Positions 1 through 64,000 of a stretch of 64,000 nucleotides of DNA are shown piece after piece. Within the stretch, counting starts at the first letter, position 1. Each line of letters begins with the position of its first letter. Below the pieces are notes generated by a model that was not told the DNA's origin, searched no databases, and worked only from the letters and a program-made list of their open reading frames with translations. The DNA lies in NCBI GenBank assembly GCA_944548615.1, contig OX155967.1, forward strand, positions 248,001 through 312,000, given 5' to 3'. The DNA comes from Micropterix aruncella (Eukaryota; Arthropoda; Insecta; Lepidoptera; Micropterigidae). Made by a program: the position numbers and the translations under genes.

Positions 1-108
1 AGACTGATAGACATCCCCGCAAGGTTGAAAGTATTAGTGGATGACGCTGAAAGGGGTCGTAGTGCCCATCGTGCGAGAGATGTACGAGCAAGACAGAGGG
101 CCGTCAGA

Positions 109-969
109 ATGAATGAGGACGAAAATGATGATGAAAGCGATTATGAGGATGACGAGAATGATTTCACGGCTGCGGAGTGCCTGTTAGCACAGAAACTGTT
201 CAATGGGGACAGAGACGCAACGAAGTTCGAGTGGGCCCCTATGGATACTTTTAGGGGCTGCAAGGAAGAATTTCTTTGCGACTCTGGACCCACCGAACTG
301 GTTTACGATGCGTACGCGGCATTTCGCCTTTTCTGGGATGATGCCATTCTAGAGCATATCGTGCAGGAGACTAATCGTCATGCTGTAGAATTGGCGGCAA
401 TGTCGGAAAAGTTCGCTGGAGATTGGTATGACACGAATGTGGATGAAATAATGATTCTTTTTGCCTTTTACATTCAACTTGGCAATTTCCGAATGCCGTC
501 CATCAAGTCATGTTTTTCGAATGATCCCCTCCAGAAATCAGACATATTTAGGCCGCTAATGTCGGAAGCCCGTTATTGGCGCCTAAACAAAGCCCTCCAC
601 TTTAGCGATAATTCCACCCGCACACCCGATTCATCAAAGTTGTTCTGTCTTGGTCCATTGGTAGACCACTTGAACGCTAAGTTCCAAGCGGCTTATCAAC
701 TGGAGCGAGACATAGCAATCGATGAGTCGTTAACCTTATGGAAAGGTTCGCTGTCCTTCCGACAATATACTCCAACTAAAGCCGCTAGATTCGGCATTAA
801 AACTTATGAAGTGTGCGGGTCGGCCACAGTCTATTTGTGGTCTTTTGAAATCTACTCGGGCAAAGATCACGCTAACCAATCTCTAATGCTGAAAAGTACT
901 GAGATTGTAGTGCGTCTCATGAGACCTCTGTTAAACAAGGGCCATATTCTACATATGGAGCATGAATAG
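109..969 (+). pseudogene. piggyBac-type transposase, N-terminal part
   Basis: The frame encodes about 286 aa from the ATG at 109. An acidic N-terminus (NEDENDDESDYEDDEND) is followed by the DDE_Tnp_1_7 (piggyBac) fold. The segment around residues 205-230, AIDESLTLWKG then FRQYTPTKAARFGIKTYE, is the classic first-aspartate region of piggyBac transposases, so the first catalytic Asp is present. The frame ends with GHILHMEHE and a stop exactly where the family has WMDNFY, the second catalytic Asp. The following bases jump to the C-terminal Cys-rich domain (see 974-1066). The protein cannot be catalytically complete. The frame is also open upstream to base 25, but without an ATG. Confidence 0.85.
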
Positions 970-973
970 AGAA

Positions 974-1066
974 GGTAAGAAGCAGAGGACCACTTGGGAA
1001 TGCAAGCCGTGTAATGCTTCACTATGTTTATTAATATGCTTTGAAAAGTTTCATACTCAAGCATAG
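974..1066 (+). pseudogene. piggyBac transposase C-terminal Cys-rich domain remnant
   Basis: Immediately after the broken N-terminal part, in another frame, the sequence reads GKKQRTTWECKPC, then LC, ICFEKFH and a stop. This matches the C-terminal CRD (C-x2-C ... C ... CF) of piggyBac transposases. The block carrying the second and third catalytic aspartates is missing between the two parts, so this is an internal-deletion derivative. Confidence 0.75.
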
Positions 1067-3029
1067 TGAAGCATCGAGTATAATACTCTCCCGTAAAATC
1101 AAAATCTCATGAAATGCGCAATGTTCTTCGTTTCATGCAATAATAGTTTACAGTGGCATGGTATCCTTATTTCATTTCAATGTTTGGCGATGAATGGATC
1201 TGTAAGGAGGGGGGGGGGGGGGGTTTTGCTCGGTACTCGATAGAAAATAATCCATTTTACTGATAATTCATAAAAATTGTTTTTACAAAATTAAAATGTT
1301 ATTCATCTCATTTTTTTTATAACAATTGTTTTTACAAAATAAAAATGTTATTCATCTCAATTTTATCTACTGGTAAACTATATCACTAGTGGGCTTGTTT
1401 CTTTGCCTTGATAAGCCAGTCGCAACTGTCGCTCGTTCCCCCTCTAGCAACATCGAGTACCTCCACCTCTACCGTTTATTTTCTAAAATGCAATGTATTA
1501 TCTTTATAATGGCTCGATTGATTGCGTTTCTTCGTAAACTAAAGTCCTGTACTATTGTAGTCCCGCAGAACTATTGTAGTCCCGCAGGTTATTCGCGTGT
1601 TAGTTTGATTTAACTATGTTCTTACGATCTAGATTATATGTACAACTTACGAGCTATGTTAGCTTCGATCTACTTTATATGTTGTGACATATAAGAAGGC
1701 TTTATATATAGAATACGTTGAAACTATAAACTAAAAAGAAGTGATGTTTCTAAATTCTTTATTTTGCCTAATCTACGCACACTCGGCACAGCGGAGGTCT
1801 GTGCAGATAAATATAAATTAGGGTGAAGGATATGGCTAAACCCTATCTTTCAAATATTACATTAATAGGTTAAAACAAGTAAAAATCATAAGTAGAAAAC
1901 ACAATTTAAAAAAATATTCAAACAAAACAATGAGTAAAAATAGTAAACATGAGTAAAAATATTTAAAAAGAAAACAATATTAAAAAGAACAATTCAAATT
2001 GCCGCTATTCAGCGGCGAGCAGAGCTCAGGGTTACGGAGGTCGATTCTTGCTCCTCAAATGTAATGGTAACGGTTCAATTGGGGGATACGATTTGCGCGC
2101 TCCGCCATTCGAATCCTCGCGCCTTCCGCTGCGTTTGACATCAGGTGCAGCTCGTCGCGGCCGCCGAGGTGCTAGTACGGTACTCCGATGATCGTACTCT
2201 CGTACTAGCCGTAGTCTGGAGCAGGTAGGTCTGAAGCCGAGCAGACTCGCCGGAACTACGATTCCCGTTGCGGTCGTATGGCTTCAGATCAGCAGCCAGG
2301 CTCCAAATGACGGTCCTTAACGGCCGTGGAATGGCAGAGGGCTTCCTCAACGACCTTCCACAACGACGATCCAAAAACGCAGATACGGATTCCCCGGATG
2401 TGCTCGCTCTCGACGAGTATTGCCCGAATAAGGATCCGATATGTTGATCCCTCGCAGAAGATCCCTGCCGCAAAAAGGGCCTATTATCGATTATTCGCGC
2501 CAGGACGAAGGTACAGAACTCGGAACAGGAACAGCAATAGCTCAAGTCCAGTCGTTTGATTCTGACCCTCGCCAAACCGATCCGAAAGGATCGCAAACAG
2601 AGTAAAATACATCGAGCACTTACCAGGAAAAACTATCGTCCTAATCCTTATACGGACTTCCCTGGGATCTCGTTCGGAATCAAGTCGGATTCAAAATGAC
2701 CCAATTTATCTTTTGGCTGGTAGACCGCCAAACTTTTGGCGGGCCCCGGCAAGGAAACCCCTTATGCGATACGCGCGAATTTTTAAAATCAAATTCGACA
2801 TTTGAATTGCGTTATATTAAAATATTAAAATCATGTGATAATAAAATTGATTTTTATTTATAATCATAATCATAATCATAAGTTTTTTATTCAAAATAGT
2901 ACGAAATCGTAACTTTTTGACGTCAATAATGCATGCAAACATACATAAATGATAAAAAATTAAGATATTGTGACATTATAACAAATTATTGTGACATATA
3001 ACGTGATATTAATCATCGAGGTAACCATT
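1067..3029. other. Noncoding, TE-derived stretch
   Basis: No supportable gene. It holds a 15-base G run (1209-1223), two copies of a 'TTTTTACAAAATNAAAATG' segment near 1280-1345, a duplicated 'CTATTGTAGTCCCGCAG' (about 1551-1586) and AT-rich sequence. The segments near 1505-1540 ('GATTGCGTTTCTT') and 1650-1670 ('GAGCTATGTTAGCTTCGAT') recur near 19890-20019, suggesting shared piggyBac-derived nonautonomous sequence. Apparent ORFs at 2141-2596 show no family resemblance. Confidence 0.5.
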
Positions 3030-3690
3030 TTATTTCCAAGGGTCTTTGTCGTCTAGATAATCATTTATTTTATAGTAGCCCTTTAAGTACAGCTTCTTCT
3101 TAATAAATGACTTAAATTGTATCACAGATAAATTTTGCATGTTTACTGGGACTTTATTGTAGAAGCGTATACATTGCCCTTTGAATGATTTTGTGGTTTT
3201 AGAGAGTCGACTTTTATGGTCAGCAAGTTTATTTTTATTTCTTGTATTGACACCATGCCTATCAGAGTTTTTTAAAAACAGTTCTTTATTTTTATGCACA
3301 TACATTAAGTTTTCATAGATGTAATGAGATGCAAGTGTCAAAATATTGATTTCTTTAAATTTTCCGCGTAACGACTGTCTAGCACCCAATTTATAAATAG
3401 CGCGGATGGCTCGTTTCTGTAGTATAAATATTTTATCAGCGTCAGCAGCATGACCCCACAGCGAGATGCCATACGACATCATGTGCCATCTGTGAAAATA
3501 GCTGAAGTAAACCAGCCTCGCGGTGTCTATATCTGTTAAATTACGATTTTTTTTTACAGCATATGCCGCAGAACTTAGCCTATCGGCCAATTTCTTAATG
3601 TGTGGTCCCCATTGTAGCTTTTTATCTAAAGTGATACCAAGGAATACAGTGGAATCGACCAGTTCTATAGTGAAAACTAAGATGAAATAC
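3030..3690 (-). pseudogene. Jockey-like non-LTR reverse transcriptase, C-terminal fragment
   Basis: Reading on minus from about 3690: FLGITLDKKLQWGPHI, then KLADRLSSAAYAV, YGISLWGHAADADKIFILQKRAIRAI, and a Lys-rich end closing at 3030. This is the thumb/connection region C-terminal to the RT palm of Jockey-clade elements (LGI.LD..L.W..HI ... YGI..WG ... LQK.AIR.I). No endonuclease, palm or RNase H is present. The upstream side is cut near the TTAA-flanked MITE at 3711. The frame itself is intact, so the copy is truncated rather than heavily mutated. Confidence 0.75.
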
Positions 3691-3900
3691 CCATATTACA
3701 CTATCCTTAACCCCTCAAATGTGAGGCGTCCCTTAAGGGATGCCTTGGCAAAATGTATACAAAATGTATATAAATTTATATAAATGTAAATATAAATGTA
3801 AATGTGCGCGCGCCGCTTTATAGTAATCCGCTCTATAGTAATGCTATAGCTATATAGTAAACCCCGCTCTATGTAAATGTAAATGTAAATGTACAATAAA

Positions 3901-4250
3901 TACAAACGGAGCTGCCATGGAATTCACCGACCGGAGTCGGGCCCATCATAATACTATTTTTTACACTTCTGGGGGGTGAGCAGTGGATTCCGGACTTACG
4001 AACCGGCTGTGGTAGGTTTAGGACAGCTGTCTTGCCACATGTGAGCGTTCACCTTGCCACCCATTCACTCCCCCTTCGAAGCCATAGAATTTGAGATGCG
4101 CAAATCGCAGTTTTAGATAATTTTTCTAAGAAAGAGTTGATTATTTTTCTGGAAAGGCCAAGATCTTTAAAGAGGTGAAATAGAGATTTAGCTGGCAGGC
4201 CACGAGCGCCAACTTCCACCGCGTGAAGGTGGAAGTTGGCGCTCGTGGCC
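3901..4250 (-). pseudogene. RLE-A non-LTR element, 3' fragment
   Basis: On minus this reads the end of the RLE-A polyprotein (VGARGLPAKSLFHLFKDLGLS..., ending RRGSEWVAR and stop at 4049), then the RLE-A 3' UTR ending near 3901. The same 3' UTR is found at 18425-18605, 39190-39350 and 57020-57175, so the 3' end is authentic. The 5' end is truncated at a perfect fold-back (4198-4250). Confidence 0.8.
4198..4250. repeat. Perfect 23-bp inverted repeat (7-nt loop)
   Basis: 4198-4220 (GGCCACGAGCGCCAACTTCC...) is the exact reverse complement of 4228-4250, separated by GCGTGAA. It lies exactly at the 5' truncation point of the RLE-A fragment, where the coding sequence turns back on itself. Confidence 0.9.
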
Positions 4251-4315
4251 TCGTACATTTATATACATTTTGCCGTAGGCAACCCGAGCTAATCGCCATT
4301 CATTTGAGGGGTTAA

Positions 4316-4722
4316 TTTAAAATCCGGAACCCAAAATCGTAAAGGAACCAACGACCTTCGAATGCTGTCAATCTACATTCCACAATTCCCTCAGAGAATA
4401 ATTAAAATATTCTGAATGTAATTTTAGCAGCCAACAAAATAATTAGGAATTATGACCAAAAGACTAATCAAAAACTATAACTAAATAATTAACCACTTTT
4501 GGCCGGTATTTCGAACATCCTACAGTCTCCTTTGTTTCTGGCAACGATTCTCATCGCATCATCGCAGACGTCACTACTCGCTTCTGATTGGTCAGCCGCG
4601 CGGAAAAATCCTCAGCTGGAACTGTCAAAATTGAACACGACGCGACATCGATCGATGAAGTGAACGAATATTGTGGAAGGAAATTGTGGAAAAGCAAATC
4701 GGAAAACGCGAAATGCGTTACA
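4316..4722 (-). repeat. Region containing the 3' LTR of gypsy-1 (inner end at 4722)
   Basis: The minus strand from 4722 starts TGTAACGCATTTCGCG, directly after a polypurine tract. A matching 38-bp stub (TGTAACGCATTTTGCG...) occurs at 19479-19516, the other end of the same element. The LTR's outer boundary could not be fixed; it lies somewhere between about 4330 and 4560. Confidence 0.5.
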
Positions 4723-4729
4723 CCTCCCC
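4723..4729 (-). other. Polypurine tract of gypsy-1
   Basis: GGGGAGG on the minus strand sits directly against the TGTAAC start of the LTR, the expected place for the plus-strand primer of an LTR retrotransposon. Confidence 0.55.
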
Positions 4730-5446
4730 AACGTCCTTTAAAAAAAACGAAGGACACTTCGATTTTTTTTTCCAGCCACGTCGTATCTTCCAAATTAAGG
4801 TGAGTGACAACTTTGACAGCCCTGTCTAACCTCAAAACATGAAAAGAGAGAAAACTTCACCTTTACTAATAAACTTACGCCCGTATAAGCTAAATTTTGA
4901 CTAACTAACGTAAAAGTAAACGCGCGTACACCTTCCGCACATATAAATCTGTATATTAAGATGCAAGTTTTTGCCAATAACTAATGTTGTCAAAAAAAAA
5001 TTCTTGCAATCGACACGGCTAACAGCCTATCCCAAGATCCAAATAGAAGGATCGGGAATGCATTAAGCACTGGTACTTGTCCATAACTGTAGTACTGGTC
5101 TTTGATTTCTCTCGTGCGAGGAACAACCGTCCATTCTATTCATTCATTCATCACTAAATCCATCCACATTTAATCAACTGGAACTCTTATAAGAGCCTCA
5201 GACCACGCAAAATACCGTAGCCTATAACAACTAGACCACGATCTCTCCTCGGAAGTAATACGCGTTTATTTTTCCGCAGTTTCCAGAAAAAAATTCAGAT
5301 GATAATTCGACGACAACTGTCTGTCAGCGAGAACGCTGCAGCGAACTACAAGTTGCTGACAATCGAACAGGGTAAGTCTAAAAGAAAAATCTTACTGCAT
5401 AACTGTAGAATAATAACAAAATTAACCTATTGAACAACAACATAGG
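4730..5446. other. Noncoding 3' part of gypsy-1
   Basis: This lies between the integrase stop and the polypurine tract. No protein family is recognisable and no env-like frame is present. It is moderately AT-rich. Confidence 0.4.
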
Positions 5447-6655
5447 TTATACAATTTTTTTTTTAAAAAAAACAATGATGCTAAGTACCTTGTCTATCTG
5501 TCGACAAATCACCGGTATACCCAGGTACTTTAAAATCTTTTGCATGATAATCGCCTGGCCATATTTGCCGTCAAGTGTTTCGAGTTTATAAACTTGATCG
5601 CAAAGTTTTTCGGCGATGCGGAATTTTTCAAAATTTGGAGCCAGCTTAGACGAAAAACCCTTACCCTTATTTGACAAGAATCTAGTCTTTTTCCATACTA
5701 TGTCACCTTTCTTCAACTCTAAATGTCGTCGGCCTTGGTCATAAATTAATTTATTTTTGTCATGCTGTTTTGACAAATTGTCATTGACCTGTTTAAAAAT
5801 CCTTTCCAGAACGCCAACTCTCTCTAGACGGTCGCCTTCTTCTGGTGACAGCAAGACCTCCTGAGTTTCGGCCAAGGACATCGCGGCATAAACTTCGCCA
5901 CTAGAGACAATCTCACGACCGAATACCAAAAAATTTGGGCTGTAACCACTGGCTTCTGACCGAGCTGCGTTCAGAGCAAACTGAAATTCAGCGAGGTGAG
6001 CATCCCACGTTTTATGATTCTTGCTGGCAAATGCCGTCAACATTGAGTTTAACGTACGATTATATCGTTCGACCGTGTTTATTTGAGGAGAATGATATGG
6101 AGTATTAAAGATGGTCGGTATATTATAATCCGAGAAAAATCTCTTCATCTCCTTGGATATGAAGGGTTTACTTTTATCCGACAACACCACTCTAGGTATA
6201 CCATGAATAAGGAATACCCTTTCCCGAATTAACGGTATCATGGATGCTGAAGTTGCCTCTTTAAGCGGTATAACTATGCAAAATTTGCTGAAACAGCAGG
6301 TGATCAATAAAATGTACCTGTGTTTATTTTTGGTCATAGGTAAAGGTCCGTGTACATCGATAGCAATAAATTCGAACGGACGGCTACAACGCTTAGGTGT
6401 AGTCATCAATCCCAACGGCGCTGACGTCGTATGTTTCGTTGCTAGGCATGTTTCGCAATTTGAAACGTACTTCACTACAGACTGATATAGAGCAGGCCAG
6501 TAGTAGCTTTGCCGAAGACGATGGTACGTCTTAAAAATCCCCAAATGACCCGCAGATGGTTGATCATGATGAAACTTCATCAACCTCTCTTGGTCTTCCT
6601 TCATCACAACCTGCTTCCATATGAAGTCTGGATCGGGTTCAGCTTCGGCTTTACT
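5447..6655 (-). pseudogene. Ty3/gypsy integrase (gypsy-1)
   Basis: On minus, the zinc-binding HHCC module (HHDQPSAGHLGIFKT ... YVSNCETCLATK) is followed by the rve catalytic core: first Asp in FIAIDVHGPLP, second in VVLSDKSKPF, Glu in HSPQINTVERYNRTL. A C-terminal domain ending near 5447 follows. All three DDE residues are present. The upstream side is broken at about 6655, where antisense RLE-A begins; the missing RNase H part lies 12 kb away at 18607-19478. The frame is open throughout, so the element was interrupted before it decayed far. Confidence 0.85.
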
Positions 6656-6658
6656 ATG

Positions 6659-6998
6659 ATAAAAGTGAAGCCCTCCAAATGTTTTTGCCTTGGACTCGCC
6701 CGCATGGGCACAAAATTTACATCCTATGACCCCAAATTGGGCTATAAGGGCTCTAATATCTCCCTTATAGACCCAAACAATCATTTCAAATTCCTCGGCA
6801 GAAACATCACCCATCAGGGAAAAGACGTCTCGGGCGATCATGTTATAGAGCATTTCAAAAGTTGCCTGGCGAAAATAGATGCCTTGCTAATTTCTGGCCC
6901 TCGTAAGGCCTGGATCTATGACAATTATCTAACGTCACATTTGTCATGGCCCTTTCTTATTTACGATTTTACCAAAACCCAACTGTCCCGTCTAGATG
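6659..6998 (+). pseudogene. RLE-A non-LTR pol, RT thumb segment
   Basis: 5'-truncated. It begins within KVKPSKCFCLGLA (just after the RT palm) and continues FKFLGRNITHQGKD ... RKAWIYDNYLTSHLSWPFLIYDF to LSRLD, where a 667-bp insert interrupts it. The reading resumes at 7666. The junction with gypsy-1 is near 6655; CTATGAT occurs at 6654-6660 and again at 18612-18618, possibly a short target duplication. Confidence 0.85.
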
Positions 6999-7665
6999 GG
7001 AGCTAATGGGCCCTTGCTGAGTTGGCCACGAAGACCCATTCTGTTTCAGGGTCGGTCACACTCACGGGTCAACACCCATCCGATGGCCTCCACGCAAGGG
7101 GTGCGAGCCCGGGTAGGACACTGGGTCAACCAGTCTCCCCTGGGAACAATCCTCTGGCGCTCCTGGACGGTCTGCGCACCGAGCGGCGCAAGCCAATTGA
7201 TTGTGCTCTCCGACTAACAATCGGGGGAGTCTGGGAACTGTATTGTTTCCTATAGAGCGGGGGCAGTTGTCTACCTTACGGCGACTGCTCTTGAAATGAC
7301 CATTGGCCATCCGATCCCGGTTCATAGTCGGGCAAAGGACGCCTTGGTCCGCGACAGATTCGGTGCACTCCGTTTCACCGCTTCGTAAGGGAGAGGACCG
7401 CGCAAGCGACCTCGAACTCGGAACCAATCGAGAGACCGGAGAAATCTGGTCACAATTGGTAGTGAGGGCGCGAGTATCTCGAGCCCGCCGGGTTTATTCC
7501 TGGCTCACTCGCGGTAAGGCGTTGGACTCTCACGGGTTGTGGCGTAGCTAGACGTTGGATTGTTATGTCCCAAGTCTTCTACGCTCACTGCACGGTCGAT
7601 AGAACGAACAATCGTTAAAACGTCCTGCGGTGACAGGTTCGCCCGTTGTGGTTGACAACTCAATA
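6999..7665. mobile_element. 667-bp GC-rich insert with 15-bp target-site duplication
   Basis: The 15-mer TGTCCCGTCTAGATG occurs at 6984-6998 and again at 7666-7680, and the RLE-A coding sequence is colinear across it. The enclosed DNA is far more GC-rich than its surroundings, has no poly(A), ends ...CAACTCAATA, and encodes nothing I recognise. Possible pol III B-box-like words (GGTTCATAGTC near 7319; GGTTCGCCCG near 7636) are weak. Candidates are a long SINE, a retroposed structural RNA or spacer, or another nonautonomous retroelement. Confidence 0.75.
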
Positions 7666-8877
7666 TGTCCCGTCTAGATGCGCTGGTGACAGCTAGTTTA
7701 AAATCCTGGCTGTCCTTAGCCAAATCAGCAGACCCCTCGACTCTCTTCAGGTCCAAACAAAATTTTGGGCTAGCGCTTAAACTGCCCTCTCTGCTCTACG
7801 CCAACTCCAGAATAACCAAAAATTCGATTCTGTGCGATTCCAAAGATCCGGCAATATCGAAGCACGTAATAAGTGGCCGTAGTGATTCAAATGATCTACA
7901 AGCCCGCGTAGACTTCCACAAAAAGTTCCTTACTGGAATCAGCCAGAATGGCACTGGTCTGGGGTATGGCAGTACAACCACGAGTGACGTGGACTTGAAG
8001 AAGTCTCTTTTGCGGGGAGATTACGACAGCAAGAGTATGGCTCATGCTATTGGCCTTCAATGCCAGAATGATTGGACAACAATTGGGGACTTTTGCATTC
8101 CGCCTCCAATGCACTGGAAGGTAATGCTCTATGACTGGACGCCAGAGATGCTGAAATTTTATTTGAATGCCTTTCAGCATACACTTCCAGACCCCAGTAA
8201 CCTCGCTCGTTGGAGCTTTGCCGAGGATAGTTCTTGTCCCCTCTGTAGCAATACCCCTTGCACAGCTAGACACATTCTAGCTGGCTGCAAGGTGGCCTTA
8301 GATCAAGGATGGTACACTTACCGCCATGACAAAGTTCTCGCTGTTATTCGCGAGGTAATTAGTCTCTCAGTGGCTCGTGCCAACAAGGGTTTGACAGTAT
8401 CCTCCAAACCCCCAATACAGTTTGTGCGGGATGGCTCTAAAGGCAAAAAACATTTAACTACAAAACCTTTCTCAATAATCGAGAAAGCTACAGATTGGAT
8501 TCTGGAGGTTGATTCGGTCTCTAAGCAGTATAAATTCCCTGAAAGTCTCGGATGCACAGCCCTCCGTCCAGATATAACTCTTTACTCTCTATCTCGGAAG
8601 GTGGCTCTCATTGTAGAATTAACTGTTCCATGGGAATCAAATATCCCAAAAGACCACGAGTACAAATTAAATAAATACCATGATCTTGCAAATGCCGTAA
8701 CCCGGAACGGCTTCACTGTTCACCTTCACGCGGTGGAAGTTGGCGCTTGTGGCCTGCCAGCTAAATCTCTATTTCACCTCTTTAAAGATCTTGGCCTTTC
8801 CAGAAAAATAATCAACTCTTTCTTAGAAAAATTATCTAAAACTGCGATTTGCGCATCTCAAATTCTATGGCTTCGAA
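7666..8877 (+). pseudogene. RLE-A non-LTR pol, C-terminal half with restriction-like endonuclease
   Basis: This continues the segment at 6659-6998. Features in order: LVTASLKSWLSLAKSADPS; the CCHC-type knuckle CPLCSNTPCTARHILAGC followed by YTYRHDKVL (typical of RLE-class elements); then the PD-(D/E)XK endonuclease, with LRPDITLY, LIVELTVPWES and KLNKY carrying the Asp, Glu and Lys. The end is a conserved VEVGACGLPAKSLFHLFKDLGL tail. The frame is open until a CACTA-like transposon enters at 8878; the last codons and stop lie at 18425-18449. It reverse-transcribes its own RNA at a nick made by the RLE. The clade (R4/NeSL/Hero-like) is unresolved. Confidence 0.85.
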
Positions 8878-8891
8878 GGGCCCAAGTAACA
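8878..8891 (+). repeat. Left terminal inverted repeat of the CMC element
   Basis: CCCAAGTAACATTT, matching the reverse complement of 18411-18424. Confidence 0.85.
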
Positions 8892-9941
8892 TTTGAGGTT
8901 CTAAAAAGGTCTTGATCAGGTTCTAGAACCTTTCCAGGACAACGTGAGGTTCTGGGCGACTAGTTATGACAACGTTAAAATAACCTTATTATAACGTTCT
9001 GTAGCCTAAAAGGGCCCGACCTACAGAACCTCCGCATAACGTTCTGGCTTTAAGATCTCAGGAGCAAATAGCAAATACCAAAACCTAATTTTAACCTTCT
9101 CAGAACCTGTAAGGCCTTGCAACGGCTAATTCAGGACTAACATATAAGCCTTGAATTAGCCTGGATTTGGCATTGAAATAATCTTTTTAGTCAGGGTTAG
9201 GTTTTGAAAAAGCTCATAAGAGATTACGAAAATACAAATTTGGGCTTGGTTAAGCCAATTTAGTTTTGGTTTGGTTCTGAGTATAGTTACATGCGCTTTG
9301 TCCAACGATGAGATAACAAAATGAAGGATACCGATTTATTATTTCGTAGACAATTTGTTAGAGATAGGTAATAAATGATATGCTGATATTGCCTGTTGTG
9401 TTATGCCAGTTACATTGCGAGTGTTAGTTTATTGATGAAACAGACCACAATACCTCTATAAAATACACGGGCCCTCTAAATAACATTATTTAATATTATT
9501 TAGGTATTATAAACTATTGATGTTATTTTCAAATTATATGTAAAAAAAGGTGAAACGCTTTGAACTATTTTCCAACTACAAATGTGTCACACCGAAAGGT
9601 AATTCAATCCTTGTTTTAATAAAGAAATGCAATTATATTTGAAAGAAATTAGGCTTCGAAATACCTAAAAATGGCGGACTTTGTACGAGAACCTGATAGT
9701 TTGGGATTTAACTAATTTATGACAAACAAGCCCCGGCGCGAGACCTTTTGGACTTGAAAATGCTCAAAAGGAATTTAAATATGGTGAACGAAGAGTAACT
9801 GGTATATTTAAATGCTAAATCAGGGCCTTCAGGTAAGAGTTCGGCCTAATTAGTTTTTGGATATTCCAACTGGCCCTGTTTAATGGCACATTAGTTTGCG
9901 ATAAGCCATATTGCTCAATCAAACAACTTCCTTAGGGCCAT
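8892..9941. other. Left subterminal region of the CMC element
   Basis: No gene. GAGGTTCT, CAGGTTCT, AACGTTCT and related words recur in the first 250 bp, the kind of array to which CACTA transposases bind. Further in it is AT-rich and unremarkable. Confidence 0.6.
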
Positions 9942-10056
9942 TCAGTGTCAGTCGTCTTTCTGAGCGCATTCAAACCCGCTGCGGGCGTTAAAGTGTGAAA
10001 AGTGATTTGGTGAAGTGCTACAGGCTGTTCACTTACGAACGGATTTATTGCAAAGG
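9942..10056 (+). promoter_or_regulatory. Initiator (TCAGT) and noncoding exon 1 of the DUF4806 gene
   Basis: TCAGT at 9942-9946 matches the arthropod initiator. About 115 bp downstream, AAGG|GTGAGT at 10053-10062 is a strong splice donor. The matching acceptor (TTTTATTCTTGCAG) ends at 11677, immediately before the gene's ATG. This implies a noncoding first exon and an intron of about 1.6 kb (10057-11677) in which I see no other gene. Confidence 0.45.
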
Positions 10057-11677
10057 GTGAGTAAGGTTTTACATTATTCCGTTTTAAACCTAATTTCGAA
10101 CAAACACCATTTATAATTATAAAAAAACTGCGATACTAGATCCGAAAATGAATACTATGTTATTGAATGTATAGTAAGCTGAAAAAATATGTAAGTACCT
10201 ACCGTAAAATGTATTCTGACATAATTAGCAAATATATGCCACTTAAGTACATTGTCTTCGGTGCAGAGCAAACAAGCCATGTGCAAACTCCAATTGTAAA
10301 TATAGGGTTCCGTAAAGACTGTATACTTATATTACCTTGTCACACTGACTAGTTTTGTCCACGCCATTTTTGAACCCTTCACGTAAACGCTATTGAGACA
10401 AAGTTAGAATCCACAGATATAACATTTCTAACGCGGAAAGAAACCATCACATCATATAAAATACTTTATGTATCAAATCGTTCTGATTTGTCTTGAGATT
10501 AGTTCCAAAATTGTAGATTTTTTGGGTTTCGACAGTAGTATTTCCGTATGGAAATAAACTGGGTTGAACAGCCAATTGCTATGCCTCAAGTTGAAATTTA
10601 AAAAATATAGTCAAACTTTCCATGCAATCAATTCTAGCTAGATCAGTGCCCTCAGAAATATGCCTCTGATTACAATTTTAAGGAGATTTCCAACTTTGGT
10701 GTTGCGCTAAAGAAGTTGAAATAGAAAATGAATGAAAATCTGTTTTGAAAATAAACGCAACTTCGCATTACGTAATATGTAACAATCCACACAGGATTCC
10801 ACTATTGCAAAGTGTCATTAGCCTCTATTTTCAATACTCATTATAATTTTTTAGTCAAAATGAAAGTTTCACAATCAAATAAGGGAATTCGCTACGGAGG
10901 CACAACATTTCGTAATATTCCAGGCTAATAAATCGACAAATATTTCCGCGTCGACCGATTAAGCAAACCCAAATCCATTATTTTTCAATACGCTAATGAA
11001 TGCCGAAGTCTCGTGAAACAAAACGATTGGGAAATCCACGAGAAATGTAGGAATCCAGTATATATTTTTGACTCTGCTATCTCTTTAATTTAATTTAAAG
11101 TAAAGTACAGGAATTTGTTTAATAATGACAGTCGAATATATTTTTTTTTTGATATCGAAAGCATTATGTAATTAAAAAAGATTAATGAAATTCATGACAT
11201 GGATAAATAAAAAAATATTGCTCTGGTCTTGTATATTTAAGCTAAATAAAAAAAATACAAATACGTAGATTGGACTGCAGTCCTTATTACAAAAAAAAAC
11301 ATTCATAAAAATCGGTCAAGGTTTAGTGGTTGGGAAAACATAAATCGTAGGACGATTTTGTATGGAGAAAATAACCTCTGTCTCGTCTTAATAATCAGTT
11401 TAATGTTAGATTGCAAAAATACGCAAAGGTAAATTAAATTATAAAAACGTCATGAAAAAGTCGATTTTTGATATTTCATAGAACGACAGACCCTAGGTAT
11501 GAAATTTATTATATACTGCTAAAATGACATATTATCGATTGGATGGTGGCATAACATAGCATGATATCATACACCATTGAAACGCCAGCTGAATGAAAAC
11601 AGTGATATAAGTTTGGACTTACCATGTGGAAGTACCTACTTACTAGTTAGTCTATTTACTTTCTTTTATTCTTGCAG

Positions 11678-13072
11678 ATGCCTTTCAAGATAGTGCAGAC
11701 GATAGAGGAAGGAAGAATGTGCTTGTCGGTGGTGCCCAGCAAGTGGGAAATGGATGGGGCATTGTGGTGGCCACCAACACCTTTCAGCAATTTGTCATCG
11801 AAGGAATATTCAAAACCGAAGCCGACATGGATAAAATATGCTTGTGTCATTAAACGCGTATTTGGAAACTACGAATTGGCTATACAAGAGCAGAAGAAAA
11901 TGGAAACGCAGACAGATACCGAAGACGATGAAGTCGTGGAATCACCGACATATGAGCCCCTTGAACTGCCATCATCCGTTGTCTTACATAATTCAGTAAG
12001 CAGAAACAAACCACAGCAATACGACTTCAATAATTTGGTGGTGTTACCACCACCTCCCAATAATACAAGTCTTCCGCGGAACTCGATGCACAAACAAGAT
12101 TTCAACAATATACTCCTGCTCCATGATATGCCTCCGCCACCAAGCTCCACATCCAATGGTGACAGTTTGATCGGACAGAATGTTTCACTAGGCGATGCTA
12201 ACTTAGAACATTCGTTTCTCATCACACCACAAAATGAAAATGCTACTATTCTTCAAAATCAAAAAAATATTATAGAATTGTTAAAAAATCAAAATGAAAA
12301 TATGACGAAAGTTCTGTCGCAGATGGCAAGACATGAAATTATCTTTAAGGAGCTCTTTCATAAGCTAGATAAAATAGAACGCAGTCATGTCGTCTCTGCA
12401 ACTGAGAAGGACAATGCTTTATTTGAAAGGTTTCCGCCTATCAAAACGATAGACGAACTGAAGACCATAGAAGAAAGACTCAAAGACCAAGAATTTCGCA
12501 AGAGGTACGTTGATTGTATGTCAATCTTGTGTTCCGATGGAATCGTTGTGAGGGGCATTAATTTATGCTATAAGATGGTGGTTTTTTTTTTTAACAGAGA
12601 TATATTTTTAGAGTACTCCTGGACGGGTAATACAAGAGATGATCTAAAAACAGAAAAAAAACCGTTCAAGTTCTTTGAGAATGTGCGATCTACATTTTTA
12701 ACTGTTATTCGCACTGCAGATTCAAATTTCAGCCAGCTGCAATGTGACGATTTTTTCAAAAGAATTCTTAAAAACTCAAAACAACGCTTTGAGGCGACAA
12801 TTAAACCTATAGTAACTAGCTCGCCCAAGTCTAATTCTAGAAAACGGGCAAGAACTAAAGAAGTTGCAGTCACGGTCCCGGAAACACCTCAGGAAGACAT
12901 GGAGATTGAACAGCCCCGAGAAGAGAGTATATCTGAAAAGTGTCTAGAAGAAATGGAAGCTTCACAACCTCGAGATAACAGGGATGTTAGGCAGCCTCAG
13001 GAAGACAGGGAGACTGGGCTAGCTCAGGAATACAGCGATGCTGGTAAGCCTCAAGAAGAAAGGTCCGCTTAA
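11678..13072 (+). CDS. DUF4806-type transposon accessory protein
   Basis: 464 aa from the ATG directly after a splice acceptor. The N-terminus (FKIVQTIEEGR ... VVPSKWEMDGALWWPP ... KPTWIKYACVIKRVFGNYELA) and a central domain beginning FPPIKTIDELKTIEERL match arthropod DUF4806 proteins, which occur in animal EnSpm-like transposons. A predicted coiled coil (about residues 185-240; NENATILQNQKNIIELLK) precedes DUF4806. A basic SRKRARTKE (about residue 390) may be a nuclear signal. The C-terminus is a 9-aa repeat (QPQEDRxxG) cut by a frame break in its fourth unit, so the original protein was probably about 40 aa longer. By analogy it may be the DNA-binding partner of the transposase; that role is inferred. 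Confidence 0.7.
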   Translation: MPFKIVQTIEEGRMCLSVVPSKWEMDGALWWPPTPFSNLSSKEYSKPKPTWIKYACVIKRVFGNYELAIQEQKKMETQTDTEDDEVVESPTYEPLELPSSVVLHNSVSRNKPQQYDFNNLVVLPPPPNNTSLPRNSMHKQDFNNILLLHDMPPPPSSTSNGDSLIGQNVSLGDANLEHSFLITPQNENATILQNQKNIIELLKNQNENMTKVLSQMARHEIIFKELFHKLDKIERSHVVSATEKDNALFERFPPIKTIDELKTIEERLKDQEFRKRYVDCMSILCSDGIVVRGINLCYKMVVFFFNRDIFLEYSWTGNTRDDLKTEKKPFKFFENVRSTFLTVIRTADSNFSQLQCDDFFKRILKNSKQRFEATIKPIVTSSPKSNSRKRARTKEVAVTVPETPQEDMEIEQPREESISEKCLEEMEASQPRDNRDVRQPQEDRETGLAQEYSDAGKPQEERSA

Positions 13073-13131
13073 ATTATCAGCCTCAGGAAGACAGGAATGC
13101 TGGTTATCCTCAACAAGACAGGGATGCTGCA
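12965..13131 (+). repeat. 27-bp minisatellite in the 3' end of the DUF4806 gene
   Basis: Six units of 27 bp encode variants of PQEDRDAGx. The fourth unit (13046-13077) carries about 5 extra bases, producing the stop at 13070-13072. Units five and six continue in another frame. Confidence 0.75.
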
Positions 13132-14047
13132 TGGTCATCCTCAGGAAGTCAAGAAGGCGAAATAGTAGGCGAAACTCTATCAAATACATGAAAAGACTTT
13201 AAAAAATTACTAATTTAATTCACCACTGTAAGACTAGTTCATAAGATTAATGGTTAACATATTATACAATTTTACCTTTTTTTAACTAAGGTAACTTTAG
13301 GTAAATTTAGATAACTAAATAAGGTAAATTTAGGTAACTAAATAAGGGTTACCTTATTTAGTTAAGTCGCTTTACCAGTTCGCCAGCTAACTCGCTATAT
13401 ATTTTGAAATGTATTAAATGAATGTGCTTTTCATAAATTTAGGTAATATGTAATTGTTTTATATTAAGATATTCTTTTGTTAGACAGTTAAAAAACTAGA
13501 TTTTGATAAGACGTTTGAGACTGTTTTCATGTCCAACTAAAATATATTATAATAAAAATATGTCAAAAATATCTGTGATGATATTTTTAAGGAAGTATAT
13601 TCTAACCAAAATTAAAATTACACCCAGTGATTTTTCTTTTACACCTATAGAAATGTTGATACGTGAGAGCGAGAAATCTGCCGAACTGGTAAGGCCTCTA
13701 TTATAATTTAATATTTGTCAATTCATAGATGCTATTCAATACATAAAGAATGTTCTTGATAACATGTTTTGATTCCTTTTGTTTGTTCATTATAATAACT
13801 TTTCGCAATACCTACCTACACTGTAAGTGTATGCAGATATAAAAAATAAAAACGATCAAGAATAGGAGGCCGCTGTGTCAAATAATAAAAATGCATTTAA
13901 AACCCCTACTGCTTAAAAGGCGTTCTAAAAAATACGAAACAAATTAAATATAAATGTATCGTAGGCATCCGACTTCTTGTCATTCTTTGTAGAACCGGGG
14001 ATTTTTAAATAAATGATTGCTTAAATAAAACTAGTATTTTATTTCAT
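13073..14047. other. Intergenic region between convergent CMC genes
   Basis: No gene. It contains the tail of the 27-bp minisatellite and a GGTAACTAAATAA repeat. A 12-bp stem, AACTAAATAAGG/CCTTATTTAGTT (13336-13347/13352-13363), lies between the two 3' ends. Confidence 0.5.
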
Positions 14048-17000
14048 TTATTTATTAAGGGTATGAAGCAAAGGTATGAATACAATATTATCGTTAGATA
14101 CTACTCGAACCAACTTGCATTTTATGTCTGTTAATTCAAATATATATTCTTCTGTCAATAGCTCTTCTTGGACTTTATAGATGTTTAATATAGATGATTT
14201 TATTGGTGTATAAAAAAATGATTCAGGCTGTTTTATTTTTTTACCACATATTAAAAAGCCACTGCAGTATTTTGCTACTGCAATAAAATTAACTATGTCA
14301 TCATTTTTTGTCATAAAATAATTATTATGGTTCTTGCTACCGAGACAAAAGTCTTTTAGTATAAGCTTTTTGTATACAATAGTATTTTTGTCTTTAATAA
14401 AATCCTTAAGAAACGTATCATCAGTCATATCTTTTACAATGGGATAAGAAAGATACTCCCCATTTAACTTTGAGTTCATTTCCGATCTATGCTTTTCAAC
14501 TAAACGCCTCGCTACCTGAGCCAAGGGATTTGAGCCAGTCCTTAACATGTTTTTAATTTCATAAAGCTTTGATTCAAATGGGTAGGCATTAAATTTATTT
14601 AGATTGCCAAACATCTTTACGTCATCAACTAGGTGAGTTAGGTTATGGACATTACTGGTTATGTAATGTTCCCCGTATATTTTGCTATATAAATCTACAA
14701 AATGATTTAACATTTTTTCGGCGACATGAAGATATATGTTGTAAAATTCCGTTGAACATATAGTAATTGCACAAAATAAGCAAAGGAAATGCTCGTACAC
14801 CTCAGGGGAAAGAATATTTTTTAAAATGACAATTCCATAATACAACAAGAAGTGTTTGTACTCTAATCCCTTCCAGTGACTTAAACAGTCCAAGCCTCTT
14901 ACAGCTCGATGCAGTTCTTTGGGTAGCTTTATTTGTAATAACTGTTCTGTAATATTTGCAGTTGTACTAGCACGCCACTTGAGTGCTTTATTTTTATAGT
15001 ATCCATCTCTCCAACCAGTAAGTAAGCGCTTCATCAATCCCAAGTCGATTAAATGTAATGAATCTGCTACAGGAAAGCATGATATCATATCGATTGGAAG
15101 CTTCAATAGCAGCGAGTCCGTTTTGTGATGACATTCATCTCTTTGCTCACGAAAATGTTCATCTGTTCTAAGAGGATATTGTTTGTTTGGTTAGTAGTTC
15201 ATGTGGCTTAAATGAGAATACTCTCCGACAATAGTACATTTTTGGCAACCGTGTTGAGAGTTGAAATTTGCCACTCCTGTAATATAGAGCAAAACGAAAT
15301 GGTTAGTCAAATGAATAAAGGATTTTGCAGTCTTTCATTGAAATGTGGTAAGTAAACATAGCTTCAAAAAAATATGTATATTCTAACCGATCACTCAAAA
15401 TTTGAAGTCTAATTGAAGTTGTATATTACCTTTCACAAAGGACCTCGCAGGAGAATCGCATATAAAGCATTTTAGGGAAACATTGACCTCATTTTCTCCG
15501 ATTTTTATTCCTTTTTGTAACACTTTTAAAAGATCTTCAACAAGTGGAGATACAAACTCGTTTAATTGACCTGGTTTCCCTTTTCCGTAATATACACCGA
15601 TGATCATTGGCTTAACCTGAATTTCATTTATATTGAAAAGAATTGGCCAAAATTCATTTTTAGATGATTTGAATATTGGTAATCCATCAATATTGATATT
15701 TATCGAAATATCATGACTCGTTTTTGTACCATAGTAAACATCTTCCAAACATTTTTGCAATCCATAATGCCAATATTGACCCCCCATTATCTCATTAACA
15801 GTTAATTTTGTTGGAGTAGACAAAAATGTTCTCGGGTCTTTAGGGAGATTTCTGAATGGATTTTCATTTAAAATAGCTAAAAGATCTTTTAGGGCGATGT
15901 GTGTGATGTTATGCTGCAGGGCCCATTCTTTGAGTTTTCGATCTTGACTTTCGTAAAATTTAAGGCCGTGAAAGTCAAATGTATCGTGTTGGCTGTTAAT
16001 GCTGCTATCATCGGACACATTAAGGATTTCTTCAGTTGAATGATATTCATTTCCTGAATAATAATTATTGCTGCTATGCACTAATTCAGAAGCTTCGTCA
16101 ATGAATTCCACATCAGTAGTAGCCACATTTATATCTGGCGATACTGCAGTTCTTTCTGAAAACAAAATACATTACACAGAAGTAATTGAGAAGCTGAGAT
16201 GATGCCTAATATATCAAAGGTAAAATTATATCCATGTTTAAAAAAGCTTGTCAAGTGCGAGTCGAACTGGCGTGGAGAGGATTCCGTACCATTCAGTTTC
16301 CAGTAACTACTTTGGGACTTCGGATTTTTGTTTAGGTTTTCCTGTAAATATAAGAATCGCCATATATTCCCATGTTTTTCCAAAATTTTCACTCAGTAGT
16401 TTCAGAGATATGGGGAGAATGCGGGATTTGTTTATATTTTCATTAATATATTTAAACTATGGATTTTATAATGAAGAACAAAATATATGTGTATTCCTAA
16501 CAATTCCCTTTCCATTGATACGTCACACGATGCAATTAATTATTATTTATTAAACTTGCTAATTTGTCCCACAAAATTGATCTCCTCAATGGATATTCTT
16601 TCATTTACGCTATACGTCCGTGACCGGGTCATTAAACTCTATATATGTACCGATTTTCAACTTTTTCGTCCAATAGATTCAGAGAATATAGACAGACGGA
16701 CAGACAAACAGACATACAGACATGATAGTGATCGTGTAAGAATTCCGTTTTTAGGGTTCCGTAGCCAAATGGCAAAAACGGAACCCTTATAGATTCGTCA
16801 TGTCTGTCTGTCTGTCTGTCTGCCTGTATGTCACAGCCACTTTTCTCCAAAACTATGAGAACTATACTGTTAAAACTTGGTAAGTAGATGTATTCTGTGA
16901 ACCGCATTAAGATTTTCACACAAAAATAGAAAAAAAACTATAAATGTTATGGGTTCCCCATACTTAGAACTGAAATTCAAAAAAAAATTTTTCATCAAAC

Positions 17001-17823
17001 CCATACGTGTGAGGTATCTATGGATAGGTCTTCAAAAATGATATTGAGGTTTCTAATATCATTTTTTTCTAAACTGAATAGTTTGCGCGAGAGACACTTC
17101 CAAAGTGGTAAAATGTGTGTCCCCCCCCCCCCAGTAACTTCTAAAATACGAGAATGATAAAACTAAAAATAATATATGATGTACATTATCATGGAAACTT
17201 CCAACGAAAATTGGTTTGAACGAGATCTAGTAGGTAGTTTTTTTTAATACGTCATCAGCAAAGTTAAGTTTGTCCCTCTATACAGTTCTCATTGAGGGAC
17301 AAACTTATTTTATAATAATAATTTGTAAGAGGTGCCTAAGTAAATAATAATTATAATTCGCGCGGGGCGTGGCTTTTGATCGGTAGCGGTTGCGGAGCGC
17401 GCGGGGGGTGCGCGGAGCTAATTTTTCGATATTAGAATAAAACTTAAGAGTTACAACAGTAATTTATTGTTTACAAATTATATTGCCGATATAATACAAT
17501 GCGCCCACACTAAAATATCGATGGCCGCATACATTGCATGAAGTTTGGACACTGCAATGGCCGCATACAATGCCCCACATAAAATATCGATCAAAGTTAC
17601 AACGAACTATAAGAACCTTTATATTATGTTACTTGCTGCTACGGAACCCTTCATGGGCGAGTCCGACTCGCACTTGGCCGCTTTTTTTCCTATTTTGATG
17701 TACGGAACATAATATAATTATGATGTAAATAGTTACGATGGAATATGACATACCTAGGTTTTCTTTGTTGATTCTCTCAGTATTGTTTTTCACTTTCCGT
17801 TTAAAATGCCCACTGCTAACCAT
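14048..17823 (-). pseudogene. CMC/EnSpm-like transposase, three exons, one nonsense codon
   Basis: Exons on minus: 17823-17754 (ATG; MVSSGHFKRKVKNNTERINKENL, then GTATGT donor), 16155-15430 (acceptor TTTTGTTTTCAG; donor AAAG|GTAATA) and 15276-14048 (acceptor TATATTACAG). Phases join correctly, giving about 674 codons. Motifs: SININIDGLPIF...EFWPILF, MIIGVYYGKGKP, CFICDSPARSF, a zinc cluster GVANFNSQHGCQKCTIVGEYSH, CFPVADSLHLIDLGLMKRLL, and AYPFESKLYEIKNMLRTG near the C-terminus (likely acidic triad ID / CD / FE). These match the metazoan EnSpm-like transposase family. One in-frame TAA (15191-15193) is the only lesion seen. It would cut and paste the 9.5-kb element. Confidence 0.75.
16241..17688. 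repeat. Lepidopteran-type interspersed repeat in transposase intron 1
   Basis: The ends are related in inverted orientation: AAGTGCGAGTCGAACTGGC... near 16251 and ...GTCCGACTCGCACTTGGCCGCTTTTTTT ending at 17688, each followed inward by a GGTTCCGTA-type word. The interior contains the CAGACAGA/TCTGTCTG microsatellite next to GGGTTCCGTAGCCAAATGGC (about 16690-16830). From general knowledge, this signature is abundant in moth and butterfly genomes. A 13-bp stem, AAGTTTGTCCCTC, lies at 17266-17306. Confidence 0.65.
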
Positions 17824-18410
17824 CTTGTGCCAGGACATCCTGTATATTCTGGTGGATACAGTTAGTTTACGCACACGCGAAGCCCACAAGGTTGCGAAGT
17901 GGTGTGACAAAAATACAAAAAGCATCAATAATGCCCACAATGCGCTTTTGGGCTAGAAATGGTCTTGTTGAATGTCAAACGGTATATGAAATTACCATTT
18001 AGTTTTAGTCCAAGCAAAAAAGACTGGGACAGGTTAGCGAAAAAACCTATAAGCCCTGCGAAGGTTCTAAATTATGCTTAAGAGTTTTAGCAAAATGTGG
18101 TTCTGAATAGGCCATATTTAGGTTGCGTTTAAGACCAAATAGCCATGCTTTACAATGTGGAGTGCCAAAATAAAACCAAAGGAGAACCTTTTCAAAACCC
18201 GTAGCTCTCAGAACCTTTAAGGCAGATTAGTAAGCAAGCATAACGTTATATTAACCTCCTGTGGAGGCCCATTTACTCTTTCAAATAACCTTTTAGCCCT
18301 AGGAGCTGTTTGCATTGAAAACAACTAAAGTATGACCTGAGGTAAAACCCAAAACTAGAAAATGACCAATGTAGGACCTAGAAGCATATATCAAAACCTC
18401 CGTCCCGAAA
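17824..18410. other. Right subterminal region of the CMC element
   Basis: No gene. AAGGTTCT / AGAACCTT words recur (18180-18260), mirroring the left end; it lies upstream of the transposase start codon and so should include its promoter. Confidence 0.5.
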
Positions 18411-18424
18411 AAATGTTACTTGGG
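18411..18424 (-). repeat. Right terminal inverted repeat of the CMC element
   Basis: AAATGTTACTTGGG, the exact reverse complement of 8878-8891. Confidence 0.85.
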
Positions 18425-18605
18425 GGGGAGTGAATGGGTGGCAAGGTGAACGCTCACATGTGGCAAGATAGCTGTCCTAAACCTACCACAGCCGGTTCGT
18501 AAGTCCGGAATCCACTGCTCACCCCCCAGAAGTGTAAAAAATAGTATTATGATGGGCCCGACTCCGGTCGGTGAATTCCATGGCAGCTCCGTTTGTATTT
18601 ATTTA
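18425..18605 (+). mobile_element. RLE-A 3' end, displaced by the CMC insertion
   Basis: This reads on from 8877: the last pol codons (SEWVAR) and stop TGA (18447-18449), then the RLE-A 3' UTR ending ...GGCAGCTCCGTTTGTATTT. It is the same 3' end as the copies at 3901, 39190 and 57020. Beyond it, antisense gypsy-1 resumes. Confidence 0.85.
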
Positions 18606-18606
18606 T

Positions 18607-19478
18607 TCCGTCTATGATCGTCATGTTAGGGTGCGCCTGAGGGTTATTAAGCACACTATTAAACCTCTGCTTAAACCAAGTGTCTTTAGTTTCAGATAAC
18701 GTGACTGCTGCCGTGATCGGAGCGCGCGACAAAGCATCCGGAACAACTTGCTCGGAGCCTTTCCGATGAATAATTTTGAAGTTGAACGGTGACAGCCTTA
18801 CTCCCCATCTGGCCAATCTACCAGAAGGTGACTCAAGTCCCATGAACCATCGAAGAGCGCTGTGGTCCGTCACTATCTCAAATTCTTCACCAGTGTCAAG
18901 GTAACATCTCCAATGTTCCACCGCATGTAGAACTGCCAGGGCCTCGCGTTCTGTTGCACTGTAATGCCGTTCCGCTGCCGCTAATGTCTTACTCACAAAT
19001 GCGACCGGCTTCTCTTCATCGCCTTCCCCTTGGGTCAACACTCCTCCCGTGCCATATGATGACGCATCGGTATAAACTCTGAATGGTTTAGAATAATCCG
19101 GACATGAAAGAACGGGAGCGGACGAAATTGCCACTTTTAAATCATTGAAAGCCACCTCCGCTTCCGCTGTCCACGCAAACCTAGGGGTTCCCACCTTGGT
19201 TGCAGTCAACTTGGTCAGCGGTGCTGCCCTGGACGCAAAGTTCTCCACAAATCTTCGATACCAAGAGGCCATGCCGAGAAAACGACGCACCTCCTTTTTG
19301 GATTTTGGCATCGGAAAAGATGGTATGGCCAAAACCTTCTCCGGATCCACTCTCAGCCCAAATCTATCTACTACGTGCCCTAAATACTTCATCTCTGACC
19401 TGAAAAATTGACACTTGTCGAAATTTATTGACAGTTTAACGTGTTTCAGCCTGTCGAGAACACGCATTAGCAATGACG
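18607..19478 (-). pseudogene. Ty3/gypsy RT thumb and RNase H (gypsy-1)
   Basis: On minus: DRLKHVKLSINFDKCQFF, YLGHVVDRFGLRVDPEK, VRRFLGMASWYRRFV (RT thumb), then RNase H with RVYTDASSYGTGG, EREALAVLHAVEHWR, VTDHSALRW and PDALSRAP (all four catalytic acids present), ending near NMTIIDG at 18607. The integrase that should follow is at 5447-6655, displaced by RLE-A and its own insertions. Upstream the RT palm, protease and gag are deleted and the frame is fused directly to a 38-bp LTR stub. Confidence 0.85.
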
Positions 19479-19516
19479 CATGCAAAAGCAAACCGGAAAA
19501 CGCAAAATGCGTTACA
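19479..19516 (-). repeat. 5' LTR stub of gypsy-1
   Basis: TGTAACGCATTTTGCGTTTTCC... on minus matches the LTR start at 4722. Only about 38 bp remain before the fusion to the RT thumb, so a single deletion removed the rest of the LTR, gag, protease and RT palm. Confidence 0.6.
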
Positions 19517-19777
19517 ATGTACAACTTACAAAATTTGTTAGCGAAGTAGAACTAATGTGGTAATTGTCTAAATTATTATGTTCAATGATTATCTTATTTT
19601 AGTTTCACACATATATTTTGTGATACATTTGTTTCAGTGCACTTTTGACCACTCACACTTAGGTCTAGATGAGTCGCGGACGACTTTCTGCGCGTCGAAT
19701 GTAAAATGAACGGTTGTCACTTTTCCGCACTAAAACTAACTACCGAAGATAAAGCAGCTGAATCTAAGACCGCTTGA
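19517..19777. repeat. Direct repeat, copy 1
   Basis: About 260 bp beginning ATGTACAACTTA and ending CTAAGACCG, repeated nearly identically at 20022-20279. Confidence 0.8.
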
Positions 19778-20021
19778 AATGCGTTCAACCTTATTCCGAC
19801 GGCTATAAGTTCGACAGAATCGTCGATCGTTCATTTCATATTCTGCTCTAACGTATTGCTCTGTCTCGTTCGCTTGAACTAATTTACAATTTTAGTTCAA
19901 TAAGAAACGCAATCGGGCCCATTATGTAATTGTTATGTATACCTAACGATGAAAAAATGATAGATGTAGTAAAAAGTTGGCTAATTATATGACAACTTAG
20001 GAGCTATGTTAGCTTCGATAT

Positions 20022-20279
20022 ATGTACAACTTAAAAAAATTGTTATCGAAGTAGAACTAATGTGGTAATTGTCTAAATTATTATGTTCAATGATTATCTT
20101 ATTTTAGTTTCACACATATATTTTGTGATACATTTGTTTCAGTGCACTTTTGACCACTCGCACTTAGGTCTAGATGAGTCGCGGACGACTTTCTGCGCGT
20201 CGAATGTAAAATGAATGGTTGTCACTTTTCCGCACTAAAACTAACTACCGAAGATAAAGCAGCTGAATCTAAGACCGAT
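20022..20279. repeat. Direct repeat, copy 2
   Basis: Near-identical to 19517-19777. The intervening segment (19778-20021) shares words with the 3' flank of the piggyBac remnant at 1505-1670. The pair could be LTR-like or a local duplication; no coding sequence lies between them. Confidence 0.8.
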
Positions 20280-20280
20280 T

Positions 20281-20335
20281 ATGAATGAATGAATGAATGA
20301 ATCTAAGACCGATTATGAATGAATGAATTAATGAA
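20281..20335. repeat. (GAAT)n microsatellite
   Basis: Two GAAT runs are separated by a second copy of CTAAGACCGATTAT. Confidence 0.8.
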
Positions 20336-22841
20336 TCTATCATTATCTTATTTTAGTTTCACACATATATATTTTTATACCTAACGATGAAAAAATGATA
20401 GTGGTTGTAAAAAGTCTGTTGGCTAAAAATGTACTGTATTATCTTTGGTAGGTATATTATGTAATTGTTTTGTATACCTAACAATAAAAATAGGTTTCCT
20501 CTTGATTTGCTTACTGATTCTTCTCAGAGTGGCCATTTTCGAATCAGTTGTAAGTCATAACAAAAAAAATAATGTTTGATTTGTGGGAAAATCGTGTTTT
20601 ATTTCTTCGTATGATTTTTTGGTAAATATTTTTTTTTTGTATTTTTGTAACAAAAATTTTTTTTTATATAAAGTTTATACGTAAAATAATGAAAGAATTT
20701 ATATTCTGCAAAGATTGCATAACAAATTATGTTATTACAACCACTGCAAATTTTATCGATATTATCAAATGTGTTCGCACATCATTAGCGGCTTTCAACT
20801 TTTTGTATGGGAATTATTGCAACCTTCCAGTATTATTTATTATTATTTTTACTATGAAACGTGACTGTTTAGAGTATAATAATTACTTATTGGACATATA
20901 ACAAGCGCCAATATTTTAATAAATTTCAAAAACTAGTAAAGACTTCGGAATTATGACAGTTCAAAAATAGTACCGCTTTTTTGAGGACAGATTTGAAACA
21001 TATTTAGTTTTCTATATCTATAAAACAAACTGGAGGTTTTTGTTCGATTTATAGCATAGTATGATATAGTAGTCGACTGATTTCAACACAATTTCAAATA
21101 AAAAGAGCCTCTTATCATTCATAAATAAAACATACATAAAAAAAAATACTCGATAATTCATCAAAATTTTTCGTGGTTTTCATGAGCTAATATCTAAATA
21201 TTTTTGTATGCTAATAAGTAAAACGAAATAATAGTTTTGATAAAGAATATAATACAGATGACGTAAGTATTTACAATTTCTAATAGACTTCCGTATTTTC
21301 CCGTAACACAATTATACGGCAGAAATGGCGAGTTTTTTTCACTTCTTTGACGTTCTCATATTTATTCATAATTATCTAATTGTTTTACAAAATGATATTT
21401 CAATATTCTATATTCGAAATTTCAATGCAATCATTGTGCAGTTGTTCTTTTTATGATTGGTGTAGTAGTTTCGTAGTTATAGTACTTTAAGTCGAGCGCC
21501 GTCGATGTCGCCGAAAATCCTGCAAAAGTGACAGATGCATCCATGAAAATACCCATTTACTCCAAAGGTTAATATAGGATATTTCATATTACATAGTAAA
21601 CTCCAAAATTATTTCTAATGAAATTATAATTTCTTTACATAAAATTAAAACTTCAATTTCCCACCCTAACCCTCCCCTTCGAATTTATAATAACGAATAT
21701 CGATTGAAATACCAAATATATATAATTTCAAAATAAATATTATCATATGTTCAAAATTAAATAAATTTATTTTTTTTTAAAGAAAAAAAAGGACTGCAAT
21801 TTCCTTTAATACATTTAAAATCGGAAATACTTAAATAAAATATAGAAATTTTATAAAATACCTGTACCAAATATTTAGCCCACCCAAGCCCACCCTAATA
21901 TAAAAAAAACATTAAAAGTTTCTTTTTCTAAAATAAAAACTTGTCAATCCATATCAAACAAAATAAAATAACATCATAACAAAGGTGCATAGATAAAGAA
22001 ATTTATTTCAGCTTTCGTCAAAGGGAAGGAGAATAATTAAATTGTCTTATCTTTATATTACCTCAAGTTTCAGCCCAGGAGTAAGTAAAAGCCATAGGTA
22101 CCATAACATAATACGACCTTTCTTCGAATATTCTGTGCAAAGGTTTTATTTCAGGCGACACATCACAGCATCATAACTTCGAAACATCATATCTCAGCTG
22201 AAAAACATCATTAATAATCATTTTTGGAACGGTTACCATTTTACATCGCAAAAACAATAAAATAAACATTTAGTACGGCACAGGATGTCCAAAAAATACT
22301 TTCGCAAGAACTTGCAAAAATTCAAACTTTTAATTATTTTTCTTTCTTTTGTCGTTTCTATCAACATACACACACTCACACCAACACATAATCTACAATT
22401 AAAAAAAATACATCTTCATGACAACAGGGTGTTCAAAAAATAATAATAATAATAATACTTTGCTCTTTGTAAATTTAATTTATAAACTTCACATCAGTTC
22501 ATCTCAACACATCCCATATGTCAACACTTTGATCACAACAATCAGTTTATACTCACATACATACAGTATGTTTAAAAAAAACTTTTTTTTTAATTTCATT
22601 TTATTATTATCTTAATTCACTACTCTTTACAAATGTATAGTCATCTAGTACATCTCTTCACGCATAGACACTAACATAAGAACATTAAGCTCAACACTAT
22701 AACACACTACAACAATTAAGAAACAATTACAGAACACTTAGAAATTTCTGACAAATACATTTAAAACTTCAAAAATAAAAAGGATCATTACATCTCAAGG
22801 ATCTAAAATAAATCATTGTCTCCGATTTTGAGAGTGACATC
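20336..22841. other. AT-rich noncoding region with a MITE relative
   Basis: No convincing gene; apparent short frames are AT-rich noise. About 21180-21568 is homologous to the right part of the MITE at 47067-48118 and ends ...CCAAAGG|TTAA (21569-21572). The last 700 bp, rich in CA and ending at the gag ATG (22842), probably include the 5' leader and perhaps the LTR of gypsy-2, but no LTR boundary could be fixed. Confidence 0.45.
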
Positions 22842-23302
22842 ATGGCACTAAGGAAAACAAGGTCCGCAACTAAAAAACGCCAACAATCGCCTGACAAGAT
22901 CATCAAAGAAAATCCCATTCACAAAACTCCAGTTCATCTGAAAAAACAACAAACCGGAGAGTTCAATGCAGTAAACATGTCAGGACGTGAAGACTCGATA
23001 ACCAAAAAAAAATCGAACGACACTTCAAGGATCATCGAAGCATACGATATCGAAAATGAGGAAGAATCAGACAAGAGGAACAGAGGGAAATCTTAGGATA
23101 CCGCATCAGCGTCAGATATTTTCCAATTCACTGACATTGGAAAACATAGAACATTCCCCAGCATATACAAATGGAACCTGAAATACGACGGATCCACTCT
23201 CATCCTGGACTTCATCGATATAGTAGAGGATAAGGTGCAAGCTAGAGGAGTAAACGAAATGGAGCTCATCCAAGGTTTTACGGACCTACTAGAAGGATCA
23301 TC
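22842..23302 (+). pseudogene. Ty3/gypsy gag, 5' part (gypsy-2)
   Basis: It starts MALRKTRSATKKRQQSPDK. A nonsense TAG (23094-23096) is followed in the same frame by a retrotransposon gag segment (KWNLKYDGSTLILDFIDIVEDK ... MELIQGFTDLLEGS). The gag is then interrupted at 23303 by RLE-B and resumes near 24539 (RNNIENPKGDVN, then, in another frame, YQKRLENQMRNTKQ). Confidence 0.65.
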
Positions 23303-24538
23303 AGTGCCATTCGAGCCCTACCCAACACATCGCTATCAGATAAAATGGAATCAAGACTCGACTTCTACAAATCATTCCAAGTTGGTATCCGCACTAATAG
23401 AGCTGGACTGGGTATGGAAACAGCTAAGTCTGACAAAGAAGTACTGAAAGATTTTGCCCAGGAGGACATGGAGCAAGGTTTCAAACTGCACACCTTGAAC
23501 ATAGAAATGCAGAATGACTGGTTGACTGTGGGTGACTTCTGCATCCCCCCTGCATTGAAGTGGAAATCCCTAATATACAACTGGTCCCCTGAACTGCTTA
23601 AGTTCTACCTAAATGCGTTCCAACTTACTCTGCCTGACCCGAGTAACCTAGTTCGATGGGGGAAATCTACAAATAAAGTATGCCCGACGTGTAAGGAGTT
23701 CATAGGCACTGCCAAACATTTGCTATGTAGTTGCAAAATACTGCTTGACCGAGGCCATTATTCCTATCGCCATGATAAAGTCCTCCAAATCATCAGAGAG
23801 GCTATCAGCCTATCTATTGCACGGACCAGAAAAGGGCAAACGAGCAATGGCTTCAAGAAGGTCAACTTTGTAAAACCCGGAGCGAATAAGCTGCCTAAAG
23901 ATAGGACTAAACCGTCCTCAATTTTGGGAGCAGCAAAGGACTGGCAATTGCTGATGGACACACATGAGAAGCATTACCAAATGCCTTCAGAAATCTGTAC
24001 CACAGCTTACAGACCGGATATTCTCATATTCTCAATGACGACAAAGCATGTTGTACTTGTCGAACTTACAGTCTCATGGGAAAGCAACATACCGAAGGAC
24101 CACAACTTCAAAGTAAACAAGTACTGCAATTTAGTAGACCGGATAGTGAGAAACGGATTTAAGACTGATCTCTTCGCCGTGGATGTCGGAGCAAGAGGAC
24201 TACCGGCGAAGTCACTCTACAGCCTCTTCAAGAATTTAGGCCTGCCAAGAGCGGCGCTGAGCTCATACATGGAGAGAGCCTCGAAAGCGGCACTGGAGGC
24301 ATCCTACAGAATATGAATAGGTAGAGAGAGGGAGGTCGAGGGCGGGACTGGTGGTTCTCCGCGTCCTAGTCATCGCAGACTAGCTGATGAGGGCTTGTAG
24401 CGAGCCGAAACGTCACGCGCGCTGGAGAACTGCAGAGCGGCCGCTCACTAGTCCCACCTCGTCCGACACCCTCCTTTATTGCCAATGGGCCCAGATATGT
24501 TCGGTGAAGCCATTGAAAGCTGAGTTCAACACCTTCCT
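23303..24538 (+). mobile_element. RLE-B non-LTR element, 5'-truncated, inserted in gypsy-2 gag
   Basis: Homology with the long RLE-B copy on minus at 61363-63692 starts at AGTGCCATTCGAG and ends at ...AACACCTTCCT. The coding part (to 24316) has the knuckle CPTCKEFIGTAKHLLCSC, YSYRHDKVL, and the RLE motif YRPDILIF ... LVELTVSWES (family Pro changed to Ser) and KVNKYC. Ahead of the family stop, a Trp codon has become TGA (24314-24316). The 3' UTR follows after a hammerhead motif. Confidence 0.85.
24354..24430 (+). ncRNA. Hammerhead ribozyme candidate (RLE-B 3' end, copy 1)
   Basis: Core CTGATGA (24384-24390) and GAAA (24407-24410) are in register. Stem I is CTAGTC (24366-24371) with GACTAG (24378-24383), closed by a 6-nt loop. 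Stem II is GGCT/AGCC (24392-24395/24403-24406), or alternatively starts from G24391 with a bulge. Stem III is GCGT (24361-24364) with ACGT (24410-24413), one G.U pair. C24365 sits at the cleavage position, so cutting would fall between 24365 and 24366. An outer GTTCTCC/GGAGAAC pairing (24354-24360/24424-24430) extends the structure. In the uninterrupted copy the pol stop codon lies inside the stem II loop. Confidence 0.7.
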
Positions 24539-26460
24539 TATGGTTTCGCAGCATCAGACAGTACGTAACAACATAGAAAACCCTAAAGGCGACGTTAATA
24601 AATAAATATGAGTCACTCAATTACCAAAAGAGGCTCGAAAATCAAATGCGTAACACAAAACAAATCGCAGGAGAAACTATGCACGACTTTGTTACGCGCA
24701 TAGACACCATGAACACTAGACTGTCACCAAGACTACGAGATGCCACAATACTGGAGATAGTAAAACTGAACGTCCTTCCATTATACTATACTCTGCTGGA
24801 AACTACCAGATTGGACGATGTGGGAACATTGCTGGACTTGGCGAAAAATTTCGAACAATACGCGCTAGCCCCAGCACCAACTGCGACAAGCAGCATCCAG
24901 CATCGTCAATCCTCGCTTCCAAGATCGCAAAACAAAATCTCGATGGCAGCCATAGACGAGCAGTACGTATGCGCTAATAACAGTCAAGAAGAAATAGTTG
25001 CGATTCCGCACAACGACAGAGTCGGACCTCGCCACGACATACCGCCGCTACTCCACAGAAAATTCAACTACAGAAAACCCCCATTCGACAGACGTCAGCA
25101 AAACTTCGAGAAACACCACCAGAGACCATCACCTCAGGCATTATTATGCAAGAAATGGGAAAATCATGGGCACACGTTCAAAGAATGCCAGAAGTACCCG
25201 AATCCTATGTGCTTTAATTGCAAATTGCAACACATTCTAGCAATCTTGCGTAAGATGCAACGGGACACAACATATGCAGCAACAAAACCAGCCAAAAAAC
25301 GGGAACACCCACGGATACAGGCATTAGACGGGGCCATAACCGTGGAAAATTATACATTGTCAGCTAAACCACAATATAACGATACCCTTCCTGACGCAAA
25401 TATCAACATAATGGGAAAATCATACGAAGGACTGGTGGATACCGGCTGTGCAGTCTGCATATTGGGCGACGAAGTGCATAAACGTTACACGTCACTGGGA
25501 CAAAACATCAAAAAATCGGAAAACCGCATAGCAACGGCTGACGGAACACCGCAAGGAATCCTCGGATACCTAACTCTACCAGTGGAATACAGAGGAAAAT
25601 CGAAAGAAATAAATTTCCTCGTTTGCCCTACGATTAAAAAGGACGTAATTTTGGGGATCGAGTTCATCAGAAAATTCGACGTTAAAATCTCAATCGGAAA
25701 AAACCTCAACATTCAAGTGGCACAGATAAACAACACCACAAGCCAACAAATCGTGGACATAGAAGATCTTACGCCGGAACAACTGCGACGATTAGAACAC
25801 GTCAAGAAACTGTACGAAGACATTTTCTTCGAGAAACAAGGCCTAGGGAAAACACACCTATTGGAGCACAAAATTATCACCACTGGCAACCCCATCTGCC
25901 AAAAACCGTACCAATTATCGCCAGTAAAGGATAAATTAATAAAAGATGAGATTGACGAAATGCTGAAATTAGGAGTGATCACACCAATTAAATCCCCATG
26001 GTGCAACCCGATACTTGTCGTAACAAAGAAAGATGGCAGCCCAAGGGTATGTCTAGATTCGAGGAAATTGAACGAGATAACCGTAAAAAACCACTACCCG
26101 ATGGCATCATCGCAAAGAATTTTGGACAATTTAGGGAACGCACGCTACTTACCGTCAATTGATTTATCGAAAGCCTTCTGGCAAATTCCGCTAGAAAAAT
26201 CGTTGATTTACAAAACTGCATTTGCGATACCGGGAAAAGGCATGTTCGCCTTTGTACGCATGGCTTTTGGCGTCTGTAACGCATCTTCGGACCTCTCGGC
26301 ACTCATGGACCAGATCTTCGGACCTGAGTACGGAAATAAAGTATTCGCATACGCCGATGACCTCATAATTGCCTCAACAACGTACGACGAGCATATCGAC
26401 ACCCTATTACGGGTGAGGGAAAACTTAAAAGAAGCAGGCCTGACTGTAAACCTCAAAAAA
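24539..26460 (+). pseudogene. Ty3/gypsy gag C-terminus, protease and RT (gypsy-2)
   Basis: The frame from ATG 24646 encodes the gag C-terminal part (QIAGETMHDFVTRIDTMN), a damaged zinc knuckle (CKKWENHGHTFKEC, second Cys replaced by Trp; then CFNCK), a retropepsin with YEGLVDTGCAVCILG (DTG active site), and an RT with KDGSPRVCLDSRKLN, YLPSIDLSKAFWQI and the catalytic YADD (FAYADDLIIAS). It ends at a frame break at 26461; the RT thumb continues in another frame. Gag and pol are in one frame here, as in many insect Ty3/gypsy elements. Confidence 0.85.
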
Positions 26461-27700
26461 TGAGAATTTTGCAGGCCAGAATTAATATATCTCGGCTATA
26501 TTGTCGACAGACAAGGCTTGAGGACAGATCCAGGAAAAATAGCCTGCATCACGAATTTCCCGAGACCGGATCGAGTAAAACAAGTGAGGAGTTTCCTCGG
26601 TTTAACCGGATATTACCGCCGGTTCGTGAAGGATTACTCGAAAATAGCCGCACCACTGTGCATATTAACCGGTGGAAAGATAGGAGTAAAAACAACACGG
26701 ACAGAAGAGGCGGAAGAATCATTCATCATGCTAAAACAAGCTCTGACTACAGCCCCGATTCTGAAATGTCCCGATTTTAGCAAGGAATTCACAATAAACT
26801 GCGACGCAAGCGACATCGCCATAGGCGCGGCGTTAACTCAGTACGATGAAAAGGAAAAAATGGACTTACCCATATCGTATTTCTCGCAAATCCTCAACTC
26901 TGCGGAAAGACATTACTCGGTGAGCGAAAGAGAAATGCTGGCCGTCTTAAGGGCCGTTGTCCATTACAAAACGTATATATAAGCCACCAGATTTAAGGTA
27001 GTGACTGATCATAGCAGTTTGAAATGGCTCACAAAGCTGGAAAATCCCACAGGCAGACTGGCAAGGTGGAGCACATTGTTGTCACAATTTGATATGGAGA
27101 TCATTCATCGGAAAGGTAGCCTGAACGTGGTAGCAGACGCGATTTCCAGGATCCCATGCATGGCTCTATCAACAACATCCAGCGAAGACGAATGGTACAA
27201 TCGTACGTACGAGTCGGTACAAAACGATCCATATGCAGCACCGGAATATAAGATAGAGAACGATCAATTGTACAAATATCACGCTCCCAAGAGAGGCGAG
27301 AAACTGTTAAATCCATGGAGAATCGTTCCGAAGCTCGCAGACAGAAAAAACGCGATAAAGGAAATACACGAGGGAGAGTTCGCTGTTCATTTCGGCATAT
27401 TCAAGACTCTAAGGAAGCTGCAATCGTACTATTATTGGCCAGGAATGCAAAAACAGGTGAAATCCTACATAAAAAGCTGTGACACTTGTAAGGCCTATAA
27501 AATTCGAACAGGGCCAGCCCAGGGTCTGATGGTCACTCCAAAATCAGTGAAGACACCGATGCATACCATCAGCATCGACTTTATAGGGCCCGTTCCGAGA
27601 TCAATGAGTGGATTTACATACATACTTTCCGTGGTCGATGTATTCACTAAATTTTGCTGGCCTTTAAGAAAAGCCACATCGGCCAGGTACAATTTAAGAA
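26461..27700 (+). pseudogene. Ty3/gypsy RT thumb, RNase H and integrase N-terminus (gypsy-2)
   Basis: After the frameshift: VRSFLGLTGYYRRFVKDYS, RNase H (INCDASDIAIGA, EREMLAVLRAV), a nonsense TAA at about 26980, VTDHSSLKWL and VADAISRIP, then the integrase zinc module (HEGEFAVHFGIFKT ... CDTCKAYK) and the start of the rve core (ISIDFIGPVP, first Asp). The sequence is lost from about 27700, so the second Asp and Glu are absent. The element ends about 390 bp before the viral glycoprotein start; no LTR is recognisable between them. Confidence 0.85.
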
Positions 27701-27995
27701 GGAAAAACATCCAATAATTCACATAAAATCAAAATCTCCTAATAATTCACATAAAATCAAAATTCCACATATAAAACATTACAATCAATTGATAAAATTT
27801 TAAATCATTGCAATGACATTTTACAAGTAAAATCAAAGGTCGTAGCGCATCTCGTTAACGGACCAAATTCATTCCCGTTTTATAATTCATAAATTGTTAT
27901 ATTACAACAGTTCAGAGGACGCACACGCACTTCCTGCGAATACATTATTAAAGTCACTAAATATCATTAATAAAGAAAGGAAAAAGCTTCAATAT
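27701..27995. other. AT-rich spacer with a 27-bp direct repeat
   Basis: AATAATTCACATAAAATCAA occurs twice in tandem around 27711-27763. No coding sequence. Confidence 0.6.
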
Positions 27996-28060
27996 GTACA
28001 AAGTGAGATAGAATATAAATATATACATCGCATATATTTATATTCTATCTCACTTTGTAC
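27996..28060. repeat. Perfect 29-bp inverted repeat upstream of the glycoprotein gene
   Basis: 27996-28024 (GTACAAAGTGAGATAGAATA...) is the exact reverse complement of 28032-28060, with a 7-nt loop (ACATCGC). The right arm ends 30 nt before the glycoprotein ATG (28091). It contains a TATAAATA word at 28014-28021 that could serve as a core promoter, with a TCACTTT initiator-like site near 28050; this regulatory reading is tentative. Confidence 0.9.
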
Positions 28061-28090
28061 GAAGCAAGTTTCGCTCCTGTCAGTCAAAAC

Positions 28091-30073
28091 ATGAGGCTCA
28101 TCCCCAAGATGACGCTGTCAACGTTTCTGGTCAGCACGTGTCTTGTTTTGGCGGTGCGGGCAAAGACAACGACGGCCTCGCTCATAGGATATGACTGTAT
28201 CCACGAGGCCTCAAATGTCACTGCTATCTCATTATCGGAAGTTGCGGAATGCAAGCCTGTTGTCACACATCTGTCTCCGGAATCCGTCTACGTCCAGCTT
28301 CTCCAGCAGAAATTGTACGACCATGTCCGCGTCATCTCGTGTTTGGTTGAGCGCTCATCGATGATAACTCACTGCGGAATGCATTCGCACGCAACAATTG
28401 CCAACCATGGTCTGTCGATACTAGATCTCGTTCGAATAAGCAGAGACGAGTGTGACGCTATCGTTAGGCTCGGTATATACACTACAGACACCGGGGTAAC
28501 AATACGAGATCTTGCTGTCAACTCCTCCAGGTCAGTTCCTGTAACAGACGTGGGTCAGGTCTCTACTGCTGAAGGGACGTGCAAGGGGGCTTCCTATGTT
28601 TCAAGTGGCATCACTTATACAGACGTTGTGGTCACTAGTTCTTACCATATCACAGTGAAGGAGTCATACGCGGCGCTGGATTTGGAATCCCAGAAGATTC
28701 AGCTAGCATCCTCCTATACCTTTCCTCTCAGCACCGGGGAGGGAGTTGATCCAGAGTTAGGATATTCGTATTGGTCCTCCCGCTTGTCCGATGAGAGGTG
28801 CGGACATCATTCACATATGCCGCTTTATGATGGCATAGCGAGCGTATACGAGTCTTTGTCAGGAGAGAAGGCAATTGTAATAAACGCCACCTCGCATGCA
28901 ATGGCAGTCGGACTGAAAAGAGAGACCCTCATTTGTAACCATCATGGATATGAGACCGACCACCCGAGGCTCTCTCTAGTTGTGAGCCATACCAATATAT
29001 TCTCCTCGCGCGGAGCGCCCGTTAGCACAGACAATATTGACCTCTTCTTATACACTAACTCGAAATTTGTCTATATGGAGAGACATTTCCAAGGGCAGTT
29101 AGAAGACATGTACAATCTGTTGCAAGTGAAATTATGCAAGCAGCATCATCAAACGCTGAGTCAACTGATATCTTTGGCCTACGTATCACCCGAAGAATTT
29201 GCCTGGGCCTACACCCATGAACCTGGAGTAACTGCCGTTCTGAGAGGGGAATCCATTCACCTCATCCGTTGTGAACCGGTTATTACGCAGCTTCAGACAA
29301 CCAGCAAGTGTTTCCAGGAGCTTGTTGTCTCGTACAGGAACCAAACCAGGTTCCTGAAGCCTCGCACAAGGATTTTAGCCGAGATAGGAACGGAGGTAGA
29401 CTGCAACCCGCTGGCTCCTGTCATGTATAAGATCAATGAAGAGTGGATCCAGATGGGCCCTCACCCGACAAGGACGGCAGCCCCGGTGGTGCTAACGCCC
29501 GATCCGACAGGGCTGCAATGGAAATACTCCAAGATGACCAATCTGATGACATCCGGTTTATATTCAGCCGTGGAAGTAGAAAGTTACCAGCGGAAGCTCA
29601 TGTTTCCGTTGGAGAAGCCTGCTGTCGAGAACATTGTAACGTCCGTATTGAGGGGCCGAGACGTGGATCATCAATCTATTAGTCTGCAGTCCCTTCTCAC
29701 GGCTGACTCTATGGAGAACATACACACGTCTCTGTTCAAGAGGATGTATGGTTACTACTGGTCTTTTTCGGTGCAGCTCGCAGGTTTCTCCGGACTCATC
29801 TTCATTGTTATGACTATCAAGTTTATCTGCAATACAATCATTAACGGAACTATGCTCTATAAGACGTTTGGGCTCAGTGTTAAACTTGTGAGCGCAGTCT
29901 GGGGAACAATAGCGAAGCACATTCTCTATCTGGATAAGTCGAACAGCACAGGTTGTGAGGAACCGACGGAAGTAAGAGTTGAGTCGCAGACAACTCCCGA
30001 GAGCTCTGCCGACGACACAACGAGTGATCCAAGAGCATCGGTGAAGTACAATCCTCTCTACCCGCGCGTGTAG
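28091..30073 (+). CDS. Endogenous viral membrane glycoprotein (chuvirus-type G), full-length copy 1
   Basis: 660 aa from ATG 28091; the frame also extends upstream to 28055 without ATG. Residues 1-24 (MRLIPKMTLSTFLVSTCLVL...) form a signal peptide. The Cys-rich ectodomain begins GYDCIHEASNVTAISL and includes LIRCEPVITQL, FLKPRTRILAEIG and VMYKINEEW, a pattern I associate with jingchuviral (chuvirus) glycoproteins and their copies in arthropod genomes. A hydrophobic segment at about residues 560-580 (LAGFSGLIFIVMTIKF) is the membrane anchor, followed by a cytoplasmic tail of about 80 aa. Length fits a complete viral G, a type I membrane protein that mediates cell entry. No N or L gene is nearby. 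The family is assigned by eye; an env of retroelement origin is possible. No stop or frameshift is present. Confidence 0.65.
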   Translation: MRLIPKMTLSTFLVSTCLVLAVRAKTTTASLIGYDCIHEASNVTAISLSEVAECKPVVTHLSPESVYVQLLQQKLYDHVRVISCLVERSSMITHCGMHSHATIANHGLSILDLVRISRDECDAIVRLGIYTTDTGVTIRDLAVNSSRSVPVTDVGQVSTAEGTCKGASYVSSGITYTDVVVTSSYHITVKESYAALDLESQKIQLASSYTFPLSTGEGVDPELGYSYWSSRLSDERCGHHSHMPLYDGIASVYESLSGEKAIVINATSHAMAVGLKRETLICNHHGYETDHPRLSLVVSHTNIFSSRGAPVSTDNIDLFLYTNSKFVYMERHFQGQLEDMYNLLQVKLCKQHHQTLSQLISLAYVSPEEFAWAYTHEPGVTAVLRGESIHLIRCEPVITQLQTTSKCFQELVVSYRNQTRFLKPRTRILAEIGTEVDCNPLAPVMYKINEEWIQMGPHPTRTAAPVVLTPDPTGLQWKYSKMTNLMTSGLYSAVEVESYQRKLMFPLEKPAVENIVTSVLRGRDVDHQSISLQSLLTADSMENIHTSLFKRMYGYYWSFSVQLAGFSGLIFIVMTIKFICNTIINGTMLYKTFGLSVKLVSAVWGTIAKHILYLDKSNSTGCEEPTEVRVESQTTPESSADDTTSDPRASVKYNPLYPRV

Positions 30074-30117
30074 ACGTTCGTCCTTTCTCCTGCATATAAT
30101 CACTAAGTAGGTCATTA

Positions 30118-31878
30118 TTGTACGACCATGTCCGCGTCATCTCGTGTTTGGTTGAGCGCTCATCGATGATAACTCACTGCGGAATGCACTCGCACGCAAC
30201 AATTGCCAACCATGGTCTGTCGATACTAGATCTCGTTCGAATAAGCAGAGACGAGTGTGACGCTATCGTTAGGCTCGGTATATACACTACAGACACCGGG
30301 GTAACAATACGAGATCTTGCTGTCAACTCCTCCAGGTCAGTTCCTGTAACAGACGTGGGTCAGGTCTCTACTGCTGAAGGGACGTGCAAGGGGGCTTCCT
30401 ATGTTTCAAGTGGCATCACTTATACAGACGTTGTGGTCACTAGTTCTTACCATATCACAGTGAAGGAGTCATACGCGGCGCTGGATTTGGAATCCCAGAA
30501 GATTCAGCTAGCATCCTCCTATACCTTTCCTCTCAGCACCGGGAAGGGAGTTGATCCGGAGTTAGGATATTCGTATTGGTCCTCCCGCTTGTCCGATGAG
30601 AGGTGCGGACATCATTCACATATGCCGCTTTATGATGGCATAGCGAGCGTATACGAGTCTTTGTCAGGAGAGAAGACAATTGTAATAAACGCCACCTCGC
30701 ATGCAATGGCAGTCGGACTGAAAAGAGAGACCCTCATTTGTAACCATCATGGATATGAGACCGACCACCCGAGGCTCTCTCTAGTTGTGAGCCATACCAA
30801 TATATTCTCCTCGCGCGGAGCGCCCGTTAGCACAGACAATATTGACCTCTTCTTATACACTAACTCGAAATTTGTCTATATGGAGAGACATTTCCAAGGG
30901 CAGTTAGAAGACATGTACAATCTGTTGCAAGTGAAATTATGCAAGCAGCATCATCAAACGCTGAGTCAACTGATATCTTTGGCCTACGTATCACCCGAAG
31001 AATTTGCCTGGGCCTACACCCATGAACCTGGAGTAACTGCCGTTCTGAGAGGGGAATCCATTCACCTCATCCGTTGTGAACCGGTTATTACGCAGCTTCA
31101 GACAACCAGCAAGTGTTTCCAGGAGCTTGTTGTCTCGTACAGGAACCAAACCAGGTTCCTGAAGCCTCGCACAAGGATTTTAGCCGAGATAGGAACGGAG
31201 GTAGACTGCAACCCGCTGGCTCCTGTCATGTATAAGATCAATGAAGAGTGGATCCAGATGGGCCCTCACCCGACAAGGACGGCAGCCCCGGTGGTGCTGA
31301 CGCCCGATCCGACAGGGCTGCAATGGAAATACTCCAAGATGACCAATCTGATGACATCCGGTTTATATTCAGCCGTGGAAGTAGAAAGTTACCAGCGGAA
31401 GCTCATGTTTCCGTTGGAGAAGCCTGCTGTCGAGAACATTGTAACGTCCGTATTGAGGGGCCGAGACGTGGATCATCAATCTATTAGTCTGCAGTCCCTT
31501 CTCACGGCTGACTCTATGGAGAACATACACACGTCTCTGTTCAAGAGGATGTATGGTTACTACTGGTCTTTTTCGGTGCAGCTCGCAGGTTTCTCCGGAC
31601 TCATCTTCATTGTTATGACTATCAAGTTTATCTGCAATACAATCATTAACGGAACTATGCTCTATAAGACGTTTGGGCTCAGTGTTAAACTTGTGAGCGC
31701 AGTCTGGGGAACAATAGCGAAGCACATTCTCTATCTGGATAAGTCGAACAGCACAGGTTGTGAGGAACCGACGGAAGTAAGAGTTGAGTCGCAGACAACT
31801 CCCGAGAGCTCTGCCGACGACACAACGAGTGATCCAAGAGCATCGGTGAAGTACAATCCTCTCTACCCGCGCGTGTAG
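30118..31878 (+). pseudogene. Viral glycoprotein, N-terminally truncated copy 2
   Basis: An open frame of 586 codons begins at residue 75 of the full protein (TTG, no ATG) and lacks signal peptide and the first ectodomain cysteines. The first in-frame Met is 16 codons in. It carries the 'B' variant set: CAC (30189), Lys in STGKGVD, Thr in GEKTIV. Anchor and tail are intact. It is in a different frame from copy 1, because 1,805 is not a multiple of three. Confidence 0.9.
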
Positions 31879-31922
31879 ACGTTCGTCCTTTCTCCTGCAT
31901 ATAATCACTAAGTAGGTCATTA

Positions 31923-33683
31923 TTGTACGACCATGTCCGCGTCATCTCGTGTTTGGTTGAGCGCTCATCGATGATAACTCACTGCGGAATGCATTCGCAC
32001 GCAACAATTGCCAACCATGGTCTGTCGATACTAGATCTCGTTCGAATAAGCAGAGACGAGTGTGACGCTATCGTTAGGCTCGGTATATACACTACAGACA
32101 CCGGGGTAACAATACGAGATCTTGCTGTCAACTCCTCCAGGTCAGTTCCTGTAACAGACGTGGGTCAGGTCTCTACTGCTGAAGGGACGTGCAAGGGGGC
32201 TTCCTATGTTTCAAGTGGCATCACTTATACAGACGTTGTGGTCACTAGTTCTTACCATATCACAGTGAAGGAGTCATACGCGGCGCTGGATTTGGAATCC
32301 CAGAAGATTCAGCTAGCATCCTCCTATACCTTTCCTCTCAGCACCGGGGAGGGAGTTGATCCGGAGTTAGGATATTCGTATTGGTCCTCCCGCTTGTCCG
32401 ATGAGAGGTGCGGACATCATTCACATATGCCGCTTTATGATGGCATAGCGAGCGTATACGAGTCTTTGTCAGGAGAGAAGGCAATTGTAATAAACGCCAC
32501 CTCGCATGCAATGGCAGTCGGACTGAAAAGAGAGACCCTCATTTGTAACCATCATGGATATGAGACCGACCACCCGAGGCTCTCTCTAGTTGTGAGCCAT
32601 ACCAATATATTCTCCTCGCGCGGAGCGCCCGTTAGCACAGACAATATTGACCTCTTCTTATACACTAACTCGAAATTTGTCTATATGGAGAGACATTTCC
32701 AAGGGCAGTTAGAAGACATGTACAATCTGTTGCAAGTGAAATTATGCAAGCAGCATCATCAAACGCTGAGTCAACTGATATCTTTGGCCTACGTATCACC
32801 CGAAGAATTTGCCTGGGCCTACACCCATGAACCTGGAGTAACTGCCGTTCTGAGAGGGGAATCCATTCACCTCATCCGTTGTGAACCGGTTATTACGCAG
32901 CTTCAGACAACCAGCAAGTGTTTCCAGGAGCTTGTTGTCTCGTACAGGAACCAAACCAGGTTCCTGAAGCCTCGCACAAGGATTTTAGCCGAGATAGGAA
33001 CGGAGGTAGACTGCAACCCGCTGGCTCCTGTCATGTATAAGATCAATGAAGAGTGGATCCAGATGGGCCCTCACCCGACAAGGACGGCAGCCCCGGTGGT
33101 GCTGACGCCCGATCCGACAGGGCTGCAATGGAAATACTCCAAGATGACCAATCTGATGACATCCGGTTTATATTCAGCCGTGGAAGTAGAAAGTTACCAG
33201 CGGAAGCTCATGTTTCCGTTGGAGAAGCCTGCTGTCGAGAACATTGTAACGTCCGTATTGAGGGGCCGAGACGTGGATCATCAATCTATTAGTCTGCAGT
33301 CCCTTCTCACGGCTGACTCTATGGAGAACATACACACGTCTCTGTTCAAGAGGATGTATGGTTACTACTGGTCTTTTTCGGTGCAGCTCGCAGGTTTCTC
33401 CGGACTCATCTTCATTGTTATGACTATCAAGTTTATCTGCAATACAATCATTAACGGAACTATGCTCTATAAGACGTTTGGGCTCAGTGTTAAACTTGTG
33501 AGCGCAGTCTGGGGAACAATAGCGAAGCACATTCTCTATCTGGATAAGTCGAACAGCACAGGTTGTGAGGAACCGACGGAAGTAAGAGTTGAGTCGCAGA
33601 CAACTCCCGAGAGCTCTGCCGACGACACAACGAGTGATCCAAGAGCATCGGTGAAGTACAATCCTCTCTACCCGCGCGTGTAG
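31923..33683 (+). pseudogene. Viral glycoprotein, N-terminally truncated copy 3
   Basis: The same 586-codon open frame without a start codon. It carries the 'A' variant set of copy 1 at three sites (CAT, Glu in STGEGVD, Ala in GEKAIV) but the common base at the two silent sites private to copy 1, so it is not a simple duplicate of copy 1. Confidence 0.9.
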
Positions 33684-33727
33684 ACGTTCGTCCTTTCTCC
33701 TGCATATAATCACTAAGTAGGTCATTA

Positions 33728-35488
33728 TTGTACGACCATGTCCGCGTCATCTCGTGTTTGGTTGAGCGCTCATCGATGATAACTCACTGCGGAATGCACT
33801 CGCACGCAACAATTGCCAACCATGGTCTGTCGATACTAGATCTCGTTCGAATAAGCAGAGACGAGTGTGACGCTATCGTTAGGCTCGGTATATACACTAC
33901 AGACACCGGGGTAACAATACGAGATCTTGCTGTCAACTCCTCCAGGTCAGTTCCTGTAACAGACGTGGGTCAGGTCTCTACTGCTGAAGGGACGTGCAAG
34001 GGGGCTTCCTATGTTTCAAGTGGCATCACTTATACAGACGTTGTGGTCACTAGTTCTTACCATATCACAGTGAAGGAGTCATACGCGGCGCTGGATTTGG
34101 AATCCCAGAAGATTCAGCTAGCATCCTCCTATACCTTTCCTCTCAGCACCGGGAAGGGAGTTGATCCGGAGTTAGGATATTCGTATTGGTCCTCCCGCTT
34201 GTCCGATGAGAGGTGCGGACATCATTCACATATGCCGCTTTATGATGGCATAGCGAGCGTATACGAGTCTTTGTCAGGAGAGAAGACAATTGTAATAAAC
34301 GCCACCTCGCATGCAATGGCAGTCGGACTGAAAAGAGAGACCCTCATTTGTAACCATCATGGATATGAGACCGACCACCCGAGGCTCTCTCTAGTTGTGA
34401 GCCATACCAATATATTCTCCTCGCGCGGAGCGCCCGTTAGCACAGACAATATTGACCTCTTCTTATACACTAACTCGAAATTTGTCTATATGGAGAGACA
34501 TTTCCAAGGGCAGTTAGAAGACATGTACAATCTGTTGCAAGTGAAATTATGCAAGCAGCATCATCAAACGCTGAGTCAACTGATATCTTTGGCCTACGTA
34601 TCACCCGAAGAATTTGCCTGGGCCTACACCCATGAACCTGGAGTAACTGCCGTTCTGAGAGGGGAATCCATTCACCTCATCCGTTGTGAACCGGTTATTA
34701 CGCAGCTTCAGACAACCAGCAAGTGTTTCCAGGAGCTTGTTGTCTCGTACAGGAACCAAACCAGGTTCCTGAAGCCTCGCACAAGGATTTTAGCCGAGAT
34801 AGGAACGGAGGTAGACTGCAACCCGCTGGCTCCTGTCATGTATAAGATCAATGAAGAGTGGATCCAGATGGGCCCTCACCCGACAAGGACGGCAGCCCCG
34901 GTGGTGCTGACGCCCGATCCGACAGGGCTGCAATGGAAATACTCCAAGATGACCAATCTGATGACATCCGGTTTATATTCAGCCGTGGAAGTAGAAAGTT
35001 ACCAGCGGAAGCTCATGTTTCCGTTGGAGAAGCCTGCTGTCGAGAACATTGTAACGTCCGTATTGAGGGGCCGAGACGTGGATCATCAATCTATTAGTCT
35101 GCAGTCCCTTCTCACGGCTGACTCTATGGAGAACATACACACGTCTCTGTTCAAGAGGATGTATGGTTACTACTGGTCTTTTTCGGTGCAGCTCACAGGT
35201 TTCTCCGGACTCATCTTCATTGTTATGACTATCAAGTTTATCTGCAATACAATCATTAACGGAACTATGCTCTATAAGACGTTTGGGCTCAGTGTTAAAC
35301 TTGTGAGCGCAGTCTGGGGAACAATAGCGAAGCACATTCTCTATCTGGATAAGTCGAACAGCACAGGTTGTGAGGAACCGACGGAAGTAAGAGTTGAGTC
35401 GCAGACAACTCCCGAGAGCTCTGCCGACGACACAACGAGTGATCCAAGAGCATCGGTGAAGTACAATCCTCTCTACCCGCGCGTGTAG
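33728..35488 (+). pseudogene. Viral glycoprotein, N-terminally truncated copy 4
   Basis: A 586-codon open frame with the B variant set. It has a private change at 35195 that makes Ala to Thr in the membrane anchor (VQLTGFSG). Confidence 0.9.
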
Positions 35489-35532
35489 ACGTTCGTCCTT
35501 TCTCCTGCATATAATCACTAAGTAGGTCATTA

Positions 35533-37293
35533 TTGTACGACCATGTCCGCGTCATCTCGTGTTTGGTTGAGCGCTCATCGATGATAACTCACTGCGGAAT
35601 GCACTCGCACGCAACAATTGCCAACCATGGTCTGTCGATACTAGATCTCGTTCGAATAAGCAGAGACGAGTGTGACGCTATCGTTAGGCTCGGTATATAC
35701 ACTACAGACACCGGGATAACAATACGAGATCTTGCTGTCAACTCCTCCAGGTCAGTTCCTGTAACAGACGTGGGTCAGGTCTCTACTGCTGAAGGGACGT
35801 GCAAGGGGGCTTCCTATGTTTCAAGTGGCATCACTTATACAGACGTTGTGGTCACTAGTTCTTACCATATCACAGTGAAGGAGTCATACGCGGCGCTGGA
35901 TTTGGAATCCCAGAAGATTCAGCTAGCATCCTCCTATACCTTTCCTCTCAGCACCGGGAAGGGAGTTGATCCGGAGTTAGGATATTCGTATTGGTCCTCC
36001 CGCTTGTCCGATGAGAGGTGCGGACATCATTCACATATGCCGCTTTATGATGGCATAGCGAGCGTATACGAGTCTTTGTCAGGAGAGAAGACAATTGTAA
36101 TAAACGCCACCTCGCATGCAATGGCAGTCGGACTGAAAAGAGAGACCCTCATTTGTAACCATCATGGATATGAGACCGACCACCCGAGGCTCTCTCTAGT
36201 TGTGAGCCATACCAATATATTCTCCTCGCGCGGAGCGCCCGTTAGCACAGACAATATTGACCTCTTCTTATACACTAACTCGAAATTTGTCTATATGGAG
36301 AGACATTTCCAAGGGCAGTTAGAAGACATGTACAATCTGTTGCAAGTGAAATTATGCAAGCAGCATCATCAAACGCTGAGTCAACTGATATCTTTGGCCT
36401 ACGTATCACCCGAAGAATTTGCCTGGGCCTACACCCATGAACCTGGAGTAACTGCCGTTCTGAGAGGGGAATCCATTCACCTCATCCGTTGTGAACCGGT
36501 TATTACGCAGCTTCAGACAACCAGCAAGTGTTTCCAGGAGCTTGTTGTCTCGTACAGGAACCAAACCAGGTTCCTGAAGCCTCGCACAAGGATTTTAGCC
36601 GAGATAGGAACGGAGGTAGACTGCAACCCGCTGGCTCCTGTCATGTATAAGATCAATGAAGAGTGGATCCAGATGGGCCCTCACCCGACAAGGACGGCAG
36701 CCCCGGTGGTGCTGACGCCCGATCCGACAGGGCTGCAATGGAAATACTCCAAGATGACCAATCTGATGACATCCGGTTTATATTCAGCCGTGGAAGTAGA
36801 AAGTTACCAGCGGAAGCTCATGTTTCCGTTGGAGAAGCCTGCTGTCGAGAACATTGTAACGTCCGTATTGAGGGGCCGAGACGTGGATCATCAATCTATT
36901 AGTCTGCAGTCCCTTCTCACGGCTGACTCTATGGAGAACATACACACGTCTCTGTTCAAGAGGATGTATGGTTACTACTGGTCTTTTTCGGTGCAGCTCG
37001 CAGGTTTCTCCGGACTCATCTTCATTGTTATGACTATCAAGTTTATCTGCAATACAATCATTAACGGAACTATGCTCTATAAGACGTTTGGGCTCAGTGT
37101 TAAACTTGTGAGCGCAGTCTGGGGAACAATAGCGAAGCACATTCTCTATCTGGATAAGTCGAACAGCACAGGTTGTGAGGAACCGACGGAAGTAAGAGTT
37201 GAGTCGCAGACAACTCCCGAGAGCTCTGCCGACGACACAACGAGTGATCCAAGAGCATCGGTGAAGTACAATCCTCTCTACCCGCGCGTGTAG
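35533..37293 (+). pseudogene. Viral glycoprotein, N-terminally truncated copy 5
   Basis: A 586-codon open frame with the B variant set. It has a private Val to Ile change (TDTGITIRD, about 35716). Confidence 0.9.
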
Positions 37294-37337
37294 ACGTTCG
37301 TCCTTTCTCCTGCATATAATCACTAAGTAGGTCATTA

Positions 37338-39098
37338 TTGTACGACCATGTCCGCGTCATCTCGTGTTTGGTTGAGCGCTCATCGATGATAACTCACTGC
37401 GGAATGCACTCGCACGCAACAATTGCCAACCATGGTCTGTCGATACTAGATCTCGTTCGAATAAGCAGAGACGAGTGTGACGCTATCGTTAGGCTCGGTA
37501 TATACACTACAGACACCGGGGTAACAATACGAGATCTTGCTGTCAACTCCTCCAGGTCAGTTCCTGTAACAGACGTGGGTCAGGTCTCTACTGCTGAAGG
37601 GACGTGCAAGGGGGCTTCCTATGTTTCAAGTGGCATCACTTATACAGACGTTGTGGTCACTAGTTCTTACCATATCACAGTGAAGGAGTCATACGCGGCG
37701 CTGGATTTGGAATCCCAGAAGATTCAGCTAGCATCCTCCTATACCTTTCCTCTCAGCACCGGGAAGGGAGTTGATCCGGAGTTAGGATATTCGTATTGGT
37801 CCTCCCGCTTGTCCGATGAGAGGTGCGGACATCATTCACATATGCCGCTTTATGATGGCATAGCGAGCGTATACGAGTCTTTGTCAGGAGAGAAGACAAT
37901 TGTAATAAACGCCACCTCGCATGCAATGGCAGTCGGACTGAAAAGAGAGACCCTCATTTGTAACCATCATGGATATGAGACCGACCACCCGAGGCTCTCT
38001 CTAGTTGTGAGCCATACCAATATATTCTCCTCGCGCGGAGCGCCCGTTAGCACAGACAATATTGACCTCTTCTTATACACTAACTCGAAATTTGTCTATA
38101 TGGAGAGACATTTCCAAGGGCAGTTAGAAGACATGTACAATCTGTTGCAAGTGAAATTATGCAAGCAGCATCATCAAACGCTGAGTCAACTGATATCTTT
38201 GGCCTACGTATCACCCGAAGAATTTGCCTGGGCCTACACCCATGAACCTGGAGTAACTGCCGTTCTGAGAGGGGAATCCATTCACCTCATCCGTTGTGAA
38301 CCGGTTATTACGCAGCTTCAGACAACCAGCAAGTGTTTCCAGGAGCTTGTTGTCTCGTACAGGAACCAAACCAGGTTCCTGAAGCCTCGCACAAGGATTT
38401 TAGCCGAGATAGGAACGGAGGTAGACTGCAACCCGCTGGCTCCTGTCATGTATAAGATCAATGAAGAGTGGATCCAGATGGGCCCTCACCCGACAAGGAC
38501 GGCAGCCCCGGTGGTGCTGACGCCCGATCCGACAGGGCTGCAATGGAAATACTCCAAGATGACCAATCTGATGACATCCGGTTTATATTCAGCCGTGGAA
38601 GTAGAAAGTTACCAGCGGAAGCTCATGTTTCCGTTGGAGAAGCCTGCTGTCGAGAACATTGTAACGTCCGTATTGAGGGGCCGAGACGTGGATCATCAAT
38701 CTATTAGTCTGCAGTCCCTTCTCACGGCTGACTCTATGGAGAACATACACACGTCTCTGTTCAAGAGGATGTATGGTTACTACTGGTCTTTTTCGGTGCA
38801 GCTCGCAGGTTTCTCCGGACTCATCTTCATTGTTATGACTATCAAGTTTATCTGCAATACAATCATTAACGGAACTATGCTCTATAAGACGTTTGGGCTC
38901 AGTGTTAAACTTGTGAGCGCAGTCTGGGGAACAATAGCGAAGCACATTCTCTATCTGGATAAGTCGAACAGCACAGGTTGTGAGGAACCGACGGAAGTAA
39001 GAGTTGAGTCGCAGACAACTCCCGAGAGCTCTGCCGACGACACAACGAGTGATCCAAGAGCATCGGTGAAGTACAATCCTCTCTACCCGCGCGTGTAG
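37338..39098 (+). pseudogene. Viral glycoprotein, N-terminally truncated copy 6
   Basis: A 586-codon open frame with the B variant set and no private change seen. It is the only unit followed by the original 3' flank, with AATAAA 50 nt past its stop. Confidence 0.9.
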
Positions 39099-39148
39099 AC
39101 GTTCGTCCTTTCTCCTGCATATAATCACTAAGTAGGTCATTATGACTA

Positions 39149-39154
39149 AATAAA
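39149..39154 (+). terminator. Poly(A) signal AATAAA after the array
   Basis: AATAAA lies 50 nt after the last TAG, just outside the repeat unit. The 44-nt spacers inside the array contain none. Confidence 0.5.
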
Positions 39155-39189
39155 ATAGTTGTTTAAAATAATAGTAACGATGTTATAAA

Positions 39190-41900
39190 ATTAAATACAA
39201 TCGGAGCTGCCATGGAATTCACCGACCGGAGTCGGGCCCATCATAATAAAATATTTTTTTTACACTTCTGGGGGGTGAGCAGTGGATTCCGGACTTACGA
39301 ACCGGCTGTGGTAGGTTTAGGACAGCTGTCTTGCCACATGTGAGCGTTCACCTTACCACCCATTCACTCCCCCTTCGAAGCCATAGGATTTCAGATGCAG
39401 AAATCGCGGTTTTAGATAATTTTTCTAGAAAGGAGTTGATTATTTTCCTGGAGAGACCAAGATCTTTAAAAAGGTGAAACAAAGGTTTAGCTGGCAGGCC
39501 ATGAGCGCCTACTTCCACCGCGTGAAGGTGAACAGTGAAGCCGTTCCGGGTGATGGCATTTGCGAGGTCATGGTATTTATTTAATTTGTACTCGTGGTCT
39601 TTTGGGATATTTGATTCCCATGGAACAGTTAATTGTACGATAAGGACCATCTTCCGAGATAGAGAGTAAAGAGTTATATCTGGACGCAGGGCTGTGCATC
39701 CGAGACTTTCAGGGAATTTATACTGCTTAGAGACCGAATCGACCTCCATAATCCAATCTAAAGCTTTCTCGATTATTGAGAAAGGTTTTGCAGTGAGATG
39801 TTTTTTGCCTTTAGAGCCAACCTGCACAAACTGTATTGGGGGTTTGGAGGATACTGTGGAACCCTTGTTGGCACGAGCCACTGAGAGGCTAAGTACCTCG
39901 CGAATAACAGCAAGGACTTTGTCGTGGCGGTAAGTGTACCGTCCTTGATCCAAGGCCACCTTGCAGCCAGCTAGAATATGTCTAGCTGTGCAAGGAGTGT
40001 TGCTACAAAGGGGACATGAACTATCCTCGGCATAGCTCCAACGAGCGAGGTTACTGGGGTCTGGAAGTGTATGCTGAAAGGCATTTAAATAAAATTTCAG
40101 CATCTCTGGCGTCCAGTCATACAACATTACTTTCCAGTGCATTGGAGGAGGAATGCAAAAGTCTCCAATTGTTGTTCAATCATTCTGGCATTGAAGGCCA
40201 ATAGCATGAGCCATAATTTTGCTGTCGTAATCTCCCCGCAAGAGAGACTTCTTCAAGTCCACATCGCTCATGGTTGTACTGCCATACCCCAGACCAGTGC
40301 CATTCTGGCTGATTCCAGTAAGGAACTTTTTGTGGAAGTCAACGCGGGCTTGTAGATCATTTGACTCACTACGGCCACTTACTACGTGCTTCGATATTGC
40401 CGGATCCTTGGAATTACTTAGAATCGAATTTTTGGTTATTCTGGAGTTGGCGTAGAGCAGAGAGGGCAGTTTTAGAGCTAGCCCAAAATTGTGTTTGGAC
40501 CTGAAGAGAGTCGAGGGGTCAGCTGGTTTGGCTAAGGACAACCAGGATTTTAGACTAGCTGTCACCAGTGCATCCAGACGAGACAGTTAAATAAGAAAGG
40601 GCCATGACAAATGTGAAGTTAGATAGTTGTCATAGATCCAAGCCTTACGAGGGCCAGAAATTATCAATGCATCTATCTTTTCCAGGCAACTACTGAAATG
40701 TTCTATAACATGATCGCCAGAGAGGTCTTTTTCCTGGCAGGTGATTTTTCTCCCAAGAAATTTGAAGTGGTTATTTGGGTCTATAAGGGAGATAATAGAG
40801 CCCTTATAGACCAATTTTGGGTCATAGGACGTAAATTTTGTGTCTATGCTGGCGAGTCCAAGGCAAAAACATTTGGAGGGCTTCACTTTTATACAGCCTG
40901 ACCAGTTGCAGAACAGCTCCACTTCCTGTAATAGCAGGGAAAGCTGCTTGGGGCTCCTGGTGATAAAAGTTAGGTCGTCGGCAAAAGCGAGGCACGACGA
41001 TGTGTATTGGCCGTCTGTTTTAAAACGGTAACGCCACTTCTTGTCGAACTGGGTCAGGCTTTCCAGCAGTATATTAAAAACGATATTGAATATCGTCGGA
41101 GAAAGACAACAGCCCTGAAACAGTCCAATTGAATATGATATAGAGCGGGTAGTCCATTCTTGCGTTTTGACATGGAACGTCAGACAGTTGTAGTAGGAGG
41201 CTACAATGTCACGCACCACAGGTGGGAAGTTGTACCAGCGGAGCGCAAAGTGGAGGAGATTGTGCCGAACTGACCCAAAGGCATTCTCTAGGTCGAGCCA
41301 GCATACATTGATTTGGCGTTCGTGCTGTCTCGCATCCTTAATGGCAGCAGCCAAGAAAGAATTGTGCTCGAGGCAGCCTGAGACGCCACGCATGAAGCCT
41401 TTTTGTACTGACACTCCAAGGTACTCGTTCCGGTGCATGAATTCGCTCATCCTCATGTTGACTATGCCAAAAAAGATTTTGGCCACAGTATCTGTCAGAG
41501 CAATGGGCCGAGCGTTCTTTGGTCCGGTGCAAACTGGGACCTTCGGAATTAAGATGACTGTCGCTCGGCCGAAATTCTGTGGGACTACACCGCTATTCCA
41601 TATATGGCGGAAGATGGATCCTAAATATTGCAGAAGGCAGGGGCACTTTTTATACACTAAGTAGGGAATACCATCGGGACCTGGAGTAGAGCCGGCTTCC
41701 TTTTTATTTGATTTAAAATCTCATCTAGAGATGGGGGTTGAGAGGCGGAAGCTACTGTAGGCAGGTGCGGAGGTTTAATGCCCGGAGGAGGGCTGTACGT
41801 ATGGAGCCGCATTGGATCCTCATAAGTGGTCGAAAAGTATTCCGTGGCCATTTCTTCCGGGATTTGGATTGTGCCCTTAGCGGCAGACAAAACCTTTTTA
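39190..41900 (-). pseudogene. RLE-A non-LTR element, long copy (RT, knuckle, RLE, 3' UTR)
   Basis: On minus from about 41900: an N-terminal stretch (IPEEMATEYFSTTYEDP), a frameshift near 41690, GPDGIPY, RT motifs (ARPIALTDTVAKIF, QKGFMRGVSGCLEHN, WLDLENAFGSVRH, GLFQGCCLSP, and the catalytic FADD in LAFADDLTF), thumb, knuckle CPLCSNTPCTARHILAGC, and the endonuclease region to a stop at 39348, then the 3' UTR to about 39190. Lesions: TAA at 40587-40589 beside a deletion of about 21 bp that removed YDFTKTQ, TGA for Trp at 40176-40178, and the RLE motif reads LIVQLTVPWE instead of VELTVPWE, losing the catalytic Glu. It lies directly downstream of the glycoprotein array, in opposite orientation. 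Confidence 0.9.
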
Positions 41901-43489
41901 CTGAAGAAATTTACAGTAAATCCGTAAATAAAGAGTACTTGTTTGTTATACCATGTGTACCTAATCGGACACATAATTTAATTATGTACATAGTAATAGC
42001 AACTTAGAACATTAAAAAAGTTAGTGCTAGTTTATTTCTGTTTTTTTTATCAAAGAAAGGAAATAGTAAAAAATAAATAGATGTCATTTTGTTACACATT
42101 CCACTGAGGAATATAATATTGTAAAGTTCACATAAGGGTAATCAACTGACTAGAAAAGAGATATATATAGCTAATTGCTAATTGATTTGTAAAACAAGGA
42201 TATCACAATACCAACTCATGGTACAGTGAAATAAGCCTATCCTTTCTTACCACACCCATCCTAGTAGTTCCAGATAAAGAAGCATTAGTAATCTCGACAA
42301 GATGATGCCGCATACTTTTCTCAAATTCCAGAAAAATTGGAGCAATGATGCAGAAAGGCCATACACATGACGATAATACAATGATGAACCGATGCAGCAA
42401 ATACTGACCCAGTAATATAAAGGGATCTACACGCTAAATCAATTGAAATACGACATATTATGAACGATCGACCAAGGAAGAACACCATTTAGATTCAACT
42501 TGCGATCCGGATACTATAACTACAAGCAGTCATAGCAGGTAAAAGATACATTTTCCTAACATCTATAGACAATAGGACAGCAGACCAGATGATCAACATC
42601 AGAGGGCCATTAATCGCCGTACCAGCAGCGTACCCGATGACGTCCGTATACCAACAGGGGTAGATGTGCACCCAGGAAACCAGGAAATCAGCAAGTATCA
42701 TGCATTCCATGCATATCAAGCATCAATAGCATGCAGCTTTTTCCAGATTCTCATTGAGTGAAGGACACTACGAAAGTGCCATTCAATTAGTTAATCGTTC
42801 AAGTGAGAGTGCAATATTTTTTGAGTACAGTATCTTACGGTATATCAGTGAAAAGACATTTAAAACCGTTAAGCTACTTATTCAAGTTCCCGTATTAGCC
42901 AATTCTACACAGGACTTTTATAAGCAAAGTGTTCCTAAGTTGCCACCTATGAGGAAAATCAACCACGAAAATCTAATAGCACACAGGACTTTATTAAAGC
43001 GAAGTGTCAAATCATCAATTCGTCACTCGAATTATACGACATTATTTTACCATAAAAACCCAACATATAGACATTCATAATCTACTTCTTCACACACAGA
43101 CTTTAGTGCAAAGCAATTGGTGTAGTACAAGAAGAAATTTAATTAGATACAGTATAAAGACTATACTTCTAAGCAGAAATTGGCATCGTAGCACCGGAAT
43201 TCAAGAAATTAACGCTTGTTCCCTTTTCTTATCTATCGTAAGGTGACGAAAACCACGCAGCAACGGACACTTTGGAGTGTCATGAGAAACCGATGACAAG
43301 TCACTCTTCGAGGACACACGTAGACGTCAACAGGACCCAGGATGCGACCAGAAGAATGTCGTCGCGATCTACATATAAACTTGTAAATTGTAAAAAGAGC
43401 CATATCCAACCTATATATATTCACTTAACGTTAAAAAACGAGCAAGTGACATTCATGACTGAATCTCTAGCGACAAAATACCCGTGACA
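41901..43489. other. Unassigned stretch
   Basis: No recognisable gene or terminal repeat; short frames at 42203-43487 resemble no family known to me. Upstream RLE-A 5' sequence may extend into the first 80 bp. Confidence 0.4.
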
Positions 43490-44671
43490 TATCCATACTA
43501 TTCCATAATCAACAAACTACAGAAAATGCAAAGGCTAGCATGTATAGCAGCGACCGGCTGCATGAGAACAACTCCGACAGCGGCGCTGGAAATCATGCTA
43601 GGGCTTCTACCACTACACCTACATATACAAAAAGAAGCAGCCGCAACGGCTCTTCGTCTAAAGAATCTAAACTTATGGACCAAATATAAAACACCGCACA
43701 CGAATATATATGATAATATACTGTCAAGTTTTCCAATGCTGGAAGCGGCAATCGACAGAATACCCAAAACTATGATCTTCTGGAAAGAATATGCCATATC
43801 ATTAACAGAAGACTCAAAAGAAGCACTGAATCAAACGGACCTAAGAATCTACACAGATGGATCAAAAACCAACAAAGGTACAGGATGTGGTGTCTTCTCG
43901 GAAGACCTAAATATACACATCTTCAAACCACTCGGAGCACACAATACAGTTTTCCAAGCAGAATGTATGGGAATAATAGAAGCTTGCAACGCAGTGAAAC
44001 AGCGGCAGCTAAAACACGAAAACATATGTATTCTATCGGACAGCAGGTCAGTGCTACAGGCACTGGGAAGCGATAGATTTACATCTGGGCTCGTATACGA
44101 ATGCCACCAAAGCCTCCTCGAGGTATGCGGAAAAGGCAATAAGGTGACACTGAAATGGATCAAGGGACACAGTAACTCAAGAGGAAACGATGCTGCGGAT
44201 GAACTAGCCCGTAAGGGCTCAGACACACCGGCATACGGACCCGAACCTATCGTGCCCCTACCCTACTCGCACATAAACAACCAACTTGACAACCACTACA
44301 AACAACTACATCAAACACACTGGAAAGAGATAGACACCTGCAGACAAACCAAAGAAATAGTAGTGGAATACAACCACAAACTTACCAAAACACTTCTAAG
44401 GACAAAAAGGCCCCAACTACGCAAACTAGTGGGACTGATAACAGGACACAACACACTAAACAAACACCTCTTCAACATGGGCGGAACGAATAGCCCTATG
44501 TGCAGAGCATGCATGGAGGCGGAAGAAACCACAAAACACATTCTGCTAGATTGTAAACAGGTAGAAGTATACAGGACAAAACACCTTGGGACTCCAGGCA
44601 CCCTGCGCGAGGCAGCAGGAAACCTGAAAGCCCTGCTGGCTTTCGTCGAGGAGCTGGGGTGGGTGGAATAG
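43490..44671 (+). pseudogene. I/LOA-type non-LTR element: RT C-terminus and RNase H
   Basis: The 5'-truncated frame begins INKLQKMQRLACIAATGCMRTTPTAALE (typical end of the RT thumb) and LGLLPLHLHIQKEA. A complete RNase H follows: RIYTDGSKTNKGTG (Asp), FQAECMGIIEA (Glu), ILSDSRSVLQAL (Asp) and RGNDAADELAR (Asp). After that comes a C-terminal zinc cluster CRACMEAEETTKHILLDC. The frame is undamaged to its stop. RNase H in a non-LTR element points to the I, LOA or related clades. The element ends in a short tandem tail (44738-44760). Confidence 0.8.
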
Positions 44672-44737
44672 CGCTACCCCCGTTACACGCAAAATAGGCA
44701 CACTGGATGTCGACTTGCGGAGGAACGCACAGTACAA

Positions 44738-44760
44738 CTAACTAACTAACTAACTAACTA
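44738..44760 (+). repeat. (AACT)n tail of the I/LOA-type element
   Basis: About six AACT units follow the 3' UTR, in place of poly(A), as in I-type elements. Confidence 0.65.
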
Positions 44761-47066
44761 TTCCATAAATTTCCTTTCCACTTTCATAATTTATATCATA
44801 AATCATAATTAAATGCATAGGATACAAAAACCATAATAATAATTAGAAAAAATAGAACTTTTAGGTCAAAATTTTACAACTTTTCCATTTTCTTCATTTA
44901 TCAAAATAAAACTTACAGACCCGTAAGTATAAACATAAAATACTTTAGGTCAATTATATAGGACGTATAGAAGGCTAATAATAGGTAATTATTAATCCAA
45001 GTACAAACTCGGTACCTCACCAGTAGCTACGCTTCGTAGCAGATGCTAGGCGTAGCAACCCATATTCTCATTTACTTCTTCTTTGTTTATTTGTTTCTTG
45101 TTGTGTAGGTCACCGTGGACGGTGACGATTTATCTACCCGGCGTGTAATGCTACTGCATTACGTTATACTTAGAAAGTATAATAATATAACTTAGTACTT
45201 ATAAAAATATTCAATTCAATAAACAAATCCCTTTTATTTGCAATCGACATCTCGTCTTTTGACATCACTACTAGTTCATCCGCAATCGGAGAGATTTTTA
45301 TTAATATTACCATTGCGGGTAATATGTTTTTTTTTTCGGCTACAAGACCCCGAAGAGAGCGGTCGATTTCTGGGAGGGAGGCACGCCTGCCGTCCGGCGC
45401 GGCGTGCCGCGCCATTACTTACCTTGCGTTCAGCCGGCGCACTTTTTAAATTCAGAACAAGTCTTAGAGTGAATATAAAAACTACCATAAATTCAGTGCA
45501 ACACTTGGGCAGGCCGCCGAGGAGTTCCTCAACCCCAAAGGCAAGTAATTCACTGTACCAATTAGACTTCTCTTTTATTGCTTCTAACTTCTCATTTTTT
45601 TACAAAGTTATTTTTAATTAATTTATCATAAGAAGTATTGCGAAGTCGAAGCAAGACCCCGCGTCGCTTCACCCCCGAGGTATTATAATATCGCCGTTAG
45701 GCCAGGGATAGAATAAAGTAATCATAAGATACAACTCACAGTGATAGATATAGAGGCGTAGTCGGCGTGACCGCCGAACCAGCATGCCAAGTTCTCTTTT
45801 TCCCTAGATTTTACTATAGAATGTGCTACCCACGTGTAGGCCGGGAAAAGTGAAAGTGAAAGTTCGGAACTCATAAATCAAATACCCGTTACTTACGTAA
45901 TGCAATCTCCACTGATATCAGGTCTCAAAACTATATCTCTTTCAAATCTTTATCTAATATAAAATGTCCAAAATAACAGGTCTCCAAACCATATCTTTTT
46001 TTTCCTTCAAATCTTTATCTAATATAAAAACGTCCAAAATATCAGGTCTCCAAACTATATCTTTTTCTAATCTTTATCTAATATAAAAACGTCCAAAATA
46101 TCAGGTCTCCAAAGGCTTTATCAATTTTTACACCATTATCTAATATAGAAAAATCAAGATACCCAACTCCGAAAATCCAACACAAATACCAAATCATTTC
46201 CAGACGGAAGTCGTACCCGTCAAATAGACCCGACGTTCTTTCAGAAAATCTACGGTAAATCCGAATGAGATACCCGCATCCCATACCGACACACTTCCAG
46301 ACTTTAACGCCTACCCGACTCCAAAAATCCAAAACCCTAGAACTCAGTTAGGAAGGTCATAGGAGCTCGATAGTAAATTCGGAAACCCTTTGAAACTTTA
46401 TTCGGCCTCAAAATGCACAATAAATAAATTGTATTAAGAAGCAACCATCGTACTTATGTACGAGAAATTCACATGTACCGTCATTTGTCGTTAAATATAT
46501 TTTCCATGTAATAAAAACTCTATTGAACAAATATTCGGTTTCATTTATTGGTGAAGGATTAAATATGGTAATCAATACAACCCCAAGAAAATTCGAATAA
46601 TCGAATTCGGGAGTAGCAAGGTGTGCAGGTCATTCGGAGAGAGAGGAAAGGTAAATTACAGGGTTGAAACCCATTTTTATATTCAAATAAAGTGAGCCAT
46701 CCGCTCCGAGAGGGCCATAGTACTTAAAATGTATAAATTCGATTCTCTAGACATTCTCTCTAGTTTCTTTTATCAATCGTTTAGCGAGCGGTTCAGTAAA
46801 AACCAAACCGCGGCAATTTAAGATTTTTACAATATTCATCTTTACGCATTAGAGCAGGTCGCCGCCACCGGCGGGAACGCGAACACCAACGCCATCTGTA
46901 GGCGTAGGGCGATGGAGGGGCCGTCGCCAGTGCGACGTGCCCAAGGATAGAGGGCGGCGTTGGCGTCGTTTCCCTGAAACCTGCTTTCCGCAATCGAGTA
47001 CGCGCCGTGCGCAAGCGAGCGCCGAATTTAAACTATAATACGTTCTGCCATAATTAAATATATTAA
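44761..47066. other. Noncoding stretch with a 58-66-bp tandem repeat
   Basis: No gene. GGTCTCCAAA...TCTTTATCTAATATAAAAACGTCC is repeated with starts at 45921, 45979, 46045 and 46104. GC-rich islands near 45340-45420 and 46850-47030 are unexplained. Parts of 45640-46600 have an LTR-like look but no boundaries could be fixed. Confidence 0.5.
45921..46115. repeat. Short tandem repeat, about four units of roughly 60 bp
   Basis: Unit spacing 58, 66 and 59 bp; shared words are CAGGTCTCCAAA, ATCTTTATCTAATATAAAA and CGTCCAAAATATCA. Confidence 0.8.
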
Positions 47067-48118
47067 CCCTTCCTATACGAGTTAACCATTTTTGGTTAGA
47101 CGCTTACAAACGCTAAGATTTGAGCTAATCAATTTTGGTTTGGGCGCTCCGCGCTGCGTAAAATGCGATTTATTACTCGATTTGCGATCCTTTCCGCATA
47201 TTTAAAGTAACAGATACCGAAAACATGAAACGGTCCAACTCTAAACGATGACGCTCTGCCGATAAATATTTTATAAACTCAGTATGGAGAAGCCGCGCCG
47301 GCGCTGCGGTCCGCGCCATTGCCGAGTGGCCGCGGCTCTTTTGTGCATTGTCCGTGTTCTGTGATTTTGTGAATTTTGTTTATTTTTGTGCTATTTCCTA
47401 CCAAACCGTAAGTAATTTGCATTCTAGCAAGGTTTCCCAAAGAGAATTTCTAATTTGGGACAGCTTATCTGCTTTTTTTCACGATTTATCGTGTAAAATA
47501 GTCTGACGTTAGCTTTGCAAAAAATGTTCGTTTCTTTTCCCGAATTATGACGAAAAATCGCGAATTATGACGTAATATTCGTTTAATTCGCTTATGAAAC
47601 AGCTATTATTTGATTTACATCGTATATAATCACAAAATTGGCTATATTTTGCTCAATTCAACTTGATTTCTAATTTGACATCAGACATCGGACATTCGGA
47701 GAATACATCGATTTTTTCTTGGCTGAGTAACTAAATGTTTTTATATGCAAATAAGTAAAACAAAATATAAGTTTTGGTAAAGTATTTAATAAAGAACATA
47801 ACTGTATTTACAATTTTTGCATATTTTACGTATTTTGTGATAAAAACATCGAAATTATTTGAATAGGCGACTTTTTTTCAGTTCGACGACTTTGTAATAT
47901 TTATTCATTATTATCTTAATTGTTTTACGAGATAATCTTACAATGTTTTATATTTCAAATTTCAATGCGATCATTTTACAGTTATTCTTTTTATGATCCG
48001 TATAGTGGTTTACAAGTTATAGTCGTTTTAATCAAGTTCATTTACTTGCGCCGAATTTACAAGCGAAAATGTCGCCGGCGTAAGTGACAGCTGAATTTTT
48101 ACTTCGCGATTGGAAGGG
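47067..48118. mobile_element. TTAA-flanked MITE (1,052 bp)
   Basis: It begins CCCTTCC and ends GGAAGGG, with TTAA on both outer sides (47063-47066, 48119-48122). The right-hand half is homologous to 21180-21568, which also ends at a TTAA. There is no coding capacity. The TTAA target points to piggyBac-type mobilisation. Confidence 0.65.
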
Positions 48119-48273
48119 TTAAATATATTCTGCCATAACCGACATAGAAAATTTCGGAATTAATACTTAGGTATAGAGACATATAAGTAATTACCTGATT
48201 TTTGCTTATTCGACTCCTCGCTCTTCAGTACTTCCAGAACAAGGCAAGACTCGTCTTCCCCAACGGCCGACAC

Positions 48274-49125
48274 ATGAGTGACGGAAAAAGTCCCCCTTCT
48301 CCCGGCTCCTCGGGACCTAAAAAGATCAAGAAGACAGTTACGAGGCCTACATAGATCCACGCCCTACCCTCCGATTTCGAAATCAGCAGGCTCTACTTCA
48401 GGAGGCAGACCTTCGACCCATCCAGCGGGGAAATCCATTGTCAAAGGCGTGTCAAAGAAAACAGGCCCAAAGTCCCTCACCGAAGAGAGGAGATTGTCAG
48501 GAGACGGCAGCGTCACAGAATCCGAGGATCTCGACCATCTCTCAGAAAGAGAGATGCGCCGTCCAATCCCCCTCGCTCGAGCATGGAGAGGGAGATCGTC
48601 CAAGACAATCGAGGAGAACAGCCGGGGCCGCCAGGACCCCCAGGGCCAGACATGGAACCAGATGTAGAGATAAATGAGAACTGGCGTAACGTTAACGACA
48701 ACTTTACTCAAATTAGCATCGCGTTTAAGAAAATCGTCATTTTCTCTCATCTGGTCGGCAGGAATCTTAACCTCGGGCCTGTTACCGGGAACCGGGAAAG
48801 CCCGATACTACATCAGTTTTTCTATCTGGCCGCGGTGGGGGAAGCTCTGTTGCTAGGCGGCAGCCAGAGGAAAATGATGGAGTATTGCATCGCAATTGCA
48901 AATGCCATCACTCCAAATGTAAATGAAAAAGGGCTTCCTGAGGACGAGGCCCGGGACAGGTTCAAGCTACAGGTGCTCAGCTTAATGTCAGAAGAGGCGA
49001 CGTCAGGAGCTTATTTCGAAATTCCCACGGGACAGTATGGTATCGCCGTGACTGCAGGAGGAGCACTCCACCGTTTCGCTGCGGCCTTACCCAAAACGCT
49101 GGCCCAATACCATATCCACAATTAA
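48274..49125 (+). pseudogene. Unidentified single-exon gene, one nonsense codon
   Basis: ATG at 48274 opens MSDGKSPPSPGSSGPKKIKK, with a TAG at 48352-48354; the same frame then stays open to 49125. After an Arg-rich stretch and a GPPGPPGPD linker it becomes a globular-looking domain of about 150 aa (NENWRNVNDNFTQISIAFKK ... AAVGEALLLGG ... SGAYFEIPTGQYGIAVTAGG ... ALPKTLAQYH). A second frame (48278-48667) is also long and Ser/Glu-rich. I do not recognise it. The layout (basic Pro-rich arm plus helical domain, no introns) would suit a viral nucleoprotein or a gag/capsid protein, but this is only a guess. Confidence 0.5.
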
Positions 49126-49583
49126 ATAATTAGAGATCAATATTCAATTTATATTCAATTATATCCAATTTAAACCTAACCGCCCGTCTGCTTCACAGAC
49201 GGCCCCCGACTTCCGAGGGCGTCGCTTCTAAAACGGGATAAAACCACCCCTGTAGATCCCATATCCGACTTGAGCTAGCGCGGCCCCGTTCGCGACGTCC
49301 CTCTTCCCGTAATCTGAACCAACCACCAGGCGGAGGTGAGTGTTCAGCATTTTGCGCGTGTTCCTCCAATCACTAGGCATCACGGATTGGCGCCCTGGGA
49401 CCTTAGCGGTTCCCTAAAAAATATACATATTATTCGTGACTTAATGGCCAATATTCAAATATCACACAGCACTCTCGCGAGTCGCACTTTAAACCATTAA
49501 CTATTATAATCGAGGCACGTAGCAATATTTAGGAATGTCTCGTCATATGTAACCGTTTAAAATTTCAAAATCGGCATCGTAAT
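49126..49583. other. Intergenic stretch
   Basis: It holds a small hairpin, CCGTCTG/CAGACGG (about 49183-49202), a strong splice-donor-like AGGTGAGT near 49335 and a TGGCGCCCTGGGAC word near 49391 that looks like an LTR-element primer binding site. No gene is recognised. Confidence 0.35.
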
Positions 49584-49920
49584 ATGGTAACGGCAACATC
49601 AGTAAAAGGGCCTCCTACCCTTTTAAGCCCCGTGTTCAACTATGTAGATCAACAAGAGAGGCAGTCTTTTTCATGTATGCCTGTGGAGTTGGCCATTGAT
49701 GATCACCTGATAACCGAGTCTTCACAACAGGGCGATAAAAAAGTCTTATCTTCGCATGATCCTTTTGTCTCAAATATCAATCCTATGATTTCGATTACTT
49801 TTCAACCACCACTACTACAAACAAAATTGAAAATTTAACAGAGAGCGATACTGCTAACCCGAATGAGGAAAATGAATCCATCAGTGACAGTGACATAACT
49901 TATGAACCTTCAGACCAGCG
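49584..49920 (+). pseudogene. piggyBac-like gene, N-terminal part 1
   Basis: A frame from 49584 (MVTATSVKGPPTLLSPVFNY...) shifts near 49770 into an acidic stretch (ENLTESDTANPNEENESISDSDITYEPSD). Such Asp/Glu/Ser-rich N-termini precede piggyBac transposase domains. It is cut by the hAT element and appears to continue at 53641. Confidence 0.45.
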
Positions 49921-50488
49921 CCTGATTAACCCTTAGGCTAATTAGGCTGCAGCCTAGGGCGCGAGGATCCGGGGGGCGCTGAAATCGTGTCTTCGCATGC
50001 ACTAATCTAGCGACCGAGACGAAACATTAAAACTAAATGCGCTTGAGAGTCCCTGATTTTAACAATAAATTTTGAAATTTTAAAAAGCGCGCGTACAACA
50101 AACATTGACTTGTTACTCGAATCGGTCGGTGGTTGACCCCTTGTAGGCGCGGGATGAGGCGCGGGCGGAATGCATCAAGTCCGGAGGCGGAGCGATGCTA
50201 TTGGTGCGCGCGCGTCGCGTGATAGGCCGCTCAGTCTCTATTCGTCTATTGTGGCATTGACGCGCTCCCACTGCTCTCGTACAATTGAACATGCGCAGAC
50301 GGCCGCCATTTGTGGTCATCTCTCGTGAATCGAACTGTATACTTTGCCGTGCTTCATTCATTTGTCTTATCTCTTTCGAAATCGTCGTTCATCCGTCATA
50401 TGAGTCATATCACGCGATCGCGTATATTCGTTTTTGGTGATTGATATTTATTGTCCTTTCCTTAGTGTTTTCGTATTTTTTTAAGACT

Positions 50489-53011
50489 ATGAGTGGTAAT
50501 GAGAATAGTTCGATAGTAAAAAAGCCAAGTGGAGCAGAATACAGGAAAAAGGCAAAAGAAAAGGAAAAGAAAATAGAAAACATTTTAAAACATACTCGTA
50601 AACTAGAAACATTTTTTACGAACTCTGCAGAAAGGAACGAAACGGTGACGAATGCTGCACTGTCGCCAGCGATTTCTTGTCCTGGTTCCTCTACCGCGGA
50701 CTGTTACTGTTACGCTTCTCCATCCAACACTAGCCCTATAGTAGCGACGACGTCGACGATCTACAATGAAGACGAAATTCTAATAGAAGAAAAGTCGTCT
50801 ATTCCATCAAGTGACCCTGCACTGTGGCAAGTAAATGATGAATTTCGAGATTATATTGTTAAAAATGGACTGCAGCAAAACGAAGAATTAGATTTTTCCA
50901 GATCAGAAAGGCAGTATCAAAATCAAAAAAGATTTCTATCTAAAAATATGTTTGAGAAAAAGCTTGTTAATGGCGAAAATGTGAAGAGAAGCTGGTTAGT
51001 ATACTCAGAATCCACAGGTCACGTTTTTTGTGGTCCTTGCAAATTATATGGAGGAACATCCGTATTTGCCAAAAGTGGATTTAATGACTGGAAAAATTCT
51101 AATTTAATAACTGATCATGACAATTCTCCGGATCATCGTAAATGTTTGGGACAATATGTATGTAGAGGTAATCTTTTACAACGACTGGATACCCAAATAG
51201 TCAAACAATATAATGAAGAAATAACTTATTGGCGAAATGTATTACTACGGGTAATAGAAACAATTAAGTTTTTAGCTTCTCGTGGGCTTCCATTTCACGG
51301 TCAAAATGAAATTATTGGATCTGCACTAAACGGAAATTTTCTTGGCTATATTGAGCTTATATCTAAATTTGATCCTTTCATGGCTGAACATTTGGTGAGA
51401 TTTGGACAAAAAGGCAGAGGTTCTCCATCGTACTTATCATCCTCTATAATTGATGAATTTATTTTACTTCTCGCTGACGAAGTTCGACTTTCGATTATAG
51501 GAGAAATAAAAAAAGCAAAATATTATTCGATTAGCATTGATTCTACTCCAGATATTTCACACACCGATCAGTTGACATTTATAATTCGTTATATTTTGCC
51601 TGACGGAGAACCTGTCGAACGTTTTGTCACATTTTTACCCAATTGCGGTCATAAAGGTGAAGACATGGAGAAGGCTGTTCTTGCGACAATTGATAAAACT
51701 TTAGAACTTGATATTAAAGACTGTCGTGGCCAAAGTTACGATAATGCTAGCAATATGTCTGGTCAATACAAAGGTCTTCAGTCAAGAATTAAAGCTGTAA
51801 ATCCATTGGCTACTTTTGTTCCTTGTGCAGCCCATTCTCTACAACTCGTGGGATCGGCTGCCGCGGAAAGTAGTGACGAGTCAGCTGCTTTTTTTACACT
51901 GGAACAACAACTATACAATTTTTTTTCTGGATCTACAAGCAGATGGCAAATTTTGTTATCCAAATTGGATGAAAAATCGACGGTACTAAAAAATCTATCG
52001 AAAACTCGATGGAGTGCGCGAGCAGATGCAAGCAAAGCCTTATACAGTTCATACAAACAAGTTCTGGAATCATTAAACTCTATTTGCGAAGATGAAAATC
52101 AAAATAAAGAGACCAAAATAGAAGCAACAGGAATATTAGAAAAAATTAAAACTCTAGAAATTACAATAATGTTGTGCTTTTGGAACTCTGTGCTCGTAAA
52201 GTTTCAAATCGTTAGTGCACAGCTACAAGCAAGTTCTGCTGATTTATCTAACGTTGTTACTCTTTATGAGACATTACATGCTTATCTTGATACGTTGCGT
52301 GACGAAAAAGAGTTCGAAAATTTTGAATCAGAGGCAATCAAGAGATGCGAAGTGACTACATACAAAAAAGATGTAAGAAGAAGAAAGAAACCAAAATTTC
52401 ATTTTGATGAAGCTAAAACGGGGCACATTGAGTTAGAAGGGAGACGATCTTTCATTGTTGATAATTATTATGCAGCTATTGATTGTCTTAAAGTGCACTT
52501 AAAAAACCGGCAAATTATTTATAATACAGTAAACACAAAGTTTGGTTTCTTATGAAAACTGCATGAACTAGACGACAGTGAATTTATTAGAAGCAAAGCA
52601 AAGGAGTTAAAACAACTATATGCCACTGATTTAGAAGAAACCTTTGCAGAAAAATGCGTCCATTTGGCGCAGTTTTTAAAATCTGACACCGAGGCCGAGC
52701 ATTCTATTTCTGCTAGAACCCCAAAGGGTTTGTTGCAGTTAATAAAAAGTTTTAATATTTCATGCATGTTCCCGAATGTGGAGATAATATTAAGAATTTT
52801 TTTGACAATGAGTGTTACCAACTGCAGCGGCAAAAGGTCTTTTTCAGCACTTAAAAGAGTAAAAAATTACTTGCGCTCCACACTCCGTCAGCAAAAAAAT
52901 GCAGCTCTTTCGCTAATGTACATAGAAAGTGATTTTTTACAAACTATTAAAATTGAAAAAATTGTGGAAAGATTTGCAAACGCTAAAGCACGAAAAAAGG
53001 CTTTTGTATAA
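50489..53011 (+). pseudogene. hAT transposase (TTF/DUF4371-type), one stop codon and lost catalytic Glu
   Basis: MSGNENSSIVKKPSG at 50489 is preferred to the upstream hydrophobic extension. Domains: a Lys-rich N-terminus; a TTF-type zinc finger (RSWLVYSESTGHVFCGPCKLYGG ... GFNDWKNSNLITDHDNSPDH); DUF4371/RNase H-like core with SIDSTPDISHTDQ (Asp) and GQSYDNASNMSG (Asp); CAAHSLQLVG; and the C-terminal dimerisation domain. A TGA at 52553-52555 is the only break; the same frame continues KLHELDDSEFIRSK to 53011. In the dimerisation domain the motif reads CSGKRSFSALKRVKNYL where the family has ERSFS, so the catalytic Glu is Lys. It is dead as an enzyme on two counts. Confidence 0.85.
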
Positions 53012-53408
53012 TCTAATAATAATATAAACTTAATTACTATAATTTTCGAATAAATCATTAATCAGTTGCAAAAATTTTTCACTTGTATGATGCCTCTCCT
53101 CTTTTTTTTTAATATTTAATTTTTATTTTTTCTTTAGAGTAAATATTAAAAAAATACTCAAGTCGAAGTAACTTCACACACTAGATGACCACGCTCATGG
53201 TCAATGGCAATGGCAACTAAGTTGTCTATAGAAACTTAGCCAATACAAGTCATGCGACCAAACACGGCATGGATTTGGTTTTCTACTTGGTAGCTTGCAG
53301 TCACTTGTCATGATTTTGGTCTTATAATGCGTGAGGTACTTTGTCTTTATGTACGGTCAGCTTAAAAAATGGTTTGCCAACCTAAGGTCGAATGTCATGT
53401 TACATGCA
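53012..53408. other. hAT 3' noncoding region
   Basis: AT-rich, no coding sequence; it leads into the long palindrome at 53409. Confidence 0.6.
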
Positions 53409-53489
53409 ATCTGCAAGCGAAACTAACGTTGTCCTTTAATCTACATGACTCATGTAGATTAAAGGACAACGTTAGTTTCGCTTGCAGAT
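53409..53489. repeat. Perfect 40-bp palindrome (1-nt centre)
   Basis: 53409-53448 (ATCTGCAAGCGAAACTAACG...) is the exact reverse complement of 53450-53489; the single centre base is 53449. It lies in the 3' noncoding part of the hAT element. Confidence 0.95.
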
Positions 53490-53640
53490 CGATCTGAAAA
53501 CTTTTATAGGTAGTATGAACCATGTTAAAATTTTCACCCTACTACTCTACTCAGTTACTACTTTTTAGGCCGTCCGTAACACACCTAGCGGGGGCGCGTC
53601 TTCATAATTAGCCTAGGGCGGTCAGAACTCTTGATCAGTC

Positions 53641-54026
53641 GCTGCTTCAGACTACCCTTCAACTACAGATGATGATATGTCATTATCTACCGACTCTGAA
53701 AAGGAAAACCAAGCACCTGTCCAGTTCCCATCCCAGGCTAATGAAGAGTGGGGTGATATTTTTAACAAAAGGCAACAATTTCATGAATATGCAGATACCA
53801 GTAAATATCATGCTCCAGTTATAGCAAAGGACCCCATTGACTTATTTAAGTTATTTGTAACCAACGAAATTATAAACAGAATGGTTGAAGAAACTAACAT
53901 ATTCGCAGAAAAAACTATTTCAGAGAAAACTGTTTCGAATAAATCGAGAATGAAGGCTTGGATACCAAAACACCACAGTGAAATGTGTGCTTTTATGGGG
54001 GTTCTTCTCTACGTTCTCCAAACGTA
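53641..54026 (+). pseudogene. piggyBac-like gene, N-terminal part 2
   Basis: DDDMSLSTDSEKENQAPVQF is followed by DPIDLFKLFVTNEIINRMVEETNIFA ... KAWIPKHHSEMCAFMGVLLYVLQT, the N-terminal part of the piggyBac transposase domain (L..F...EI...IV.ETN.YA ... M..F.G.LL). The catalytic core is missing; the frame ends where a non-LTR fragment begins. Confidence 0.75.
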
Positions 54027-54039
54027 AGAGGGTTGCGGT

Positions 54040-54230
54040 CAAAGACTTATTTTTTTTCACAACTTAATTTCGCACGATTACCATGTCATAGCGATCTCCG
54101 AAACATGGTTAACAAGCGGAATTCTTGATGGGGAATTAGTAGATTACCAAAGGTATGAACTTTACAGATGCGATAGAAATGCAGAGGTGGCACGCTCGTG
54201 GCGGCGGCGTTAAGTTGGCGGTACGCAAGA
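54040..54230 (+). pseudogene. Non-LTR APE-type endonuclease fragment
   Basis: It reads LISHDYHVIAISETWLTSGILDGELVDYQRYELYRCDRN, the SETWL region of APE-type endonucleases of non-LTR retrotransposons, then breaks. It may belong to the same element as the RT/RNase H fragment that follows. Confidence 0.6.
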
Positions 54231-54343
54231 GTCTACGTCCCCGCGCCCGACTAGAGTGGTGGCCTCTAGACGCCTTACCCGAATGTTTCTGGGTTACGGT
54301 GCCCGGTCCAGATTAACAACGAACTCATTAAATAGTCAGAAAC

Positions 54344-55600
54344 ATGAAAGTCCTGGGAGTAACAATAGATGACCAACTGACATGGCAGGATCACATTAGG
54401 AAAACCTGCAAGAAAACCATGACAATCTACAAGACTCTCTGCAGAGCCACAAAACCGACATGGGGATTATCAAACGAAATAGTTGATATCATGTATAGAG
54501 CCGTAATTGTACGCAACTTATTGCTCTTGCATATGGGTCGATGGCACCCAAACGGTATTGGCTAGAAAAAACCTACTATCCACACAACGCCTCATTGCAA
54601 TAAGAATCGCCAGGGCATATCGAAACGTCTCCGCCACCTCGGTCCTCGCCATTGCTGGTACGCTACCTAGAGATCTAGATCTAGAGATAGTAAGAGCGGC
54701 AAAAAAGGCGAGGTTAAAAGAACGGGAATAGTGGTTGGTCTACCGCAGGATAGAAAATACCTCAAAAGGGTAAACTTATGCGAACTACCACATCCGGCGG
54801 AACGATCAAGCCCAAAAATTCTTATTTCAGCCAACAGACACAACCCTAGAAATCGAAATAAAAATATTTACGAATGGAAGTAAACATAGCGGGAAGGTGG
54901 AAGCGGCGTTCGTTGTCTAGCACCAAAACAGCAAGAAATAAGATGAAGCTTGAAGATTATTGTAGCGTATTTCAGGCAGAAATGCTGGCAATTAGCAGCG
55001 CCATCAAATGGCTTATGGAGCGGAAACCACATGTACGAACGGAAACTACATGTACGATCCATAGTGACAGCCAGTCAAGCCTCATGGCCATTGCAGATAC
55101 TAGCACCACTCTGATTCGAAGTTGCGAGATCCAACAGTCGCTAAGGGAATTGACCATCACAGGAGCAGCAATTCAGCTGAACTGGGTGAAAGCCCATGAC
55201 GGAAATATTGGAAACGAGAGGGCTGACAGTCTAGCAAAGGAAGCCTGCCTACTACAGTCAGCGACTACATTTGGAGGAGTACCCTTGAGTTTTGCCAAGC
55301 GCATAATAAAACAAGAAGTCTTCAACGAGTCGAACAAGAGGTACATGGCGGACACAAAGACAGGCCTGACCTGAAATCTTCCCGTGTGACAACACCAGTA
55401 GCCAAACTGTGGAGCACGTACTGTTTTATTGTGGAGCTACTGAAAAAGAACGACTCGGCATGCGCATCATATGCAATCATTTCAAGCTTGATTTCAACAA
55501 CCCTCAAGAAATACTTCAGCACAAGACAGTCGCTACAATATACTATAAATATTTACAAAGACTCACAGCGAAAATAAAGTCAATAAATGGTGGTGTATAA
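54344..55600 (+). pseudogene. Non-LTR RT C-terminus and RNase H fragment
   Basis: MKVLGVTIDDQLTWQDHIRKTCKK is the RT thumb start. After several frame changes come NLLSTQRLIAIRIARAYRNVSATSVLAIAGTLP and an RNase H with FQAEMLAISSAIKWL (Glu), IHSDSQSSL (Asp) and GNERADSLAKEA (Asp), then NTSSQTVEHVLFYC-type zinc residues near 55390-55430. The first RNase H Asp is degenerate. Decay is heavy (at least three frameshifts). The 3' end runs through ATAAATAAACTC (about 55822) to a poly(A) at 55859. Confidence 0.7.
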
Positions 55601-55858
55601 ATCGTGAAAAGTGAAAACACAAATAGTTTCAATAGCACAGTGAATAGTGTGAATAGCAATAGAATAGTCTAATCTAAATACCACTATAATAATCTATGTA
55701 ATAACAAGAACTCAAAATTACACAATATCAAATAATGTAAAAATGCATGATGTCAAATGCATGTGATGCATGTCAAAAATATGTAAGATACATGCCTTGA
55801 CGAATGAGCAAGGCCTTTGTATAAATAAACTCTCCCAACAGGTGGTGTAACCTGATGG

Positions 55859-55920
55859 AAAAAAAAAACCTAACCTAACCCAACCCAACCCAACCTAACC
55901 CAACCTAACCTAACCTAACC
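55859..55920 (+). repeat. Poly(A) followed by (CCTAA/CCCAA)n telomere-type repeat
   Basis: Ten A's (55859-55868) are directly followed by ten pentamers, CCTAA or CCCAA, to 55920. CCTAA is the complement of TTAGG, the insect telomeric repeat. Confidence 0.85.
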
Positions 55921-57019
55921 ATTTCTAGAGTAACCATTTTTTCAGTTCGGTCCATTTCGCGGCATGCTACACATCTCCTCCACGTTAAAAATTTCTATAA
56001 ATTCAGAAAGTTGCTGCAGTGCTTTAAGTTTAGTTTCAGTACAATTCTAGTGGTCTCGTGCATCAGTGATAGTGTGTTTACAACTAGCTATGTTTGCTGG
56101 TTGAGCTGCAGTCACTAGGTAACTTTGGTACCTGTTTGTGCTTCGTGTGGGTATTTATTCTATAGCAGCCTACTTTATTTTTGTTCTCCGGGATTTTGTG
56201 ACCTATGTTATGAAGAAAGTAGTGAAATCGGTGCGCTATTTCCGGAGATATAGGCCACTAAATATTGAATAAAACAAGTGGTTTTGGCAGAAAATATCCG
56301 GAAACTACCAACATATGTGGCCAGCGTCTCGACACGAGGTGTACAGCGAAGCCCCGCCGCGACCGGCGCCTTCGCGGAACGAACACGACCCGAGCCGATT
56401 CTCCTTCCTCTTTGCCTATCGGGTTCCGTACGGAAATCTTCATTCTGCTACTTCATCTCGGACCGCGTTAGCGGAGCCCTGCCGTAGCCGACGACTTCGC
56501 TAGCCACCGAGTACGACCCGAGCCAAATCGCTGTAGGGTTCCGTACGAAAACAGGAATTGGAAATCAGCGAGTTCTTCCTCTTTGCGGTCCATACTCTGA
56601 GACTCCGAGCGAACCGGCCAGTGAAGCCCTGCGGAGCCCGACGCCTTTTCTGGCCATACCGCACATTAGGGTTCCGGACCAAAGAAGGAAACGCCACTAC
56701 CAACCTTCTTCTTCTTCAGCCCAGGCAACTGATTAGGTTTCCGGACCAAACAACTGCAACGGTCATCTTCTCCTTCCCGTGAAAATACGAACTCCAGTAA
56801 CTCAGCAAGTGGTAGGGGTAGGACAGTGGGAGTCAGTTTGTTGCAACCCCCTCTCCAAGGGTGATCCGCCGACATCACTTAGATTTTGGTCTGACGTCAT
56901 CAGACCAAAAGTACCCTCATATCTTGGAAACGGGAGGAGATAGGACAATTCTGACAAAAAATTCGCCCCCCTCTGCCAACCCCCCCATGGGGTCAACGAA
57001 TAAAAATAAAAAATCAAAT
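55921..57019. other. Unassigned stretch with degenerate GC-rich repeats
   Basis: 56330-56690 contains loosely repeated words (CGACGCCTT/CGACGACTTCGC, ACGACCCGAGCC, GGGTTCCG). A perfect 11-bp stem, TTTTGGTCTGA/TCAGACCAAAA (56884-56894/56900-56910), surrounds TGACGTCA. No gene is recognised. Confidence 0.4.
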
Positions 57020-57905
57020 ACAAACGGAGCTGCCATGGAATTCACCGACCGGAGTCGGGCCCATCATAATACTATTTTTTATTTTTACACTGACTTACGA
57101 ACCGGCTGTGGTAGGTTTAGGACAGCTGTCTTGCCACATGTGAGCGTTCACCTTACCACCCATTCACTCCCCCTTCGAAGCCATAGAATTTGAGATGCAG
57201 AAATCGCGGTTTTAGATAATTTTTCTAGAAAGGAGTTGATTATTTTCCTGGAGAGACCAAGATCTTTAAAAAGGTGAAACAAAGGTTTAGCTGGCAGGCC
57301 ATGAGCGCCTACTTCCACCGCGTGAAGGTGAACAGTGAAGCCGTTCCGGGTGACGGCATTTGCGAGGTCATGGTATTTATTTAATTTGTACTCGTGGTCT
57401 TTTGGGATATTTGATTCCCATGGAACAGTTAATTGTACGATAAGGACCATCTTCCGAGATAGAGAGTAAAGAGTTATATCTGGACGCAGGGCTGTGCATC
57501 CGAGACTTTCATACGTTGATTTGGTGTTCGTGCTGTCTCGCATCCTTAATGGCAGCAGCCAAGAGAGAATTGTGCTCGAGGCAGCCTGAGACGCCACGCA
57601 TGAAGCCTTTTTGTACTGACACTCCAAGGTACTCGTTCCGGTGCATGAATTCGCTCATCCTCATGTGGACTATGCCAAAAAAGATTTTGACCACAGTATC
57701 TGTCAGAGCAATGGGCCGAGCGTCCTTTGGTCCGGTGCAATATGAGACCTTCGGAATTAAGATGACTGTCGCTCGGCCGAAATTCTGTGGGACTACACCG
57801 CTATTCCATATATGTCGGAAGATGGATCCTAAATATTGCAGAAGACAGGGGCACTTTTTATACACTAAGTAGGGAATACCATCGGGACCTGGAGTAGAGC
57901 CCGAC
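57020..57905 (-). pseudogene. RLE-A non-LTR element with internal deletion
   Basis: On minus: GPDGIPY-type RT start near 57890, ARPIALTDTVVKIFF, QKGFMRGVSGCLEHN and DARQHEHQINV, then an abrupt jump at about 57511 to ESLGCTALRPDITLYSLS in the endonuclease domain, LIVQLTVPWES (catalytic Glu to Gln, as in the copy at 39190-41900), stop at 57148 and the 3' UTR to 57020. The RT palm, thumb and knuckle are deleted. Confidence 0.85.
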
Positions 57906-58200
57906 AGTAGAGTATTGGCAATTTTAAAAACACGAAAAAACTACCCCCTTCTGTTTTTCCACCGTAATATCTCTGTTTGGAGGCGTAGAGATTCCGGGAA
58001 AAGACCAATAGGGTCCAAATTGAATTGGCGATTCAACGACGTTAAGAAAAAGTTTTAAAACTACACTCCACTGTTTCTCGACTGTAACAACCTTAATCGG
58101 AGGCGTAGAACTTCGCGGTAAAGAACGATAGGCCGGAAATTGGATTGGTGATCTAACCCTCATCCCAACAAAGAACGAAGGGTCGAAAATTCGTCCAGCG
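57906..58200. other. Unassigned, possible 5' leader of the R1-type element
   Basis: Two similar segments of about 115 bp (GGAGGCGTAGA(G/A)(A/C)TTC...CCAATA/CGATAGG) start near 57977 and 58099, i.e. a degenerate direct repeat. No coding sequence. Confidence 0.4.
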
Positions 58201-59485
58201 CGACCATCCCTATCCCTTTCGGCACCCTCATCCAGGGCGCAATCACCGGTTCCATCAACATCGAAGATAACAACTCCGAACGTTCCCGATGAACTGGTGA
58301 GGACTGCGAAGGCTGCACTGGATTCGGCGGGCAACCTACGAAGGGATATAAAAAGCACGGTGCTGGAGTGCCTAAGGGATTTATCTTCCATTACACCACA
58401 GACGCCAGTAACGCCGGTGCTTAATGTGGAGAAGAAGTTAGCCCCAATGGAGGGCATAGCGGCAGACCTCACTCGACTCACGATGGACCAAAAACAGGGG
58501 AGTCTAGTCACGGCCTCAATGACTGAGGAGATAAAATAATTCAGGGAGGAGACCAAGCAGGAGCGATTGTTAACTACCACCAAGGCTAAACACACTGAAC
58601 TGATGAAGCCGCTGAGGGAACTAAAACAGGATGTCGAAGCATTAAAATCGACGATTGTGTACGACGTCCTTAACGTCCTTAAAGCCCTCCGAACTGGACC
58701 ATCACTAAAGCGGGAAACACAGCAAATGTCAAAGACCAGGCAGACATGGGAGGTGAGCTGAAGGCGATCAGGGACATCGTAACAAGAAACGAGGTGGCCC
58801 TGAGTGATGTGAGAACCGGGATGGAAGACGGATTAGCCGCGATAAAGGAGATAAGAGAGGTGGTCCTCAAAGCGGAGGGTACCATGAGGAGATCCGAACT
58901 CAAACTCAGGACACTGGTGCCGTGGGTGCGGCAGCACAAATGCCCCCACCAAACACTTATGCAGAGGCTACGGCTTCCCCACGATCCATCGCCGACCGCT
59001 TTCCCCCAAGGCACGCCATAATTGTATCGTCCAACGTCGGAGACGACACGAACGAAGCAGTGATTGAAAAGATAAGAGTGGCGGTCGACCCTAAGACTAC
59101 AGGTTGCAAAGTCAGCGGAGTTAGGAAAGTCAGAAATCAGCGTGTTGTAGTGACATGCGGCACCAATGCGGAGGCAGAAAACATCGCCCACAAGATCAAA
59201 GAAGGGGGTTTGCGGGTGGAAAAGGCTAGGAGCAAAGATCCTCTCATAACCTTGAAAGATGTGATGAAGTACATGAAAGATGAGGAGATACAATAGTGCC
59301 TCATCGCACAAAATAAAGAAATCTTCGAGGGAATACCAAAGGACGAAACCAAGATGGAGGTCCGCTTCCAGAGGAAGTGCCGCAACCACCTGCAAAATCA
59401 CATCATTGTCAGGGTTTCCCCAAAAATCTGGGGAAGAATCACCGGCCTGGGAGCGGTCCACTGTCACGCCGAGGAAATATTATGA
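58201..59485 (+). pseudogene. R1-type non-LTR ORF1 (gag-like) protein, degenerate
   Basis: Fragments in three frames. The N-terminal region is coiled-coil rich (RTAKAALDSAGNLRRDIK ... KPLRELKQDVEALK). Next comes PPPNTYAEATA and a domain reading AIIVSSNVGDDTNEAVIEKI ... VSGVRKVRNQRVVVTCGTNAEAE ... VEKARSKDPLITLKDVMKYM. After a TAG (59294-59296) the frame continues IAQNKEIFEGIP and NHIIVRVSPKIWGRITGLGAVHCH. This order matches ORF1p of R1/TRAS/SART-type elements, normally followed by CCHC knuckles, which are absent here. No ORF2 follows; the copy is 3'-truncated. Confidence 0.7.
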
Positions 59486-59922
59486 GTCGCATTTCCTCGT
59501 GTGGAAACGCCTAGGAAACATATTTCGATTTACTTGATATAAATCGACACGAGAATAGGTTAAATCGATATGTCAAACGTCTTGACAGCTGACAGCTCTT
59601 TTTTTTCTTTTTGTAAAGCTATAAGAGCAAGCATAGGTTAGCTGATAGACATCGCTGCAAGGCAATAAGCTCGCCTTTTTTATTTAAAATAAAGAGTTTT
59701 TTATTTGTCGCGAGGGTTTCCGTCGTTCAGAATGAAACTCGCGATCGATGTTCGAATTGCAGTTGCCGTTTATTTTGCTCAAAATGCCGAGTACAGATTG
59801 ATTATTGGGCGTTCGGGGTAGGTATTCCTAGTGATGGCATTGCACATCGCCATCTCCTTATTTCCGGTGTCGCCATTGCACCTCGGCGATACCATTTCCT
59901 GCCGCCTTCGGGTGGAGTCTTC
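59486..59922. other. Probable 3' LTR region of gypsy-3
   Basis: It lies just downstream (minus strand) of the gypsy-3 integrase frame. GGTATCGCC/CACCTCGGCGATACC-type words and a TTTATTT-rich segment resemble LTR sequence, but no second LTR is in the window. CTGATAGACATCGCTGCAAGG (59643 region) resembles bases 4-24 of the window. Confidence 0.4.
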
Positions 59923-60825
59923 TTACGGTCCTTTCCTTTTATAGTATTTTGAGTAGGTGGGTTTTGTGCATGTTTGTTGCTCCGCGACATGACTTTCTCC
60001 GTTTTGAAGATGAAACGTCATCGTATTTAATTGCCGTGTGTGCCGTATGACTCTTCCATATCTCGATACAGTTGTGTTATTTTCATTTTGTTGCGTTGTT
60101 GCCTGAGAGGTTTCGTATTCCCTAGACATGTAAGAAGGCTTCAGTCTATCCAGAGAGACAGTGACTATTCTCCTGTTTTGTTCTATGTCGAATGTTTTTT
60201 CGCGTTTCTTCACCACTCTAAAGGGTCCTTTGTATGGAGCTTGTAATGGCCGTCGTACAGTGTCGTCTCTTATGAAGACAAGGGTTGCTTCCTTCAAGTC
60301 CAGGTGAACAAATATCCTTGTTGTGTTTTCCCGCTCCCTCTTCGGTCTTTGATGTTCGAATGTTTCCCTTAATTGTTGGAGGACTTCCGGTACTGTCGTT
60401 TTTTTTCCATTTTCGAAAAATTCGCCTGGCAATCTTATGTTGGTTCCATATAACATTTCTGCTGGACTGGCGTCGATATCCTCCTTTAAGGCTGCTCTTA
60501 GACCCATCATGACGGTTGGAATCTCGTTTGCCCACTCTTTCGTATTCATCCTTGCCATCAATGCCGCTTTTAAAGATCGATGCCATCTTTCCACTAGTCC
60601 GTTCGCCTGTGGGTGAAATGGCGTGGTGTGAATCTTTTTTGCACCCAGTAGTTGTGCGAGTTTTGTAAAAAGTTCCGATTCGAATTGTCTCCCCTGGTCG
60701 GTCGTGATTCTTGCAGGAACGCCGAATCTTGCTATCCATCCCTCAAAAAATTTCTTTGCGATTGTCTCGGCTTGTATATCTCGTATAGGTATCGCTTCCG
60801 GCCATTTTGTACCTCTATCCAACAT
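59923..60825 (-). pseudogene. Ty3/gypsy integrase C-terminal part (gypsy-3)
   Basis: On minus: DRGTKWPEAIPIRD, ARITTDQGRQFESELF (second catalytic Asp), TTPFHPQANGLVERWHRSLKAAL (Glu), GLRAALKEDIDASPAEMLYG, and the C-terminal GPFRVVKKREKTFDI ... VSLDRLKPSYM. The frame is intact for 300 aa. The first catalytic Asp and the zinc module are missing because a CR1/Jockey-like element interrupts the gene at about 60830; the rest would lie beyond the window. Confidence 0.85.
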
Positions 60826-60844
60826 CGTTAATATTATTATTATT

Positions 60845-61357
60845 TATTTATATACACTAGCAGCTTTTGCAGCTGATGCGTGTACTTCACGTGTTGAGTG
60901 TACTGTTTGTCTTTATTTTATTTTATTCCTTACACTTTTTAATTGCCATTTTTACTAAATGTTTGTCTAGTAGATTTTTGAAACCATTCACTGAGATAGC
61001 ACTTATCACTTCTTGTGGTAGTTTGTTCCAAGAGTCCACCACTCGGTTAGTCAAAAAGTACTTTCTTGGGTTGGAACTAAAACTGTTTCGGTTTAGTTTT
61101 AAGGAATGTCCACAGAGTTACTCGTTGGTGTTCATTGTGTACATTGCATTAAGGTTGGCTACATCATAATGACCATTCAGAATCTTAAACGTCTCGATGA
61201 GGTCCCCTCTTTGTCTTCTTTGCTCAAGTGTAGTAAGACCCAGTGCATCCAAGCGGTTTTCATAAGGCTTGTTCCTTAGGGATGGAGCCATCTTGGTTGC
61301 CCGCCTTTGCACTTTCTCCAGCAGTTCAATGTCTTTTATGAAGTAGGGGTTCCACAC
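60845..61357 (-). pseudogene. CR1/Jockey-like RT, C-terminal part
   Basis: On minus: WNPYFIKDIELLEKVQRRATKM, LGLTTLEQRRQRGDLIETFKILNG, a TGA-type break, then FSSNPRKYFLTNRVVDSWNKLPQEVISAISVNGFKNLLDKHL. This is the characteristic end of CR1/Jockey-group RTs. A short AT-rich microsatellite tail leads into gypsy-3 at 60830. It is separated from its own upstream half (63693-64000) by RLE-B. Confidence 0.8.
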
Positions 61358-61470
61358 CTGGTAGGAAGGTGTTGAACTCAGCTTTCAATGGCTTCACCGA
61401 ACATATCCGGGCCCATTGGCAATAAAGGAGGGTGTCGGACGAGGTGGGACTAGTGAGCGGCCGCTCTACA

Positions 61471-61547
61471 GTTCTCCAGCGCGCGTGACGTTTCGGCTCG
61501 CTACAAGCCCTCATCAGCTAGTCTGCGATGACTAGGACGCGGAGAAC
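61471..61547 (-). ncRNA. Hammerhead ribozyme candidate (RLE-B 3' end, copy 2)
   Basis: The sequence of the folded region is identical to the copy at 24354-24430, read on minus. Stem III GCGT (61540-61537) pairs with ACGT (61491-61488); predicted cleavage falls between 61536 and 61535; stem I CTAGTC/GACTAG; core CTGATGA; stem II GGCT/AGCC; GAAA. Outer stem GTTCTCC/GGAGAAC (61547-61541/61477-61471). The pol stop codon (61503-61501) lies between the core and GAAA. Confidence 0.7.
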
Positions 61548-63657
61548 CACCAGTCCCACCCTCGGCCTCCCTCTCTCTACCTATCCATATTCTGTAGGAT
61601 GCCTCCAGTGCCGCTTTCGAGGCTCTCTCCATGTATGAGCTCAGCGCCGCTCTTGGCAGGCCTAAATTCTTGAAGAGGCTGTAGAGTGACTTCGCCGGTA
61701 GTCCTCTTGCTCCGACTTCCACGGCGAAGAGATCAGTCTTAAATCCGTTTCTCACTATCCGGTCTACTAAATTGCAGTACTTGTTTACTTTGAAGTTGTG
61801 GTCCTTCGGTATGTTGCTTTCCCATGGGACTGTAAGTTCGACAAGTACAACATGCTTTGTCGCCATTGAGAATATGAGAATATCCGGTCTGTAAGCTGTG
61901 GTGCAGATTTCTGAAGGCATTTGGTAATGCTTCTCATGTGTGTCCATCAGCAATTGCCAGTCCTTTGCTGCTCCCAAAATTGAGGACGGTTTAGTCCTAT
62001 CTTTAGGCAGCTTCTTCGCTCCGGGTTTTACAAAGTTGACCTTCTTGAAGCCATTGTTCGTTTGCCCTTTTCTGGTCCGTGCAATAGATAGGCTGATAGC
62101 CTCTCTGATGATTTGGAGGACTTTATCATGGCGATAGGAATAATGGCCTCGGTCAAGCAGTATTTTGCAACCACATAGCAAATGTTTGGCAGTGCCTATG
62201 AACTCCTTACACGTCGGGCATACTTTATTTGTAGATTTCCCCCACCGAACTAGGTTACTCGGGTCAGGCAGAGTAAGTTGGAACGCATTTAGGTAGAACT
62301 TAAGCAGTTCAGGGGACCAGTTGTATATTAGGGATTTCCACTTCAATGCAGGGGGGATGCAGAAGTCACCCACAGTCAACCAGTCATTCTGCATTTCTAA
62401 GTTCAAGGCGTGCAGTTTGAAACCTTGCTCCATGTCCTCCTGGGCAAAATCTTTCAGTACTTCTTTGTCAGACTTAGCTGTTTCCATACCCAGTCCAGCT
62501 CTATTAGTGCGGATACCAACTTGGAATGATTTGTAGAAGTCGAGTCTTGATTCCATTTTATCTGATAGCGATGTGTTCGGTAGGGCTCGAATGGCACTAT
62601 CATTGGAGTCTTTGAGTATACATCGTTTGGCTATTCTCGCCTTTTGATAAAACGTTGACGGTTTCTTAATGTTTAGTCCAAAGTTGTTGTGAGATCTAAA
62701 TAGAGTTGATGGGTCAGCTGGGTGAGCCAGGCCAAACCATGATTTCAGGGATCTGGTCACTTTAGAGTCTAATTTATTAAGATTTTGCTTAGAGAAGTCA
62801 TAGACAAGAAATGGCCATGAAAGTTTTGATGTCAAGTAGTTATCGTAGATCCATGCCTTATGTGTACCAAGGAGGGGAAGATTGTCAGTTCGGCAAAGGT
62901 ACTCATCAAAGAGTTTGACAATGTCCTCGGTGGGATGCTCCTTTCCTCTGCTAGTGATTTTTTTCCCTAGAAACTTGAAAGGAGCTTCATCAGCCACTGT
63001 TGCGATTGTTTTACCAGACACTGTCAGACCCGGGTCGTTTGAGATAAATTTTGTACCCTTCCTTACTAAGTTCAAACAGTAGCACTTTGCCGGTTTAATC
63101 TTCATTCCATTGGTCCATTCGCAATAGTCGTCTACTACTTTGAGAAGTGCTTGGTTTTGTTTAGGATTGCGGGTTAATAGTGTTATGTCGTCCGCAAATG
63201 CCAGGATAGCCGCCATGTATTTGTCTCCGTATTTGAACCTGTATCCCCATTTACTTTCTTTTACGACAAGGGTATCAATTAGAATGTTGATAACAATGTT
63301 AAATGCCACCGGAGAGAGGCAGCAACCCTGGAAGAGTCCTACGCCATAGTGAATTTCAGGTGTCTTCTCCGCTTCACCTTTTAATTGTATTACGAAGGAA
63401 AGCTTTTTGTAATAGGATGCTATTATATTGCAGATCAAAGGTGGCACATTATACCATTCAAGCGCCTTTAATAGTAATTCGTGGCGCACCGAACCAAAGG
63501 CATTTTCAAAATCCAACCACGTGGCAGTTATTTGTCTCTCGTTCTTTCTTGCATCTTTAAGGCATTCAGTTAGCAAGGAATTATGTTCTAGACATCCTGA
63601 AACTCTTGGGAGAAAACCTTTCTGATATTTTTTCGGTAAATAGTCATTGGTACACAT
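61501..63657 (-). CDS. RLE-B polyprotein (RT, knuckle, restriction-like endonuclease), partial but uninterrupted
   Basis: 718 codons without a stop. RT: KGFLPRVSGCLEHN, TWLDFENAFGSVRHELL (catalytic Asp), GLFQGCCLSPVAFN, and FADD in LAFADDITLL. Thumb: FKFLGKKITSRGKE, KAWIYDNYLTSKLSWPFLVYDF. Knuckle: CPTCKEFIGTAKHLLCGC and YSYRHDKVL. Endonuclease: YRPDILIF, VLVELTVPWES, KVNKYC. C-terminal tail: VEVGARGLPAKSLYSLFKNLGLP. All catalytic residues I can check are present, so this copy is young. The frame runs into the hammerhead motif, ending RRLADEGL with its TAG in the stem II loop. The N-terminus is missing. It shares only moderate protein similarity with RLE-A. Confidence 0.85.
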   Translation of the reverse strand: MCTNDYLPKKYQKGFLPRVSGCLEHNSLLTECLKDARKNERQITATWLDFENAFGSVRHELLLKALEWYNVPPLICNIIASYYKKLSFVIQLKGEAEKTPEIHYGVGLFQGCCLSPVAFNIVINILIDTLVVKESKWGYRFKYGDKYMAAILAFADDITLLTRNPKQNQALLKVVDDYCEWTNGMKIKPAKCYCLNLVRKGTKFISNDPGLTVSGKTIATVADEAPFKFLGKKITSRGKEHPTEDIVKLFDEYLCRTDNLPLLGTHKAWIYDNYLTSKLSWPFLVYDFSKQNLNKLDSKVTRSLKSWFGLAHPADPSTLFRSHNNFGLNIKKPSTFYQKARIAKRCILKDSNDSAIRALPNTSLSDKMESRLDFYKSFQVGIRTNRAGLGMETAKSDKEVLKDFAQEDMEQGFKLHALNLEMQNDWLTVGDFCIPPALKWKSLIYNWSPELLKFYLNAFQLTLPDPSNLVRWGKSTNKVCPTCKEFIGTAKHLLCGCKILLDRGHYSYRHDKVLQIIREAISLSIARTRKGQTNNGFKKVNFVKPGAKKLPKDRTKPSSILGAAKDWQLLMDTHEKHYQMPSEICTTAYRPDILIFSMATKHVVLVELTVPWESNIPKDHNFKVNKYCNLVDRIVRNGFKTDLFAVEVGARGLPAKSLYSLFKNLGLPRAALSSYMERASKAALEASYRIWIGREREAEGGTGGSPRPSHRRLADEGL

Positions 63658-63692
63658 GTGTTTGAGTAATCTGGCTTGTATAATGGAGAAGA

Positions 63693-64000
63693 ATATTATA
63701 AGTATTCAAGGAGAGGGCGGACGTACGTTTTGTAGAGTTTGAGGAACAAATCAGAGTTTATGTATAGGAGAAAGCTTTCCTAATCATGTAAAGAAGTGAG
63801 TTTGCTCTTTTTACAACTTCTACTATATGCGGTTCCCATTTGAGGTCCTGGGACACAATTACTCCAAGATCTTTCTGTGTGGTAACTGTGTGTACAGGGG
63901 TTCCCTCGATCGTGTATTTGTGATGCGGATTCTTGGGACCTATATGCAGTACGGTGCATTTCTCTGCGTTTAGTGTGAGAAGCCAATCCTTAGTCCATTG
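63693..64000 (-). pseudogene. CR1/Jockey-like RT, upstream part (runs off the window)
   Basis: On minus from the window edge: QWTKDWLLTLNAEKCTVLHIG, DLGVIVSQDLKWEPHI, KRANSLLYMIRKAF and FLKLYKTYVRPLLEY. It is the palm-to-thumb region of the element whose C-terminal part is at 60845-61357. The frame is open across this stretch. Confidence 0.8.

What the first reader, a model, noticed from the sequence alone, without database searches (positions are those of the whole stretch)
28091..39142. Captured viral glycoprotein gene amplified into six perfect 1,805-bp tandem units
One complete G-type gene is followed by five copies of its last 586 codons, with identical unit length and only seven variable positions found by eye. 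Endogenous viral glycoproteins are usually single, scattered and decayed; a recent head-to-tail amplification with all frames open is unusual. It could be dosage selection (for example an Env-derived antiviral decoy), a piRNA source, or drift after one duplication plus unequal crossing-over.
Basis: partly seen in the sequence, partly recalled or inferred. Interest (0 to 1): 0.92.

Follow-up and report, generated by a model that had tools for sequence, protein, structure and literature searches.

The report
Six-fold tandem array of viral glycoprotein
In an insect chromosome, a captured gene for the surface protein of a chuvirus was copied head-to-tail six times, and the same genome holds further repeated virus genes, most of the detected ones on two chromosomes; the extra copies here look like recombination products, not working protein genes.

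Summary
In detail: six head-to-tail 1,805-bp units at 28312-39143, seven variable sites, all transitions. The protein is a chuvirus-type fusion glycoprotein (PF24664, 2.6e-183). Only copy 1 is complete; copies 2-6 lack start codon, signal peptide and residues 1-74. A gene-only viral insert landed in a Ty3/gypsy element; an empty gypsy copy elsewhere shows the site. A stretch including about 24-26 bp of that gypsy was then duplicated across 2 bp of microhomology and expanded, probably by unequal exchange. Substitutions (4 replacement, 3 silent) fit neutrality. 'Decoy protein dosage' is not supported; 'duplication plus unequal crossing-over' is. The surprise lies outside the window. All 68 scored matches to this family in the 1.08-Gb genome lie on two chromosome-scale contigs, with 21 of 24 mononegavirus L and 6 of 16 rhabdovirus N matches; the other L and N matches lie on three small contigs. 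Two more glycoprotein arrays exist, and on one chromosome 40 of 40 matches share a strand. That recalls a piRNA-cluster virus archive, which sequence alone cannot prove.

The parts
22001..28036 (+). Left part of a broken Ty3/gypsy element (protease, RT, RNase H, start of integrase); 22001 is where my comparison began, not a proven end. Interrupted by a non-LTR fragment at about 23303-24538 and by a deletion at about 27715-27744
   Evidence: Pfam; 80-90% DNA identity to gypsy copies on C14 and C8, 79% for 27744-28036
27996..28060 (.). Hairpin of 29 paired bases: the right arm is an inverted copy of the gypsy flank and forms the left junction of the viral insert (read as filler DNA)
   Evidence: Fold -39 kcal/mol, z -11.9; the local gypsy match ends at 28036
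28030..28036 (+). Left copy of GCATATA, repeated at 39117-39123: short target-site duplication or shared microhomology
   Evidence: Read from the sequences printed
28061..30092 (+). The viral insert as it stood before duplication (inferred extent): about 30 nt leader, G gene, 19 nt after the stop; no poly(A)
   Evidence: Boundaries from the empty-site comparison
28091..30073 (+). Copy 1: complete chuvirus-type glycoprotein gene, 660 aa, N-terminal hydrophobic segment, hydrophobic segment near 558-587
28312..30116 (+). Repeat unit 1
30117..31921 (+). Repeat unit 2 (identical to unit 6); frame lacks residues 1-74
31922..33726 (+). Repeat unit 3; shares three variants with unit 1
33727..35531 (+). 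Repeat unit 4
35532..37336 (+). Repeat unit 5
37337..39143 (+). Repeat unit 6, with 2 bp of boundary microhomology
39118..39183 (+). Right gypsy flank; its first 24-26 bp are part of the repeat unit, so the duplication followed the insertion. AATAAA at 39149 (AATAAA also occurs once in every unit, first at 28879)
39184..41909 (-). Non-LTR retroelement fragments (RT, zf-RVT) between the two right-hand gypsy pieces
41910..42814 (+). Gypsy element resumes
   Evidence: 81% identity to L061

Best explanation
A cDNA of a chuvirus-type glycoprotein (G) transcript was inserted into the 3' part of an old, broken Ty3/gypsy element in an insect (order unsettled; Lepidoptera or Trichoptera are my guess). 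Later, a 1,805-bp stretch from codon 75 of G to about 24-26 bp inside the gypsy was duplicated head-to-tail by illegitimate joining across 2 bp. Homologous unequal exchange then raised it to six units, including one step that copied a two-unit block. SHOWN in sequence: the array, the empty site, insertion before duplication, truncation of copies 2-6, no selection signal among copies (low power). INFERRED: mRNA-derived cDNA, end-joining insertion, unequal exchange. The extra copies most likely make no functional glycoprotein; if the array has an effect it acts through RNA, for example as piRNA precursor, since the related viral sequences of this genome are concentrated and repeatedly amplified.
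For: Array and variants. Family and fold. The gypsy on C14 matches both flanks with the insert between, and the unit's 3' end is gypsy. 2-bp junction microhomology (sequences). Units 1 and 3 share three variants against 2, 4, 5, 6, as a dimer copy would give. 4 replacement to 3 silent changes, neutral expectation 66% replacement, P(4 or fewer)=0.44. Relatives at 63-90% aa identity have saturated silent sites, and two incomplete fragments at different loci differ with dN/dS 0.038 over 207 codons, so constraint acted before insertion, most simply in a replicating virus lineage. Separate arrays of related genes elsewhere in the genome.
Against: No reads: copy number rests on the assembly. Unequal exchange is not the only way to add units; replication slippage or re-insertion of a circle would look alike. 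The gypsy tail of the unit is short, and the right-flank match is 85% over 66 columns. The empty gypsy is a relative, not the orthologous locus, and keeps 2.4 kb that the window copy has lost. No RNA data, so expression of copy 1 is not excluded.
Confidence: 0.72

Rival explanations
1. Virus archive: the array was kept or amplified because it yields piRNAs against related chuviruses; copy number raises output. It would be one of several amplified viral sequences in piRNA-producing regions.
For: Of 108 matches to the G, L and N families, 95 lie on C24 and C32 and 10 on the small contigs C25 and C26; merged into 19 loci, 16 lie on C24 or C32, one each on C25, C26 and C211. 40 of 40 matches on C32 are on one strand. 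Repeated arrays. In Aedes such elements are enriched in piRNA clusters (PMC9673329, abstract in listing); mosquito ovarian piRNA clusters hold antisense BEL/Pao insertions, some BEL/Pao carrying chuvirus-type envelopes (PMC13172572, passages); a cluster of transgene insertions in flies can be converted to a piRNA cluster (PMC6420265, abstract in listing).
Against: No small-RNA data. The strand bias is complete by match but, merged into 5 loci, two-sided P is 0.06. C24 is mixed in strand (39 +, 16 -). Array A lies near the end of C24, away from the clusters at 22-27 Mb. Totivirus-type and Bunya RdRp searches gave no match, so a general virus archive is not shown.
Confidence: 0.35
2. Selection for more glycoprotein (Env-derived decoy or receptor blocker).
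For: Copy 1 is an intact 660-aa gene with N-terminal and C-terminal hydrophobic segments.
Against: Copies 2-6 lack start, signal region and residues 1-74, with 43 nt from stop to next unit. Copies 1 and 3 carry A261 where all ten compared relatives have T (nine) or S (one). Neutral substitution pattern.
Confidence: 0.07
3. The G gene is the Env of an active LTR retroelement, as in BEL/Pao 'Anakin'.
For: G lies downstream of gypsy pol on the same strand; at L009 a gypsy RT/RNase H fragment runs directly into a G fragment.
Against: The gypsy copy on C14 lacks G at that site. 73 gypsy matches lie on 31 contigs, whereas G lies on two; the gypsy list is the best 72 scored of 3352 candidates. The gypsy here has stops and a deletion. 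LTRs were not searched for.
Confidence: 0.03
4. Assembly artefact: one copy repeated by the assembler.
For: No reads could be checked.
Against: Seven structured single-base differences with no indel; a chromosome-scale contig without N here; other arrays with other units.
Confidence: 0.05

Closest known systems
Jingchuvirales glycoprotein EVEs of arthropods (PMC10084718; passages read)
   Same: Chuvirus-type G in insect genomes, several flanked by fragmentary gypsy or BEL/Pao; 939 copies in 38 species reported there
   Different: Here tandem head-to-tail arrays; the word 'tandem' does not occur in the main text of that paper (supplements not seen)
Anakin: BEL/Pao elements with a chuvirus glycoprotein, in mosquitoes (PMC7642597; passages read)
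   Same: Chuvirus G downstream of pol in an LTR element
   Different: Here gypsy, not BEL/Pao; G is an insertion into a broken element, with an empty relative known
nrEVEs in Aedes piRNA clusters (PMC9673329; abstract in listing)
   Same: Non-retroviral RNA-virus pieces concentrated in few genomic regions
   Different: piRNA production untested here; amplification into arrays is the distinguishing trait
Class III viral fusion proteins (herpesvirus gB, VSV G)

Membership tests
Chuvirus-type glycoprotein (PF24664 Monjiviricetes_fusion) | Whole-length match to the curated profile | tested here: met
   610.9 bits, cut-off 27, residues 17-659 of 660
Chuvirus-type glycoprotein (PF24664 Monjiviricetes_fusion) | Class III fusion fold | tested here: met
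Chuvirus-type glycoprotein (PF24664 Monjiviricetes_fusion) | Signal segment, ectodomain and TM in one frame | tested here: met
   Copy 1 only, by hydropathy; copies 2-6 lack the N-terminus
Endogenous viral element (non-retroviral) | Viral gene embedded in host DNA with a recognisable insertion site | tested here: met
   Gypsy flanks on both sides and an empty relative
Anakin or other Env-bearing LTR element | G carried by the element and multiplied with it | tested here: not met
   The C14 gypsy lacks G at that site; G and gypsy differ in genomic distribution
Anakin or other Env-bearing LTR element | Complete element between two LTRs | not tested
   LTRs were not searched for; pol here is broken by stops and a deletion
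Errantivirus-type Env (Baculo_F) | PF12259 match | tested here: not met
   The only family listed for the array protein at E 0.1 or better is PF24664
piRNA-cluster nrEVE | Small RNAs from the locus | not testable with these tools
   No small-RNA data
piRNA-cluster nrEVE | Concentration in few regions with strand bias | tested here: inconclusive
   16 of 19 merged loci on C24 or C32, two more on C25 and C26; C32 40 of 40 matches on + but only 5 merged loci; C24 mixed

The most novel reading that the evidence does not exclude
This insect lineage keeps a virus archive, mostly on two chromosomes. cDNAs of mononegavirus-type RNA viruses are caught in retroelement-rich loci there and repeatedly copy-amplified (three G arrays of 6, about 9 and 10 copies; N in groups of 7 and 3 on small contigs), so that array length sets the dose of antiviral piRNA.
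Probability: 0.2. Interest if true: 0.85.

Novelty: new variant of a known kind. Interest (0 to 1): 0.6.

Why it matters
Endogenous chuvirus glycoproteins are common in insects, but recurrent head-to-tail arrays of them in one genome did not show in the listings and passages that I saw. The genome gives a natural test of whether viral copy number in such regions is selected or drifts: three G arrays of different spacing (1.8, 2.6 and 9.7 kb or more) and different sequence are present together. The insertion itself is unusually readable: an empty relative of the site, an inverted filler, a short repeat at the ends, no poly(A).

Tried and rejected
Env of the neighbouring gypsy: rejected by the empty copy. 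Selection on the protein copies: no signal with 7 changes, low power. 'All frames open' as evidence of function: rejected. Retroposition by a LINE with a poly(A) tail: no tail at either junction. Homology to solved structures by sequence: one match at E 0.91 (PhoE), taken as chance. Relatives in IMG/VR: 2 pattern matches, none confirmed. Rfam: no hit in the window and none for a suspected hammerhead at 24300-24600. Totivirus-type RdRP_4 and Bunya_RdRp in the genome: no match; the tool warns that this does not prove absence. A Baculo_F distribution control did not complete. Host naming: the COI search puts Lepidoptera first among named hits, with Trichoptera, Coleoptera and Hemiptera close behind; nearest named species 82%, an unnamed ENA contig 90%, so the order is not settled; the hAT protein search named no host either (best hit unnamed, 96%). 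The COX1 control is weak: 0 of 21 nuclear matches on C24/C32 where about 1.2 are expected. Caps: the gypsy search scored 72 of 3352 candidates, PF24664 68 of 77, the G protein search 67 of 70, L 26 of 26, N 17 of 17. PMC8982415 (a shrimp EVE paper in the listing) was not read.
Full report
THE OBSERVATION. The array is real in the assembly. Self-comparison at offset 1805 gives a single array at 28312-39143, 6.001 units, without indels; seven columns vary, all by transitions. Units 2 and 6 are identical; the largest difference between units is 6 of 1805. Copy 1 continues upstream to an ATG at 28091 and encodes 660 aa. Units 2-6 begin at residue 75, so the listed 586-codon frames start inside the protein, lack the N-terminal hydrophobic segment, and have their first in-frame ATG at codon 17. 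From each stop to the next unit there are 43 nt.

HOW IT GOT THERE. Upstream lies a broken Ty3/gypsy pol. Gypsy copies on C14 and C8 match window 22001-23303 and 24538-27682 at 80-90%. The 3' part of the C14 copy (L061) matches window 27680-27715, 27744-28036, 39120-39184 and 41910-42814 at gypsy positions 501-536, 2938-3216, 3213-3277 and 3289-4185. Between 28036 and 39120 the gypsy coordinates adjoin, so the C14 copy shows the empty site and the glycoprotein array lies inside a gypsy, not the other way round; the window copy has also lost about 2.4 kb of gypsy near 27715-27744. At the left junction there is a hairpin at 27996-28060 whose right arm is an inverted copy of the gypsy flank (fold -39 kcal/mol, z -11.9). 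GCATATA stands at both ends (28030-28036 and 39117-39123), and neither end has poly(A). This reads as filler-bearing end joining, or as template switching by a retroelement polymerase; I cannot separate the two. The original insert, about 28061-30092, holds little but the G gene, as a G-mRNA cDNA would (inference). At L009, a gypsy RT/RNase H fragment runs straight into a G fragment on the same strand, a second hint that LTR elements take part.

HOW IT GREW. The last 24-26 bp of the repeat unit (to 39143) are gypsy sequence, so duplication followed insertion. The junction between units shares 2 bp with both parents (sequences), which points to illegitimate joining for the first duplication. 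Units 1 and 3 share three variants against units 2, 4, 5 and 6, which a two-unit block copy followed by single-unit gains would produce (inference). At residue 261 the ten relatives compared have T (nine) or S (one) and units 2, 4, 5 and 6 have T; units 1 and 3 have A. At residue 217 units 1 and 3 have E; L009 and P0001 have K, other relatives vary, and one (P0013) has E. So the only complete copy carries a derived residue at a conserved site. The tally of 4 replacement and 3 silent changes fits neutrality (expected 66% replacement among transitions, P 0.44), with little power. With a recalled insect rate near 3e-9 per site per generation, 0-6 differences per unit means at most about half a million generations since the units last shared an ancestor, gene conversion aside.

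SELECTION BEFORE INSERTION. Against fragments elsewhere in the genome the protein is 63-90% identical (L009, L025, L026, L027), yet silent sites are saturated (pS 0.83-0.94). L009 and L025, two incomplete fragments on different chromosomes, differ with dN/dS 0.038 over 207 codons. Constraint of that kind on pieces now dead means that they diverged in a replicating lineage, most simply exogenous chuviruses captured several times.

THE GENOME-WIDE PATTERN. The window is G000:C24:248001-312000 of a 1.08-Gb assembly. The PF24664 profile finds 68 matches, 41 on C24 (32.4 Mb) and 27 on C32 (28.6 Mb). Mononegavirus L (PF00946) gives 24: 10 on C24, 11 on C32, 3 on C25. Rhabdovirus N (PF00945) gives 16: 4 on C24, 2 on C32, 7 on C26, 3 on C211. 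C25 (0.20 Mb) and C26-C29 (0.10-0.16 Mb) are listed right after C24 and may be loose pieces of that chromosome (a guess from the order); C211 is 71 kb. Merged at 100 kb, the 108 matches make 19 loci: 16 on C24 or C32, one each on C25, C26 and C211. C24-C29 and C32 are 5.7% of the genome; the loci are not fully independent, so the tiny binomial P printed there is not a true probability. By contrast 73 gypsy pol matches lie on 31 contigs, 5 of them on C24 or C32, and 0 of 21 nuclear COX1 matches lie there (1.2 expected, a weak control). On C32 all 40 matches, between 3.42 and 5.51 Mb, are on the + strand; as 5 merged loci the two-sided P is 0.06. C24 is mixed, 39 to 16.

OTHER ARRAYS. Array B, C24:26.963-27.099 Mb, holds nine G copies of another lineage (51% aa to array A) in repeated DNA that is 98.5-99.98% identical in the pieces over 1.5 kb; copy spacing runs from 9.7 to 24.5 kb, three of eight being 9.7-9.8 kb. 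One block scanned also has gypsy pol and a Baculo_F-type frame. Array C, C32:4.558-4.597 Mb, has ten G copies by my count of the matches, spaced 2.6 kb, or 3.9 kb where a copy is split by an insert of about 1.3 kb (one gap is about 12 kb); a 6,544-bp double unit recurs, and four frames of 695 codons are open. C26 holds seven N matches in 68 kb at uneven spacing (4.4-23.8 kb) and C211 three, 6.4-6.5 kb apart; whether these are tandem units was not examined. Units differ in length and content, so I take the G arrays as separate amplifications.

WHAT IT DOES. Protein dosage is unlikely for the reasons above. The array could be plain drift, or an RNA-level trait. Aedes nrEVEs are enriched in piRNA clusters (PMC9673329) and a cluster of transgene insertions in flies can be converted to a piRNA cluster (PMC6420265); both seen as abstracts in a listing. 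Mosquito ovarian piRNA clusters hold antisense BEL/Pao insertions, and some BEL/Pao carry chuvirus-type envelopes (PMC13172572, passages). Without small RNA this stays a rival at 0.35.

COMPARED WITH THE KNOWN. Chuvirus-type G genes in insect genomes are well described: 939 copies in 38 species (PMC10084718, passages), and 409 in mosquitoes, 263 of them associated with BEL/Pao elements (PMC7642597, passages). 'Tandem' does not occur in the main text of either. Searches for tandem EVE arrays listed none that I could recognise for chuvirus glycoproteins; I judged by titles and opening abstracts, saw 12 of 108 and 12 of 175 papers in the last two, and most subscription papers are not held. I file it as a new variant of a known kind.

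Noticed in passing
G000:C24:26963000-27099000 (L011-L024): Second G array: nine copies of another lineage in repeated blocks (smallest recurrent spacing about 9.7 kb), with gypsy pol and a Baculo_F-type frame in the block scanned
   Followed up: partly
G000:C32:4558000-4597300 (L029, L030): Third G array: ten copies at 2.6-kb spacing with a two-copy higher-order unit of 6,544 bp, like satellite DNA
   Followed up: partly
G000:C26:4032-71689 and C211:3162-16464: Rhabdovirus-type N matches in groups of seven and three on small contigs
   Followed up: no
G000:C32:3420000-5514000: All 40 G, L and N matches on one strand
   Followed up: partly
G000:C24:14732430-14738480: N and L matches side by side on one strand, the L frame listed with a long open stretch; not read through
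   Followed up: no
window 55867-55920: Interstitial (CCTAA)n, an insect-type telomere repeat (name recalled), after a run of A, as at the end of a telomere-targeting LINE
   Followed up: no
window 24380-24440: Sequence resembling a hammerhead ribozyme core (recalled motif) after a zf-RVT frame; Rfam gave no match
   Followed up: partly
window 1-969: piggyBac-type transposase frame (DDE_Tnp_1_7) running off the window edge
   Followed up: no
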